DNA from: Thalassobaculaceae bacterium
GTDB taxonomy: Bacteria > Pseudomonadota > Alphaproteobacteria > Thalassobaculales > Thalassobaculaceae
Assembly (NCBI GenBank): GCA_029212785.1
Contig: JARGOG010000016.1
Span: forward strand, 26,659-76,491
Reading direction: 5' to 3'
Length of the DNA: 49,833 nt
Below are positions 1-49,833 of the stretch, piece after piece (the stretch's first letter is position 1; each line of letters starts with the position of its first letter). The notes beneath the pieces are model-generated. The model was not told the DNA's origin and did not search any database. It was given only the letters and a program-made list of their open reading frames with translations. The position numbers were made by a program, and so were the translations under genes.

Positions 1-75
1 GTCGCGAACCGGTTGCGGATGGACGTCGAGGGCGGCGGCGACCGCCGGATCGGCGATGGCCGCGCCGCGCGTCAC
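1..75 (-). CDS. Partial CDS at left edge, unknown product
   Basis: An open frame begins with GTG at 75-73 and runs leftward out of the window. It encodes MTRGAAIADPAVAAALDVHP and five further residues before the edge. The GTG overlaps the TGA stop of the kinase gene (shared GTGA), the same coupling that joins tagF to pppA in this operon. That arrangement is why I accept so short a fragment as a real start. Only 25 codons are visible, so no family can be named. It would be the last known gene of the leftward T6SS operon. An in-frame stop just outside the window would show the call to be wrong. Confidence 0.4.
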   Translation of the reverse strand, partial: MTRGAAIADPAVAAALDVHPQPVRD

Positions 76-1997
76 TGCGCCGGGGCCGTCAACGGTTGCG
101 TGCTCAGATCCTGTGCCGGTTCCTCGGGAGGCGGGGCCGGCTCGACCCATTGTTCGCCGGGGAACAGCTCCCGTGCGGTTTCGGTCAGCGCCGTCGCCGC
201 CTCGGGAGCCTGCAACTTGCGCAGTCGCTCCAGGATCAGGTCGACGATCACGTCCTCGACCCCCGAATACGCCTGCGGATCGCTGCCGCGCAGCAGGGTG
301 ATATCTTCCCGCACATCTTCCGGCGCCAACGACTCGTCGCGGCCAAGCCGGTCGGCAAGGTCGAGCAGCAACAGATGGAACGGCCGCTCGGCGATCTGAT
401 GCATCGCCTCATCGTCCGGGAACAGGGTATGCCCGGCCCGCGCCGCCCAGTTGGCGAGGCGCAACCGCTCGGTCGGGGAGTCGGGCCCGACCAGGGCCAG
501 ACGGCGGATCCGCTCCTCGACCAGCGGTCGGGCGAGCGCGACGGCCGACGGGCCGAGCGGCCCGCCGGCGGTCTTCAGGTCGCTCATGGCCTGGATCAGG
601 CGCTCGTCGTCTTCGAAATAGGCGAGGCCGACCGCGCCGCCGAGCTCCAGGTCGCGCATCCCCAGCCGCGCCAGATCCGGGCGCAGCGCCACGGCGCCGC
701 CGAGGGCGATGGCCAGCAGCACCAGGATCAGCGGCCAGAGCGGGCGGGGCTTGCGCAGGCCGCGCAGGAACGCGCCCATCGATTTCGGCCGCCGGTCGCG
801 GTCGAAGGCAAGGCCGCGGCGCAGGGTTTTCCATGCCCGGCCGGGCAGGCCGTCCGGGCGCGGCGGCTGCAGGCGCCGGGAGCGGGCCTGGTCCGCCGGC
901 AACCGGTCGAACGGGTGCAGCCCGGTCAACATCTCGTAGGTGATGACCGCGAGCGAGAAGATGTCGTCGCGCGGATCCGACGACATGTGCCGGAGCTGCT
1001 CGGGGCTGGCATAGGCGGGAGTCAGCGCCTCGATCGCCGGTTCCGGCGCCGTCTCGTCCCCGCTTTTCTCCGGTGGCGGCGTGCCGGCCCCCTGGACCTC
1101 CTGGGCGACACCGAAATCGAAGACCCGCCAGGACCCGTCGGAGAGCTGAAACAGATTGCTCGGCTTCAGGTCGCAGTGGACGATGCCCTTGGCATGGGCG
1201 GCGGCGAGGCTGCGGCCGACGGTATTGACGAATCCCAGGGTGCGCGCCCAGGTGACCGATCGGCCTTCCCGCGTCTTCAGCATCCGGCTGAGCGGCGTGC
1301 CGTCCAGGAACTCCATCACCGTGTAGGGACGGTCCTCGTGCACCCCGGACGCGAGAATCTTGACCACGCCGGGATCGTCGATGGCGGCGGTGCGCTTGGC
1401 CTCGCGGGTGAAGGCCTCGACCGCGCCGGGCGTGTCGAGGAAGGCGTCCTTCAGAATCTTGACCGCGACGTCGCGGTTGGTTTGGCGGTCGTGGGCGCGG
1501 AAGACGACGGCCATGCCGCCGACACCGACCAGGGTCTTGAGCTCGAAGCGGCCCTTGATGGTATCGCCTTCGCCGGGCGCGCGACCGTGGTCGGGGGCGT
1601 CCTCGTCCGTATCTTCGCCCTCGGAATCCTCGCTCCAGATGACTGTATCCTCGTCGTCCGGCGGGGCGTCCGCGGTGAGCGCGCTGACCAGCAGGGTGCG
1701 GTCGTCGACGGTCTCCAGCTTGCGCACCCGGGCCGCCAGCGAACGCAGCATGACGACGGCACGGCGGTCGATCGCCCGGCGCTCGGCCAGCTCGCCGACG
1801 ATGCCGTCGAAGGCGCGCTGAGCGCCGGGCCCATAGCCGAGCATGGCGGCGAGGGAGGAGCGGGTGCGGTCGTCACCCGGATTACCGGCCAGCGCGACCA
1901 CGGCCGCCCGCATGCGGCCGGCGAACGGGTCGGACGGTGCCGGAATCTCGACATCCGTCCGGCCGTCCTCGACGGGTTCTTCCGGCGGCCGGCTCAT
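72..1997 (-). CDS. ppkA: T6SS serine/threonine protein kinase PpkA (ImpN type), membrane-anchored
   Basis: This is a 641-residue Hanks-type kinase. The N-terminal 145 residues are uncharacterised and end in an acidic stretch containing EDTVIW. The kinase domain spans about 150-412: a glycine loop GVGGMAVV near 158, lysine K180 in VAVK, catalytic HCDLKPSN with D276, DFG with D294, and TPAYASPEQ near 326. One membrane helix (about 419-438) follows, then about 200 residues expected to be periplasmic. PpkA phosphorylates the FHA protein in the threonine-phosphorylation pathway that triggers T6SS assembly; here that role rests on synteny with pppA, tagF and tagH. The ATG start overlaps the pppA stop (ATGA), so translation is probably coupled. 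All catalytic residues are present. The acidic threonines before the kinase domain could be FHA docking sites, which is inference. Confidence 0.93.
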   Translation of the reverse strand: MSRPPEEPVEDGRTDVEIPAPSDPFAGRMRAAVVALAGNPGDDRTRSSLAAMLGYGPGAQRAFDGIVGELAERRAIDRRAVVMLRSLAARVRKLETVDDRTLLVSALTADAPPDDEDTVIWSEDSEGEDTDEDAPDHGRAPGEGDTIKGRFELKTLVGVGGMAVVFRAHDRQTNRDVAVKILKDAFLDTPGAVEAFTREAKRTAAIDDPGVVKILASGVHEDRPYTVMEFLDGTPLSRMLKTREGRSVTWARTLGFVNTVGRSLAAAHAKGIVHCDLKPSNLFQLSDGSWRVFDFGVAQEVQGAGTPPPEKSGDETAPEPAIEALTPAYASPEQLRHMSSDPRDDIFSLAVITYEMLTGLHPFDRLPADQARSRRLQPPRPDGLPGRAWKTLRRGLAFDRDRRPKSMGAFLRGLRKPRPLWPLILVLLAIALGGAVALRPDLARLGMRDLELGGAVGLAYFEDDERLIQAMSDLKTAGGPLGPSAVALARPLVEERIRRLALVGPDSPTERLRLANWAARAGHTLFPDDEAMHQIAERPFHLLLLDLADRLGRDESLAPEDVREDITLLRGSDPQAYSGVEDVIVDLILERLRKLQAPEAATALTETARELFPGEQWVEPAPPPEEPAQDLSTQPLTAPAQ

Positions 1998-2758
1998 GGC
2001 GCGGTCGACCGGTCGTCGATGGCGCTCTCGCCGGTGATGGTGATCGCGACTGCCGTGGCGTCGTCCTTGCGGCCCTGCGCGTCTCCCGCGTCGAGCAGGC
2101 AGGCCACCGCGTCCGCCGGATCGTCACGCATCGTGCCGGCGATGGTTGCCGGATCGAGGCAGTCGGACAGGCCGTCGGTGCAGAGAAGCAGCCGGTCTCC
2201 GGTCGTCAGCGTGACGTGGTTCAGGTCGATATGCACCGACGCCTCCGCGCCGATCGCCCGGGTAATGATGTGGCGGTGCGGGTGGTGCGCGACGTCGGCG
2301 GCGCCGATCTCGCCGGCGCATACCATGTCCTCGACCAGCTTGTGGTCGCGGGTGAGCTGGAACAGCGCGTCGTCGCGGGACAGATAAGCCCTGCTGTCGC
2401 CGCTCCACAGACAGACGGCATGTCGGCCCCGGATCAGCACCGCGGCGAAGGTCGAGCCGATCAGCACCTCGGGCCCCCGCGCGCGCGCCTCGTTGCGCAA
2501 ACTGGTGTTGACCCGCCGCAGGCACGCCTCGATGCGGGCGATGCATTCGTTGATGGTCGGGTTCAGCTCGAGGGCACCGAGTTCGCGGCAGATCTCATCG
2601 CTGGCCAGGTCGCCGGCCGCATGGCCGCCCATGCCGTCGGCGACGACCCAGAGGCCCCGTTCGCTGGCGTCCAGGAAAGCATCTTCGTTGACCGCCCGGC
2701 GCGGGCCCTTGCGGGACTGGCCGGCCGACCGCCAGGAGAGTTGGTGCCAGACCGTCAC
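1994..2758 (-). CDS. pppA: PP2C-family protein phosphatase PppA
   Basis: A 254-residue cytoplasmic PPM/PP2C phosphatase that should reverse phosphorylation by PpkA. Metal-binding motifs appear in order: VNEDAFLD near 23, VVADGMGGHAAGD near 38, LLLCTDGLSD in the second half, and KDDATAVAI near the C-terminus. I place the start at the GTG at 2758, which overlaps the TGA of tagF in a GTGA. The resulting protein begins at MTVWHQLSW and has the usual length for stand-alone T6SS PppA. Longer in-frame readings would run through tagF and are rejected. Its stop in turn overlaps the ppkA start, so tagF, pppA and ppkA form a coupled trio. All family motifs are present, and activity is expected. Confidence 0.93.
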   Translation of the reverse strand: MTVWHQLSWRSAGQSRKGPRRAVNEDAFLDASERGLWVVADGMGGHAAGDLASDEICRELGALELNPTINECIARIEACLRRVNTSLRNEARARGPEVLIGSTFAAVLIRGRHAVCLWSGDSRAYLSRDDALFQLTRDHKLVEDMVCAGEIGAADVAHHPHRHIITRAIGAEASVHIDLNHVTLTTGDRLLLCTDGLSDCLDPATIAGTMRDDPADAVACLLDAGDAQGRKDDATAVAITITGESAIDDRSTAP

Positions 2759-3480
2759 GCCGATGCCCGCTCGGTCGCGACGGACATGGAGCGGGACCAG
2801 TCGCCGGTCAGGAATGTGCGAAACCCTTCCGATCCGGGCATGCCGCGCAGCAGGGCCGCCCGGCCGGGCGCATCGCCGGCCTGCAACTGCCACCACAGGG
2901 TCGGTGCACCTTTTTCCGCCAGGACCTCGGTCAGCAGCATCTCGTACCACGCGCGCTTGTCGGCACCGTCCCCGGCGCCGACGGGACCAATCCAACCCTG
3001 AACTGATTCGCCCGGAAACTGAAGCGGGACGAGCGGCGTGTCCGCGGACGCCTCGACAGGTGCGGCGGCGATTCCCGCCAGAACCGTGCCCAGGCGCTCG
3101 ACGGTCAGCGACCCTTCCATGGCCGACAGGACGGCGATGTCGGTCTTGGCGAACCAGCGCGTCAGGCGGAGCGGGGCGGCGAGTACCGGCACGGCGCGGG
3201 GCAGCGGGCTCAGCACCGTGAACGGATAGCTGCGCCCGAAGCTGTCCAGGCTGGGGCGCAGCAGCCCGACCCACCCGGTCCCGCCGAGTGCTCCGGGTGC
3301 CAGGGCGAAGCAGAGCGGCGGGGCATCCTGACAGGTCTCGTACCAGTCGGCACCATCCTGACGGGCGCCGACCGCGAAGGCGCCGTCGGCCAGGTCCATC
3401 CAGGCATTGCCAATGGCGTCCGGCAGGTTGCGGGTGATGAAGTCACCCACAGTCGGCAGCTTGCCCAGAAAGCCGGTCAC
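2755..3480 (-). CDS. tagF: T6SS-associated protein TagF (ImpM)
   Basis: A 241-residue TagF/ImpM protein. The opening MTGFLGKLPTVGDFITRNLP is diagnostic of the family (typical form: GFFGKLPSRGDFV). In Pseudomonas and Agrobacterium, TagF holds T6SS firing in check post-translationally, acting with the FHA protein. That role is carried over here from family knowledge. The start is GTG at 3480, 42 bases after the tssM stop. In some alphaproteobacteria tagF is fused to pppA. Here the two are separate but overlap by four bases, which fits the same functional coupling. No membrane segment or signal peptide is seen. Confidence 0.93.
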   Translation of the reverse strand: MTGFLGKLPTVGDFITRNLPDAIGNAWMDLADGAFAVGARQDGADWYETCQDAPPLCFALAPGALGGTGWVGLLRPSLDSFGRSYPFTVLSPLPRAVPVLAAPLRLTRWFAKTDIAVLSAMEGSLTVERLGTVLAGIAAAPVEASADTPLVPLQFPGESVQGWIGPVGAGDGADKRAWYEMLLTEVLAEKGAPTLWWQLQAGDAPGRAALLRGMPGSEGFRTFLTGDWSRSMSVATERASA

Positions 3481-3522
3481 AGCAGAAACCCCGCCACAGC
3501 GGCCTCCTCAGATGATGATCCG

Positions 3523-6500
3523 CTACAGGTCGCCGCCGCAGCGGAAGCCGGACAGGGCCGGAAGATCGAACGGGTTGACCACGCTGCTGGCACTGACCTC
3601 AAAGCGGGCCTGCAGCGATTTCAGCGTGATCGGCAGTTCGTACTTGTCGTCCAGACCGGTCGACTTCAGCCCGAACTTGTCGAACAGCCGGAACCAGGCC
3701 CACGGACCGTTGGAGGTATAGCTGGTCGACGCCCCCTTCAGATCGGTGATCGTCACCGAGACCTTATCCGTGCCGCCGCTGGGCGGCCAGGAGAGTTGCA
3801 GGTCGCGCGGCGGCTCGTGGCGATAGGTGAAGATCGGCCCGGTGGAGTCGATGGCGATCCGTGCGGCGTTGGAATCGAGGAAACTCGGCCGCAGGGTGAA
3901 CGACACTGTCGGCGTCGGGGCGTTGTTCGGGAAGAAGGCGTCGGCGATGACCTTGGCGTCGGCGAAGGCCTGCAGCGTCTGGGCCGAGATATTCAGGCCC
4001 TTGCCGTCGACCTGCCGAGTCTTCCACGGGGTGGAGGAAGTGTCGACGAACGGTGCCAGATAGGTGGAGAAGAATGTCGCCATCGTACCGGTCGGCGCGA
4101 AGAATTTGGCGAAGTCGGTGATTGCCGTCTCGTTCTTGGCGTCCCGGTAGGCCGGATAGCGCTGGAAGATCGCGCGTTGGCATTCGGGCGCGACACTCTG
4201 CTGCCACTGGGCGTCGAGATAGCCCTGCGCCTCGGCCAGCAACACGCTCCAGGTCTCGGTCGCCAGGTCGCTCATGATCTCCTGCACCGGGCTCGGCTGC
4301 GAGACCGCTGCGGTCGACACGGCGGTGATCGGGCTGTTGCGCGGGTTGTCGATCCGGCTCTTCACTTCGTCGAAGGCGGCTTTGCCGACATCCGGTGCGG
4401 TCGAGACCAGGTTTACCGCGCTGTACAGGTTGACGATGGTTTGCTGGACATGGGTGATGCCGGGCTGGCTGTTGTTGCGCGAGACCACCAACTCCTGCAG
4501 CGACCGGAACGGCTCGGCGACGGCCGCGCCCGGCCAGCGCGAGAACGGACCGAGCTGGGAGAGCGCGCTCTGCGCCGCGGTGTTCTGTGCCGACGCGCTG
4601 GCATTGGCGGCACCGCTCACCGCCTGCTGGGCCGCACCGGCGGGCACGCTGCCGGTCAGCGATCCCAGGAACCCGCCCGAGCCCGCGGAGCTGGAGGCCT
4701 GGGTCGGCAATTGGGACGGATCGGAGGCGCGTGAGAGCGGCAGGATCGTGTTGTTGGCGACCGCGTTGACCAGGGTGACCAGCGGCGAATTATTGCCCGA
4801 CAGCGTCTCCAGCACGTTGTTGGCGTCCTGGACGTTGCGCAGCGCGCGCAGGTGGATGCCGTCCAGGAACGCGTTCCAGTTCGCGATGTAGTCGATCGTG
4901 TATTCCTTGGTGACCTGATCGATCACCTTCTTGGTATCGGCCTCGGTCTGGCTTCCCGCGCGCCCGGACAGCGGATCGTCCTCGGCGGCGGCGGAGATCA
5001 GCGGCGGCGTGCGCTTGATGAACAGGTTGTAGAAGCCGTCGGCGGTGTAGAGGTTCGGGATCGTGGGCGCGCGCTCGCCCTGGGCGCGGCGGTAGACGAA
5101 GAGCTGGCTGTCGCGGATGCCGAGCATGTTCTGCAGCGATTGCGGCGGCACGCCGGACTGGATGGCGACGCCCTTGAGCTGGGAATAGACCTGGCTCGCC
5201 GGCGGGATCGAGAACAGGGCGCCGCGCGCCTGCTCGACCAGGCTCTGGTTCAGTGTCTGGGCGCCGGGCCAGGAATCCAGGGCAAAGCCGAAGGCCTGGT
5301 TGGTCAGCGTCTGTTTCTGCGGCTCCAGCGGGTACAGTTGCTTCGTGGTCTGTGCGGCCCAGTTCTCCAGTGCGGTGCGGTTGAACAACGTCGGGTCGCC
5401 GAGGCCGAGATAGAGGGTCAGCAGCCGGCGGATCTCCGCAGGGTCGTTGTTGCGGTGGACGGCGATCGCCAGATTGTTGCCGATCTCCCGCGACATCGCC
5501 GGAACCAGAATGTCGTCCGACGCCTCGCGGAACGCCCGGTTCATCAGCGGCTCTATGTGTACCTGGGCCAGCAGGCCGAAATTCTGGATCGTCGCCTGGA
5601 TGACCTCCGGGATGCTGTCATGCGCCTGACCCGGCTCCAGTTGGTCGATCGTCTCGATCGCGGTCTGGATGTTCGGATTCTGGTCGTAGATCGCGCGCTT
5701 GGCCTCGAACGCGTCGAGCTGTTGGGTGAGGATCTCCAGCGTCGGGTCCGACCGGTTCACCGAATACCACCACCCCATGATCAGCCCGCTGGTGATCAGG
5801 CCGAGCACGCAGTAGGCCGCCAGGTGAAAGGCGGCGAGCTTGCGTTCGAGCTGACGGTCGGTCCCCGCGAGGTGCTGCTCGGGGAACACCACGTCGCGCA
5901 TGATCCGGTTGATGAAATAGCTGTATTCGCCGCTCTCCTGGGGCGCGGACAGGCTCGGGCTGAGGTTGTAGGCGCCGGCATGGGCCGCCATCAGGCCGTC
6001 GACCGGTACGCCTTCCTGCATGCCGCTGGTGAAATACACGCCGCGCAGCAGCGGCTGGGTCGAATACCGGCTCGGCCGGAAAACGTCGGACAGGAATCGG
6101 TCCAATGGCCGCTTCAGCCCCGCCATCTGCTGCGGGAAGGTGAAGAGCGTGCGCCGGTCGTCGGACTTGCGCTCCTCGTCCAGCCGCGTCACCAACCGGT
6201 TGGAGAGGCGCTGAACGAGCTTGTCGTATTCCTCGGAAAACTCCTGCAGCGCGCGGGCCGATGTCCCGGTCCTTTCGGAGCCCAGCGTTATGCCGAAGAT
6301 CTGCTCGCGGTCGTCGGTGCCCAGGTCGTCGAAGAACTCCCGGAACCCGGAGATCAGGTCGCATTTGTTGATCAGCACGTAGATCGGTAGCCGCGTGCGG
6401 AACATGCCCATCAGTTCCTGGATGCGGGCCTTGATGGCGTCGGCCGGATCGACGCCGTCGGCGTCGCCGGCGAGCAGGCTGTCGAGGCCGACGGAGACGA

Positions 6501-7179
6501 TGATGCCGTTGACCGGCCGCCGGGCGCGGTGCTCCTTCAGGGTCTCCAGGAAGGATTGCCACGCGGCGCGGTCGGCCTCCGGATTGATGTTCTGGGTGGT
6601 ATAGCGCCCGGCGGTGTCGATGAAGACCGCCTCCTCGGTGAACCACCAGTCACAGGTTCGCGTCCCGCCGAAACCCTCGATCATCTCGACGCCGAGCTCG
6701 TCGGCCAGTGGGAACTCGAGGCCGGAATTGGCGAGCACCGTGGTCTTGCCGGAGCCCGGCGGCCCGATCAGCACGTACCAGGGCAGGTCGTAGAGATAGC
6801 GTCCGCCGCTGCGCCCGCTGACCGTGCGCGACTGCAGGACCCGCAGCGCCTGTTCAAAGCGCTGGTGGATCAGGTCGCTCTCTTCCTCGTTGCGGTTGTC
6901 GGTCAGCGTGGTGAGGGTCCGGCTTTCGGCCAGGCTCTCGATCATCCGCCGGTTCAGCCAGCGCAGGCGCCAGCGTCGGAACGCCTCGCTCAGCAGCCAG
7001 ATCAGCCAGATCGCGACGATGACCGCGATCCGTGCCGCGTCGCCGGCCAGCGGTGCGGCGGTGCCGAACTTGAGGCGCGGCCCCAGATACCAGACCAGCA
7101 GCGACAGCGCGATCACACCGATGAAGGTGAGAAAAACCCGGGACCCGAGGAAGGACAGGATCGAGAGCAGGATGCGCAT
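3523..7179 (-). CDS. tssM: T6SS membrane subunit TssM (IcmF, ImpL)
   Basis: A 1218-residue inner-membrane protein of the envelope-spanning complex with TssL and TssJ. Two membrane helices lie at about 12-32 and 49-65, and a third at about 452-472. Between them is the cytoplasmic NTPase-like domain with Walker A GPPGSGKT at 139-146 and VFIDTAGR near 185, so this is a Walker-A-positive TssM. After the third helix come about 740 periplasmic residues ending in the part expected to contact the TssJ lipoprotein. Length and architecture match the family. The gene starts with ATG two bases after the tssL stop. The Gly/Ala/Ser-rich stretch near residues 830-875 is a probable flexible linker. Confidence 0.96.
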   Translation of the reverse strand: MRILLSILSFLGSRVFLTFIGVIALSLLVWYLGPRLKFGTAAPLAGDAARIAVIVAIWLIWLLSEAFRRWRLRWLNRRMIESLAESRTLTTLTDNRNEEESDLIHQRFEQALRVLQSRTVSGRSGGRYLYDLPWYVLIGPPGSGKTTVLANSGLEFPLADELGVEMIEGFGGTRTCDWWFTEEAVFIDTAGRYTTQNINPEADRAAWQSFLETLKEHRARRPVNGIIVSVGLDSLLAGDADGVDPADAIKARIQELMGMFRTRLPIYVLINKCDLISGFREFFDDLGTDDREQIFGITLGSERTGTSARALQEFSEEYDKLVQRLSNRLVTRLDEERKSDDRRTLFTFPQQMAGLKRPLDRFLSDVFRPSRYSTQPLLRGVYFTSGMQEGVPVDGLMAAHAGAYNLSPSLSAPQESGEYSYFINRIMRDVVFPEQHLAGTDRQLERKLAAFHLAAYCVLGLITSGLIMGWWYSVNRSDPTLEILTQQLDAFEAKRAIYDQNPNIQTAIETIDQLEPGQAHDSIPEVIQATIQNFGLLAQVHIEPLMNRAFREASDDILVPAMSREIGNNLAIAVHRNNDPAEIRRLLTLYLGLGDPTLFNRTALENWAAQTTKQLYPLEPQKQTLTNQAFGFALDSWPGAQTLNQSLVEQARGALFSIPPASQVYSQLKGVAIQSGVPPQSLQNMLGIRDSQLFVYRRAQGERAPTIPNLYTADGFYNLFIKRTPPLISAAAEDDPLSGRAGSQTEADTKKVIDQVTKEYTIDYIANWNAFLDGIHLRALRNVQDANNVLETLSGNNSPLVTLVNAVANNTILPLSRASDPSQLPTQASSSAGSGGFLGSLTGSVPAGAAQQAVSGAANASASAQNTAAQSALSQLGPFSRWPGAAVAEPFRSLQELVVSRNNSQPGITHVQQTIVNLYSAVNLVSTAPDVGKAAFDEVKSRIDNPRNSPITAVSTAAVSQPSPVQEIMSDLATETWSVLLAEAQGYLDAQWQQSVAPECQRAIFQRYPAYRDAKNETAITDFAKFFAPTGTMATFFSTYLAPFVDTSSTPWKTRQVDGKGLNISAQTLQAFADAKVIADAFFPNNAPTPTVSFTLRPSFLDSNAARIAIDSTGPIFTYRHEPPRDLQLSWPPSGGTDKVSVTITDLKGASTSYTSNGPWAWFRLFDKFGLKSTGLDDKYELPITLKSLQARFEVSASSVVNPFDLPALSGFRCGGDL

Positions 7180-7181
7180 CG

Positions 7182-8099
7182 CTAGTTACCACCCGTATGA
7201 CGCATCGGATCGTCGATGATCGACTGCAGCCGATCGACCAGGGGCTGGATCTTGTGGTCGAACTGGTCCTCGAAATAGAAGTAGCCGAAGGTGGCGATCA
7301 GCGCGCAGACCGATGCGACCACCCAGACCGGGACGTAGCCGCGCAATCCCCGGCGCCCGGCGCGGACCTGCACGGCATTCGACAACTCGACCGGACGCTC
7401 GTCCCGCTCGATCCGGATCTGGCGGAACAGATCGCGCCGCAGATCCTCGAGCAGCGCCGCGCCGCCCTGCATCACCCGGTAGCGGCCCTCGAAACCGATC
7501 CCGATCAGAAAGGCGATCAGTTCGACCACATCCAGGGTGCGCTGCGGCGTCCGACGCAGCTCTTCGAGCATCTCGAAGACCTTCTCGCCGCCCCAGACGT
7601 CGTTATGGAACTGACTGAGCAGGCTCTGGCGGCTCCAGGAACTCTCGGCGCCCCAGTCCGTCGTCAGCACCGCTTCGTCGACCGCGCTGCAGAGCGCGTA
7701 GCGGGCGGCCTGCACGTAGTCAGGCGCCGCGCCGCTGTCGATCGCCCGGCGCTCGAAGCTGCGGACCTGCTCGGCGATCCGGAATTGCAGCTCGGCCACG
7801 TCGGGATGCGCATCCGTCGCCCGCAGCTCGACGATCAGGTCGAGCAGTGGGGCGGCCGCCGCGAGATAGGGATTGCCGGACAGCGCCAGCGGCATCTGGT
7901 AGGCGCTCAGCTCGGCGCTGATTTCCGGTGAGGAGGCGCGCGAGCCGGACCGGGTCGCGGCGGCCACTGACGGTCGGGCCTGACCCAGCGGCGGCGGTTT
8001 GGCCCCGCCGACCAGCGACGTGGTGACGCCCCCCGGACGCATATGGATCGCGGTCGGCTCGTCGTCGATCGCCGGAGGGCTGCCAGTGGGCTCGCGCAC
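7182..8099 (-). CDS. tssL: T6SS membrane subunit TssL (DotU/IcmH family, ImpK)
   Basis: A 305-residue TssL. Residues 1-60 are a Pro/Ala/Ser-rich tail. The cytoplasmic DotU domain covers about 65-230 and contains the conserved YALCSAVDEAVLTTDWG at about 134-150. A single C-terminal membrane helix spans about 255-276, followed by a short periplasmic end of some 30 residues. There is no OmpA-like peptidoglycan-binding extension, so anchoring to the cell wall would have to come from another protein. The start is GTG at 8099, three bases after the tssK stop. It is co-transcribed with tssK upstream and tssM downstream. Confidence 0.95.
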   Translation of the reverse strand: MREPTGSPPAIDDEPTAIHMRPGGVTTSLVGGAKPPPLGQARPSVAAATRSGSRASSPEISAELSAYQMPLALSGNPYLAAAAPLLDLIVELRATDAHPDVAELQFRIAEQVRSFERRAIDSGAAPDYVQAARYALCSAVDEAVLTTDWGAESSWSRQSLLSQFHNDVWGGEKVFEMLEELRRTPQRTLDVVELIAFLIGIGFEGRYRVMQGGAALLEDLRRDLFRQIRIERDERPVELSNAVQVRAGRRGLRGYVPVWVVASVCALIATFGYFYFEDQFDHKIQPLVDRLQSIIDDPMRHTGGN

Positions 8100-8102
8100 G
8101 GA

Positions 8103-9434
8103 TTAGGATTCCCTGATTGCCCAAAATTCAAACCGCAAACCAGGATACTCGCCGGCAACGTGGAAGGCGAACGCCACCGAACTCGCCATCTTCGCCCAGA
8201 ACTCCGAAGATCGGTCGAGTTCGAAATAGGCCGCCCCGCTGTAGTAGGGGATCGCGCGTGGGGCGACCGGCAGGGCTTTCAGGGCGATGCCGGGAAGCTG
8301 GACGCTCACGAGGTTCCGGATTTCCTCGACCGGGCCGATCTTGATCTGATTGGGCATGGTGCGGATCAACTGGTCGGTGGCCACGTCGGCGCGGACCGAC
8401 AACACGAAGCGGGCGGTGTCGAGCAGGGTGCGGTCGCCGATCATGGAAATGCGGATGCCGTATTTCCGCTCCTCCATCGGCAACTGCATCGCGGGACGCT
8501 CCGAGACGACGCTCAGCGCTTGGCGGATCGCGTCCAGTACCGGCGGGAAACAGGTGGCGGGCCGGTCATGGTCGTAGTCGGGGAAAGCCTCCGGGCGACG
8601 GTCGGGCATGAAGGTCGCCAACTCGCCGGCCAGCGCCAGGGCCGAAGCATAGGCACGCTCGGGATGCAGGTCGGCGAGACTGACCAGGTGTCGGAACAGC
8701 GCCTCGTTGCGGTTCACCGTCTGCAGCAGCAGGAAGTCGAGCAGGTCTGACAAGCCTTCGGCGCGCGACGGGTCGATCTGCGATGCCAGCGTCTCGCCGC
8801 GGCGGCGCAGCAGGGCTTCGATCTCGGTCAGAAAGGACGCGAAACCCCGGTCCGCCGAACAGGTCAGCGACGGCGGCAGGAAATCGCCGTCCAACTCGAT
8901 CCCGCCGCTCGGGTTGATGGCGCGGATGCGGGCGATCGGCAGGGTGATCATGTCGTCGACCGCCTCGCCGTCGATCACCAGCCGCAGGGCGGCCCGGGCC
9001 ACCCGCATATCGACCGGCTCGCTGTCGGAGGCGGTGGAATCGCGCACCGCCTCGGTCGCCACGTTGAACCGGGCAACGGTCGTGCGCTGTTCTTCCAGCG
9101 CGATGTCGGGCTCGTCGCCGCGCAGGGCGGCCAGGGCCACGTAGACCAGGCGGCCGGCGCCGTCGCGTCCGATCTCGCGCACCGCCGGCAGGTCCGCCTC
9201 GTTCGGCGAGTCGATCGGCGTGCCGTCCGGGAGAATGGCGGACACCGCCGTTACGCTTAGCTTGCCGAGGGCCAACATGTTGCTGTCGATCGCCAACTGC
9301 CGCAGCCCCCAGCCATACGACGCCAGGCCGCCCAGGCGGTTCTCCAGCCGCGCGCTCCAATGCCGGTCGTTTTGCTGGAAATGCTGCGGGCGCATGAACA
9401 TGCCTTCGAACCACAGCGGTTTGTTGTTTGTCAT
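8103..9434 (-). CDS. tssK: T6SS baseplate subunit TssK (ImpJ/VasE)
   Basis: A 443-residue TssK, the trimeric baseplate protein that links the TssFG wedges to the TssL/TssM membrane complex. The N-terminal signature LWFEGMFMRPQHFQQ is seen at residues 7-21 and is nearly invariant in the family. I chose the ATG at 9434 because the protein then opens with MTNNKPLWFEG, the normal TssK beginning. The frame stays open further upstream, but that part resembles nothing and overlaps the spacer after tssJ. The length agrees with other TssK proteins (about 445 residues). It is cytoplasmic, with no signal peptide. Confidence 0.96.
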   Translation of the reverse strand: MTNNKPLWFEGMFMRPQHFQQNDRHWSARLENRLGGLASYGWGLRQLAIDSNMLALGKLSVTAVSAILPDGTPIDSPNEADLPAVREIGRDGAGRLVYVALAALRGDEPDIALEEQRTTVARFNVATEAVRDSTASDSEPVDMRVARAALRLVIDGEAVDDMITLPIARIRAINPSGGIELDGDFLPPSLTCSADRGFASFLTEIEALLRRRGETLASQIDPSRAEGLSDLLDFLLLQTVNRNEALFRHLVSLADLHPERAYASALALAGELATFMPDRRPEAFPDYDHDRPATCFPPVLDAIRQALSVVSERPAMQLPMEERKYGIRISMIGDRTLLDTARFVLSVRADVATDQLIRTMPNQIKIGPVEEIRNLVSVQLPGIALKALPVAPRAIPYYSGAAYFELDRSSEFWAKMASSVAFAFHVAGEYPGLRFEFWAIRES

Positions 9435-9498
9435 CGCGACCCGTCGGTCCTGTTGCTGCCCAAGAAATGCCCGGTCCATGCCTTTCGGCGCGCCCGGC

Positions 9499-10044
9499 CT
9501 AGAAGATATTCCACCAGGAACTCTCGACGACCTTGCTGTTGATCGACAAGGCGTCAACCGTGACCAGAATAGTGTTGTCGGTCTCAGACTGAACCGGAAC
9601 CTTGCCGCGCCAGGTGGCGTTGGACAGGTCACGGTAGCCGGCGATGAAGCCGAGATACCGGGTTTCGGAGCTCAATGTGTCGGTGCGCTCGATGGTCTGG
9701 CCGGGCGCGATCTCGACCTCCCGGCGGTCCAGCATGTCGCCGCCGAGCGTCGCCTGATCGTCGTAGAAGAGTTGCGAAAACTCAGCGGTGTCGAAGGTCG
9801 AGGTCGCCTTGAGCTCGTAGATGCGGACCACCACGGGCGACGCGGTGCCGGCGGCGTTGGGATTGATCTTGTCGGTCGCCTGGATCGTCAGGCCGGCGGT
9901 GGTCGGGTCGGGCGTGGAACTGCCGGAACAGGCCGACATCAGCGCAACGACGATTGCCGTCGCCAGCGTCAGGCGTGCATGCCGAACCCACTCCCGGAGG
10001 TTGGAAAACCCGCTCCGACCCGGAGGCCCCGCACGATCCATCAT
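9499..10044 (-). CDS. tssJ: T6SS outer-membrane lipoprotein TssJ
   Basis: A 181-residue lipoprotein of the envelope complex, expected to sit in the outer membrane and bind the periplasmic end of TssM. The signal sequence has a basic segment (REWVRHAR), a hydrophobic core (LTLATAIVVAL) and lipobox MSAC, putting the acylated cysteine at 39. The mature part shows the TssJ pattern with PVVVRIYELK and FYDDQ-like segments, and ends in ESSWWNIF. Three ATGs lie close together at 10050, 10044 and 10041. The GAGGA at 10055-10051 abuts the first but sits six bases before the second, so I prefer 10044. The gene lies between tagH and tssK. Confidence 0.9.
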   Translation of the reverse strand: MMDRAGPPGRSGFSNLREWVRHARLTLATAIVVALMSACSGSSTPDPTTAGLTIQATDKINPNAAGTASPVVVRIYELKATSTFDTAEFSQLFYDDQATLGGDMLDRREVEIAPGQTIERTDTLSSETRYLGFIAGYRDLSNATWRGKVPVQSETDNTILVTVDALSINSKVVESSWWNIF

Positions 10045-10081
10045 CGTCATTCCTCGTGCCCGCCTGTCGTTAAGCCGGTAC

Positions 10082-11572
10082 CTACTGTTCGCGGCGCAAG
10101 TCATTATACACGCGAGTGAATTCATCCCAAAGTCTCGCCTTGCGCTCAAGCTCGGACAAACCCTCCGGAAGGATAAGCCCCGCTTCGATCTCGCCGGGCG
10201 ATAGCGGCCCGGCCGATCTGTCGCCGCCGGAATCCGTGTCGACCGTGCGGTCCGGGGGGGCGATCGCCGACGGCCGGACCGACGCGGCGGGCTCGGCTGG
10301 AGGTGCCGGCGGCGCGTCGAAGGGGTCGCCCAGCAGCGCGTCGATATCATCCGGCAACCCTGCCGGGATATCGGCGATCGGCGGGATTGGGGGCGGTGCT
10401 GTTGGGGCCGGCCGGGGCGGGGATACGGACGGCGCTGCCGGCGTGGGCCGGGAGAGAGCGGGCGGCGGCGGCGGGATCGGCACGGACCGCCTCGTCACAT
10501 CGGGGCCCGACGCACCGGTCCCCTGTGCTTCAGTCGCGGCAACGTCATCGTCCGCCGTCTCGCCGGGGGTGGCGCGCGCGGTATCCGGCCCGATGAGGTC
10601 TTCCAAGTCGAGCCCGGCGATGGCCGCGGCATGGTCTATCGGCGGGATGTCCGCACCGTCCCCGGCGTCGTCGTCCGGCCGGGCGCTGACCGATGGTGCC
10701 GAGGCCCGCACGGCCGCGGATGCATCTTCGGTCGGCGGCGGTGTCGGCTCGGTCGGGGCCGCGCGGGCGGACTCCTGCGGACCGGGTGGCGGCGCGGGGG
10801 GGGCGACCGGCGGCGGTGCCTGTACCGGTTTCGGTGCGGGATTCTCGGCAACTGGATCCGGCCGCGGCACCAGCCGAGGCGGAGGTGGCGGCACCGATGC
10901 GGTTGTGGTCGGCGGGGCCATGACTGGAGCCGCCGCCGGGGGCGGTGACGACAGTGGCGGGGCCGAAACCGGTGGGGCTGCGGGTGGTGGAGCCGCGGCG
11001 GGCGCGCGACGCGGGGGCGGTGCGAGCACCTGTGGATCGGGAAAGGGCGGGATCGCCGCCGGTTCGTCATCTTCCACCGGGACGCTGCCGGGCCCATCAT
11101 GTGCGCCGCTGGCCGGCTCGGCATCATCTGGATCGGGTTCGTCCGGCAGGGGGGCAAGCAGGCTGTCGATGTCGATCGCCGGCGAAGGTGTGGGGGCGGC
11201 TCGCGGTGCCGGTGCCGCCGGCCTGGCACCGGGCAGGGGCGTGTCCGCACCTTCATCGATCCGGGCCAGGATTTCGAAATCGCCGAGCGCCATGCGGTCG
11301 CCGTTCGAGATCGGCCAGCGCGCGCCTTTCCCGAGCGGCACGCTGGAATCGTTCAGGAACAGACCGTTGGTACTGACATCGGTTATGTAAAAGCGGTCGC
11401 CGTCGAACGAGATCTCCGCATGGCTGCCGGAGACAAACCGGTCCGGATCCGGCAGCACCCAGTCGCTACGCCGCCCGCGTCCGATCACGCCGCCGGTTTC
11501 GTCGAACTCGTGCCGGCTCCCGCTGCCCATCAGGGCCTTCTGGAAACTCGTGACGTCCAACATTAGGCGCAT
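10082..11572 (-). CDS. tagH: FHA-domain protein TagH (ImpI/Fha) with long Pro-rich tail
   Basis: A 496-residue scaffold that should be the phosphothreonine-dependent switch acted on by PpkA and PppA. The FHA domain occupies about 20-95, with GRGRRSDW at 31-38, SGSHAEI at 48-54 and DVSTNG at 65-70, all phosphopeptide-binding positions. Residues from about 110 to 440 are a low-complexity Pro/Ala linker. A short conserved-looking end (LPEGLSELERKARLWDEF) closes the protein. The large folded C-terminal domain of many TagH proteins is missing or reduced. I chose the ATG at 11572 because GGAGG lies five bases before it. An upstream ATG at 11626 has no ribosome site. The stop is 37 bases before the tssJ start. 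Confidence 0.88.
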   Translation of the reverse strand: MRLMLDVTSFQKALMGSGSRHEFDETGGVIGRGRRSDWVLPDPDRFVSGSHAEISFDGDRFYITDVSTNGLFLNDSSVPLGKGARWPISNGDRMALGDFEILARIDEGADTPLPGARPAAPAPRAAPTPSPAIDIDSLLAPLPDEPDPDDAEPASGAHDGPGSVPVEDDEPAAIPPFPDPQVLAPPPRRAPAAAPPPAAPPVSAPPLSSPPPAAAPVMAPPTTTASVPPPPPRLVPRPDPVAENPAPKPVQAPPPVAPPAPPPGPQESARAAPTEPTPPPTEDASAAVRASAPSVSARPDDDAGDGADIPPIDHAAAIAGLDLEDLIGPDTARATPGETADDDVAATEAQGTGASGPDVTRRSVPIPPPPPALSRPTPAAPSVSPPRPAPTAPPPIPPIADIPAGLPDDIDALLGDPFDAPPAPPAEPAASVRPSAIAPPDRTVDTDSGGDRSAGPLSPGEIEAGLILPEGLSELERKARLWDEFTRVYNDLRREQ

Positions 11573-11637
11573 GCGTTCCTCCAACGTCACGACGTCGCCA
11601 CGTCCTCGTCCCTCCCGCCGGGCCATTTGGTGCGGTT

Positions 11638-11655
11638 TTGACGGCGGACCGTCAA
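11638..11655. promoter_or_regulatory. Inverted repeat in the spacer between the sheath fusion gene and tagH
   Basis: TTGACGG and CCGTCAA form a perfect 7-bp inverted repeat around a 4-base centre. It lies in the 122-base gap between the fusion gene (ends 11695) and the tagH start at 11572. There is no T-run on either side, so a classical intrinsic terminator is unlikely. An operator or a processing hairpin inside the leftward operon are both possible. Only the symmetry is seen; function is inferred. Confidence 0.3.
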
Positions 11656-11694
11656 GGGAAACGGTTCACGCACCCGGCGCCGGCGCGGTGATGG

Positions 11695-13494
11695 TCAGAC
11701 CGGGAGATCGAGATTGACGGTCACGCCGCCCAGGATGTCGCGTCCCGTCGTCACGCGAATGGACAGGACCTGCTCGCCTTCCTGCTCCTCCTCGAGCGCA
11801 ACCGAGACCTCGGCGTCGCGGCCCATCAACCCGGCCAGAAAGATCTCCATCGCATCGCGAATGCCCGACGGCGAGGCGGCGGCGAAGATCAGGTCGGCAT
11901 TGCCCTCGATCTGGCGAATCAGGCGCGATACCAGAAGCTGGAAGTCGAACGTGCCGTCGCGCGGGAGGTCGCCGGTCGGATCCGATCGCGCGGACCGCAC
12001 GCTTGGCACCCGCACCAGCCGGGCGATGTCGCGGTTGGCCTGCCCGACCAGCGCGATGAGCCCGGCATTGGCGAGGCTTGCGGCGGCATCCGGGCGCAGG
12101 GCCATGGCGACGGCGAAGACATTTGCGTCGGCCTCGTCGTCGCCGTAGAGCGGCAGACCATCGATGACCTGGCTCGGGCCGGTCAACTCGGTCGGCCAGC
12201 CGGTCGCCGCGGCACTCTCGGCGGCCAGCGCGGCCACCAGCCAGGCGCCGCCGGCCTCCAGGGGTGTCCCGACCGCAGTGGCGCCCGATGCCTCGGAGAA
12301 TGCGAGGCGGCGCTCGGTGACCAGATCATGCGCCGGTCGCAGCCGAAACCGGTTGACCGTCAGGCCAAGCCAGCGAGACACCGGCTTCGCTCGCAGGCTG
12401 GACCAGGGGGCATAGGCGGCGTCCTGGAACAGGGTCTCGGGATCGCGGTGACGCGCGAGATCCTCGCCGCCATGGACGAAATCCGCGCCGGCGGTGGCCA
12501 CCACCGGCACCTGGATCTCGGCGCCGATTTCGGCCAGCGCCTGAAGCCGGGCGGTGTCACCCGGGCCGGAGCCGAATTCGTGGGCCGACACCAGGAGACC
12601 GAGCCCGGCGGGTTGCTGGTCCGCCGCGTCGATCAGAATGGCGCGCGCCGCGTCGGCGGCCTCTTCCCTGGAGGCGCTGATCACGTGGACGAAACACTGG
12701 GCCCGCCGGTCGCTGTGCCGCAGCAGGAACCGCAGCCCCCGCCAGCTCGTCTCAAGCGCCTGGAACACGGGAGCATCCAAGACGGCAGCGAGTTGGGCGG
12801 CGAGGCGTCGTTCGGCCTCGACCGTTGCCCCGCCGTTGCCGTTCGCGGCGGCGGCGGAGTTGCGTCCCCCCATCGAACCGATGAAGGCGGAGACCGCCCG
12901 TTTGGCCGGATCGTCGCGCGGGGTCGACGCCGGCGCCGGTGGTGCCCCGGTCCCACCGGGATCAACCATGTCGAACAACCGGTCGAGCGGATCGTCGCTG
13001 CTCGATGCCCGATCCGATCCCTGGCCCGAATCCTGATTGGAGGGCATCGGCGGTGAGGGCGGCGCGCTCGCTGCGGGGGCCGGTTCGGCAGCGGATGGCG
13101 CCGGCATGCCGGCACCGAGGCCGGGGAGGTCTTCGGCCACGTCCGTCGGGGCCGCACCCCTGCGCAAGCTGTCGCGGGCGGCGAGCGCCTTGGCCAACGC
13201 CGGCACGCTTTCGAGCAGACGCGGTGGGGAGAAATCCTTCAGGGCGCCGATTTCGAGGCTCACGGCCAATGGCCGATCGCCGCCACCCAGGTGATCGGCG
13301 ACCGCCAGATCGAGCCGGGGTCGCGCGCTGGCCAGTGCCGCGTCCGACTCCTGATCGTCGAACCCGTGAAGCCTCCCGGGGGCCAGACCGAAATCGCCGA
13401 TCACGACGATGCGGAAGGGGACGCGCCGCGCCTGACCGGTCGATGGAGGCCGGGACCCGAATTGCGCGCTGACCAGGTTGGGATCGTCCGACAT
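11695..13494 (-). CDS. TssB-TssC fusion-type sheath-like protein (second, divergent sheath homologue)
   Basis: A 599-residue protein with two sheath-like halves. Residues about 25-110 resemble TssB: VPFRIVVIGDFGLAPG and VSLEIGALKDFSPPRLL align with LPFKQVVLGDFSMRP and VSLKFDTLKDFEPEQLV of the true TssB at 15405-15902. A Pro/Ala/Ser-rich linker covers about 125-225. Residues 228-599 resemble TssC: ALETSWRGLRFLL and WLGLTVNRFRLRP match TMESSWRSLKYMV and YFGLTAPRFMLRM of the canonical TssC. Rhizobial imp clusters carry an extra TssC-like gene (ImpD), and this may be a fused form of it. It starts the leftward operon. The ATG at 13494 follows a G-rich ribosome site. Its role, whether a sheath cap, baseplate adaptor or regulator, is unknown. 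Confidence 0.75.
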   Translation of the reverse strand: MSDDPNLVSAQFGSRPPSTGQARRVPFRIVVIGDFGLAPGRLHGFDDQESDAALASARPRLDLAVADHLGGGDRPLAVSLEIGALKDFSPPRLLESVPALAKALAARDSLRRGAAPTDVAEDLPGLGAGMPAPSAAEPAPAASAPPSPPMPSNQDSGQGSDRASSSDDPLDRLFDMVDPGGTGAPPAPASTPRDDPAKRAVSAFIGSMGGRNSAAAANGNGGATVEAERRLAAQLAAVLDAPVFQALETSWRGLRFLLRHSDRRAQCFVHVISASREEAADAARAILIDAADQQPAGLGLLVSAHEFGSGPGDTARLQALAEIGAEIQVPVVATAGADFVHGGEDLARHRDPETLFQDAAYAPWSSLRAKPVSRWLGLTVNRFRLRPAHDLVTERRLAFSEASGATAVGTPLEAGGAWLVAALAAESAAATGWPTELTGPSQVIDGLPLYGDDEADANVFAVAMALRPDAAASLANAGLIALVGQANRDIARLVRVPSVRSARSDPTGDLPRDGTFDFQLLVSRLIRQIEGNADLIFAAASPSGIRDAMEIFLAGLMGRDAEVSVALEEEQEGEQVLSIRVTTGRDILGGVTVNLDLPV

Positions 13495-13653
13495 TACCGC
13501 CCCCCGTTGGAACCGTATCCGACCGAAGCCTACACCTATTTTGTGTAATCGGGCCAAGGGCATTGCGTCAAATCCGAGCGTCGGCAATGCTCTTGCACCC
13601 TCGTGTGCCGGTGCCCGAACCGAGCGCCGCCGACCATGAGCACGGAAGACAAT
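13495..13653. promoter_or_regulatory. Divergent promoter region of the two T6SS core operons
   Basis: This 159-base gap separates the leftward operon (fusion protein to ppkA) from the rightward one (tssA to tssH), so both promoters should lie here. It contains two inverted repeats: TACAC-N7-GTGTA at 13531-13547 and the wider GCATTGC/GCAATGC pair at 13560-13590. The AT-richest part is around 13535-13548. I could not assign confident -35/-10 or sigma-54 elements. Confidence 0.6.
13560..13590. promoter_or_regulatory. Candidate operator: GCATTGC-N17-GCAATGC
   Basis: Two perfect 7-bp inverted half-sites are separated by 17 bases. Their axis (about 13575) falls almost exactly midway between the two divergent start codons at 13494 and 13654. 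The centre-to-centre spacing of 24 bases is compatible with a dimeric or tetrameric regulator. This is inference from symmetry and position only. Confidence 0.35.
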
Positions 13654-15357
13654 ATGGCCGATCTTGACGACCCCAGGCTGAGTCTCGGTACCGAGCCGGT
13701 TCCCGGCGGCGATCCGGCCGGCGAGAACGCGCGCGAGGATGTCGCCTTCGAGGCGCTTTCAGACGAAGTGTCGAAGATGGATGTCGACGGCCCCAATGCC
13801 GTCGATTGGCGCAAGGTCATGGAGGGCAGCGAGGCGTTGCTGCGCGATCGCTCCAAGGACTTCCTGGTCGCCGGGTACTATGCCTACGCGCTGGGCCGCG
13901 AGGAGGGTTTGCGCGGGCTCGCCGTCGGACTCGGCGTGATCGCCGGCATCGTCGAGACCTTTTGGGACACCGGGTTCCCGCCGCCCCGGCGCGAGCGGGC
14001 GCGGGTCGGCGCGGTCGACTGGCTGGCGGAACGGTTCGGGCCGACGCTCGACGATCTGGAGATCGGTGCCCAGAACGCCGACGATCTGCTGGCGACCCTG
14101 GAAATGGCCGAACGCGTCGACCAGTTGCTGGACGAGAAGGCGGAGAAGACCCAGGCCAATCTCGGTGATCTTCTGCGTCCGCTGCGTGCCAGGCGCCAGG
14201 ACGCCCAGTATATCGTCGATCAACGCCGTCAGGCCGAGGAGGCCGCCGCCGCGCCGCCGCCACAGGCCCCCGCCTCCGAACCTGCCGCCGAGACCGTCGC
14301 CGAGAACGCGACCGCGGAGGCTTCGGCCGCCGCGCAAGCCAGCACCGCTGCGCCCGTGGCAGCCGCGTCGCCGCCGCCGCGACCATCGCCACCGGCGGCC
14401 TCCGCGGCTGCGACCGTCCCCCAGATTCCGGCATCGGCCGGACCGGAGATGGAGCGGGCGATCAGCGCCTACCGATCGTCCGCCCTCGGTTTCGCGCGGG
14501 GCATGCGGGCGGCGGCATTCTCGGATCCGCGGGCCTATACGTTGCATCGGGTTGCGGTTTGGCTGCCCGTCGTCGATCTGCCGCCGGATACGGCCGGTGA
14601 GACGATGCTGCCGGCGCCGTCACCCGATGTGGTATCGGCGATCGACGGCCTGGTATCGGCCGGCAACCACGATCAGGTCATCGGTAGCTGCGAGTCCGCG
14701 ACAGAGGACCGGTTGTTCTGGCTCGACCCGCACAGGCATGTGGCCAACGCGCTCGGCGCGCTGGGCCAGGAGGCGGCACGCGCGGCGGTCATCGCCGAAG
14801 TGGCGGGTTTCCTTGCGCGGTTTCCCCGGTTGATTGATTTGAAGTTCCAGGGAGGCAGGCCTTTCGCCGATGACCAGACCAGGCTTTGGCTGTCCGAGAC
14901 CGTGCTCGGATCCGGTGGCAAAGCCGGAGACGACGGTGGCGGGGCGGCGGAAGACGGTGGCGTCGGCGCAGCACTCGCCGACGCCCGCGGACTGGCGGCG
15001 AACGGTAAGCAGGACGAGGCGGCGCAGATCCTGACCGACGGAGGACGGACGGCGTCCGGCGGCCGTGCCAGATTGCTCTGGGATCTGGCGAAAGCTGACC
15101 TCTGCCTTTCTATGGGCATGGCGGATGCAGCGTATAGCATACTTACCGGCCTCGATGAGCGGCACGGTGCCATCGATCTTGAAGGATGGGAGCCGGCATT
15201 GGCCGAACGTCTATACGCCCTGTGGTTGCGGAGTGTAAGACGGGGCGGTGCGGATGAATTTCTTGCCGCAGAGGGGGTACAACGGTTAACAGCAGACTTG
15301 GTCGCCAGGCTGTATCGGTTGAATATGGTGACCGCATTGGGGATCATGCGGGGCTAA
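13654..15357 (+). CDS. tssA: T6SS assembly protein TssA (ImpA family)
   Basis: A 567-residue TssA, which binds the baseplate and primes or caps tube and sheath growth. The ImpA N-terminal domain is seen at about 1-130, with DWRKVMEGSEALLRDRSKDF and then GLAVGLGVIAGIVETFWDTGFP, the conserved hydrophobic pattern of the family. A long Ala/Pro-rich linker (about 185-270) precedes a helical C-terminal half of the VasJ/TssA type that ends at LGIMRG. Three starts are possible: GTG 13603, ATG 13636 and ATG 13654. I prefer 13654 because a GGA-containing site lies seven bases upstream and the protein then begins MADLDDPRLS. ATG 13636 would add six residues. It is first in the rightward operon. Confidence 0.88.
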   Translation: MADLDDPRLSLGTEPVPGGDPAGENAREDVAFEALSDEVSKMDVDGPNAVDWRKVMEGSEALLRDRSKDFLVAGYYAYALGREEGLRGLAVGLGVIAGIVETFWDTGFPPPRRERARVGAVDWLAERFGPTLDDLEIGAQNADDLLATLEMAERVDQLLDEKAEKTQANLGDLLRPLRARRQDAQYIVDQRRQAEEAAAAPPPQAPASEPAAETVAENATAEASAAAQASTAAPVAAASPPPRPSPPAASAAATVPQIPASAGPEMERAISAYRSSALGFARGMRAAAFSDPRAYTLHRVAVWLPVVDLPPDTAGETMLPAPSPDVVSAIDGLVSAGNHDQVIGSCESATEDRLFWLDPHRHVANALGALGQEAARAAVIAEVAGFLARFPRLIDLKFQGGRPFADDQTRLWLSETVLGSGGKAGDDGGGAAEDGGVGAALADARGLAANGKQDEAAQILTDGGRTASGGRARLLWDLAKADLCLSMGMADAAYSILTGLDERHGAIDLEGWEPALAERLYALWLRSVRRGGADEFLAAEGVQRLTADLVARLYRLNMVTALGIMRG

Positions 15358-15404
15358 AGGGCCAGCATCTGGTACAATCGCCCTAGACCGTCGGGAGGCA
15401 AGAC

Positions 15405-15902
15405 ATGGCGAGTGAAGGATCTGTGGCACCGAAAGAACGGGTCAATATCCGTTATCGTCCGGCAACGGGCGATGCGAAGGAAGAGGTTGAGCTGCCGTTC
15501 AAGCAGGTTGTCCTCGGCGATTTTTCGATGCGTCCGGACGACACTCCGCTCGAGGAGCGGGAGCGTATCCGTGTCGACAAGGATAACTTCAACGATGTGA
15601 TGAAGGCGCAGAAGCTGTCGCTCGACCTCAACGTCAAGGACACGCTGTCCGACGAGGCCGACGCACAAATGCCGGTCAGCCTGAAATTCGACACGCTGAA
15701 GGATTTCGAACCCGAACAGCTCGTCAACCAGGTGCCGGAGCTGCGCAAGCTGCTTGAGCTGCGCCAGGCGCTGATGGCGCTCAAGGGGCCGCTTGGCAAC
15801 GTGCCGGCGTTCCGTAAGGCGATCCAGGGCATTCTCGACGACGAAGGTGCGAAATCACAGCTCTTGGCCGAACTCGGCTTGGATAAGGACGCGAGCGAGT
15901 AG
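15405..15902 (+). CDS. tssB: T6SS contractile sheath small subunit TssB (VipA)
   Basis: A 165-residue small sheath subunit that pairs with TssC to form the contractile sheath around the Hcp tube. Family signatures are LPFKQVVLGDFSMRP, FNDVMKAQKLSL and the segment from FDTLKDFEPEQL to RKLLELRQAL. The length is standard (about 165-175). It starts with ATG after GGGAGG at a good distance. It lies 47 bases after tssA and 24 bases before tssC. No part is missing. It is clearly distinct from the TssB-like half of the fusion protein encoded on the other strand. Confidence 0.97.
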   Translation: MASEGSVAPKERVNIRYRPATGDAKEEVELPFKQVVLGDFSMRPDDTPLEERERIRVDKDNFNDVMKAQKLSLDLNVKDTLSDEADAQMPVSLKFDTLKDFEPEQLVNQVPELRKLLELRQALMALKGPLGNVPAFRKAIQGILDDEGAKSQLLAELGLDKDASE

Positions 15903-15926
15903 CGCGCAGGAACAGGAGGACTAGCG

Positions 15927-17414
15927 GTGGCCGATACGCAGACCGATTCCGGCGCACAGGGTGCCGACGCCCAGACCGAGGAACTCTCTCTCCTCGATCA
16001 GATCATGCACGAGACCAAGCTCGCTCCGGCGGATGACGGCTACGATGTCGCACGTCAGGGCGTGCAGGCGTTCATTGCCGAGCTGATGAAGTCGCAGCAT
16101 GCGGGCGAGAAGATCCAGGCGTCGATCGTCGACCAGATGGTCGGCGAGATCGACAAGCGGCTGAGCGCCCAGCTCGACGAGATCATGCACAACGAGAGCG
16201 TCCAGACGATGGAATCGTCCTGGCGCAGCCTGAAGTACATGGTCGACAAGACCGACTTCCGTCAGAACATCAAGGTCGAGATGCTGAACGTCTCGAAGCA
16301 AGACCTGATGGAGGATTTCGAGGACGCCCCGGAGATCGTGAAATCCGGTCTGTACAAGCACATCTATGTAGACGAGTACGGCCAATTCGGTGGCGAACCG
16401 GTCGGCGTGATGATCGGCAACTACAATTTCGACGCCGGTGCCAAGGACGTGCAGCTGATGCGCGACATCTCCGCCGTCGGGTCCATGGCCCATGCGCCGT
16501 TCCTGGCTGCTGCCGCGCCGAAGATGTTCGGTGTCGAGAAGTGGGAAGAGTTGGCCGGCCTGAAGGACCTGCAGTCGATCTTCGAGGGACCGCAATACGC
16601 CAAGTGGAATTCGTTCCGCTCCTCGGAAGATGCTCGCTATTTCGGTCTGACGGCGCCGCGCTTCATGCTGAGGATGCCGTACAACCAGGAATCAAACCCG
16701 GTCAAGGCCTTCAACTACAACGAAGAATCGAACGGCGACACGGAACATTACCTGTGGGGCAACACCGCCTTTGCCTTGGCCACGCGCCTGTCCGACAGTT
16801 TCGCCAAATACCGCTGGGCGCCGAACATCATCGGTCCCCAGGGCGGCGGCGCGGTCGAGGACATGACCATGCACCAGTATGAGTCCATGGGCCAGATCGA
16901 GACCAAGTCGCCGACCGACGTGATGATCTCCGACCGCCGGGAATACGAGATGGCGGAACAGGGCTTCATCGCGCTGACGCTCCGTAAGGGCAGCGACAAC
17001 GCCGCGTTCTTCTCGGCCAACTCGGTGCAGAAGCCGAAGTATTTCGGCAACACGCCGGAGGGCAAGGACGCCGAGACCAACTACAAGCTCGGCACCCAGC
17101 TTCCCTACATGTTCATCATCAACCGCCTGGCGCACTACGTGAAGGTGCTCCAGCGCGAGAACATCGGTAGCTGGAAGAACAAGGGCGAGCTGCAGGACGA
17201 ACTGAACAACTGGATCCGGCAGTACGTTTCCGACCAGGAGAACCCCTCGGCCGATGTCCGCAGTCGACGCCCGCTGCGCAAGGCGGATATCTCGGTGGAG
17301 GATGTCGAGGGCGAGCCCGGCTGGTACCGCGTCAACATGGCGGTGCAGCCGCACTTCAAGTACATGGGCGCGGACTTCACCCTGTCGCTGCGCGGCAAGC
17401 TCGACAAGTCCTGA
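15927..17414 (+). CDS. tssC: T6SS contractile sheath large subunit TssC (VipB)
   Basis: A 495-residue large sheath subunit. Characteristic segments are ESVQTMESSWRSLKYMVDKT, the stretch around AHAPFLAAAAPKMFG, DARYFGLTAPRFMLRMPY and the C-terminal beta-strand GADFTLSLRGKLDKS that takes part in the sheath handshake with TssB. The ClpV-contacting and core parts appear intact. It starts with GTG preceded by AGGAGG at seven bases. tssC follows tssB in the same operon, and tssE begins 56 bases later. Codon use looks more biased than in neighbouring genes, as expected for an abundant structural protein. Confidence 0.97.
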   Translation: MADTQTDSGAQGADAQTEELSLLDQIMHETKLAPADDGYDVARQGVQAFIAELMKSQHAGEKIQASIVDQMVGEIDKRLSAQLDEIMHNESVQTMESSWRSLKYMVDKTDFRQNIKVEMLNVSKQDLMEDFEDAPEIVKSGLYKHIYVDEYGQFGGEPVGVMIGNYNFDAGAKDVQLMRDISAVGSMAHAPFLAAAAPKMFGVEKWEELAGLKDLQSIFEGPQYAKWNSFRSSEDARYFGLTAPRFMLRMPYNQESNPVKAFNYNEESNGDTEHYLWGNTAFALATRLSDSFAKYRWAPNIIGPQGGGAVEDMTMHQYESMGQIETKSPTDVMISDRREYEMAEQGFIALTLRKGSDNAAFFSANSVQKPKYFGNTPEGKDAETNYKLGTQLPYMFIINRLAHYVKVLQRENIGSWKNKGELQDELNNWIRQYVSDQENPSADVRSRRPLRKADISVEDVEGEPGWYRVNMAVQPHFKYMGADFTLSLRGKLDKS

Positions 17415-17470
17415 CGGCTACCGGCTGGGCGCGGCAGGCGACGCACGACGAACTTGCGTGACGGGGAGCC

Positions 17471-17878
17471 ATGTTTGAACAGACCTTGTTTCAACGGCTC
17501 CTCGATCCGCAGCCGGCCCGGTCGACCACCAGCTTCGATTCCGCTCGGCAGATGGACTCCGTTCTTCTGCATCTCCGGGAGATCTTCAACGTGCGGAGCG
17601 GCGCGGTCCCGACGCGGCCCGATTACGGCCTGCCCGACTTCAACGACCTGGTGATCCAGTTCCCGTCCGCCGTGCCGGCGATCTCGCGGTCGATCAAGCA
17701 GCAGATCGAAATGTTCGAACCCCGGCTCCGTCGGGTGACGGTGCGCCATGTGCCGGACCCGGACCGGCCGCTCAGCCTGTTCTTCAACATCGCAGCCGAG
17801 ATGGTGATGCCCGATGGCCAGGAGCGGGTGGCGTTCGAGACGGTGCTCGGTGCCGACGGTTCGGTGAGTGTGCGATGA
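17471..17878 (+). CDS. tssE: T6SS baseplate subunit TssE (gp25-like)
   Basis: A 135-residue gp25/lysozyme-like baseplate wedge protein. It opens with MFEQTLFQRLLDP, typical of TssE, and carries the conserved segments MDSVLLHLREIFNVR, DYGLPDFNDL and the C-terminal VAFETVLGADGSVSVR. TssE helps link the sheath start to the TssFG wedge. Its TGA overlaps the tssF ATG (ATGA), which suggests coupled translation of baseplate parts. The start has a moderate GGGGAG site five bases upstream. The length is normal. Confidence 0.95.
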   Translation: MFEQTLFQRLLDPQPARSTTSFDSARQMDSVLLHLREIFNVRSGAVPTRPDYGLPDFNDLVIQFPSAVPAISRSIKQQIEMFEPRLRRVTVRHVPDPDRPLSLFFNIAAEMVMPDGQERVAFETVLGADGSVSVR

Positions 17879-19623
17879 GCTTCAACAAATATTACCAGGA
17901 CGAACTCGCCTATCTGCGGGAACTCGGGGCGGAGTTCGCCAACGAGAACCCGAACCTCGCGCCCTTTCTGTCGCGGGAGAGCACGGACCCGGATGTCGAG
18001 CGGCTGTTGGAGGGCTTCGCCTTTCTGTCTGGCCGGATGCGTCAGAAGCTGGACGACGAGCTGCCGGAGCTGACCCATTCGCTGCTGCAGCTCATGTGGC
18101 CGCATTTCCTGCGTCCGATTCCGGCGATGACGGTCGTCCAATTCGAGCCGCTGGCCGAAGCCGGCGGCGAGGAACGGGTGGTGCCGCGCGGCGTTGAGAT
18201 CGCATCGCGGCCGCTGGACGGGACGAGCTGCAAGTTCCGCACCGGCTTCGACCTGCCGCTTGTGCCGGCCCAGGTCGCGTCGGTGAAGGTCGAGAACACC
18301 TCGCGTTCCGGCTTCATCGAGGTCGGTATCCGTCTGTTCCCCGATGCCACTTTCGCCGATATGGGGCTCGACCGGCTGCGCTTCTATCTGCTGGGAGAGC
18401 GCGGGTCGGCAGCGGCTCGGATGACGTATCTCTCCTTGCTACGGCATTGCCGTCGCGTCGTCGTCAAGGATGCACGGGGCAACGAACTGACGCTTTCGGG
18501 CGACCGTCTGCGACCCATCGGCCTGGATGAGGAAGAGGCGGTTGTGCCGACGCCCGAAGGGGTGGCGCCGGGGTTTCCGCTGCTGCAGGAATATTTCGCC
18601 TTTCCCGATAAGTTCATGTTCGTCGAATTGAGCGGGCTCGGACCGGTGGCGGGCTTCGCCGGGAATATGCTGAGTGTCGTGTTCGAGTTGAATCAGCCGT
18701 TCGAACTCGCCTCCGGCCTGAACAACGACAGTATTCGCTTGAACTGCGTGCCGGCGGTGAACCTGTTCGAGGCGGATGCCGATCCGGTCTCGGTGGACCA
18801 GCGCAAGACCGAGTACCGGCTGACGGCCCGCGACACGACCGGCCGGCCCCTCGACGTCCACTCCGTGCGTCAGGTATCCGGCTGGGTCCAGGGGCGCGGC
18901 ACCCGGATCGCCTATCATCCGTTCGAAGCGTTCCGCTCGCTGCTCGGCGACCAGAAGGCCGTCTACTACGCCATTCGCCGGCGGCCGGCGGTGGTCGGCA
19001 CCGGCGTTGATACCTACATTTCCTTCGTGCGCGACGACGGCAGCGAGATCGTGCCGGACGTGGAGACGGTCTCGCTTGCCGTGACCTGCACCAATGGCCG
19101 TCTGGCGGAGCATATCGTCACCGGTCATCTCGACCAGCCGACCAGCAGCACGCCCAGCTTCGTGCGGTTCCGCAATATCCAGGCGATCTCGCCGCAGGTC
19201 CCGCCGCCGATCGGTGTCGGCCTGCTCTGGCCGTTGATCTCGAACATGGCGTTGAATTTCGGGTCGCTGCTGACGGTCGACGCCATCCGGGTGCTGATTT
19301 CGACCTATCATTTTCGGGCTCATTTCGACGCGCAGGAGCGCCGCCGCCTCGACCTGATGGTCGAGGGAACCTCGGAGGTATCCTACAAGGCGATGGATTG
19401 GATCCTGCGCGGCTTCCCGGTTCGGGGAACCGACATTCAGCTCCTGGTGGAGGAGAGCAAGTTCGGCGGCGAAGGCGAGGTGTTCCTGTTCGGCACGGTG
19501 CTGAACCGGTTCCTCGACCTGTTCGCCAACATAAACTCCGTGCACCGCCTCCGGATGCGCGGCAGCGAACGCAATGTGGTGTACCAGTGGCCGATACGAA
19601 CCGGGACACGACCGAGCCTCTGA
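17875..19623 (+). CDS. tssF: T6SS baseplate subunit TssF (ImpG/VasA)
   Basis: A 582-residue TssF. The N-terminus MSFNKYYQDELAYLRELG, followed by FLSRESTDPDVERLLEGFAF and LMWPHFLRPIPAMTVVQF, is diagnostic. TssF forms the baseplate wedge with TssG and TssE. The family is usually 580-620 residues, so it is complete. The start codon overlaps the tssE stop and the 3' end overlaps the tssG start by 37 bases. This is a tight baseplate block of tssE, tssF and tssG. It is cytoplasmic, with no membrane segments. Confidence 0.96.
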   Translation: MSFNKYYQDELAYLRELGAEFANENPNLAPFLSRESTDPDVERLLEGFAFLSGRMRQKLDDELPELTHSLLQLMWPHFLRPIPAMTVVQFEPLAEAGGEERVVPRGVEIASRPLDGTSCKFRTGFDLPLVPAQVASVKVENTSRSGFIEVGIRLFPDATFADMGLDRLRFYLLGERGSAAARMTYLSLLRHCRRVVVKDARGNELTLSGDRLRPIGLDEEEAVVPTPEGVAPGFPLLQEYFAFPDKFMFVELSGLGPVAGFAGNMLSVVFELNQPFELASGLNNDSIRLNCVPAVNLFEADADPVSVDQRKTEYRLTARDTTGRPLDVHSVRQVSGWVQGRGTRIAYHPFEAFRSLLGDQKAVYYAIRRRPAVVGTGVDTYISFVRDDGSEIVPDVETVSLAVTCTNGRLAEHIVTGHLDQPTSSTPSFVRFRNIQAISPQVPPPIGVGLLWPLISNMALNFGSLLTVDAIRVLISTYHFRAHFDAQERRRLDLMVEGTSEVSYKAMDWILRGFPVRGTDIQLLVEESKFGGEGEVFLFGTVLNRFLDLFANINSVHRLRMRGSERNVVYQWPIRTGTRPSL

Positions 19624-20651
19624 TCGACGCGCTGGAGCGGACGGGGCATCGCTACTCGTTCTTCCAGGCCGTCTCGCTGCTGGAGCGCGCGCTCGACGCG
19701 CCGATTTCGGTCGGCGAGCAGGGACCGCCGTCGCGCGAGGTGATCCGCTTCACCGCCGACGGATCCATGGGTTTCGCGCCGAGCGACATCACCAAGGTGC
19801 GGCGCAAGCCCGGCCTCGGACCCGACGGCGAAGAGCAGCTCCGCTTCGAGCTGGAGACCACGTTCCTCGGTCTGTACGGGCCCAGTTCGCCTCTGCCGCC
19901 GGATGTGAACGAGGCCATCGTCTCCAACGCCGTCGACAGCGATACGCTGAAGGGGTTCCTCGACGTCTTCAACAACCGGCTGATCGGCCTGATCTATCGG
20001 ATCTGGCGGCGCTATCGCCACCATCAGGTTTTCGACGCGCGGGGCCGGGACGAGATCACCCGTCTGATCGCCAGCATCGCCGGGTCCCTCGACCTGATCG
20101 ACAACGCCGGACACACCGGAACGGATCGGGCGTCCGCCGACGTCGGCGATATGGATCCACTGTCGGAACGGAGCATCCTGTCCAACGCCGCGTCCGTTGC
20201 ACTGTTCTGCCATTCCGCCAGCGTGCTGGAGCGCATCTTGGAGAGCTCGCTGCCGGGGGTGACGGCGCGGGTCGAGGAATGGATCCCGCGCAAGGCGACC
20301 GTGGTCGAGGAGCAGCGCTGGAATCTTGGCGCCGCCAACTCGACCTTGTCGGACGATGCGCTGCTCGGCGCCCATGTGCCCGATGTCTGCGGCAAGTTCA
20401 GGATTTGGTTGGGACCGCTCGACCTCGACGAGTACGTGGCCCTGCTGCCGCGGGCGGGTTGGCGTGACGCCCTCGATCAGCTCGTCAGACGGGTGCTGCG
20501 CGATCATTTGATTTACGATGTCGTCCTGACGATCCGGCCGAGTGCGGCGCCGGTTTGGAAGCTGGGCGGCGATCAGGCGCTTGGCCATACGGCCTGGCTT
20601 GGGCGACCGGCCCGGCCGAACAATTCCGTGGCCTTCGTGGGCGCGCGGTAG
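19587..20651 (+). CDS. tssG: T6SS baseplate subunit TssG (ImpH/VasB)
   Basis: A 354-residue TssG. Family features are RYSFFQAVSLLERAL near the N-terminus, VIRFTADGSMGFAPSDI, and FLGLYGPSSPLPPDV in the middle. The C-terminal part includes LPRAGWRDALDQLV. It completes the TssEFG wedge. The GTG at 19587 gives MADTNRDTTEPLIDALERTG, the expected beginning. The frame remains open much further back inside tssF, but that part reads like a shadow translation and is excluded. The ribosome site is poor, consistent with translation coupled to tssF. tssH follows after 63 bases. Confidence 0.93.
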   Translation: MADTNRDTTEPLIDALERTGHRYSFFQAVSLLERALDAPISVGEQGPPSREVIRFTADGSMGFAPSDITKVRRKPGLGPDGEEQLRFELETTFLGLYGPSSPLPPDVNEAIVSNAVDSDTLKGFLDVFNNRLIGLIYRIWRRYRHHQVFDARGRDEITRLIASIAGSLDLIDNAGHTGTDRASADVGDMDPLSERSILSNAASVALFCHSASVLERILESSLPGVTARVEEWIPRKATVVEEQRWNLGAANSTLSDDALLGAHVPDVCGKFRIWLGPLDLDEYVALLPRAGWRDALDQLVRRVLRDHLIYDVVLTIRPSAAPVWKLGGDQALGHTAWLGRPARPNNSVAFVGAR

Positions 20652-20714
20652 CGCGAAAGAAACACTCTGGAGCGGGCCGGATCGGCCGGCACGTGCGAGG
20701 AGGGAGACCCTGGT

Positions 20715-23471
20715 ATGATCAATGTCGAGCTGAAGCCGTTGCTGCAGCGGTTCAACGCCTATTGCAAGAAGTCGCTGGAGACCGCGGCGGGGCTGTGTGT
20801 CTCGCGCACCAACTACGAGGTCACCATCGAGCACGTGCTGCTCGCGATGATCGACGACACCGAGCGCGACTTCCAGGCCATCCTGCGTCACTACGGCGTG
20901 GAACCGGGGGCGGTCAAACGGTCGCTCACCCGCGATGTCGAGAGTCTGAAGACCGGCAATGCCGGCCGTCCGGTGTTCTCGCCGCTGTTGATCGAATGGT
21001 TCTCCAACGCCTGGCTGCTGTCCTCGGTGGAGCACGGTCTCGGCCAGATACGTTCGGGCGCGCTGGTCGCCAGCCTGTTGTCGGACCGCGGGCGCCTGGG
21101 CAACGGCACCTATCTCGATGCGATGAATGCGGTGAACGCCGAGGAGCTGCGGCGCAGCCTGCAGGACATCGTCTCCGGCTCGCGCGAAGAGGCGGGCGGG
21201 CTCGGCGTATCGGCGGCCTCGTCATCCGGTGCGGCAGGCGAGGGCGGCGATGCCGGCCCGTCGGACGAGAGCGCGCTCGGCCGGTTCTGCATCAATTTCA
21301 CCAAGGAGGCCCGCGCCGGAAAGATCGACCCGGTCTTCGCCCGCGACCACGAGATGCGGCAGATGATCGACATCCTGGGCCGTCGGCGGAAAAACAACCC
21401 GATCGCCGTCGGCGAGCCGGGCGTGGGTAAGACCGCGATCATCGAAGGCCTGGCGCTGAAGATCACCGAAGGCGACGTGCCGGACTTCCTCAAGGGTGTC
21501 GAGCTCTACAGCCTCGATCTCGGCCTGCTGCAGGCCGGTGCCGGCGTGAAGGGCGAATTCGAGAACCGCCTGAAAGGGGTGATCGAGGAGGTCAAGTCGT
21601 CGCCGAAGCCGATCATCATGTTCATCGACGAGGCGCACACGCTGATCGGTGCCGGCGGTGCCGCGGGTGGTGGTGATGCCGCCAACCTGCTGAAGCCGGC
21701 GCTGGCCCGCGGCGAGCTGCGCACCATCGCCGCCACCACATGGTCGGAATACAAGAAATACTTCGAGAAGGATCCGGCTCTCGCCCGCCGCTTCCAACTG
21801 GTGAAGCTGGATGAGCCGTCACCGGAGGATGCGATCACCATCATCCGCGGCATCCGCGGCATCTACGAGAAGGCGCATGGCGTCTATATCCGCGATGACG
21901 CGGTGGACGCCGCCGCCCGGCTCTCGGCGCGCTACATCTCCGGCCGTCAGCTGCCGGACAAGGCCGTCGACGTGCTCGATACCGCCTCCTCTCGGGTGAA
22001 GCTCAGCATTTCCTCCAAGCCGAACGGAGTTGACGATATCGAGCGCCGCATCGCCACGTTGCAGCGCGAACTCGACGCCATCAACCGCGACCTCGCCTCC
22101 GACAACCGCGACGGTGACGAGCGGGTGCCGGAACTCGAGGAGAAGATCGCCGGGCTGCACGGCGAGCTCGAGACTTTGACCGACCGCTGGCAGAAGGAAA
22201 AGGCGCTGGTCGACCGGATCATCGATCTGCGCCAGAAGATCAATGCCGCCAACGACGATGCCGGTGGCGACCCCGAGGATTCCAAGGAACTGAACCCGGA
22301 CGACAATGTCGAGGACGCGCCCGCCGCGGCCGAAGGCGCCGATCCGGCCACGCCGGCCGTTGCCGCCGATACGTCATCGCTCTGGGACGATCTCGGGTCG
22401 GCGCGGGCCGAGCTGACGGCGCTGCAGGCGGGGAGCCCGCTCGTGTATTACGAGGTGACGGCCGATGCCGTGGCCCAGGCGATCTCGGAATGGACCGGCA
22501 TCCCGCTCGGCTCCATGGTGCGCGACGAGGCGACCCAGATCCTGACCTTCTCGGAGAAGATGAAGGAGCGGATCAAGGGTCAGGACCACGCGATCCACGC
22601 GTTGGACGAGGGTATCCGCGCGGCCAAGGCCGGGCTCAACAACCCCGACCAGCCGATGGGCGTGTTCCTGTTCGTCGGCTCTTCCGGTGTCGGCAAGACC
22701 GAGACGGCGACCGCCGTTGCCGATCAGTTGTTCGGCGGCGAGCGCTTCATGGTCTCGATCAACATGTCCGAGTTCCAGGAGAAGCACACGGTCTCACGCC
22801 TGGTCGGCTCGCCGCCAGGCTATGTCGGTTACGGCGAGGGCGGTGTGCTGACCGAGGCGGTGCGCCAGCGACCGTATTCCGTCGTCCTGCTGGACGAGGT
22901 GGAGAAGGCCGATCTAGAGGTGATGAACCTGTTCTATCAAGTCTTTGACAAAGGCACCCTGTCGGATGGAGAGGGGCGCGAGATCAACTTCAAGAACACC
23001 ATTGTGTTCCTGACCTCGAACCTGGCGACGGATACGATCACCGAGCTTGGACTGCGCGATCCGAAGCCGAGCATCGAGGAGTTGACCGAGGCGATCCGCC
23101 CCCAGCTCAGCCGCCACTTCAAGCCGGCGCTGCTGGCGCGCATGCAGGTCGTACCGTTCTACCCGCTGGCGGGTGAGGTGATGCAGGGCATCGCCCGCCT
23201 AAAGCTCGATCGGGTCGGCAAGCGCATGGCCTCCAGCCAGAAGATGTCCTTCTCCTACACCGACGCGGTGGTCGAGCAGATCGCGGCGCGCTGCACGGAG
23301 GTGGAGACCGGAGCGCGGAACGTCGACCACATCATCAACCGCACCCTGCTGCCGCAGATCTCGACCGAGATCCTCACCAAGCTCGGCGAGGAGAAGACCC
23401 TGACGGGCCTGACGCTGGACATCGGACCGGACGGCGATTTCACCTACCAGTTCGCCGTCGCCGAAGACTGA
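20715..23471 (+). CDS. tssH: T6SS AAA+ ATPase ClpV (TssH)
   Basis: A 918-residue Clp/Hsp100 ATPase that disassembles the contracted TssBC sheath. The N-domain covers about 1-160. The first AAA+ module has Walker A GEPGVGKT near 235 and Walker B IMFIDEAH near 300. A coiled middle region follows, with an acidic Ala-rich insert near 515-555. The second module has Walker A GSSGVGKT near 654 and Walker [10 protein letters not shown] near 722. Both sites look intact. The start ATG has a GGAGGGAG site upstream. It is the last gene of the rightward operon, and a strong hairpin follows the stop. It is ClpV rather than housekeeping ClpB by context and by the N-domain. Confidence 0.96.
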
Positions 23472-23511
23472 ACCGAAAGCCGGATTGGAGGCTGGGCGGA
23501 CCCGGAATCAA

Positions 23512-23542
23512 GACGACGGCGATCGCAATGATCGCCGTCGTC
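23512..23542. terminator. Hairpin between convergent tssH and hcp, probable bidirectional terminator
   Basis: GACGACGGCGATC and GATCGCCGTCGTC form a perfect 13-bp stem around the 5-base loop GCAAT. It sits 40 bases after the tssH stop and 28 bases beyond the hcp stop. Neither side has a T-run, so it would be an imperfect intrinsic terminator or an RNA-protecting hairpin serving both converging transcripts. Confidence 0.7.
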
Positions 23543-23570
23543 GACATTGCAGGCCCGGAGTTCGGGGCGA

Positions 23571-24077
23571 TCAGTTGTTCCAGTCGTCGCCACCGGACGT
23601 GCCCGCGACCTCATGGGTCACGGCGATCTTCTTGTAGGTGATCTTCAGCTCTTCCATATGGCCATAGCTGCTGTTGGCGCCGTCCAGGGCCATCGGGAAG
23701 TAGGGCTGCAGCGAGACCAGCGTCGCCTCGTCGAGCTCGACCGTGTAGTAGAGTTCCTGCGAACCGGTCGACGCGGTGCGATAGAACTCGACCTTCACTT
23801 TGGTGAGCTGCTCGCCGGTGGCGATCGCCTGAAGGATCAGCGGCGAGGCCTTGTCCAGATATTTGACGATGCGGCAACCGGTATGAACGCGGCGCCCGGT
23901 CGGCTGACCGCTCTGGGGGTCCGTGGGAACGGAAATTCCCAGCTCGAACTCCTGGATCTGCATCTTGTTTTCTTGGCTCGAGACGGAAAGAGTGCCAACG
24001 GAGTCAGCGGACATCGCCCCAGAGGACATGTCGCCCTGATTGGCACCCTCAATCGTCATATAAGCTGGTGTAGGCAT
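23571..24077 (-). CDS. hcp: T6SS tube protein Hcp (TssD)
   Basis: A 168-residue Hcp, the hexameric ring that stacks to form the inner tube and is secreted. Family marks are the N-terminal MPTPAYMTIEGANQGDM, the central HTGCRIVKYLDKASPLILQA and the C-terminal HMEELKITYKKIAVTHE. The ATG at 24077 is preceded by AAAGGGA at a good distance. It is transcribed alone, opposite to tssH, with its own upstream region, which allows expression at a higher level than the core operons. The loop around residues 20-40 (SSGAMSADSVGTLSVSSQEN) is somewhat long. No extended toxin domain is present, so this is a structural Hcp. Confidence 0.97.
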   Translation of the reverse strand: MPTPAYMTIEGANQGDMSSGAMSADSVGTLSVSSQENKMQIQEFELGISVPTDPQSGQPTGRRVHTGCRIVKYLDKASPLILQAIATGEQLTKVKVEFYRTASTGSQELYYTVELDEATLVSLQPYFPMALDGANSSYGHMEELKITYKKIAVTHEVAGTSGGDDWNN

Positions 24078-24316
24078 AGCGAATCCCTTTCTTAGACTTT
24101 GCGCACGCGCATCCGGTCAATTTTGATAAAATTCCAGTATTCCGCCCGGCGATGAGCCCCCTCGACGTCACCTCTGCAAGCAGCGATACTATGGCCGCTT
24201 GATGGTCAACACTGCAAGGATTCGGCACCCTAAAGTTTTGCAAAAATATTTGTGAACCTCGGGATGATGATAGGTTAACTCTCAAGCGCTGATCCGCTAT
24301 CCGCAGGGAGCCCGCC
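24078..24316. promoter_or_regulatory. Divergent upstream region of hcp and the DUF2169 gene
   Basis: This 239-base gap has clearly lower GC than its surroundings, with A/T tracts near 24120-24135 and 24230-24255. It must hold the promoter of hcp (leftward) and of the DUF2169 operon (rightward). I looked for sigma-54 GG-N10-GC spacing and did not find it. No convincing sigma-70 pair stands out. Confidence 0.5.
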
Positions 24317-27300
24317 ATGACCATCGTGAAGCCGCTGCGTTTGGGGCTTCTGGCGCGGGCCCATCGACAGCCACCGAAGGTTTATTATTTCGTCGCCGCG
24401 GTGGGGTATTTCGATCTCCTCGATCCTACGGATTTCGGCCTTGAGACCGAGATGTGGCCGACGATCACGCCGGCGATCGGCGGCGATATGCTGGATACCT
24501 GCATGCCGAAGCCGGCCGGCGAAATGCTGGTCGCGGGCGACGCCTGCGCGCCCGCCGGCGAGACGGTCCGTCAATGCGTGGTCGACATTCAGCTCGGCGC
24601 CATCAAGAAGCGCCTTGCGGTGTTCGGCGATCGGGAGTGGATGCACGGCGACGGGGGCCCCGTCTTCACCCGGCCCGCGGCGTTCTCCCGGATGCCGATC
24701 AGTTGGGAAAACGCGTTCGGCGGCGCCGGCGTCGACGTCAATCCGGGAGGCAAGGGGGCGGGCGCCGAAGCCGCCCTGCGCGAAGGTCGACAGGCCCTGC
24801 TGCCGAATGTGGAGGACCCCGCCCGGCTGATCCTGGGCATCGGCGACAAGCCGGCACCGATCGGCGTGCGGCCGATGGCGATCGACCATCCGGCACGTAT
24901 GAAGCACGCTGGCACCGTCGATGATTCCTACCTGCGCGAACAGTTCCCCGGTCACCCGCTGAATTTCGACTGGGCTTTCTATCACTCCGCGGCGCCCGAC
25001 CAGCGCGCCGCCGGCTACCTGCGCGGTGACGAGCCGATCCGGATCACCGGCATGCATCCGGACCACCCGGTCATCGCCAGCCGCCTGCCGGCGATGCGGG
25101 CCCGGGCATTCCTCAACCTGGACAAGGGGGAGGGCGAGACCGAATTCCGCGAGGTCACGTTGCGATGCGAGACCGTGTGGCTGTTCCCGACCCTGCTGAA
25201 GGGCGTGGTGATCTATCGCGGCGGCTGCGAGATCGGCGACATCGACGGGCTCGATGTGAAGGATACGATGCTCGTCTACGAACGCATGGCCGAGGAGCCA
25301 CGCTCGATCGAGCATTATCTGTCGGCGTTGAAGGAGCGCACCGATCCGGAGACCGCCGCGCTCAAGTTCTTCGACGAGAAACCCTTGCGCCCCGAACTGA
25401 CCGCCGATCAGGTTGCCGAACGCGAGGAAGAGGTCGCCGTTGCCGAGACGGAGGAGGAGCGCAAACGGGAAAAGCGGGCGGAACTTGCGATCGTCGGAGC
25501 ATTTCGGGCCGCCGGCCTGCCGGCGCCGCCCTCGATCGCGATCCCGAAGCCGCCGCCGTTGCCGGTGAAGATACCGGTCGTCACCCCCCAGGCGCTCGCC
25601 CGTATGGAAGTCGACATGGTCGGAATCCTGAAGGCGACGAAGGACATCCAGGCCTATGCCACCGGCCAGCTCAACGCGGCGAAGGCTCAGGCGCTCGGCG
25701 AGACCGCGTCCTGGCTGCGGCAGGTGCAGCAGCAGACGAAGGGCCTGATCCCGGCCAAGAAGGCGGCCAAGCTGGCCTCGGCGGCGAAATCCGTAGCCGG
25801 CGCCATGGCGAAGCTCGCACCGCCCGGTATGACGCTGCCCGACGGCAGCGCGGCGCCCGATGCGACGGCCATGGACGAGGGGACGGTGGCGATGGCCGGC
25901 GGGATCCCGGCCGGAGAGGACGTGCTGGCCGCCCTGGCCGAGGGTATTCCGCCGGAGCAGATGGCCGAGCTGGACGCAGCGATCGCCGCCCTCGACGCGG
26001 AGGACACCGACGACGGCGATATCGAGACCGAGAAGCGGCTGGCCCGGGCTCGGGCGCTCGGGTTGCCGGAAGGTGCGTTGCTGGCGCCGGCGCGCGATCA
26101 ACTCGACCAGCTTTCGTCCGACGGGCTGGCGCAGCGCCTCGCCGGCGCGCCCGAGGGCATGCGGATGCCGGATCTGGCGGCGGCCCTGTCCGCGCCACCG
26201 ACGCCGGAGCCGGCAGAGGCGCCGGCCGGTCTCGACGACGCCGACGCATTCCTGGCTTCGCTCGGTATCAGCGTGGTCAACGCCCCGCCGCCTCCCGGAG
26301 GGTCCGCCGATGCGAAGGCGGCCATGGCCAAGGCCGCGGACGCGGTGAAGCAGGTCACCGAGGCTTCGCCGCTCGCCGCCCACGCGATGGCGGCCGGTGC
26401 CCAGGCGGATCCCGTGCCGATGGATGCCGCCTTGGATCAGGCCAGGACCAGCCTCGACGCGGCGCAGGCGAAGGTGGATGAAGGCCTCGGCAAGGTCCGT
26501 CTGGTCAGTCCGCAGGCGATTTTTCCGCTGAACGACATGGCGGAGGCCGTGTCGGTCGATCTTGGCGCGCTCATTCTCGATCTGAGGGGGCGCGGCGAGT
26601 CCCTGGCGGGCCGCGAGCTAGCCGGCGCCAGTCTTGCCGGTGCGGATCTGTCGGGCCTGGACCTCAGCGGCGTCAAACTGGAGAAGGCGGATCTGCGCGG
26701 GGCGAAGCTGACGGCCTCGAACCTGTATGAGGCAGCCCTGACCGGAGCGAATCTGGACGGCGCCGACTTCACCGGCGCGGTCCTGACGGGCGCCAATCTC
26801 TCCAGCGTGAGCGCCCGCGAGACGGTCTTCGCCAAGGCCGACCTGCGGGACGCCCGGATGATGATGGCGGACCTGAGCGGCGCCGATCTGAGCGGCTGTC
26901 GGCTCGCCATGACCCAGGTGCTGAACGCCACGCTGACCGGCGCGCGGTTCGCCGGCGCGGAGCTCGACCGGCTGATGTTCATCCAGTCGGAAATGACGGG
27001 CATCGTTCTGGATGGCGCGCGGGCGAAGAGCTGCATCTTCATCGAGATCGACCTGGAGGGCCTCTCGGCCCGAGGAGCGGCGCTGAACAAATGCGTGATG
27101 GTCTCCGTCAGCGCCGAACACGCCGATTTCACCGGGGCGGACCTGTCGGACAGCGCTCTGATCGGTGGGGTGAAGCTGAACGGCGGGCTGTTCCGCGACC
27201 TGGTGGCCCCGCGCTCCGGCTGGCGTCAGGCTAGCCTGATCGGTGCCGATTTCACGGCGGCCCGGCTCGACGAGGCGGATCTGGGGGAGGTCGACCTGAC

Positions 27301-27547
27301 CGACGCGCGGCTGCCGCGGGCGTCGTTCCGACGTGCCAACCTGTCGGCGGCGACGTTGGAGCGCGCCGACCTCGCCGCCGCCAACCTGTTCGAAGCCCAG
27401 GTCCGGCGGGTCAATCTGGTTCAGGCCAGTTTGCGCCGGGCCAATCTGTTCTCGGCCAATCTGGACGAGGCGAATCTCGCATTCTGCGACATCACGGGCG
27501 CGAACCTGAACCGAACCCTGTTCGCGAGGCCCGGCCGTGTCGCCTGA
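24317..27547 (+). CDS. DUF2169 domain protein fused to pentapeptide repeats (T6SS adaptor/cargo candidate)
   Basis: A 1076-residue protein in three parts. Residues about 1-330 are a DUF2169 domain (MTIVKPLRLGLLARAH, ISWENAFGG). DUF2169 proteins occur in vgrG-PAAR clusters, and one serves as an adaptor for the Tde2 toxin in Agrobacterium. Residues about 330-720 are Ala/Pro-rich and probably helical. From about 725 to the end, pentapeptide repeats A(D/N)LxxA run without a break and should fold as a right-handed beta-helix. The start ATG has GGGAG seven bases upstream. The 3' end overlaps the next gene by 11 bases. No catalytic motif or signal peptide is seen. It may load a cargo onto the spike or be cargo itself. 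Confidence 0.85.
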   Translation: MTIVKPLRLGLLARAHRQPPKVYYFVAAVGYFDLLDPTDFGLETEMWPTITPAIGGDMLDTCMPKPAGEMLVAGDACAPAGETVRQCVVDIQLGAIKKRLAVFGDREWMHGDGGPVFTRPAAFSRMPISWENAFGGAGVDVNPGGKGAGAEAALREGRQALLPNVEDPARLILGIGDKPAPIGVRPMAIDHPARMKHAGTVDDSYLREQFPGHPLNFDWAFYHSAAPDQRAAGYLRGDEPIRITGMHPDHPVIASRLPAMRARAFLNLDKGEGETEFREVTLRCETVWLFPTLLKGVVIYRGGCEIGDIDGLDVKDTMLVYERMAEEPRSIEHYLSALKERTDPETAALKFFDEKPLRPELTADQVAEREEEVAVAETEEERKREKRAELAIVGAFRAAGLPAPPSIAIPKPPPLPVKIPVVTPQALARMEVDMVGILKATKDIQAYATGQLNAAKAQALGETASWLRQVQQQTKGLIPAKKAAKLASAAKSVAGAMAKLAPPGMTLPDGSAAPDATAMDEGTVAMAGGIPAGEDVLAALAEGIPPEQMAELDAAIAALDAEDTDDGDIETEKRLARARALGLPEGALLAPARDQLDQLSSDGLAQRLAGAPEGMRMPDLAAALSAPPTPEPAEAPAGLDDADAFLASLGISVVNAPPPPGGSADAKAAMAKAADAVKQVTEASPLAAHAMAAGAQADPVPMDAALDQARTSLDAAQAKVDEGLGKVRLVSPQAIFPLNDMAEAVSVDLGALILDLRGRGESLAGRELAGASLAGADLSGLDLSGVKLEKADLRGAKLTASNLYEAALTGANLDGADFTGAVLTGANLSSVSARETVFAKADLRDARMMMADLSGADLSGCRLAMTQVLNATLTGARFAGAELDRLMFIQSEMTGIVLDGARAKSCIFIEIDLEGLSARGAALNKCVMVSVSAEHADFTGADLSDSALIGGVKLNGGLFRDLVAPRSGWRQASLIGADFTAARLDEADLGEVDLTDARLPRASFRRANLSAATLERADLAAANLFEAQVRRVNLVQASLRRANLFSANLDEANLAFCDITGANLNRTLFARPGRVA

Positions 27548-28628
27548 GGAACTGCTCGAAGCGCTGGATGTCGGCGCCCAGGTCATCCGCGAGGGTTTCT
27601 CGGGCATATCGCTCGCCGGGCAACGTATGCCGGGCGGCATGTTGATCGAATGCGACCTGACCGGCGCCGATATGGCCGGTGCGGAGCTGTCCGGGGTGCA
27701 GTTCATCCGCTGCAAGCTGGCCGGTGCCAGTTTCGCCGGGGCATCGTTGACCAAGGTATCGCTGATCGAGTGCGACGCGCCGGGGCTCAATCTGGCCGGA
27801 GCGACGCTGGACACCACGACGGCGGTGAAGACGCCGTTGACCCTGTCGGACTGGTCCGACACGGCGTTCAGCCAGGTAACCCTGATCCAGAGCGACCTGA
27901 CCCAGACGCGCTTCGCCGGCGCGCGGCTCTATAAGGCGGCGGTGGTCGAATGCCCGCTCGATGGGGCCGATTTCACCGGTGCCGAGTTGAACACCATGGC
28001 CGTGGCCGATGCCGATCTGCGTGGTTGCATCTTCGCGCAGACGCGGTTCGACCGGGTCCTGTTCGTCAATGCCGTCCTGGCCGGGATGACCTTCGCCGGG
28101 CGCAGCCTGACCAACTGCAACTTCCAGGGCGCGGACCTGACCAGGATCGATTTCACCGGCGCCGATCTCTCCTTCGCGTCCTTTCTGCAAGCGAAGATGG
28201 AAGGCGCGACACTGGCCGGGGCCAAGGCGACGAATACCGTCTTCGTCGACACCACGGCCAAGGGCGTCGATTTCACCGGCGCGGATCTGCGCTACGCGAT
28301 CATGCAGGGCAGCGACATCGCCGGCGCGACATTCGACCGGTGCCTCATGGAACAGGCCTTCCTGAAGGGCGCGCAGGCGCAGGGCGCGACCTTCCGTCGG
28401 GCCGATCTGACGACCGCGGTGGCCGCCCATGCCGATCTGACCGGTGCGGATTTCCGCGGCGCCGGCGTGTATCGCCTCGACCTGCATTCGGCAACCGAGG
28501 ATGGCGTGCTCTGGGATGCGCTCGCCGCCCAGCGCTATGGTACGAATTATCCGCTGGCGATGGCCGAGAACTACGACGCCGTCGCGATCGAGCGGCAACT
28601 CCGGGCCCGTCGCGACCGGCCGGCGTGA
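27537..28628 (+). CDS. Pentapeptide repeat protein of the DUF2169 operon
   Basis: A 363-residue protein made almost entirely of pentapeptide repeats (A(D/N/S)(L/F)xG pattern) after a short leader, MSPEELLEALDVG, ending in a helical tail. It should form a long quadrilateral beta-helix. The GTG start lies inside the last codons of the preceding gene (11-base overlap), so translation is coupled and the two products probably act together. It resembles the C-terminal third of its neighbour and may have arisen by duplication. Pentapeptide proteins are frequent partners in DUF2169/DUF4150 clusters, but their biochemical role there is not established. An internal segment near 95-115 breaks the repeat. 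Confidence 0.85.
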   Translation: MSPEELLEALDVGAQVIREGFSGISLAGQRMPGGMLIECDLTGADMAGAELSGVQFIRCKLAGASFAGASLTKVSLIECDAPGLNLAGATLDTTTAVKTPLTLSDWSDTAFSQVTLIQSDLTQTRFAGARLYKAAVVECPLDGADFTGAELNTMAVADADLRGCIFAQTRFDRVLFVNAVLAGMTFAGRSLTNCNFQGADLTRIDFTGADLSFASFLQAKMEGATLAGAKATNTVFVDTTAKGVDFTGADLRYAIMQGSDIAGATFDRCLMEQAFLKGAQAQGATFRRADLTTAVAAHADLTGADFRGAGVYRLDLHSATEDGVLWDALAAQRYGTNYPLAMAENYDAVAIERQLRARRDRPA

Positions 28629-28641
28629 AGGAGGAAGACGC

Positions 28642-29040
28642 ATGTTCGCCACCACCCAGAGCCCGGCGATGAACTTCGCCTTTCCCGACGTCTGCAACAC
28701 CATGGTCGGACCGGCGGTCGTACCAATCCCCTATCCGAATTTCGCGTTCTCGGCGGTGGCCGTGCCGACCGTGTTCAACCAGTTCATCAGCGTCATGAAC
28801 GCCCATAACCAGTTGACCTACGGAACGATCTCGCTCGGCGACAACACCGGCCTGCTGCTCGGGGTCGCGTCGGGTATGGATATGGGCCCGCACTCGACTC
28901 TGCTCGGATCGGTGAAGGTGTTCACCAGCGTGGCGCCGGCGACCAAGATGCTGGCGCTGACCGGCGCGAACGGTATCGCCCCGAATATGGTCGGGGCGAC
29001 CCTGACACCCAGTCAGGTGACGGTGCTGTATCTCAGCTGA
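28642..29040 (+). CDS. PAAR-like DUF4150 spike-tip protein
   Basis: A 132-residue DUF4150 protein. The N-terminal NFAFPDVCNTMVGPAVVPIP and the following YPNFAF match the conserved opening of the family (AFPDVC...PVPIPYPN). DUF4150 proteins are PAAR-like and expected to cap the VgrG spike. It has no C-terminal toxin extension, so cargo would be attached indirectly. The ATG at 28642 has a very good AAGGAGG site. It is third in the DUF2169 operon, 13 bases after the pentapeptide gene. The C-terminal half (SMDMGPHSTLLGS-like) is Gly/Thr-rich, as in other members. It ends nine bases before the converging gene. Confidence 0.85.
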   Translation: MFATTQSPAMNFAFPDVCNTMVGPAVVPIPYPNFAFSAVAVPTVFNQFISVMNAHNQLTYGTISLGDNTGLLLGVASGMDMGPHSTLLGSVKVFTSVAPATKMLALTGANGIAPNMVGATLTPSQVTVLYLS

Positions 29041-29049
29041 TCGCCGGGG

Positions 29050-29418
29050 TCAGACCTCGATCGGGGTCGACAGGCGCAGCGCGAGAATGGCCGAGGTCGA
29101 GACATCGACCGAGCAGGTGCCGCTGAATGCCTGGGATGTGCCGCGGATCGTCGCGCGGCCCTTGTAGCTGAAGCTCAGCGCCTCCCGTGGACCGATGAGC
29201 ACCGAGCGGGCGCTGTTGCCGCGCAGGGCGAAACGGGTCCGCCCGAGCGTGCCGCCGAGATCGACATCGCCGGCGACTTCCGGCGTCTGGTCGATCCGCC
29301 CGTCGCGGATATGGGCGACCACGCCGGGTATCAGGGCGCGGATCCCTTTGATCAGCAGGACGCCGGCTTCGGGCAGGTCGTCGAGCGGCGGGTACCAGTC
29401 GTACTCCGTCAGCATCAT
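29050..29418 (-). CDS. Unrecognised 122-residue protein, last gene of the vgrG operon
   Basis: I do not recognise this family. The protein begins MMLTEYDWYPPLDDLPEAG and looks beta-rich: short strands rich in Val, Ile, Thr and Gly, ending in ALRLSTPIEV. There is no signal peptide, membrane helix or obvious catalytic motif. Its ATG overlaps the stop of the TPR gene (ATGA), so it is translated together with the TPR/glycosyltransferase-like protein. Position at the end of a vgrG operon is where immunity proteins, chaperones or small cargo are often found. Any of these would be inference. It converges with the DUF4150 gene. Confidence 0.75.
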   Translation of the reverse strand: MMLTEYDWYPPLDDLPEAGVLLIKGIRALIPGVVAHIRDGRIDQTPEVAGDVDLGGTLGRTRFALRGNSARSVLIGPREALSFSYKGRATIRGTSQAFSGTCSVDVSTSAILALRLSTPIEV

Positions 29419-31247
29419 CGCGCGGCCTCCACCAGCCCCTGGGCCAGGGACGCGAGCGCCGCCGACCACGGGCCGTCCGGCTGCTGATACAGCGCGCGTG
29501 CGGACGGATACCACCGCGGGTGGCCGTCGCCGCCGCTCCAGAACCAGGGACGGTCGACCCCGACCAGAACGAAGGTCCGCACACCGAGCGTCGCCGCCAG
29601 ATGCGCCACCGGTCCGTCGGCGGTAACCACCGCGTCGAGCGTCGACAGGGCGGCTGCCAGATCGCGGAAGTCGCCGATCTCTGCCGTCAGGTCGACTACG
29701 CCCCGGTCGCGCGCCCGCAGCGCCGCGCGGGGGGCACCGGTCTGCAGGATCACCGGCGTGCCGGTCACGGCGTCGAGCAGCGGGTTCGGGTCATGGACCA
29801 CGCCGCCGCCTTCCCACCAGAGGCCGATCTTCGGCCCGCCCACTTCCGATATCCGCCGGGCGAAGCGCTCAGTCGCCTCGGCGGGGAGCTCGATGAGGGA
29901 GGAATCCGGCCCGGTCTCCGGTGTGACCCGCATCAGCCGCGGCAGATCGGCGGCGGTGCAGATTGCGCCGCCTTCGCCGGCCAGGGCGTGTAGGTCGATC
30001 GTCTGCCGGGCCGATACCACCGCCACACCAGCCATACAGGCGGCGAGGCTTTCCAGCAGCGGCGGGCAGATCAGCTCGACCCGGATGCCGGCATTGGCGA
30101 GCGCGGGCATCAGTCGGGCGGCGAAGAACAGCGATGAGGGCTCCAACGCCAGCACGCGCAGGACCCCATCGGCCAGGGTGTCGGGGTCCAGCGGCGCCGG
30201 GAGCCCGCCGAGCGGGCCCACAGTGCTCTCGGCCACGGAGTCGAACGCCGCCCAGGCGTCGTCGGTCCGACCCAGGGTGAGCAGCAGTTCGCCCCGAAGC
30301 AGATCCGCCGTCCCCGGCGCCGTCATCAGGGCCGCGGCGCGGTCGGCGGCGGTGAGGGCGGCGGCGGTGCGGTCCTGGCGGCGCAGCAACGTCGCCATAT
30401 GCAGCGGCGCCGTCGGGTCCTTGGGGTCGGCCTTCACGGCGGCGGCGAATTCAGTCATCGCCTCGGCCAGCTTGCCACCGTTCATCAGCACGCAACCGTA
30501 GCCCGAACGGATCAGGGCGCTGGCGGGCGACAGCGTCGCCGCGTTGCGGGCAAGAGCCTGAGCCTCGTCGTGGCGGCCGAGCTGGCCGAGCACATCGGCG
30601 AGGTTGATCTGGATTTCCGGATTGCCCGGCTCGCGCATGCGGGCTTCGGTGAGCTGGTGGGCGGCCTCGTCCAGCCGGCCGGACTGTTTGAGCACCAGAG
30701 CTAGGTTGTTGCGCGCCGCGACATGGTCCGGGTCCAGAGCGATGGACGCCTCGTAGCCGGCGACGGCGGCCGCATGCATCTGGCGGGCGAGCATCAGGTT
30801 GGCGTGGTTGTAGCGAAACTCCGGCGAGCGGGGGGCGAGCTTGATCGCCGTCTCCAGGCTGGCGCTCGCCGCTTCCCTGTCGCCTTTGGCGGCCAGGAGC
30901 GAGGCGAGATTGCCATGGGCCGAGGCGAGCGAGCTGTCGAGCTCGATGGCCCGACGAAAACAGGCCTCGGCCTCTTCCGCCTTGCCGCCCGCCTGATAGC
31001 CGACGCCGAGGTTCAGCATCGCCTGGGCGTCGCGGGGGGCGAGCCGGCTGGCGCGGGTGAACAGGTCCATGGCGCGCGCGACATCGCCACTGCGCAGCGC
31101 GATCGCGCCCAGCCCGCCGATTGCCTTCGGGTCGTTGGGATTGCGGGCCGCCATGTCGGAATAGACCGATTGGGCCGCGCTGATCCGGCCCTGGCTGAGA
31201 TGACGGGCGGCGATATCGGCCGGGTCGGTGGTGGTCGCAGTGGGCAT
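29415..31247 (-). CDS. TPR protein with glycosyltransferase-9-like C-terminal region
   Basis: A 610-residue protein. Residues about 5-340 are tandem tetratricopeptide repeats (for example AHGNLASLLAAKGDREAA, ARNNLALVLKQSGRLDEA). The remaining 260 residues resemble the heptosyltransferase/GT9-like region found after TPRs in many proteobacterial proteins. The telltale features are DGPVAHLAATLGVRTFVLVG near 538-557 and HPRWYPSARALYQQ near 576-589. It may glycosylate something or only keep the fold for binding. Catalytic competence cannot be judged by eye. It lies between DUF3540 (one base) and the 122-residue gene (ATGA overlap) in the vgrG operon, which implies a T6SS-linked role such as cargo modification, chaperoning or being cargo. 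No signal peptide is seen. Confidence 0.8.
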   Translation of the reverse strand: MPTATTTDPADIAARHLSQGRISAAQSVYSDMAARNPNDPKAIGGLGAIALRSGDVARAMDLFTRASRLAPRDAQAMLNLGVGYQAGGKAEEAEACFRRAIELDSSLASAHGNLASLLAAKGDREAASASLETAIKLAPRSPEFRYNHANLMLARQMHAAAVAGYEASIALDPDHVAARNNLALVLKQSGRLDEAAHQLTEARMREPGNPEIQINLADVLGQLGRHDEAQALARNAATLSPASALIRSGYGCVLMNGGKLAEAMTEFAAAVKADPKDPTAPLHMATLLRRQDRTAAALTAADRAAALMTAPGTADLLRGELLLTLGRTDDAWAAFDSVAESTVGPLGGLPAPLDPDTLADGVLRVLALEPSSLFFAARLMPALANAGIRVELICPPLLESLAACMAGVAVVSARQTIDLHALAGEGGAICTAADLPRLMRVTPETGPDSSLIELPAEATERFARRISEVGGPKIGLWWEGGGVVHDPNPLLDAVTGTPVILQTGAPRAALRARDRGVVDLTAEIGDFRDLAAALSTLDAVVTADGPVAHLAATLGVRTFVLVGVDRPWFWSGGDGHPRWYPSARALYQQPDGPWSAALASLAQGLVEAAR

Positions 31248-31248
31248 G

Positions 31249-31896
31249 TCAGCCGAGACTGATCCGCTCGCCGTTCACCCGGACGTCGCCGCTGGCGTCG
31301 ATCACCGTGACGTGGGAGCGCAGCGTCATGGTCTGATCGGCCTCGTGGGTCAGGTGTCTGGCTTTGAGCGTTTCGGTATTGTGGACGATGCGCACGCTGT
31401 CGCCGGCGGAGCTGATCTCCTGATCGGCGACGCGGCGGAGCTGCTTGACCACGGTCTCCAGACTGTCGGCGATGGCGGTTACCGCTTTGCCGATCAGCCG
31501 CGAGGAGGCCGAGCGCACGGTGACCGTCTCGCTGTCTATCGTGACCTCGCCGGCGCGAATCGCCAGCGTGTTCTGGGCCAGGGCAAGGACCTCCGCACCG
31601 GGGACCGATACTGTTGCCTCGCCCGATGCCGTTCGGGTGAGGATGTTGAGCACGGCGATCCCGTCCCCGACCGGAGCGCACAGCACGACATCACCCTCGA
31701 CCGGCTCCAACAGGCAGCCGGCCGCCCGCCAAGCCGGCTCCGACCGGTCGTCGGCCAGACGCAGAAACAGCGATTCCTCCGTCACCGCCGTGACCGTCGC
31801 CGTGATCAGGCCGATGCTGCCATCGCCGACCGGTCGGCTCTGCCGGGTCTCGGCGGCCGCCAATCGGAGAGTGCGCTTGGGCGCGGGTCGGGTCAT
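31249..31896 (-). CDS. DUF3540 protein, VgrG-associated
   Basis: A 215-residue DUF3540 protein. The N-terminal half includes LITATVTAVTEESLFLRLAD and EPVEGDVVLCAPVGDG, resembling a VgrG-like OB-fold region. The C-terminal half has alternating short strands (NTLAIRAGEVTIDSETVTVR and later DQTMTLRSHVTVIDASGDVR) that look like a beta-helix or spike stem. DUF3540 genes are common beside vgrG and DUF2169, but their role is not established. The start ATG at 31896 is 84 bases after vgrG, and the stop is one base before the TPR gene. It could extend or adapt the spike. The family call is based on context and the N-terminal pattern. Confidence 0.75.
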   Translation of the reverse strand: MTRPAPKRTLRLAAAETRQSRPVGDGSIGLITATVTAVTEESLFLRLADDRSEPAWRAAGCLLEPVEGDVVLCAPVGDGIAVLNILTRTASGEATVSVPGAEVLALAQNTLAIRAGEVTIDSETVTVRSASSRLIGKAVTAIADSLETVVKQLRRVADQEISSAGDSVRIVHNTETLKARHLTHEADQTMTLRSHVTVIDASGDVRVNGERISLG

Positions 31897-31980
31897 GGGC
31901 GGTCCTGCATCCTTGAGGCCCTTATGCGAGTGGATTTTGCGTCGGGGTCTGTGGCCTTGTCCACCACGGTGGTCTCGGCG

Positions 31981-34557
31981 TCAGACCGTGGCCTTGATGC
32001 CGGGCACCTCGACGGAGACGCCCTGCGTCTTGGCTTCCACGCCGGGGGCCTTGGCGGTCACCGAGGACGTCGAGGCTTCGACCGATTTCGCCGATGCCTC
32101 CACCGTCGTCGCTTCCGCCTCAACCTCCGTGGCGGTGGCACCGAGGACGGTGTATTCCGCCGCGTAGGAGAGCTTCACGCCGACCTTGCCGCCATCATTG
32201 ACCAGCAGGTTGATGGAGCCTTCGTAGGTGATCCGCATCGCCACGCTGATGTCGATGATCATGGCGAGCGCCAGGTCGATCGTCATGCCGACCGCCACGC
32301 CGATCGCCAGCGACAGGGTGAATTCCTCCGAAGATCCCAAGGTCACGCTGAGCTGATTGCCCATATATACTTCCTGGGAGTTACCGGTGGTGACGTCCCA
32401 GGAGGATCCACCGGTGGTGCTGCTGTTGTCGCCCAGGATCGTCTGGATGATGCTGCCGGTGATGGTCTGGTTCAGGTCGCCGCCGACGCTCTCGTTCATG
32501 TGGCTGTCGGTGGTGATCGAGAACTCGCCATCGCCGACGGCCGAGCCCGGCGCCGTGGTGACCTCCGGCGAGGTGGCGGATACCGTGATCCCGAACGCCT
32601 GAGCCGCCACGCCCATGCTTGTCTCGGAGACGTGGTTCATGGTGTTGGCGGCCGTCCGCAGATCGGTGTTCACGCGGGTATAGGCCGAGCCTTTGATCAG
32701 CGAGTTCCAGTCGTTCGGCGTATGCAGGAGGAAGCCGGCCGCCACGTTGGTGAAGTCGGCCGTGTAGTCGTCCTCGCCGCTGTCCCGCGCCGCGCCGAAG
32801 CGGAGGTAGTTGTCGTCGGTGTAGTCGGTGTCGGAACTACCGGTGACATTCATGAACAGGCGGGTATCGTCCGAGGTGCCACCGGACTCATGGGCGCGCG
32901 GCGCCTCCAGACCCTCGCCACCATCCTCCGGCATGAGGCCTTCTAAGATCGCCGGGCCTTCCAGGATCGCCGGGCCTTCCAGGATCGTCTGGGGCGCCAG
33001 GGTGCCGCCCGATCCACTGCCGCTGCCGCTTCCCCCGGCGCCCGAGCTGGAACCGTCATCCATCTGCAGGACGATGCCCGACGTGGTCTGGATCCGGTTC
33101 GAGGTCTGCTCGCTCTGGGTGATGACGCTGCGGTTGCGGGCATTCGGGACCGCGCCGACGATGATCGGTCGGTTCGGGTCGCCGTTCACACAGGAGAGGA
33201 CCACCTCCGTGTTCTTCAGCAATGGCAGATGCATGCCGGAATTGGCACCGCCATAGGGTTCGGCCTTGCGCACGAACAGGGACGCCTTGCCATCGGCCTC
33301 ATCGCGCAGATCGAAGCTCTGGCGGATCTTGTAGCGTCCCTGGGAATCGATCTCGGCGCGGTCGCCGCTGCCTTCCGCGTCTACGGTCGCGTTCGCCAGA
33401 CCGGCCATGACCGGCTTCGGCGTGCGTCGACGGGGGCGGTACTCGATCGCGTTGGGGATGCATTCGAAGCTGTTGGAATAGCTGGTCTCGCGCGGGCCGC
33501 CATCGATGTCCGCGAGGCCCTCCACCGGCAGGGTGGCGGTATGCGTGATCTTGGTGATCACGTAACGGGTGTTGAAATCGTTACGGAAATGGTCGCTGAG
33601 CGTGAACAGGTCGCCGGCGGACAGGGTGATGCAGTCGCTTTTGCCGTGGAACACCACGCCCTGTGCCTTGATCTCCTCGGCCCTGATCCGGGCGAGCTGG
33701 GCGCCTTCCTCGGGGGTGCGGAAGTGGTCGCCATACTCGACGACCACGCCGTGGCCGTTGGGGTCGACCGGCGCTTCCGACGTCAGCGAAATGTGGGGCA
33801 GACGGTAGTTGTAGTCCCGCAGCACGACCTTGGCCGGCAGCGGCTTGGCGATCCGGGTGAAATCGCGGACCACCGACTCACCGAATTCCACGAGGCCTCC
33901 GGTGCGCCGGTACGGCAGGCTCGCCTGTCCTTCATGCGGGGTGAACGCGACGCGGCTGTCGCCGAACACCACTTTGTCCTTGCCGGACGAGTGATCGAAA
34001 AAGAAGAAGATCCCCTGGCTTTCAGCCAGTCGGCAGATGAAGTTCAGGTCGCTCTCTTCATATTGGACGATGTAGTCGCGCAGCGGATAGGTGCGGCTGA
34101 GCCGGACCTCGTAGTCATTGGCCGTGAGCCGCCCGGCGACCGCCGTTCCCGGCCCCTTGAGTCCTTCCGCCGTCAGCTCGCTGCGGATCACGTCGACGAC
34201 GGAGACGTCGCTGGTCGTACCGTGGATCTGATTCTGACGGCACATGCTGAGGCGCTGCATGCGCGGCATCAGAATCGCCTTGTAGACGAACTGGCCGCGC
34301 TCGGTGGCGATGCCCTGCTGGAAGGCGGTGATCAGGCCATAGATCTTGCTCGACTGGTCCTGACGCCCCATCTCCAGCGTCGCACTGCGTCCGAAGATCA
34401 GGGTTTCGTCCAGGTTCGGGTCGTCGGAGACCACGTCGATCTCGAACCGGAAGAGCTGGGATACTTCATCAACCCCGGAGACCCGGAACGGCCGGAACGT
34501 ATCGTCGGCCATACCGTCGACCGTCAGCGCCAGAGTCTCGATCAGTTCGTTCGCCAT
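31981..34557 (-). CDS. vgrG: T6SS spike protein VgrG (TssI) with long C-terminal extension
   Basis: An 858-residue VgrG. The gp27-like base covers about 1-370 (FRPFRVSGVDEVSQLFRFEI; ESDLNFICRLAESQGIFFFF). The gp5-like OB domain is near 395-470, including GDPNRPIIVGAVPNARN. Then come a Gly/Ser-rich linker (about 505-522), a tandem ILEGPA repeat, and some 300 more residues. The last part (about 700-858) has beta-helix-like strands and ends with repeated VEA-type motifs and GVSVEVPGIKATV. No lysozyme, protease or other enzyme domain is recognisable in the extension, so it is probably a lengthened spike or cargo platform. It heads the leftward cargo operon. The ATG at 34557 has GGAG upstream. Confidence 0.95.
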   Translation of the reverse strand: MANELIETLALTVDGMADDTFRPFRVSGVDEVSQLFRFEIDVVSDDPNLDETLIFGRSATLEMGRQDQSSKIYGLITAFQQGIATERGQFVYKAILMPRMQRLSMCRQNQIHGTTSDVSVVDVIRSELTAEGLKGPGTAVAGRLTANDYEVRLSRTYPLRDYIVQYEESDLNFICRLAESQGIFFFFDHSSGKDKVVFGDSRVAFTPHEGQASLPYRRTGGLVEFGESVVRDFTRIAKPLPAKVVLRDYNYRLPHISLTSEAPVDPNGHGVVVEYGDHFRTPEEGAQLARIRAEEIKAQGVVFHGKSDCITLSAGDLFTLSDHFRNDFNTRYVITKITHTATLPVEGLADIDGGPRETSYSNSFECIPNAIEYRPRRRTPKPVMAGLANATVDAEGSGDRAEIDSQGRYKIRQSFDLRDEADGKASLFVRKAEPYGGANSGMHLPLLKNTEVVLSCVNGDPNRPIIVGAVPNARNRSVITQSEQTSNRIQTTSGIVLQMDDGSSSGAGGSGSGSGSGGTLAPQTILEGPAILEGPAILEGLMPEDGGEGLEAPRAHESGGTSDDTRLFMNVTGSSDTDYTDDNYLRFGAARDSGEDDYTADFTNVAAGFLLHTPNDWNSLIKGSAYTRVNTDLRTAANTMNHVSETSMGVAAQAFGITVSATSPEVTTAPGSAVGDGEFSITTDSHMNESVGGDLNQTITGSIIQTILGDNSSTTGGSSWDVTTGNSQEVYMGNQLSVTLGSSEEFTLSLAIGVAVGMTIDLALAMIIDISVAMRITYEGSINLLVNDGGKVGVKLSYAAEYTVLGATATEVEAEATTVEASAKSVEASTSSVTAKAPGVEAKTQGVSVEVPGIKATV
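32947..32982. repeat. Tandem 18-bp repeat inside vgrG
   Basis: Two perfect copies of GATCGCCGGGCCTTCCAG stand head to tail, with degenerate partial copies on both sides (gatcgtctgg follows). On the coding strand they add the in-frame six-residue unit ILEGPA, giving two and a half units in VgrG just after the Gly/Ser linker. A multiple of three keeps the frame, so copy number could vary without breaking the gene. Confidence 0.85.
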
Positions 34558-34632
34558 ACGCCTGCTCCAGGTCGTGGAACTCCACGTCCCCGTTCTCTAC
34601 CCATGACAGTGTCGCCGCTATTCGCGCCGACG

Positions 34633-35442
34633 TCACGCATTGACGATCGAGACGTCCACCGAGACCTGCTGGCCAGCGCTCTGCCCGTCGGCGAACCGGC
34701 CGCTGACCGGCAGGGTGTCATCGCGATCGTATCCCCGCACAAGGGTGACGTGACGTTCCGGTACAGTCAAACCCGTGGTCGGGTCCAGATCGATCCAGCC
34801 GGTATCCGCGAACCAGGCCGAAATCCAGGCATGGGCATGGCGTCCGAAACTGGAGTCCCGCCCCTGTGTCGGCAGCAGGTATCCGACCACGTGACGCACC
34901 GGTACGCCGCGCGCCCGCAGACACGCGGTTGCCAGCCTCGCGTAGTCCTCGCACACGCCCCGGCAGCCGGTGAAAAAGTCGAACAGGGTCGTGTTCCGGG
35001 TCGTCGCCGCGCGGTCGAACACGAAGTCGCGATGCATGCGCTGGGCAAAGCGCCGAACGGCGTCGGCGCCGGGGTTCGGCCCGGGCAGGGATTGGTCGGC
35101 CCAGGCGGCGATCAGCGGATGCCACGCGTCGGGCTCGGCTGCCGGATCCGGTGCGGACGGCGCAGCAAGCGCCCCGCCAACGCCCGCCGCATCGTGGACC
35201 AAGGTCGTCTGGCCGGTGACTTTCAGGCGCTCGATTGGTGCGCGGAACCGGTATCGCCGGGCCCCGGATTCGCCAATCACCTCGTGGGTCTCCGCCTGTG
35301 GCGTGACCATGACATCGGTGTGCAGCGGTCGTTGCGTGGCAAGCCCCGGCGGGTGGAGCCGCGTTGTCAGGTCGAGCCCGGCGACCGGGCGGTCGAAGGC
35401 ATAGGTGGTGACGTGGGAGATGTGGAAGATCTGCTCCGTCAT
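34633..35442 (-). CDS. Transglutaminase-like cysteine protease family protein
   Basis: A 269-residue protein of the bacterial transglutaminase-like family with its N-terminal beta domain (MTEQIFHISHVTTYAFDRPV). The catalytic triad is visible: Cys164 in GCRGVCEDYARLA, His204 in RHAHAWISAW and Asp220 in WIDLDPTTG. Such proteins usually cleave or transfer at amide bonds, and many are cytoplasmic with unknown substrates. The ATG at 35442 puts the start at the usual family beginning. Upstream in-frame codons look non-coding. It is codirectional with vgrG, 75 bases upstream of it, so the two may be co-transcribed. It is divergent from cioA. A T6SS connection is possible but unproven, since the family is also common elsewhere. 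Confidence 0.85.
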   Translation of the reverse strand: MTEQIFHISHVTTYAFDRPVAGLDLTTRLHPPGLATQRPLHTDVMVTPQAETHEVIGESGARRYRFRAPIERLKVTGQTTLVHDAAGVGGALAAPSAPDPAAEPDAWHPLIAAWADQSLPGPNPGADAVRRFAQRMHRDFVFDRAATTRNTTLFDFFTGCRGVCEDYARLATACLRARGVPVRHVVGYLLPTQGRDSSFGRHAHAWISAWFADTGWIDLDPTTGLTVPERHVTLVRGYDRDDTLPVSGRFADGQSAGQQVSVDVSIVNA

Positions 35443-35602
35443 GGGATGTGTTCCGGGGCTCCTTGCCGGCCAGGGTCTGATTTCCCGCTCGCGCCATGAT
35501 ATGCTGTCAGAGGTGGCCCGGCGGTCAATCGCCGCATGTACGGGGCCGACAATCGGCACTAGATCCCTGGCTCAGCGAGGGGAGACTTTCCCGGACCGTC
35601 GA

Positions 35603-35630
35603 CCCGGCGACATCCGCCCCGGCGACATCC
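35603..35630. repeat. Direct repeat in the cioA leader
   Basis: The 13-mer CCCGGCGACATCC occurs twice with a 15-base period (35603-35615 and 35618-35630), ending 18 bases before the cioA ATG and next to its GAGGAG ribosome site. Function is unknown. It might be a regulator half-site pair or a chance duplication. Confidence 0.5.
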
Positions 35631-35648
35631 ATCGAGGAGCGCGGATAC

Positions 35649-37055
35649 ATGGACTTGCCGCTCGCCATCGACCTGGCCCGCTTTCAGTTCGCCTTCACGG
35701 TGTCGTTCCACATCGTGTTCCCGGCCTTCTCCATCGGGCTGGCCTCGTATCTTGCCGTGCTCGAAGGGCTATGGCTGGCGACCGGCCGGCAGGTTTATAT
35801 CGACACGTTCCGCTATTGGCTGAAGATCTTCGCCGTCGCCTTTGGCATGGGTGTCGTCTCGGGCATCGTCATGAGCTACCAGTTCGGCACGAACTGGAGC
35901 GTGTTCTCCGACAAGACCGGCCCGGTGCTGGGCCCGCTGATGGGCTACGAGGTGCTGTCGGCGTTCTTCCTGGAGGCCGGATTCCTCGGCGTCATGCTGT
36001 TCGGCATGAAGCGGGTGGGCAAGGGCCTGCATTTCACCGCCACGCTGATGGTCGCCTTCGGGACCTTTTTCTCGGCGTTCTGGATTCTGAGCGTGAACAG
36101 CTGGATGCAGACCCCGGCCGGCTACGCCATCAACGAGGTCGGCCAGTTCGTGCCCGCCGACTGGTGGCAGGTGATCTTCAATCCTTCCTTCCCCTACCGG
36201 CTGGTGCACATGGTGCTGGCCGCCTATCTGACGACCGCCTTCGCCGTGGGCGCGGTCGGTGCGTTGCACCTGCTGCGGGACAGCGCCAATCGCCCCGCAC
36301 GGCTGATGTTCTCCATGGCGATGTGGATGGCGGCGATCGTCGCCCCGGTGCAGATCGTCGCCGGCGACATGCATGGGCTGAACACGCTGGAGCACCAGCC
36401 GGCCAAGATCGCTGCGATGGAGGGCCATTTCGAAACTCGGAGCGGCGCGCCGCTGTATCTGTTCGGCTGGCCCGACATGGAAGCGGGGGAGACCCGCTAC
36501 GCGATCGGCATTCCCAAGCTTGGCAGCCTGATCCTGACCCATGATCTGGATGGCGAACTCAAGGGCCTTAAGGATTGGCCGCGCGAGGACTGGCCGAACG
36601 CGCTGGTGCTGTTCTGGTCGTTCCGGGTGATGGTGGCGATCGGTATCGCGATGATGGTGGTCGGCTTCTGGGCGTCCTGGCGGCGCTGGCGTCAGACCCT
36701 GTACGAGCCGGGCTGGCTGCACCGCTGCGCATTGCTGATGGGGCCGTCCGGCTTCGTCGCCGTTCTCGCCGGGTGGATCACCACCGAAATGGGGCGTCAG
36801 CCCTACACGGTATACGGGCTGCTGCGCACCGTGGACTCGGCCTCGCCGATGGACGCGCCGGCGGTCGCGACCTCGCTGGCGGCTTTCGTCGTGGTCTACT
36901 TTCTGGTGTTCGGAGCCGGCGTCTATTACGTGCTGCGGGCGATGAACGGCGCGCCGCCCGACAATGAGCCGGGCCTCAATCCGGGCGAACCGATCCGGGC
37001 CGCCGGTGTCACGCCGGCCGCCGCCCTGGATCCCCGCCCGACAATTTCGGAGTGA
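35649..37055 (+). CDS. cioA: Cytochrome bd-type quinol oxidase subunit I (CioA type)
   Basis: A 468-residue, multi-helix inner-membrane subunit that oxidises quinol and carries the haems. The haem-ligand histidine H21 lies in VSFHIVFPAFS, the conserved glutamates in MGYEVLSAFFLEAGFLG, the second histidine region in PYRLVHMVLAAYL, and GWITTEMGRQPY is near the C-terminal part. The quinol loop is short, as in the cyanide-insensitive (Cio) branch, not the long-loop CydA of enterics. The ATG at 35649 follows GAGGAG. cioB begins five bases after the stop. This gives a high-affinity or cyanide-tolerant respiratory route. Unlike many bd loci there is no cydDC in view. Confidence 0.95.
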   Translation: MDLPLAIDLARFQFAFTVSFHIVFPAFSIGLASYLAVLEGLWLATGRQVYIDTFRYWLKIFAVAFGMGVVSGIVMSYQFGTNWSVFSDKTGPVLGPLMGYEVLSAFFLEAGFLGVMLFGMKRVGKGLHFTATLMVAFGTFFSAFWILSVNSWMQTPAGYAINEVGQFVPADWWQVIFNPSFPYRLVHMVLAAYLTTAFAVGAVGALHLLRDSANRPARLMFSMAMWMAAIVAPVQIVAGDMHGLNTLEHQPAKIAAMEGHFETRSGAPLYLFGWPDMEAGETRYAIGIPKLGSLILTHDLDGELKGLKDWPREDWPNALVLFWSFRVMVAIGIAMMVVGFWASWRRWRQTLYEPGWLHRCALLMGPSGFVAVLAGWITTEMGRQPYTVYGLLRTVDSASPMDAPAVATSLAAFVVVYFLVFGAGVYYVLRAMNGAPPDNEPGLNPGEPIRAAGVTPAAALDPRPTISE

Positions 37056-37060
37056 CGGCC

Positions 37061-38062
37061 ATGGAGATCGATCTTCCCCTGATCTGGGCGCTGCTGATCG
37101 CCACGGCGGTCCTCCTGTATGTTGTGCTCGACGGCTTCGACCTCGGCATCGGCCTGCTGTTCCCCTTCCTCGCGTCGGAGGAGGAGCGGGACGTGGCGAT
37201 GAACACCGTCGCCCCTGTCTGGGACGGCAACGAGACCTGGCTGGTGCTGGGCGGCGGCGGGCTGTTCGCCGTCTTTCCCCTGGCCTATGCGGTGGTGATG
37301 CCGGCCGTATACGCGCCGGTGACGGCGATGCTGCTGGGCCTCGTGTTCCGCGGCGTCGCCTTCGAGTTTCGCTGGAAGGTGACGCGGAAAGGGGTCTGGG
37401 ACTGGTCCTTCACCCTCGGCTCGCTCGCCGCCGCTTTCAGCCAGGGCATCATCCTGGGCGCGCTGGTTCAAGGGGTGGTGGTCGAGAACCGGGCCTATGC
37501 CGGCGGCTGGTGGGACTGGTTGACGCCGTTCAGCCTGCTCTGTGGCGTGGCGGTGGTGATCGGCTACGCGCTGCTCGGCGCCACTTGGCTGGTGATGAAG
37601 ACCGAGGGCGAAATCCGGGATCGGGCGTTCAGGTTGGCCTGGCCGGCGGCGATCGGCACGGTCGCCATGGTCGGTATCGTCAGTCTGTGGACGCCGTTCC
37701 TCGATCCGGTGTTCATGGAGCGCTGGTTCTCGCTGCCGGGGCTGTTCTGGGTCGCCCCGGTGCCGGTGCTCACCGCCCTGACGGTGGCGAGCCTGGGGAT
37801 CGGCCTGCTGCGCCGGCGCGACATCCAACCGTTCCTGTCGGCGCAGATCCTGTTCGTGCTGTGCTTCGTCGGCCTCGGGATCAGTTTCTACCCGAACATC
37901 GTCCCGCCCTCGGTATCGATCCATGATGCCGCGGCGCCGGACGAGAGCCTGAGCTTCCTGCTGGTCGGCACTGTTGTCCTCCTGCCAATCATCCTGGCCT
38001 ACACCGCCTATTCCTACAGCGTGTTCCGGGGCAAGGTCCGGGCGGGCGAGGGCTACCATTGA
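37061..38062 (+). CDS. cioB: Cytochrome bd-type quinol oxidase subunit II (CioB type)
   Basis: A 333-residue membrane subunit that partners CioA. The N-terminal pattern LLYVVLDGFDLGIGLLFPF, then APVWDGNETWLVLGGGGLFAVFP, is highly conserved in CydB/CioB. About eight to nine membrane helices are apparent. I start at the ATG at 37061 (MEIDLPLIWA), eight bases after a GGAG that lies at the end of cioA. A GTG nine bases earlier overlaps the cioA stop and is a weaker alternative. The stop codon is shared in a TTGA with a small downstream gene. The protein is complete. Confidence 0.95.
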   Translation: MEIDLPLIWALLIATAVLLYVVLDGFDLGIGLLFPFLASEEERDVAMNTVAPVWDGNETWLVLGGGGLFAVFPLAYAVVMPAVYAPVTAMLLGLVFRGVAFEFRWKVTRKGVWDWSFTLGSLAAAFSQGIILGALVQGVVVENRAYAGGWWDWLTPFSLLCGVAVVIGYALLGATWLVMKTEGEIRDRAFRLAWPAAIGTVAMVGIVSLWTPFLDPVFMERWFSLPGLFWVAPVPVLTALTVASLGIGLLRRRDIQPFLSAQILFVLCFVGLGISFYPNIVPPSVSIHDAAAPDESLSFLLVGTVVLLPIILAYTAYSYSVFRGKVRAGEGYH

Positions 38063-38187
38063 GGGGCGGCGGCGAAAGGCCGGGCGGCCCGCTGCGGCGC
38101 CTCGTCTGGTTCGTCGCGCTCTGGGCCGGCGGGGTGCTGACGGTCGCGGCGGTCGGCTTCGTGATCAAGCTCGTGCTGGTGCCCTGA
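38059..38187 (+). CDS. DUF2474-like small membrane subunit of the bd oxidase, TTG start
   Basis: A 42-residue gene easily missed because it starts with TTG. The TTG at 38059-38061 overlaps the cioB TGA (TTGA), and GAGGG lies six bases before it. The product is basic at the N-terminus (MRGGGERPGGPLRRLVWFVA) and then a single membrane helix (LWAGGVLTVAAVGFVIKLVL), ending in VP. This is the layout of DUF2474 proteins, which follow cioAB in many proteobacteria and play a CydX-like accessory role in bd oxidases. The family call rests on position, size and the R-W-F-helix pattern. Confidence 0.75.
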   Translation: MRGGGERPGGPLRRLVWFVALWAGGVLTVAAVGFVIKLVLVP

Positions 38188-38219
38188 CAGCTCAACGCCT
38201 ATACCGGTAACCGGGTCCA

Positions 38220-38235
38220 ATTTGTAAAGACAAAT
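38220..38235. promoter_or_regulatory. HutC-like operator before hutC
   Basis: ATTTGT-AAAG-ACAAAT is a perfect 6+6 inverted repeat whose last base is three bases before the hutC GTG. It resembles the TTGTATATACAA-type sites bound by HutC and matches the half-sites of the operator at 42259-42268. Autorepression of hutC is inferred. Confidence 0.6.
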
Positions 38236-38238
38236 GCC

Positions 38239-38937
38239 GTGGCGGATACGCCGATCTATCAGTTGGTCAAGGATGCGCTGCGGGCCCGGATCGAGTCCGG
38301 GGCGCTGGTCACCGGCGACATGGTGCCGGGCGAGGAGCAGCTTGCCGCCGATTTCAACTGCTCGCGCCTGACCGCCCACCGGGCGCTGCGGGAATTGGCT
38401 GACGAGGGGCTGGTGGTGCGCAAGCGTCGGGCCGGGACCCAGGTCGCCGCGCGCGGCAGCGGAGTCCTGATCCGCATCCCGTCGGTGCGCGAGGAGATCG
38501 AGGGCAGGGGCGTTGCCTATCGCTACGAACTGCTCGCCTGCCGTCACGCGGTACCGGGGGCGGCGATCTCCGAGGCCCTGTCGGTCGACGCCAAGGGGCG
38601 TCACCTGAATGTGGTCGGCCGGCACTGGGCGGGGAACCGGGTCTTCCAGCACGACACCCGCTGGATCAATCTGATCCAGGTTCCGGCTGCGTTGGAGGCG
38701 GATTTCTCAACCGTCAGCGCCAACCAGTGGCTGCTGGAGAATGTGCCGTCTTCGAGCGTCGACCACGAGATCTCCGCCCTGGCCGCCGACGCGCGTGCCG
38801 CGACGGCGCTGGAGGTCGAGCCCGGCACCGCCCTGCTGCGGATCGAGCGGGTGTCGCATCTCGGCCAGAACGCGATCACCCATGCCGCCATGCTGCATCC
38901 GGGTGCGCTGTTCTCGCTGAAGTCGGAGCGGCGGTAG
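38239..38937 (+). CDS. hutC: GntR-family histidine utilisation repressor HutC
   Basis: A 232-residue regulator. Residues about 5-72 are a GntR winged helix-turn-helix (IYQLVKDALRARIESG; FNCSRLTAHRALRELADEGL). Residues 90-230 are a UTRA ligand domain that in HutC binds urocanate. The C-terminal ITHAAMLHPGALFSL matches the family ending. The GTG at 38239 is chosen because the frame then begins MADTPIYQLV, right before the first helix. It converges with hutU (24 bases between stops), so it can control the hutH-hutU operon and itself through the operators at 42259 and 38220. The hut context makes HutC more likely than another UTRA regulator. Confidence 0.88.
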   Translation: MADTPIYQLVKDALRARIESGALVTGDMVPGEEQLAADFNCSRLTAHRALRELADEGLVVRKRRAGTQVAARGSGVLIRIPSVREEIEGRGVAYRYELLACRHAVPGAAISEALSVDAKGRHLNVVGRHWAGNRVFQHDTRWINLIQVPAALEADFSTVSANQWLLENVPSSSVDHEISALAADARAATALEVEPGTALLRIERVSHLGQNAITHAAMLHPGALFSLKSERR

Positions 38938-38961
38938 GGGAGCGGCGCGGTACCGGCCCGG

Positions 38962-40632
38962 CTACTCGCCCAATATCCCCGGCAGCCGCAACTGGTGCTC
39001 CCGCGCGCATTCGACCGCGATCTCATAGCCCGCATCGGCATGGCGCATCACGCCGCTGGCCGGATCGTTCCAGAGCACGCGTTCGAGCCGCCGGTCCGCC
39101 GCCTCGGTGCCGTCGCAGCAGATCACCATGCCGGCATGCTGGCTGAAGCCGATGCCGACGCCGCCGCCGTGATGCAGGCTGACCCAGGTGGCGCCAGAGG
39201 CGGTGTTCAGCAGGGCGTTCAGCAATGGCCAGTCCGAGACCGCATCGCTGCCGTCCTTCATCGCTTCGGTCTCGCGGTTCGGACTGGCGACCGAGCCGCT
39301 GTCCAGATGGTCGCGGCCGATCACCACGGGCGCCTTCAGCTCGCCGCTGCGCACCATCGCGTTGAAGGCGAGGCCGAGCTTGTGCCGCACGCCGAGTCCG
39401 ACCCAGCAGATCCGCGCCGGCAAGCCCTGGAAGCTGATCCGCTCGCGGGCCATGTCGAGCCATTGGTGCAGATGCGGGTCGTCGACCAGTTCCTTCACCT
39501 TGGCGTCGGTCTTGTAGATATCTTCCGGGTCGCCGGACAGTGCGCACCAGCGGAACGGACCGATGCCGCGGCAGAACAGCGGGCGGATATAGGCCGGCAC
39601 GAAACCGGGAAAGGCGAAGGCGTTCTCCAACCCTTCCTCCAGCGCCACCTGGCGGATGTTGTTGCCGTAATCGAGTGTCGGCACGCCGGCGTTCCAGAAG
39701 TCGACCATCGCCGCCACATGCTCCTTCATCGAGGCACGGGCGGCCCTCTCGACCTCCTTCGGGGCGGTCTCGCGCTTGTCCCGCCATTCGGCGACACTCC
39801 AGCCCTTGGGCAGATAGCCGTTGATCGGGTCGTGGGCGCTGGTCTGGTCGGTGACGATGTCCGGGCGTACGCCGCGCCGAACCAAATCCGGGAACACGTC
39901 CGCGGCGTTGCCGATCAGGGCGACCGACTTGGCCTCACCCGCCTCGGTCCAACGCGCGATCATCGCCAGCGCCTCGTCCAGCGAATGGGTCTTCTCGTCC
40001 ACATATCCGGTGCGCAGGCGGAAATCGGCGCGGGTCTCATCGCATTCGACGGCGAGGCAGCAGGCGCCGGCGAAGACGGCGGCCAGCGGCTGCGCGCCGC
40101 CCATGCCGCCGAGGCCGCCGGTCAGGATCCAGCGACCCTTCAGGTCACCGCCATAGTGCTGGCGACCGGCTTCGACGAAGGTCTCGTAGGTGCCCTGAAC
40201 GATCCCCTGGGAGCCGATATAGATCCAGGAGCCGGCCGTCATCTGGCCGTACATCATGAGCCCCTTGCGATCGAGCTCGTTGAAATGGTCCCAGGTCGCC
40301 CAGTGCGGCACGATGTTGGAATTGGCGATCAGCACCCGCGGCGCGTCGGCATGGGTGCGGAAGATGCCGACCGGCTTGCCCGACTGCACCAGCAGGGTCT
40401 CGTCATCCTCCAGGCTCTTCAGGCTGGCGACGATGCGGTCGAAATCTTCCCAGGTGCGCGCCGCCCGGCCGATGCCGCCATAAACCACCAGCTCGTGCGG
40501 GTTTTCGGCGACGTCGGGATGCAGGTTGTTCATCAGCATCCGCATCGGCGCCTCGGTCAGCCAGGACTTGGCGGTGATCTCGGTGCCGGTGGCGGGATAG
40601 ACGTCGCGGATGTTGTGGCGGGCGTTGGTCAT
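38962..40632 (-). CDS. hutU: Urocanate hydratase HutU
   Basis: A 556-residue urocanase, the second step of histidine degradation (urocanate to imidazolonepropionate), an NAD-dependent cytoplasmic enzyme. Seen features are the N-terminal [20 protein letters not shown], the NAD-binding [13 protein letters not shown], and the highly conserved [17 protein letters not shown]. Length equals the usual 555-560. The ATG at 40632 has GGAGGT seven bases upstream. The same frame stays open far upstream through hutH on the wrong reading; this extension is not coding. It is 32 bases downstream of hutH in one operon. hutI and hutG or hutF are not in the window. Confidence 0.97.
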
Positions 40633-40664
40633 GGCAGCACCTCCAGATGCGGGTGAGGGGCGGA

Positions 40665-42188
40665 TCAGGTGACGGGAAGGTCGACGGCGTCGGTCAGGAT
40701 GCCGTCGGCGACCAGGGCCGCCGCCGCTTCGATGTCGGGCGCGAGCATGCGGTCCTCGACGACGGCCGGGATCCGGGCCCGCACGCGGGTCATGGTTTCC
40801 TGCAGCGCCGGGCTGGTCCGCAGCGGCGCGCGGAACTCGATGCCCTGGGCGGCGCACATCAGCTCCACGCCCAGGATCACGTTCAGGTTGGCGTTCATCT
40901 TCGCCAGCCGCCGCGCGCCATGGGCGGCCATGCTCACATGGTCCTCCTGATTGGCGGAGGTCGGCGTGGAATCCGTGGTGCACGGATTGGCCATGTGCTT
41001 GTTCTCGCTCATCAGTGCGGCGGTCGTCACCTCGGCGATCATCAGACCGGAGTTCAGCCCCGGGTCGGGTGTGAGGAAAGGCGGCAGGTCGAAGCTGAGG
41101 GTCGGGTCTACCATCAGAGCGACCCGGCGCTGGGCAATGGCGCCGATCTCGGCGACGGCCAGCGCGATCTGGTCGGCGGCGAAACCGACCGGCTCGGCGT
41201 GGAAATTGCCGCCGGAGACGATCAGCCCCTCGGCGACCAGCACCAGCGGGTTGTCGGTGACCGCATTGGCCTCGATCTCCAGGGTGCGCCCGGCGAAGCG
41301 CAGCAGGTCGATGGCGGCCCCGGTCACCTGGGCCTGGCAGCGGATGCAATAGGGGTCCTGGACCCGGGTGTCGCCCTCGCGGTGGCTCTCGCGGATCTCG
41401 CTGCCGGCCATGAGGAACGACTGGGCGCGGGCGACGTCGATCTGGCCGCGATGTCCGCGCAGGGTGTGGATCGCGTCGACCAGTGGCGCCGTCGAGCCCA
41501 TGATCGCGTCGGTCGACAGGGATGACGAGACGATGGCGGCACGGGCGTTGCGCCAGGCACGGAACAGGCCGGTGAGGGCAAGCGCCGTGGAGAACTGCGT
41601 GCCGTTGATCAGCGCCAGCCCCTCCTTGGCTCCGAGCACGATCGGGGCGAGGCCGGCGCGTTTCAGCGCTTCCGCTGCCGGCAGGATCTCGCCGGCGTGG
41701 ACGGCACTGCCTTCGCCGATCATCGCGGCGGCCATATGGGCCAGCGGCGCCAGGTCGCCCGACGCGCCGACCGAACCCTGATCCGGGACCACCGGGGTCA
41801 CGCCGGCGCCCAACATGTCCTGGATCAGCGTCACCGTGCTCCACGGCACGCCCGACGCCCCGCGCCCCAGCGACAGCAGTTTCAGCGCCATCATCAGCCG
41901 GGTGGTCGCCGCATCCAGGGTGTCGCCGACGCCACAGCAATGGCTGAGGATCAGGTTGCGCTGCAGGGTGGCGGTGTCCTGCGGTCGGATCTTGACCGAC
42001 GCCAGCTTGCCGAAGCCGGTATTCACGCCATAGACCGCCGCATCTTCCGACGCCGCCTTGCGCACCAGGGCGGCGGCCGCCTCGACTCCCGGACGGGCGG
42101 CAGGGTCGAGGGCGATCGGCACTGTGCTGCGCCAGATCGCCTCCAGCGTGTCGAGGGTTGCCTTGCCGGGTATCAGCGTGATGGTCAT
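40665..42188 (-). CDS. hutH: Histidine ammonia-lyase HutH
   Basis: A 507-residue histidase converting histidine to urocanate and ammonia, the first step of the hut pathway. The self-formed MIO cofactor comes from Ala142-Ser143-Gly144 in [15 protein letters not shown], numbered as in the Pseudomonas enzyme. Other conserved parts are [13 protein letters not shown] near 51-63 and [13 protein letters not shown] near the C-terminal third. The start ATG follows GGAGG at a good distance. It is first in the operon, with hutU after it. The operator at 42259-42268, about 70 bases upstream, suggests repression by HutC and induction by urocanate. Confidence 0.97.
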
Positions 42189-42255
42189 GACCTGCCTCCA
42201 AACCCCAGAGGGGACGCGGTGCGCCCGTCATCGTGAATTTAGATCACGGCTGTAA

Positions 42256-42271
42256 TTATGTATATACAATT
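42256..42271. promoter_or_regulatory. HutC operator/promoter of the hutH-hutU operon
   Basis: A perfect palindrome TGTATATACA (42259-42268) lies inside an AT-rich stretch about 70 bases upstream of hutH. This is the core of known HutC sites. Read leftward, TTGTAT can serve as a -35 element, so bound repressor would cover the promoter. The repressor assignment is inferred from hutC in the same cluster. Confidence 0.75.
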
Positions 42272-42287
42272 AAGCGATCCATTCACC

Positions 42288-42351
42288 GTCATCCCGAACG
42301 TGCTTCGGGACGGGTGTGCGGATGCGAGGCCCGAACCAGGGTCGGGATGAC
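42288..42351. repeat. REP-like palindromic element between hutH and the SDR gene
   Basis: The ends GTCATCCCGA and TCGGGATGAC are perfect 10-bp inverted repeats enclosing about 44 bases. Inside the left arm CCCGAA-CGTGC-TTCGGG can form a second hairpin. Such GTCATCCCG...CGGGATGAC elements are common dispersed repeats in alphaproteobacteria. I saw no other copy in this window. It could also terminate transcription from the SDR gene. Confidence 0.65.
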
Positions 42352-42370
42352 AGGCGAGGGGTTGGGGCGC

Positions 42371-43165
42371 TTATCCGATCTTCATATGGTGACCGCCATC
42401 GACCGGCAGGCAGATGCCGTTGATGTATTTCGCCTCGTCGCTGGCCAGGAACAGGGCGGCATGGGCGACGTCCCAGGCGTCGCCCATCTTACCGGTGGGT
42501 GATTTGGCGTCGCGCTGACGGATCATCTCGTCGGCATCGGCGTATTGACCGGCGATCTGGTTGCGGATCAGCGGGGTGTCCATCAGGCCCGGCATGATGA
42601 CGTTGGCGCGGATGCCCTGGGCCGCATATTGCAGGGCGAGGCCGACGGTCAGCTGGTTCAAACCGCCCTTGGAGGCGTAGTAGCTGGCATAGGGGTAACC
42701 GACATAGCGGAACCCGGCGATCGAGGAGACGTTGACGATCGCCCCGCGTCCGGCCTCCAGCATCACCGGCAGCACATGCTTGCAGGCGAGGAATACACCG
42801 GTGAGGTTGACGTCCATCACCCGGTGCCAATCCTCCTCCGACAGTTCGATCGGGCCGCCCATCTTGGCGATGCCGACATTGTTATGGAGGATGTCGATCC
42901 CACCCCAGCGCGCAACCATGCGCGCGGTGACGCCGGCGACCTGATCGGAAACGGTGACGTCGCAGGCCTCGGCGACCGCGGTACCGCCTTCGCCTTCGAT
43001 GATGGAGGCGGTCTGCGCCGCCGCGTCGGCGTTCACGTCGATGCAGGTGACCGTCGCCCCTTCGCGCGCGAACAGCACGGCCGTCGCCTTGCCGTTGCCC
43101 CAGCCCGGACCGGACGACCCGGCCCCCATCACCAGCGCACGCTTGCCTTCCAGCCGTCCGGCCAT
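42371..43165 (-). CDS. Short-chain dehydrogenase/reductase (SDR)
   Basis: A 264-residue classical SDR oxidoreductase, NAD(P)-dependent, substrate unknown. The Rossmann motif is unusual: GAGSSGPGWGNGKA near 14-27 instead of plain TGxxxGIG. The rest is canonical: HNNVG near 94, Asn120 in MDVNLTG, Ser147/148 in NVSSIAG, and Tyr162/Lys166 in SYYASKGG. The C-terminal NGICLPVDGGHHMKIG is typical. An acidic Asp near 43 (CIDVNADAA) suggests NAD preference. The ATG at 43165 has GGGAGG six bases upstream. It is divergent from a membrane protein gene, with a 95-base gap. It is not part of the hut operon, being separated by the REP-like element. Confidence 0.9.
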   Translation of the reverse strand: MAGRLEGKRALVMGAGSSGPGWGNGKATAVLFAREGATVTCIDVNADAAAQTASIIEGEGGTAVAEACDVTVSDQVAGVTARMVARWGGIDILHNNVGIAKMGGPIELSEEDWHRVMDVNLTGVFLACKHVLPVMLEAGRGAIVNVSSIAGFRYVGYPYASYYASKGGLNQLTVGLALQYAAQGIRANVIMPGLMDTPLIRNQIAGQYADADEMIRQRDAKSPTGKMGDAWDVAHAALFLASDEAKYINGICLPVDGGHHMKIG

Positions 43166-43260
43166 CCGATCCTCCCTGACAGTGCCGCTTGGCGGGGTTC
43201 GGATCCCTGCGGCTTGTTGCTCCGTTGCCTTGGCGGTGACTTTGAGCGACCGTCTTGCGG

Positions 43261-44589
43261 ATGACAATCTCCGCTCTGAACCGACACTGGCGCCCGCCCG
43301 TCCTCCTGGCGATCTGGCTTTCCGCGCTGGTGCTCCTCTGGGTCGATATCGAATGGCTGCACACCGCCGCTTCGGTGAGCCTCGGGGGCGTGGTCGTGCT
43401 CTCGCTGCTGGACGCGCGGCGCGAGACGCTAGCGGTGTTCGCGCTGATCGCCGCCCTGGGCGGCGCGCTGCTATGGGCCGGTGCCGATGCGGATGAGATG
43501 CTGCGTGGGCTGGACCGCACGCTGATCTTCGCCGGCATGCTGCCGACCCTGGCGATGACCCGGACCATCGCCCGCGGCCTGCCGGCGGTGCGGACGGCCC
43601 AGCACCGGATCGCCTCGCTGCCGGAACGGCTGTCCGGGATCGGCCTGCTGTTCGGTGCCCATGCGTTCGGCGCCGTGCTGAATACCGGGTCCTTCGCGTT
43701 CATGGCCTCGGTCATTCCCGACAGTGCCGGGGAGAAGCAACGCCGGTCCTCGGCGCTGGCGTCCCTGCGCGGGATGAACACCGTCGCGCTCTATTCGCCG
43801 TTCCTGGTCGGGTTCGCGGTCGCCTACACCTACGTGCCTGAGGTTCCGGTCTGGCAGGTCTTCCTGCTGGGTGGTTCGATGGCCGTGTGCGGACTGATCA
43901 TCTCGCTGCTGATCTTCGCCCGGCCGCTCAGCTTCGACGCCGTGCGTCAGGGGCTGAACTGCCTGGCCCCGATCGGTCTGCTGATGGCCGTGGTCGGCGG
44001 GCTGGTGATCGCCACCTCGCAGATCTTCCCGATCAGCACGCTTGGCGCGGTGCTGATGGTGATGCCGATCCTCTGCGCCATCCATCTGTTCCAGCGGCCG
44101 CACCGCATCACCGAGGTCTATGAGGAAACCAAGGCGTCGATGTCGACCATGGGCGACGACCTGCTGATCGTGTCGACCTCCCTGGTGCTGGGCACCCTGG
44201 CGGAGACCGCGCCGCCGATCCTCGACGTGATGGCGCCGTGGATCGGCTCCCACCTGCCGACCTGGGCGGTGTTCTCGGCGGTGGCGGGGTCGATGGTGCT
44301 GTTCGCCATCATCGGCGTGCATCCGATGATCACCGGTACGGTCATGATGGTGGCGGTCACCAGCAGCGACCTGCCGGTGGCCCATCTGCCGCTGATGACG
44401 GCGATGCTGTTCGGCTGGGGCATGGGGGCGATGAGCTCGATCAGTTCGCTGACCGTGGTGACCGCCGGACGACTGTTCACGGTGAAGCCGCTGAGCCTCG
44501 CGCTCAGCCCGAACCTGATCTATGTCGGGCTGTTCTTCATCTTCACCATGTCGGTGCTGACCGTCCTGAACGCCCTGATGGTCGGCTAG
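43261..44589 (+). CDS. Polytopic membrane protein, putative transporter
   Basis: A 442-residue integral membrane protein with roughly ten to twelve hydrophobic helices (for example LLAIWLSALVLLWVDI near the start and FFIFTMSVLTVLNALMV at the end). The segment IGVHPMITGTVMMVAV, with FGWGMGAMSSISSLTVVTAG after it, looks like paired re-entrant or core helices of ion-coupled carriers such as the ArsB/citrate/NhaD superfamily. I cannot assign it to a named family. The start at ATG 43261 has a poor ribosome site; a TTG six bases earlier is in frame. It is divergent from the SDR gene and its stop overlaps that of the EamA gene by four bases. Confidence 0.75.
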   Translation: MTISALNRHWRPPVLLAIWLSALVLLWVDIEWLHTAASVSLGGVVVLSLLDARRETLAVFALIAALGGALLWAGADADEMLRGLDRTLIFAGMLPTLAMTRTIARGLPAVRTAQHRIASLPERLSGIGLLFGAHAFGAVLNTGSFAFMASVIPDSAGEKQRRSSALASLRGMNTVALYSPFLVGFAVAYTYVPEVPVWQVFLLGGSMAVCGLIISLLIFARPLSFDAVRQGLNCLAPIGLLMAVVGGLVIATSQIFPISTLGAVLMVMPILCAIHLFQRPHRITEVYEETKASMSTMGDDLLIVSTSLVLGTLAETAPPILDVMAPWIGSHLPTWAVFSAVAGSMVLFAIIGVHPMITGTVMMVAVTSSDLPVAHLPLMTAMLFGWGMGAMSSISSLTVVTAGRLFTVKPLSLALSPNLIYVGLFFIFTMSVLTVLNALMVG

Positions 44590-45548
44590 CGGCGGCGGGT
44601 CATCACCAGGAACACGGCCCCGCCGACGCAGAGCAGGGCGGCGTAGTCCACCCATTGCGGCTCTACCGAGAAGATCAGCGCGTTGGCGAACACGCCGACC
44701 ACCGGAACCATCAGCGTACCCACGGTCGAGGCGACCACCGGCAGCATCGACACCACCTTGAAATAGGCCCAGTAGCAGAGGATGCCGGTGACGGTCATGT
44801 TGTAGACCACCGCCATCGCCGGCCAGAACGTGACGTCGCCGACGTTTTGGATGTCCCAGACGAACATGATGACCAGCACCGGGATCACGCCGATCAGATG
44901 CTGCCAGCCGCAGACCACGGTGACCGGCTGGGTGAAGCCGGCATGCTTGACGACCACGGTGCCGGCGCCCCAGCAGAACGCGGCAACGACCACCAGAAGC
45001 GGCCCGAGCGGCGGCCCGGCGAGCGACTGGGCGTCCACCGAGAACAGCAGCGCCATGCCGGCCAGCCCCAGTGCCAGGCCGGCGATGGCACGGATGCCGA
45101 GCCGGTCCTTGAGCACGAAGGCGCCGACCAGCGTCGCCCATAGCGGCATGGTATAAGCCAGAATTCCGGCACGGCCCGCATCCATCAGGTCGATGCCATA
45201 CAGCACCAGGATGTTCCACAGCGCCATGTTCAACATCGCCGACAGGATCAGCGGCCGCCATTTTTCACGCGGGATTCGCAGTGAATGCCCGCCGATCTTG
45301 GCGACGGCGAACAGCCCGATTCCGGAAACCACGCTGGCCGATCCCCGAAATACCCAGGGCGGAATCTCGGCCAGGCCGACCTTCATGATCGGCCAATTGA
45401 AGCCCCAGAACACGGCGAGCAGCGCCAGGAGCGCCACGGCGAGCGGCGTCGACGCGCCGGGTGCCGGCGGTTTCGGGGCCGACAGGCTCGACGGCGCCGG
45501 GTCGATCCGACCTGGCTGGGGGGAGATGGTGGACACTGGGATGGTCAT
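44586..45548 (-). CDS. EamA/DMT-family transporter
   Basis: A 320-residue drug/metabolite transporter with two EamA halves of five helices each. Telltale parts are LLAVFWGFNWPIMKVGL in the first helix, RAGILAYTMPLWATLVGAF at the end of the first half, and the matching VASTVGTLMVPVVGVFANAL in the second half. The N-terminus has an extra 35-residue Pro/Ser-rich tail. The C-terminus is short and basic (MTRRR). It probably exports an amino acid or other metabolite; the substrate is unknown. The ATG at 45548 gives MTIPVSTIS. The 3' end overlaps the converging membrane protein gene in a CTAG that supplies both stop codons. Confidence 0.9.
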   Translation of the reverse strand: MTIPVSTISPQPGRIDPAPSSLSAPKPPAPGASTPLAVALLALLAVFWGFNWPIMKVGLAEIPPWVFRGSASVVSGIGLFAVAKIGGHSLRIPREKWRPLILSAMLNMALWNILVLYGIDLMDAGRAGILAYTMPLWATLVGAFVLKDRLGIRAIAGLALGLAGMALLFSVDAQSLAGPPLGPLLVVVAAFCWGAGTVVVKHAGFTQPVTVVCGWQHLIGVIPVLVIMFVWDIQNVGDVTFWPAMAVVYNMTVTGILCYWAYFKVVSMLPVVASTVGTLMVPVVGVFANALIFSVEPQWVDYAALLCVGGAVFLVMTRRR

Positions 45549-45576
45549 CCGGTGAAGTGTATCTAACTCATTGCTA

Positions 45577-45588
45577 GCCGAATTCGGC
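45577..45588. promoter_or_regulatory. 12-bp palindrome between the divergent EamA and hydroxylase genes
   Basis: GCCGAATTCGGC is a perfect palindrome 28 bases upstream of the EamA start and 156 bases before the hydroxylase start. It is placed where an operator for one or both genes would sit. No further copy was noticed. Function is inferred from position alone; the 45549-45744 gap otherwise shows nothing I can name. Confidence 0.35.
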
Positions 45589-45744
45589 CTTGAGTGCGAG
45601 CGGGCAGGGTTTCTACCATGCACGCGAGCGCCGCGAGGCCCCAAGGAAACTCTTACCCGGGCCGCAATGGCCCATCTCACAACTCGGGTTGCGTTGCCCC
45701 ACCGGGCCGGCCCGCCAATCCAATCTGCAGCGGAGACAGGCGAC

Positions 45745-48081
45745 ATGGTGAAGTTCGCAATCGGACAAGGCGTGAAGCGCGTGGAGGACAACCGGCTGCT
45801 CAAGGGCACCGGCAAGTACACCGACGACATTCATGTCGAGGGTGCGCTGTCCTCCTATGTGCTGCGCTCGCCCGTTGCCCATGGGGCGATCAAGAGCATC
45901 GATATCTCGGCGGCCAAGGACGCGCCGGGCGTCGTCGCCATCTATACCGGCGAGGACGTTAAGGCCGACGATCTGGGCGACCTGCCTTGCGTGCCGCCGG
46001 TGACGAACCGCGACGGCACGCCGCGCGCCGACACGCCGCGCCCGATCCTGGCGGTCGGCAAGGTGCGCCATGTGGGCGACCCGGTGGCCTTCGTCGTCGC
46101 CGAGACCGCCGTGCAGGCGCGCGACGCCGCCGAGCTGATCGAGGTCGACTATGACGATCTGGGCGCCACGGTCGACACCGAAGGAGCGACCAAGGACGGC
46201 GCGCCGCAGCTGTTCGACCACATCCCGAACAACATCGCCTTCGACTGGGAGAGCGGCGACAAGGCGGCGGTTGATGCCGCATTCGCCAGCGCCCACAAGA
46301 ATGTCGAGGTGCGGGTCGTCAACAACCGCATCGTCGTGAACTCGATGGAGGTCCGTCCGGTCGTCGCCGAGTATCATGCCGATACCGACCGCTCGACCCT
46401 GTGGTCGTCCTCCCAGGGCCCGCACGTGTTCCAGACCCTGCTGGCCGAAAAGGTTCTGAAGATCGATCCGGCGAAGCTGCGCTGCCGCACCACCGATGTC
46501 GGCGGCGGCTTCGGCATGAAGATCTTCCTCTATCCGGAGCAGGCGCTCTGCACCTGGGCCTCGCGCAAGCTGAAGAGGGCGGTGAGGAACCTGCCGGACC
46601 GCTCCGAGGCGTTCACCACCGACGCCCAGGGTCGCGACAACATCTCCTACGCCGAGGCGGCAGTGGATGCCGACGGCGTGATCCAGGCCCTGCGGGTGAA
46701 GACCTATGCGGCCCTCGGCGGCTACCTGCATCACATGGGTGCCTTTATCCCGACCAATGCCGGCACCCACATGCTGTCCGGAGTCTACAAGATTCCGGCG
46801 ATCTATGTGAACGTGCTGGGCGTGCTGAACAACACCACCCCGACCGACGCCTATCGCGGGGCCGGTCGCCCGGAGGCGGCCTACCTGATCGAGCGCGTCG
46901 TCGATGTGGTCGGCCAGGAGATGGGGCTGAGCCCGGACGAGGTGCGCCGGCGCAACTTCATCCCGGCGGATGCGATGCCGTACACCACGCCGCTCGGCAA
47001 CGTGTACGACAGCGGCGAGTTCCAGACGCTCATGGAAGAGTGCATGGCGAAATCCGACTGGGCGTCCTTCGAGACACGCCGCAAGGAGGCCGCCGCCCGC
47101 GGCAAGCTGCGCGGCATCGGCATGGGTTACTACATCGAGAAGTGCGGCGGCGGCAGCCCGGAGACGGCGGACGTGCGCTTCACCGACGAGGGCCGGGTCG
47201 AGATCCGCATCGGCACCCAGTCGAACGGCCAGGGCCACGAGACCGCCTATGCCCAGATCCTGTCGGACACGATCGGCGTCGAGGGCGGCGATGTCACCGT
47301 CATCCAGGGCGACACCGACACCGTGCCGCCGGGCATGACCGGTGGCTCGCGCTCGGTTCCGGTCGGCGGCGCCGCCGTGTTGCTGGCCGGCCGGCAGATC
47401 GTCGAGAAGGGCAAGAAGATCGCCGCCAACGCCATGGAGGCCGCGGCGGCCGATATCGAGTTCTCCGACGGCACCTTCACCGTGGCCGGCACCGACAAAT
47501 CCATGACCATCATGGACGTGGCCAAGGCGGCCAAGGATCCGGCCAATCTGGATGACGGCATGACGCCGGGGCTGGACGACACCCACAAGCGCACCCCGGA
47601 GGCGGCGACTTATCCCAACGGCTGCCATGTGGTCGAGCTGGAGATCGATCCGGACACCGGCACCGTCGCCATCGAGCGCTACACGATCGTCGACGACTTC
47701 GGCGAGACCATCAATCCGCTGATGCTGGCGGGCCAGGTCCATGGCGGCATCGTCCAGGGTGTCGGCCAGGCGCTGACCGAGCTCACGGTCTATGACGCGG
47801 AGTCTGGCCAGCTCGTCACCGGCTCGTTCATGGACTACGGCATGCCGCGTGCCGATCTGGTGCCCATGTTCGACTTCAACGTCCACAACGTGCGCTGCAC
47901 CACCAACCCGCTCGGCATCAAGGGTTCGGGAGAGGCCGGGGCCATCGGTGCTCCGCCGGCGGTGATCAGCGCCCTGGTGGACGCCCTGCACAGCACCACC
48001 GGCATTACCCATATCGACATGCCGGCGACGCCGCAGGTGATCTGGAACCTGATCCAGTCGGCCAAGCAGCAGGCGGCGTAA
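45745..48081 (+). CDS. Xanthine dehydrogenase-family molybdopterin-binding subunit
   Basis: A 778-residue large subunit of a molybdenum hydroxylase (xanthine oxidase family, CoxL-like form II). Residues 1-115 form the ald_xan hammerhead domain ([20 protein letters not shown]). Mo-cofactor motifs are [10 protein letters not shown] near 251-260, [13 protein letters not shown] near 369-381, and [14 protein letters not shown] near 725-738, whose Glu is the expected catalytic base. AYRGAGR rather than AYRCSFR argues against a true CO dehydrogenase. The ATG at 45745 gives the family N-terminus MVKFAIGQG. In-frame codons upstream look non-coding. The small FeS and FAD subunits normally encoded next to it are absent from this window, so its partners must be elsewhere. 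Confidence 0.93.
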
Positions 48082-48091
48082 TCTCTTGCGC

Positions 48092-49066
48092 ATGACGGAC
48101 ATCATGGCGGCGGCCTCCGGGTGGGGCCGCCGCTTTGCTTTGGTGGCCCTGTCTTGGGCGCTGTCCGGGGCGGCCGGAGCCGTCGAGCTGGTGCCCAGCA
48201 ACATCGTCAATGCCGGGCTGCTCTCCCTGCCGGAGCCCTGCCGGGTGTCGCGTGAGGAGCTTCTGCAGGCCGAGCCCACGGACAATGTCTGGATCGGCGC
48301 GCTTTCCAAGACGACCTGGATCGTCATCGCACTGTGCGAGCATCACGCCTATCAGGCGACGGAAGTCGCCCTGCGCGTCGAGCAGCGCGGCGGGACGGTC
48401 ACGTCCGCCGTGCTCGCCTTCCCGGGCTGGCGGGAGAGCGAGGAGACGCCCTGGTCCTATCTCGGCTATCAGCCCTGGCTGACCGGCTGGGCCGGCGAGG
48501 TGACCGGCGGCCGGATCACGCTGCACTACAAGGGGCGCGGTATCGGCGATTGCGGCGAGCTGGTGACCTACGACGTTACCGAACCGGTGGTCCGGATCGT
48601 CGACTACCGAACGAAATTCGAGTGCGACGGCGCCTATGTGGATCCGGAAACCTGGGATCCGGTCCCGCAGCAGGTGCTGGACGACTATGCCCCGGGCTTT
48701 ACCGACCGGCGGGCCGGTGCGTTGCTGAGTGCGGTGATCCTGCGCTGGCCGCGGGTGGACTGGATGGGCCACGCGATCGTGCGGGCCGACCTCGACGGCG
48801 ACGGCCGCCAGGAGCAGTGGATCGGCGGACACAGCCTCAACTGGGACACCGATCAGAGCCGCTATCTTCTGGTCCGGATGCAGGACGGCGCGCTGCGCTC
48901 CTGGGATTTTCCGATCGGACCGGACACGCAAGCAGCCCTCTGCCAGCCGGCGGCGAGCCTGGTTCAGGAGGGCGGCGCCGGCCTGGCGATCGATGACGGT
49001 CTGTGCGACCGGCTGCGGATCGGCTGGGACGCGGACCGCGACACGATTACGGCGGATCGGAACTAG
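48092..49066 (+). CDS. Secreted DUF1176-like protein
   Basis: A 324-residue protein with a signal peptide (basic GWGRR, core [14 protein letters not shown], cleavage likely after GAAGA). The exported part resembles DUF1176: [20 protein letters not shown], then [28 protein letters not shown] and [14 protein letters not shown]. Near the C-terminus [16 protein letters not shown] is a calcium-loop-like DxDGDG motif as found in FG-GAP/EF-hand repeats. The function of DUF1176 proteins is not known. ATG 48092 is chosen; ATG 48104 ([10 protein letters not shown]) is equally able to give the signal peptide. It starts 10 bases after the hydroxylase gene and could be co-transcribed. Confidence 0.75.
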
Positions 49067-49225
49067 CGGTCGGGCCCGTCTCGACCACGATCCAACCGGA
49101 GGTAGATATCCGTCTGTTGAAATAGCCCTACGAATTAAGGGCAAATCATTGGAAAACGGATAACTTCGTGCCGCTTGGCGGCGAAGTGCGGTAAGCTGGC
49201 CACTCCGCTTGTCGGAGGCCTCTAC

Positions 49226-49705
49226 ATGCTGAATCCAATGCCTCAGCTCCAATGGCTGTTGACCGATCCGTCGAACGACCTCCAGTTCGAGAGGCTGCGG
49301 GACCTGTTTTCGCTGTGGACGGCGCGGTGCCACGGGGATCGGCTGCCGACCAGAGGCGATTTCTCTTCCGAAGAACTGATGTCTTTCGCCGGGCGCGTTG
49401 TGCTGATCGATGTGGAGCGCGCGCCGTTCCGCCTGAAATGGCGGTTGATCGGAGCCTACATCACCGAGGTCGTCGGCCGGGATTCGACCGGGCGTTACCT
49501 CGATGAGGTGCACCTGTCCGAGCACTACGATCTGCTGTCGCTGCATTTCCAGCGCGTGATCGACGAACGCATTCCGTTGCGGATGTATGGAAAGCTCGTC
49601 TATGCCGACAAGCCGCAGTTGCTGGCGGAGTCGATCGATATGCCGCTGCAGGACGATGATGGGGTTGTGACGATGATCCTGCGCGGCCTCGATTTCGCGA
49701 CCTGA
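49226..49705 (+). CDS. PAS-domain protein of unknown role
   Basis: A 159-residue protein that appears to be a single PAS-like sensor domain of the type common in Rhodospirillales. Seen are LRDLFSLWTARCHGDRLPTR, then FAGRVVLIDVERAPFRLKWR and LIGAYITEVVGRDSTGRYLDEV, and finally MPLQDDDGVVTMILRGLDF. No output domain (kinase, GGDEF, HTH) follows, so it would act through a partner. The ATG at 49226 has GGAGG seven bases upstream, which decides against the longer frame from 49175. The 159-base gap before it holds a weak hairpin (GCCCT/AGGGC, 49125-49142) and a low-GC patch likely to be its promoter. Confidence 0.75.
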   Translation: MLNPMPQLQWLLTDPSNDLQFERLRDLFSLWTARCHGDRLPTRGDFSSEELMSFAGRVVLIDVERAPFRLKWRLIGAYITEVVGRDSTGRYLDEVHLSEHYDLLSLHFQRVIDERIPLRMYGKLVYADKPQLLAESIDMPLQDDDGVVTMILRGLDFAT

Positions 49706-49723
49706 CATACGGCACTGGCATCC

Positions 49724-49760
49724 GCTCCGGGCGACATCCGCCCTTACGCGGGACCGGAGC
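49724..49760. terminator. Hairpin after the PAS gene
   Basis: GCTCCGG and CCGGAGC form a 7-bp stem 18 bases after the PAS stop. An inner CCGC/GCGG pair can extend the fold. There is no T-run. It could end the PAS transcript before the next gene at 49813. Confidence 0.35.
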
Positions 49761-49812
49761 AGCCGCTAATGTCGGGCGCAACCGGACAACGGACCACTCA
49801 GGGGGAACGCAG

Positions 49813-49833
49813 ATGATTGAACTCTACACCTGG
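49813..49833 (+). CDS. Partial CDS at right edge, probable glutathione S-transferase
   Basis: Only MIELYTW is visible before the window ends. A GGGGGA site lies seven bases before the ATG. Many glutathione S-transferases of the YghU/GstB type begin M(I/L)(E/D)LYTWxTPNG, which is why I name the family. With seven residues the call is tentative. Confidence 0.45.

What the first reader, a model, noticed from the sequence alone, without database searches (positions are those of the whole stretch)
11695..13494. TssB-like and TssC-like sheath modules fused in one protein, beside an intact TssB/TssC pair
Both halves can be aligned by eye to the canonical subunits encoded at 15405-17414, joined by a 100-residue disordered linker. 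Alphaproteobacterial imp loci are known to carry a second TssC-like protein (ImpD), but a form with its own TssB part suggests a self-contained sheath protomer. It could nucleate, cap or poison sheath growth. It leads the operon that also encodes TagH and the kinase, hinting at a regulatory step.
Basis: partly seen in the sequence, partly recalled or inferred. Interest (0 to 1): 0.7.

Follow-up and report, generated by a model that had tools for sequence, protein, structure and literature searches.

The report
Single-chain sheath-like protein in T6SS
A marine alphaproteobacterium carries, beside the normal two-part sheath of its type VI secretion "harpoon", an extra protein in which both sheath parts are joined in one chain; relatives keep it in the same place, so it is probably a specialised, non-bulk piece of the machine whose exact job is not yet known.

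Summary
Observation confirmed. Window 11695-13494 (minus strand) encodes 599 residues: 24-112 match TssB/VipA (E 1.5e-11), 227-499 match TssC/VipB (E 7.7e-33); an intact TssB/TssC pair lies at 15405-17414. AlphaFold models (moderate confidence) match contractile sheath proteins, including single-chain phage and eCIS ones over residues 24-589. Full-length homologues: BAL199 (two), a Rhodospirillaceae MAG (one intact, one broken), one genome of another family (G071); in all six loci fusion-TagH-TssK-TssL-TssM. Rare: 2 of 386 class genomes, 3 of 36 in the family. It is not ImpD, the rhizobial second TssC. The "linker" holds the protein's most conserved 9-residue window, resembling the ClpV-binding motif of TssC (similar patterns also occur in ClpV-less relatives, so the link is a hypothesis). 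The TssB N-terminal arm, the RRPLR segment and 39 of 66 near-invariant TssC positions are lost, the VipB-D333 equivalent among them. It diverges like TssL/TssM/TssA, not like TssB/TssC. Best reading: a specialised, probably non-contracting sheath protomer at one end, likeliest beside the baseplate; position inferred, not shown. In passing: 16 small genomes carry a different, canonical-type single-chain TssB-TssC as the only sheath gene found; ClpV over cut-off in 0 of 16.

The parts
11695..13494 (-). TssB-TssC-like fusion protein, 599 aa
   Evidence: open frame and Pfam/NCBIfam/hhalign matches
13426..13494 (-). residues 1-23: no match to the TssB N-terminal donor arm; low confidence in both models
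   Evidence: VipA match starts at residue 24 / profile 25; models; alignment
13159..13425 (-). TssB/VipA-like half, residues 24-112
   Evidence: PF05591 E 1.5e-11; hhalign probability 98.0
12913..13158 (-). linker, residues about 113-194
   Evidence: mean column identity 0.22 against 0.37 and 0.39 in the halves; low pLDDT
12961..12987 (-). conserved linker motif, residues 170-178 (LDRLFDMVD), resembling the TssC LLDEII ClpV-binding motif
   Evidence: best 9-residue window of 591; aligned to LLDQIM of the window's TssC; LLDEII motif described in PMC4239648 (passages); pattern controls
11953..12912 (-). TssC/VipB-like half, residues 195-514
   Evidence: PF05943 at 227-499, E 7.7e-33
11728..11952 (-). 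shortened C-terminal gp25-like domain, residues 515-589, without the RRPLR segment of TssC
   Evidence: no PF18945 match at E up to 1; structural alignments reach 589; gap in alignment A3
11698..11727 (-). C-terminal strand, residues 590-599, aligned near the TssC C-terminal donor strand
   Evidence: strand 592-598 in both models; alignment
10082..11626 (-). TagH (FHA protein), next gene
   Evidence: TIGR03354 141.7 bits, cut-off 120.25
8103..9632 (-). TssK
   Evidence: TIGR03353
7182..8099 (-). TssL/DotU
   Evidence: PF09850
3523..7179 (-). TssM/IcmF
   Evidence: TIGR03348
2755..3480 (-). TagF N-terminal domain protein
   Evidence: PF09867
1994..3274 (-). frame with PP2C phosphatase domain (residues 192-373); true start not determined
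   Evidence: PF13672
72..1997 (-). Ser/Thr protein kinase
   Evidence: PF00069
13642..15357 (+). TssA, divergent neighbour (start as used in the scan)
   Evidence: TIGR03362 324.4 bits
15405..15902 (+). canonical TssB
   Evidence: PF05591 E 1.5e-56
15927..17414 (+). canonical TssC, with LLDQIM motif and D336 (VipB-D333 equivalent)
   Evidence: PF05943 and PF18945
17471..17878 (+). TssE (gp25-like)
   Evidence: PF04965
17875..19623 (+). TssF
   Evidence: PF05947
20715..23471 (+). TssH/ClpV
   Evidence: TIGR03345 1185.6 bits, over cut-off
23571..24077 (-). Hcp
   Evidence: PF05638

Best explanation
The protein is a dedicated, divergent paralogue of the T6SS sheath in which a TssB-like and a TssC-like half are one chain. 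Shown or predicted here: homology of both halves; the predicted fold of a whole contractile sheath protomer; retention in the fusion-TagH-TssK-TssL-TssM order in six loci; a conserved linker motif that resembles the ClpV-binding motif of TssC. Inferred: it is not a bulk sheath subunit but forms a small specialised layer, most likely the ring next to the baseplate, which accepts strands from the next ring and passes on the C-terminal strand of TssC but lacks the TssB N-terminal arm and the residue that helps hold the contracted state; it would serve as a non-contracting adaptor on which the TssB/TssC sheath polymerises, and ClpV might still recognise it for recycling.
For: Both halves match. 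Model 2 (pLDDT 60, pTM 0.57): all nine Foldseek hits with E up to 0.001 are T6SS sheath chains, and all 50 rows shown by VIA are chains of T6SS sheaths or of other contractile tails and injection systems, with single-chain phage, pyocin and eCIS chains aligned over about residues 24-589 at Z up to 15.3 (chain names are not given for all rows). Gene order kept in L028, L029, L030, L031 and L074 as in the window. Identity to the window: fusion 28-39%, TssL 38-49, TssM 37-47; TssB 78-80, TssC 71-82, TssH 71-75 (some values from partial frames), so it changes like membrane-complex partners and not like the lattice. Linker motif is the best conserved window of 591. TssB arm unmatched. D333 equivalent is D in 31 of 31 TssC rows and 18 of 18 single-chain canonical TssBC, but P, V or L in 6 of 6 fusion rows; in V. 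cholerae D333 and the VipA arm length are needed for contraction, and mutant subunits co-assemble and block it (PMC5797969, passages). Sheath linkers run to the ring nearer the baseplate, and TssE was proposed to accept those of the first ring (PMC5813253, passages).
Against: No interaction, localisation or expression data. D333 loss is not special: 39 of 66 near-invariant TssC columns are lost in all fusion rows, which fits general loss of lattice constraint as well. The strict motif pattern LLDx[IV] is met by 3 of 5 fusions, not by the window's own (LFDMV); a looser pattern is met by 5 of 5, but also by 19 of 31 TssC rows and 7 of 18 single-chain canonical proteins from genomes of which none of the 16 tested has ClpV over cut-off, and L008, also from a genome without ClpV over cut-off, has PLDKLF. 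The acceptor domain is itself shortened and not recognised by PF18945. Models are of moderate confidence, and model 2 was helped by canonical TssB/TssC rows in its alignment. 13 of 31 T6SS-bearing genomes examined have one TssC and neither fusion nor tandem ImpD, so no such adaptor is needed in general.
Confidence: 0.4

Rival explanations
1. Regulatory brake or ClpV adaptor: a soluble pseudo-protomer that is mixed into, or competes with, TssB/TssC, or brings or occupies ClpV by its linker motif, under control of the TagH/kinase/phosphatase genes of the same run.
For: LLDxV-like motif best conserved in the protein; non-contracting subunits are dominant negative in V. cholerae (PMC5797969, passages); gene run shared with TagH, PP2C and kinase.
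Against: Present beside structural genes in each of the six loci, whereas a weakly similar kinase frame lies on the other side of the fusion in the BAL199 and M30B52 loci; whole sheath fold kept. Motif-like patterns also occur in genomes without ClpV. ClpV binding was not tested.
Confidence: 0.24
2. Distal cap or terminator of the sheath.
For: A sheath-like end piece is plausible, and the protein composition of the V. cholerae distal end was unclear in PMC5813253 (passages).
Against: It keeps a C-terminal beta hairpin where the acceptor strands of TssC lie and lacks the TssB donor arm, the reverse of what a terminator would need; a TssA gene is present. But the acceptor domain is shortened, which weakens this argument.
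Confidence: 0.15
3. A second, minor bulk sheath subunit mixed freely into the sheath.
For: Complete protomer fold predicted.
Against: RRPLR segment, TssB arm and 39 of 66 near-invariant TssC columns lost; V. cholerae D333A and VipA-arm mutants block function when mixed in.
Confidence: 0.08
4. Decaying paralogue without function.
For: High divergence; one MAG copy (L031) is split over three frames.
Against: Five of six copies are intact, in three genera of two families by the tool's labels; the motif and 17 core columns are kept. The MAG with the split copy also has TssC, TssF and TssH split, so assembly error is likely.
Confidence: 0.05

Closest known systems
TssB/TssC (VipA/VipB) sheath heterodimer
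   Same: Both halves homologous; predicted fold; motif like LLDEII before the TssC core
   Different: One chain; TssB arm, RRPLR segment and many near-invariant TssC residues absent; far more divergent; beside an intact pair
ImpD / TssC40 of Agrobacterium and other rhizobia
   Same: A second TssC-like protein in alphaproteobacterial T6SS loci; TssC40 is required for Hcp secretion, yet TssB and TssC41 accumulate without it (PMC3702570, passages)
   Different: ImpD-type genes follow tssC, have VipB+VipB_2 and no VipA match in the two scanned; separate group in the tree; no genome of 31 has both
Single-chain sheath proteins of phages, pyocins and eCIS
   Same: One polypeptide covers the whole protomer; model aligns over about residues 24-589
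   Different: Sequence is T6SS-type; lies in a T6SS locus beside a normal TssB/TssC pair
Canonical-type single-chain TssB-TssC of small-genome alphaproteobacteria (seen here)
   Same: TssB and TssC in one frame
   Different: Keeps TssB arm, D333 and full TssC; only sheath gene found; ClpV over cut-off in 0 of 16 genomes

Membership tests
TssC (TIGR03355 / PF05943 + PF18945) | VipB N-terminal domain | tested here: met
   PF05943 114.3 bits, cut-off 27
TssC (TIGR03355 / PF05943 + PF18945) | PF18945 gp25-like domain and equivalog score | tested here: not met
   no PF18945 match at E up to 1; TIGR03355 104.1 of 271.5 bits
TssC (TIGR03355 / PF05943 + PF18945) | contraction residue equivalent to VipB D333 | tested here: not met
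   D in 31 of 31 TssC rows, in 0 of 6 fusion rows
TssB (TIGR03358 / PF05591) | VipA domain | tested here: met
   44.8 bits, cut-off 24
TssB (TIGR03358 / PF05591) | N-terminal donor arm and equivalog score | tested here: not met
   profile positions 1-24 unmatched; TIGR03358 38.8 of 97.25 bits
ImpD / TssC40 | TssC paralogue without TssB part, next to tssC | tested here: not met
   fusion carries a VipA half and heads the tagH run; tree
Contractile sheath protomer fold | sheath domains across one chain | tested here: met
   VIA Z 15.3 cyanophage A-1(L), 277 residues, rmsd 4.1; Z 15.5 Azotobacter T6SS sheath, 283 residues, rmsd 4.4; model of moderate confidence
ClpV-bound sheath protein | LLDEII-type motif | tested here: inconclusive
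   strict pattern in 3 of 5 fusions, loose in 5 of 5; loose also in 7 of 18 single-chain proteins, 16 of them from genomes without ClpV over cut-off; binding not testable here
Baseplate-ring sheath adaptor | located in the ring next to the baseplate | not testable with these tools
   no complex prediction or localisation available

The most novel reading that the evidence does not exclude
A T6SS lineage has a built-in, non-contracting, single-chain sheath ring: an obligate third sheath component that anchors the TssB/TssC sheath to the TagH-TssK baseplate side and may carry its own ClpV handle, recreating within a T6SS the phage-like single-chain protomer and the division of labour among sheath paralogues known from extracellular contractile systems (the latter recalled, from no call).
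Probability: 0.28. Interest if true: 0.78.

Novelty: new variant of a known kind. Interest (0 to 1): 0.6.

Why it matters
How the T6SS sheath is joined to its baseplate, started and ended is only partly known. A natural sheath-like protein that keeps the protomer fold but lacks known contraction features gives a handle on that question, with a cultured relative (BAL199) at hand. It also shows that the split of the sheath into TssB and TssC can be undone in evolution, here as an extra part and, in small-genome alphaproteobacteria, as the main sheath protein.

Tried and rejected
A related-loci scan with the single protein found no relative; with the alignment it found the four named loci. Plasmid records: 223 of 72,556 match at E up to 1e-3, none over 80% of the query in one place, so no full-length fusion seen there. 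An order-level search around G071 held only that genome.

I first thought that a second sheath protein (ImpD or fusion) might be obligatory in alphaproteobacterial T6SS; rejected, since 13 of 31 genomes have neither (14 have a tandem or further VipB, 4 the fusion; my grouping of the table). I thought the loss of the D333 residue might be a specific sign of non-contraction; weakened by the base rate of 39 of 66 lost columns; the K223 column varies in canonical TssC too (K in 25 of 31). Of the 31 TssC rows two (L006, L016) are the same gene of G019, so 30 genes. I considered descent from the small-genome single-chain proteins; the tree puts the five fusions in one clade apart from them and from ImpD (100/100), but on very long branches that treekit flags as possibly false joins, with unusual composition, so origin is left open. 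Model 1 was too weak; among its VIA rows unrelated receptors have similar Z. Families not listed by VIA were not used as evidence. Literature searches for a described TssB-TssC fusion; none of the listings or passages that I read describes one, but most subscription journals and preprints are not held. PMC12175539 (passages) reports a T6SS in BAL199, lysis of amoebae at the high ratio and a colour change of Euglena, nothing on this protein.

Five of the 75 T6SS-matching class genomes (G164, G251, G257, G334, G407) were not looked at further.

Full report
1. Observation. The frame 11695-13494 (minus strand) encodes 599 residues. Residues 24-112 match VipA (PF05591, E 1.5e-11) and 227-499 match VipB (PF05943, E 7.7e-33), both over Pfam's cut-offs. 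NCBIfam equivalog scores are not reached. Profile-profile comparison gives 190-557 to TssC (probability 99.6) and 22-116 to TssB (98.0). The intact pair at 15405-17414 and other T6SS genes surround it. The window's genome shows two VipB places only, the fusion and TssC (likewise).

2. Relatives. Full-length homologues: alpha proteobacterium BAL199, two; Rhodospirillaceae MAG M30B52, one intact and one split over three frames; and G071, a genome labelled as another family (28% identity). Counts, by my reading of single uninterrupted matches over the whole query: 3 of 36 family genomes; 2 of 386 class genomes, the window's own included; in 397 phylum genomes only the window's own (the list of matches is cut but sorted by score). 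No plasmid record has it over 80% of its length.

3. Neighbourhood. In all six loci the fusion is followed by TagH, TssK, TssL, TssM (in L074 TagH is a weak match, E 5.5e-9); in the window, L029, L030 and L074 the divergent run has TssA, TssB, TssC, TssE, TssF and TssH. L028 shows TssA and a kinase-like frame on that side, and L031 is a short contig. Azospirillum and Phyllobacterium plasmid loci instead carry a second tssC (ImpD) after tssC, which has VipB+VipB_2 and no VipA. Of 31 genomes that I chose from the T6SS-positive ones, 4 have the fusion, 14 a tandem or further VipB, 13 a single VipB, none both fusion and tandem (the grouping is mine).

4. Rate. Against the window the fusion is 28-39% identical, near TssL (38-49), TssM (37-47) and TssA (37-51), while TssB is 78-80, TssC 71-82 and TssH 71-75 (some values come from partial frames). 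It is held to the machine but not to the tight lattice; this last step is inference.

5. Structure. Model 1 (four fusion rows): pLDDT 50, pTM 0.45; its nine Foldseek hits with E up to 0.001 are all T6SS sheath chains. Model 2 (twelve rows, with canonical TssB and TssC rows, so less independent): pLDDT 60, pTM 0.57; again nine of nine. The 50 rows shown by VIA are all chains of T6SS sheaths or other contractile tails and injection systems, many named as sheath; single-chain phage, pyocin and eCIS chains align from about residue 24 to 589, through both halves. With model 1 unrelated receptors appear among rows of similar Z, so model 2 carries this point. TM-scores to the T6SS chains are modest (0.35-0.40 by query length).

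6. What is kept and lost. The linker is poorly conserved (mean column identity 0.22) but its window 170-178 is the most conserved of 591 windows in five fusions; the motif reads LFDMVD, LLDLVD, LLDMVD, LLDMVA, ILSMVA. VipB LLDEIM and like TssC motifs are tied to ClpV binding (PMC4239648, passages); the window's TssC has LLDQIM. Three of the four fusion-bearing genomes have ClpV over cut-off; in G026 it is in two adjacent pieces. Control: within 110 residues before a conserved TssC tryptophan the strict pattern LLDx[IV] is in 3 of 5 fusions, 11 of 31 TssC rows, 1 of 18 single-chain canonical proteins and 1 of 4 ImpD-type rows; a looser one in 5 of 5, 19 of 31, 7 of 18 and 1 of 4. So conservation of the motif is firm, its tie to ClpV is a hypothesis. 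Lost: the TssB arm, the RRPLR segment, and 39 of 66 near-invariant TssC columns, 17 being kept in at least four of six rows. The D333 equivalent (numbering fixed by hand from K223 and D333 in the VipB alignment and the chain numbering) is D in 31 of 31 TssC rows and 18 of 18 single-chain canonical proteins, P, V, V, V, L, V in six fusion rows, and E, D, A, R in four ImpD-type rows. In V. cholerae D333A and lengthened VipA arms assemble but do not contract in cells and are dominant negative (PMC5797969, passages). TssB beta-1 and TssC beta-13 are the donor strands and TssC beta-11/12 the acceptor (PMC5807055, passages); the fusion models keep strands where acceptor and C-terminal donor lie.

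7. Mechanism. A protomer that accepts from the next ring and gives its C-terminal strand downward, without the arm linked to contraction, fits a fixed ring near the baseplate better than a terminator or bulk subunit. This is inference. A regulatory pseudo-protomer remains the main rival.

8. Second finding. Sixteen small genomes of the class survey (0.6-1.9 Mb) and two of the phylum survey (L092, L093) have canonical TssB and TssC in one frame, 631-781 residues long; in the 16 every match lies in that one frame. TIGR03345 ClpV over cut-off: 0 of 16, against 7 of 27 small genomes with separate TssC and 29 of 31 of the other set. The sets were chosen by me, are not independent by descent, and some genomes are incomplete. 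In the tree single-chain and separate forms are mixed. A review calls the Holosporineae T6SS probably non-standard, and a word search in it finds no 'fused' (PMC11909080, passages); a Holosporales endosymbiont paper lists tssB and tssC as genes (PMC8163844, passages).

Noticed in passing
L007, L011, L075, L077-L086, L088-L090 (16 genomes); also L092, L093: Canonical-type TssB-TssC single-chain sheath proteins, the only sheath gene found in 16 small-genome alphaproteobacteria; ClpV over cut-off in 0 of 16.
   Followed up: partly
window 24317-29040: DUF2169-pentapeptide-repeat protein (1076 aa) and a Tox-PAAR-like protein downstream of TssH/Hcp, with a VgrG-like protein (Phage_GPD) at 31981-34557: possibly an effector cargo region.
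   Followed up: no
L030, L031 (MAG M30B52): TssC, TssF, TssH and one fusion copy are split over frames in this MAG, which suggests assembly errors.
   Followed up: no
L033 10959-11597: Azospirillum argentinense has a 212-aa hypothetical protein, without a BLAST match to the fusion, at the place upstream of tagH where the fusion lies in the window.
   Followed up: no
L029 9670-11136, L030 11339-12301: A kinase-like frame weakly similar to the window's kinase lies between TssA and the fusion in BAL199 and the MAG, unlike in the window.
   Followed up: no
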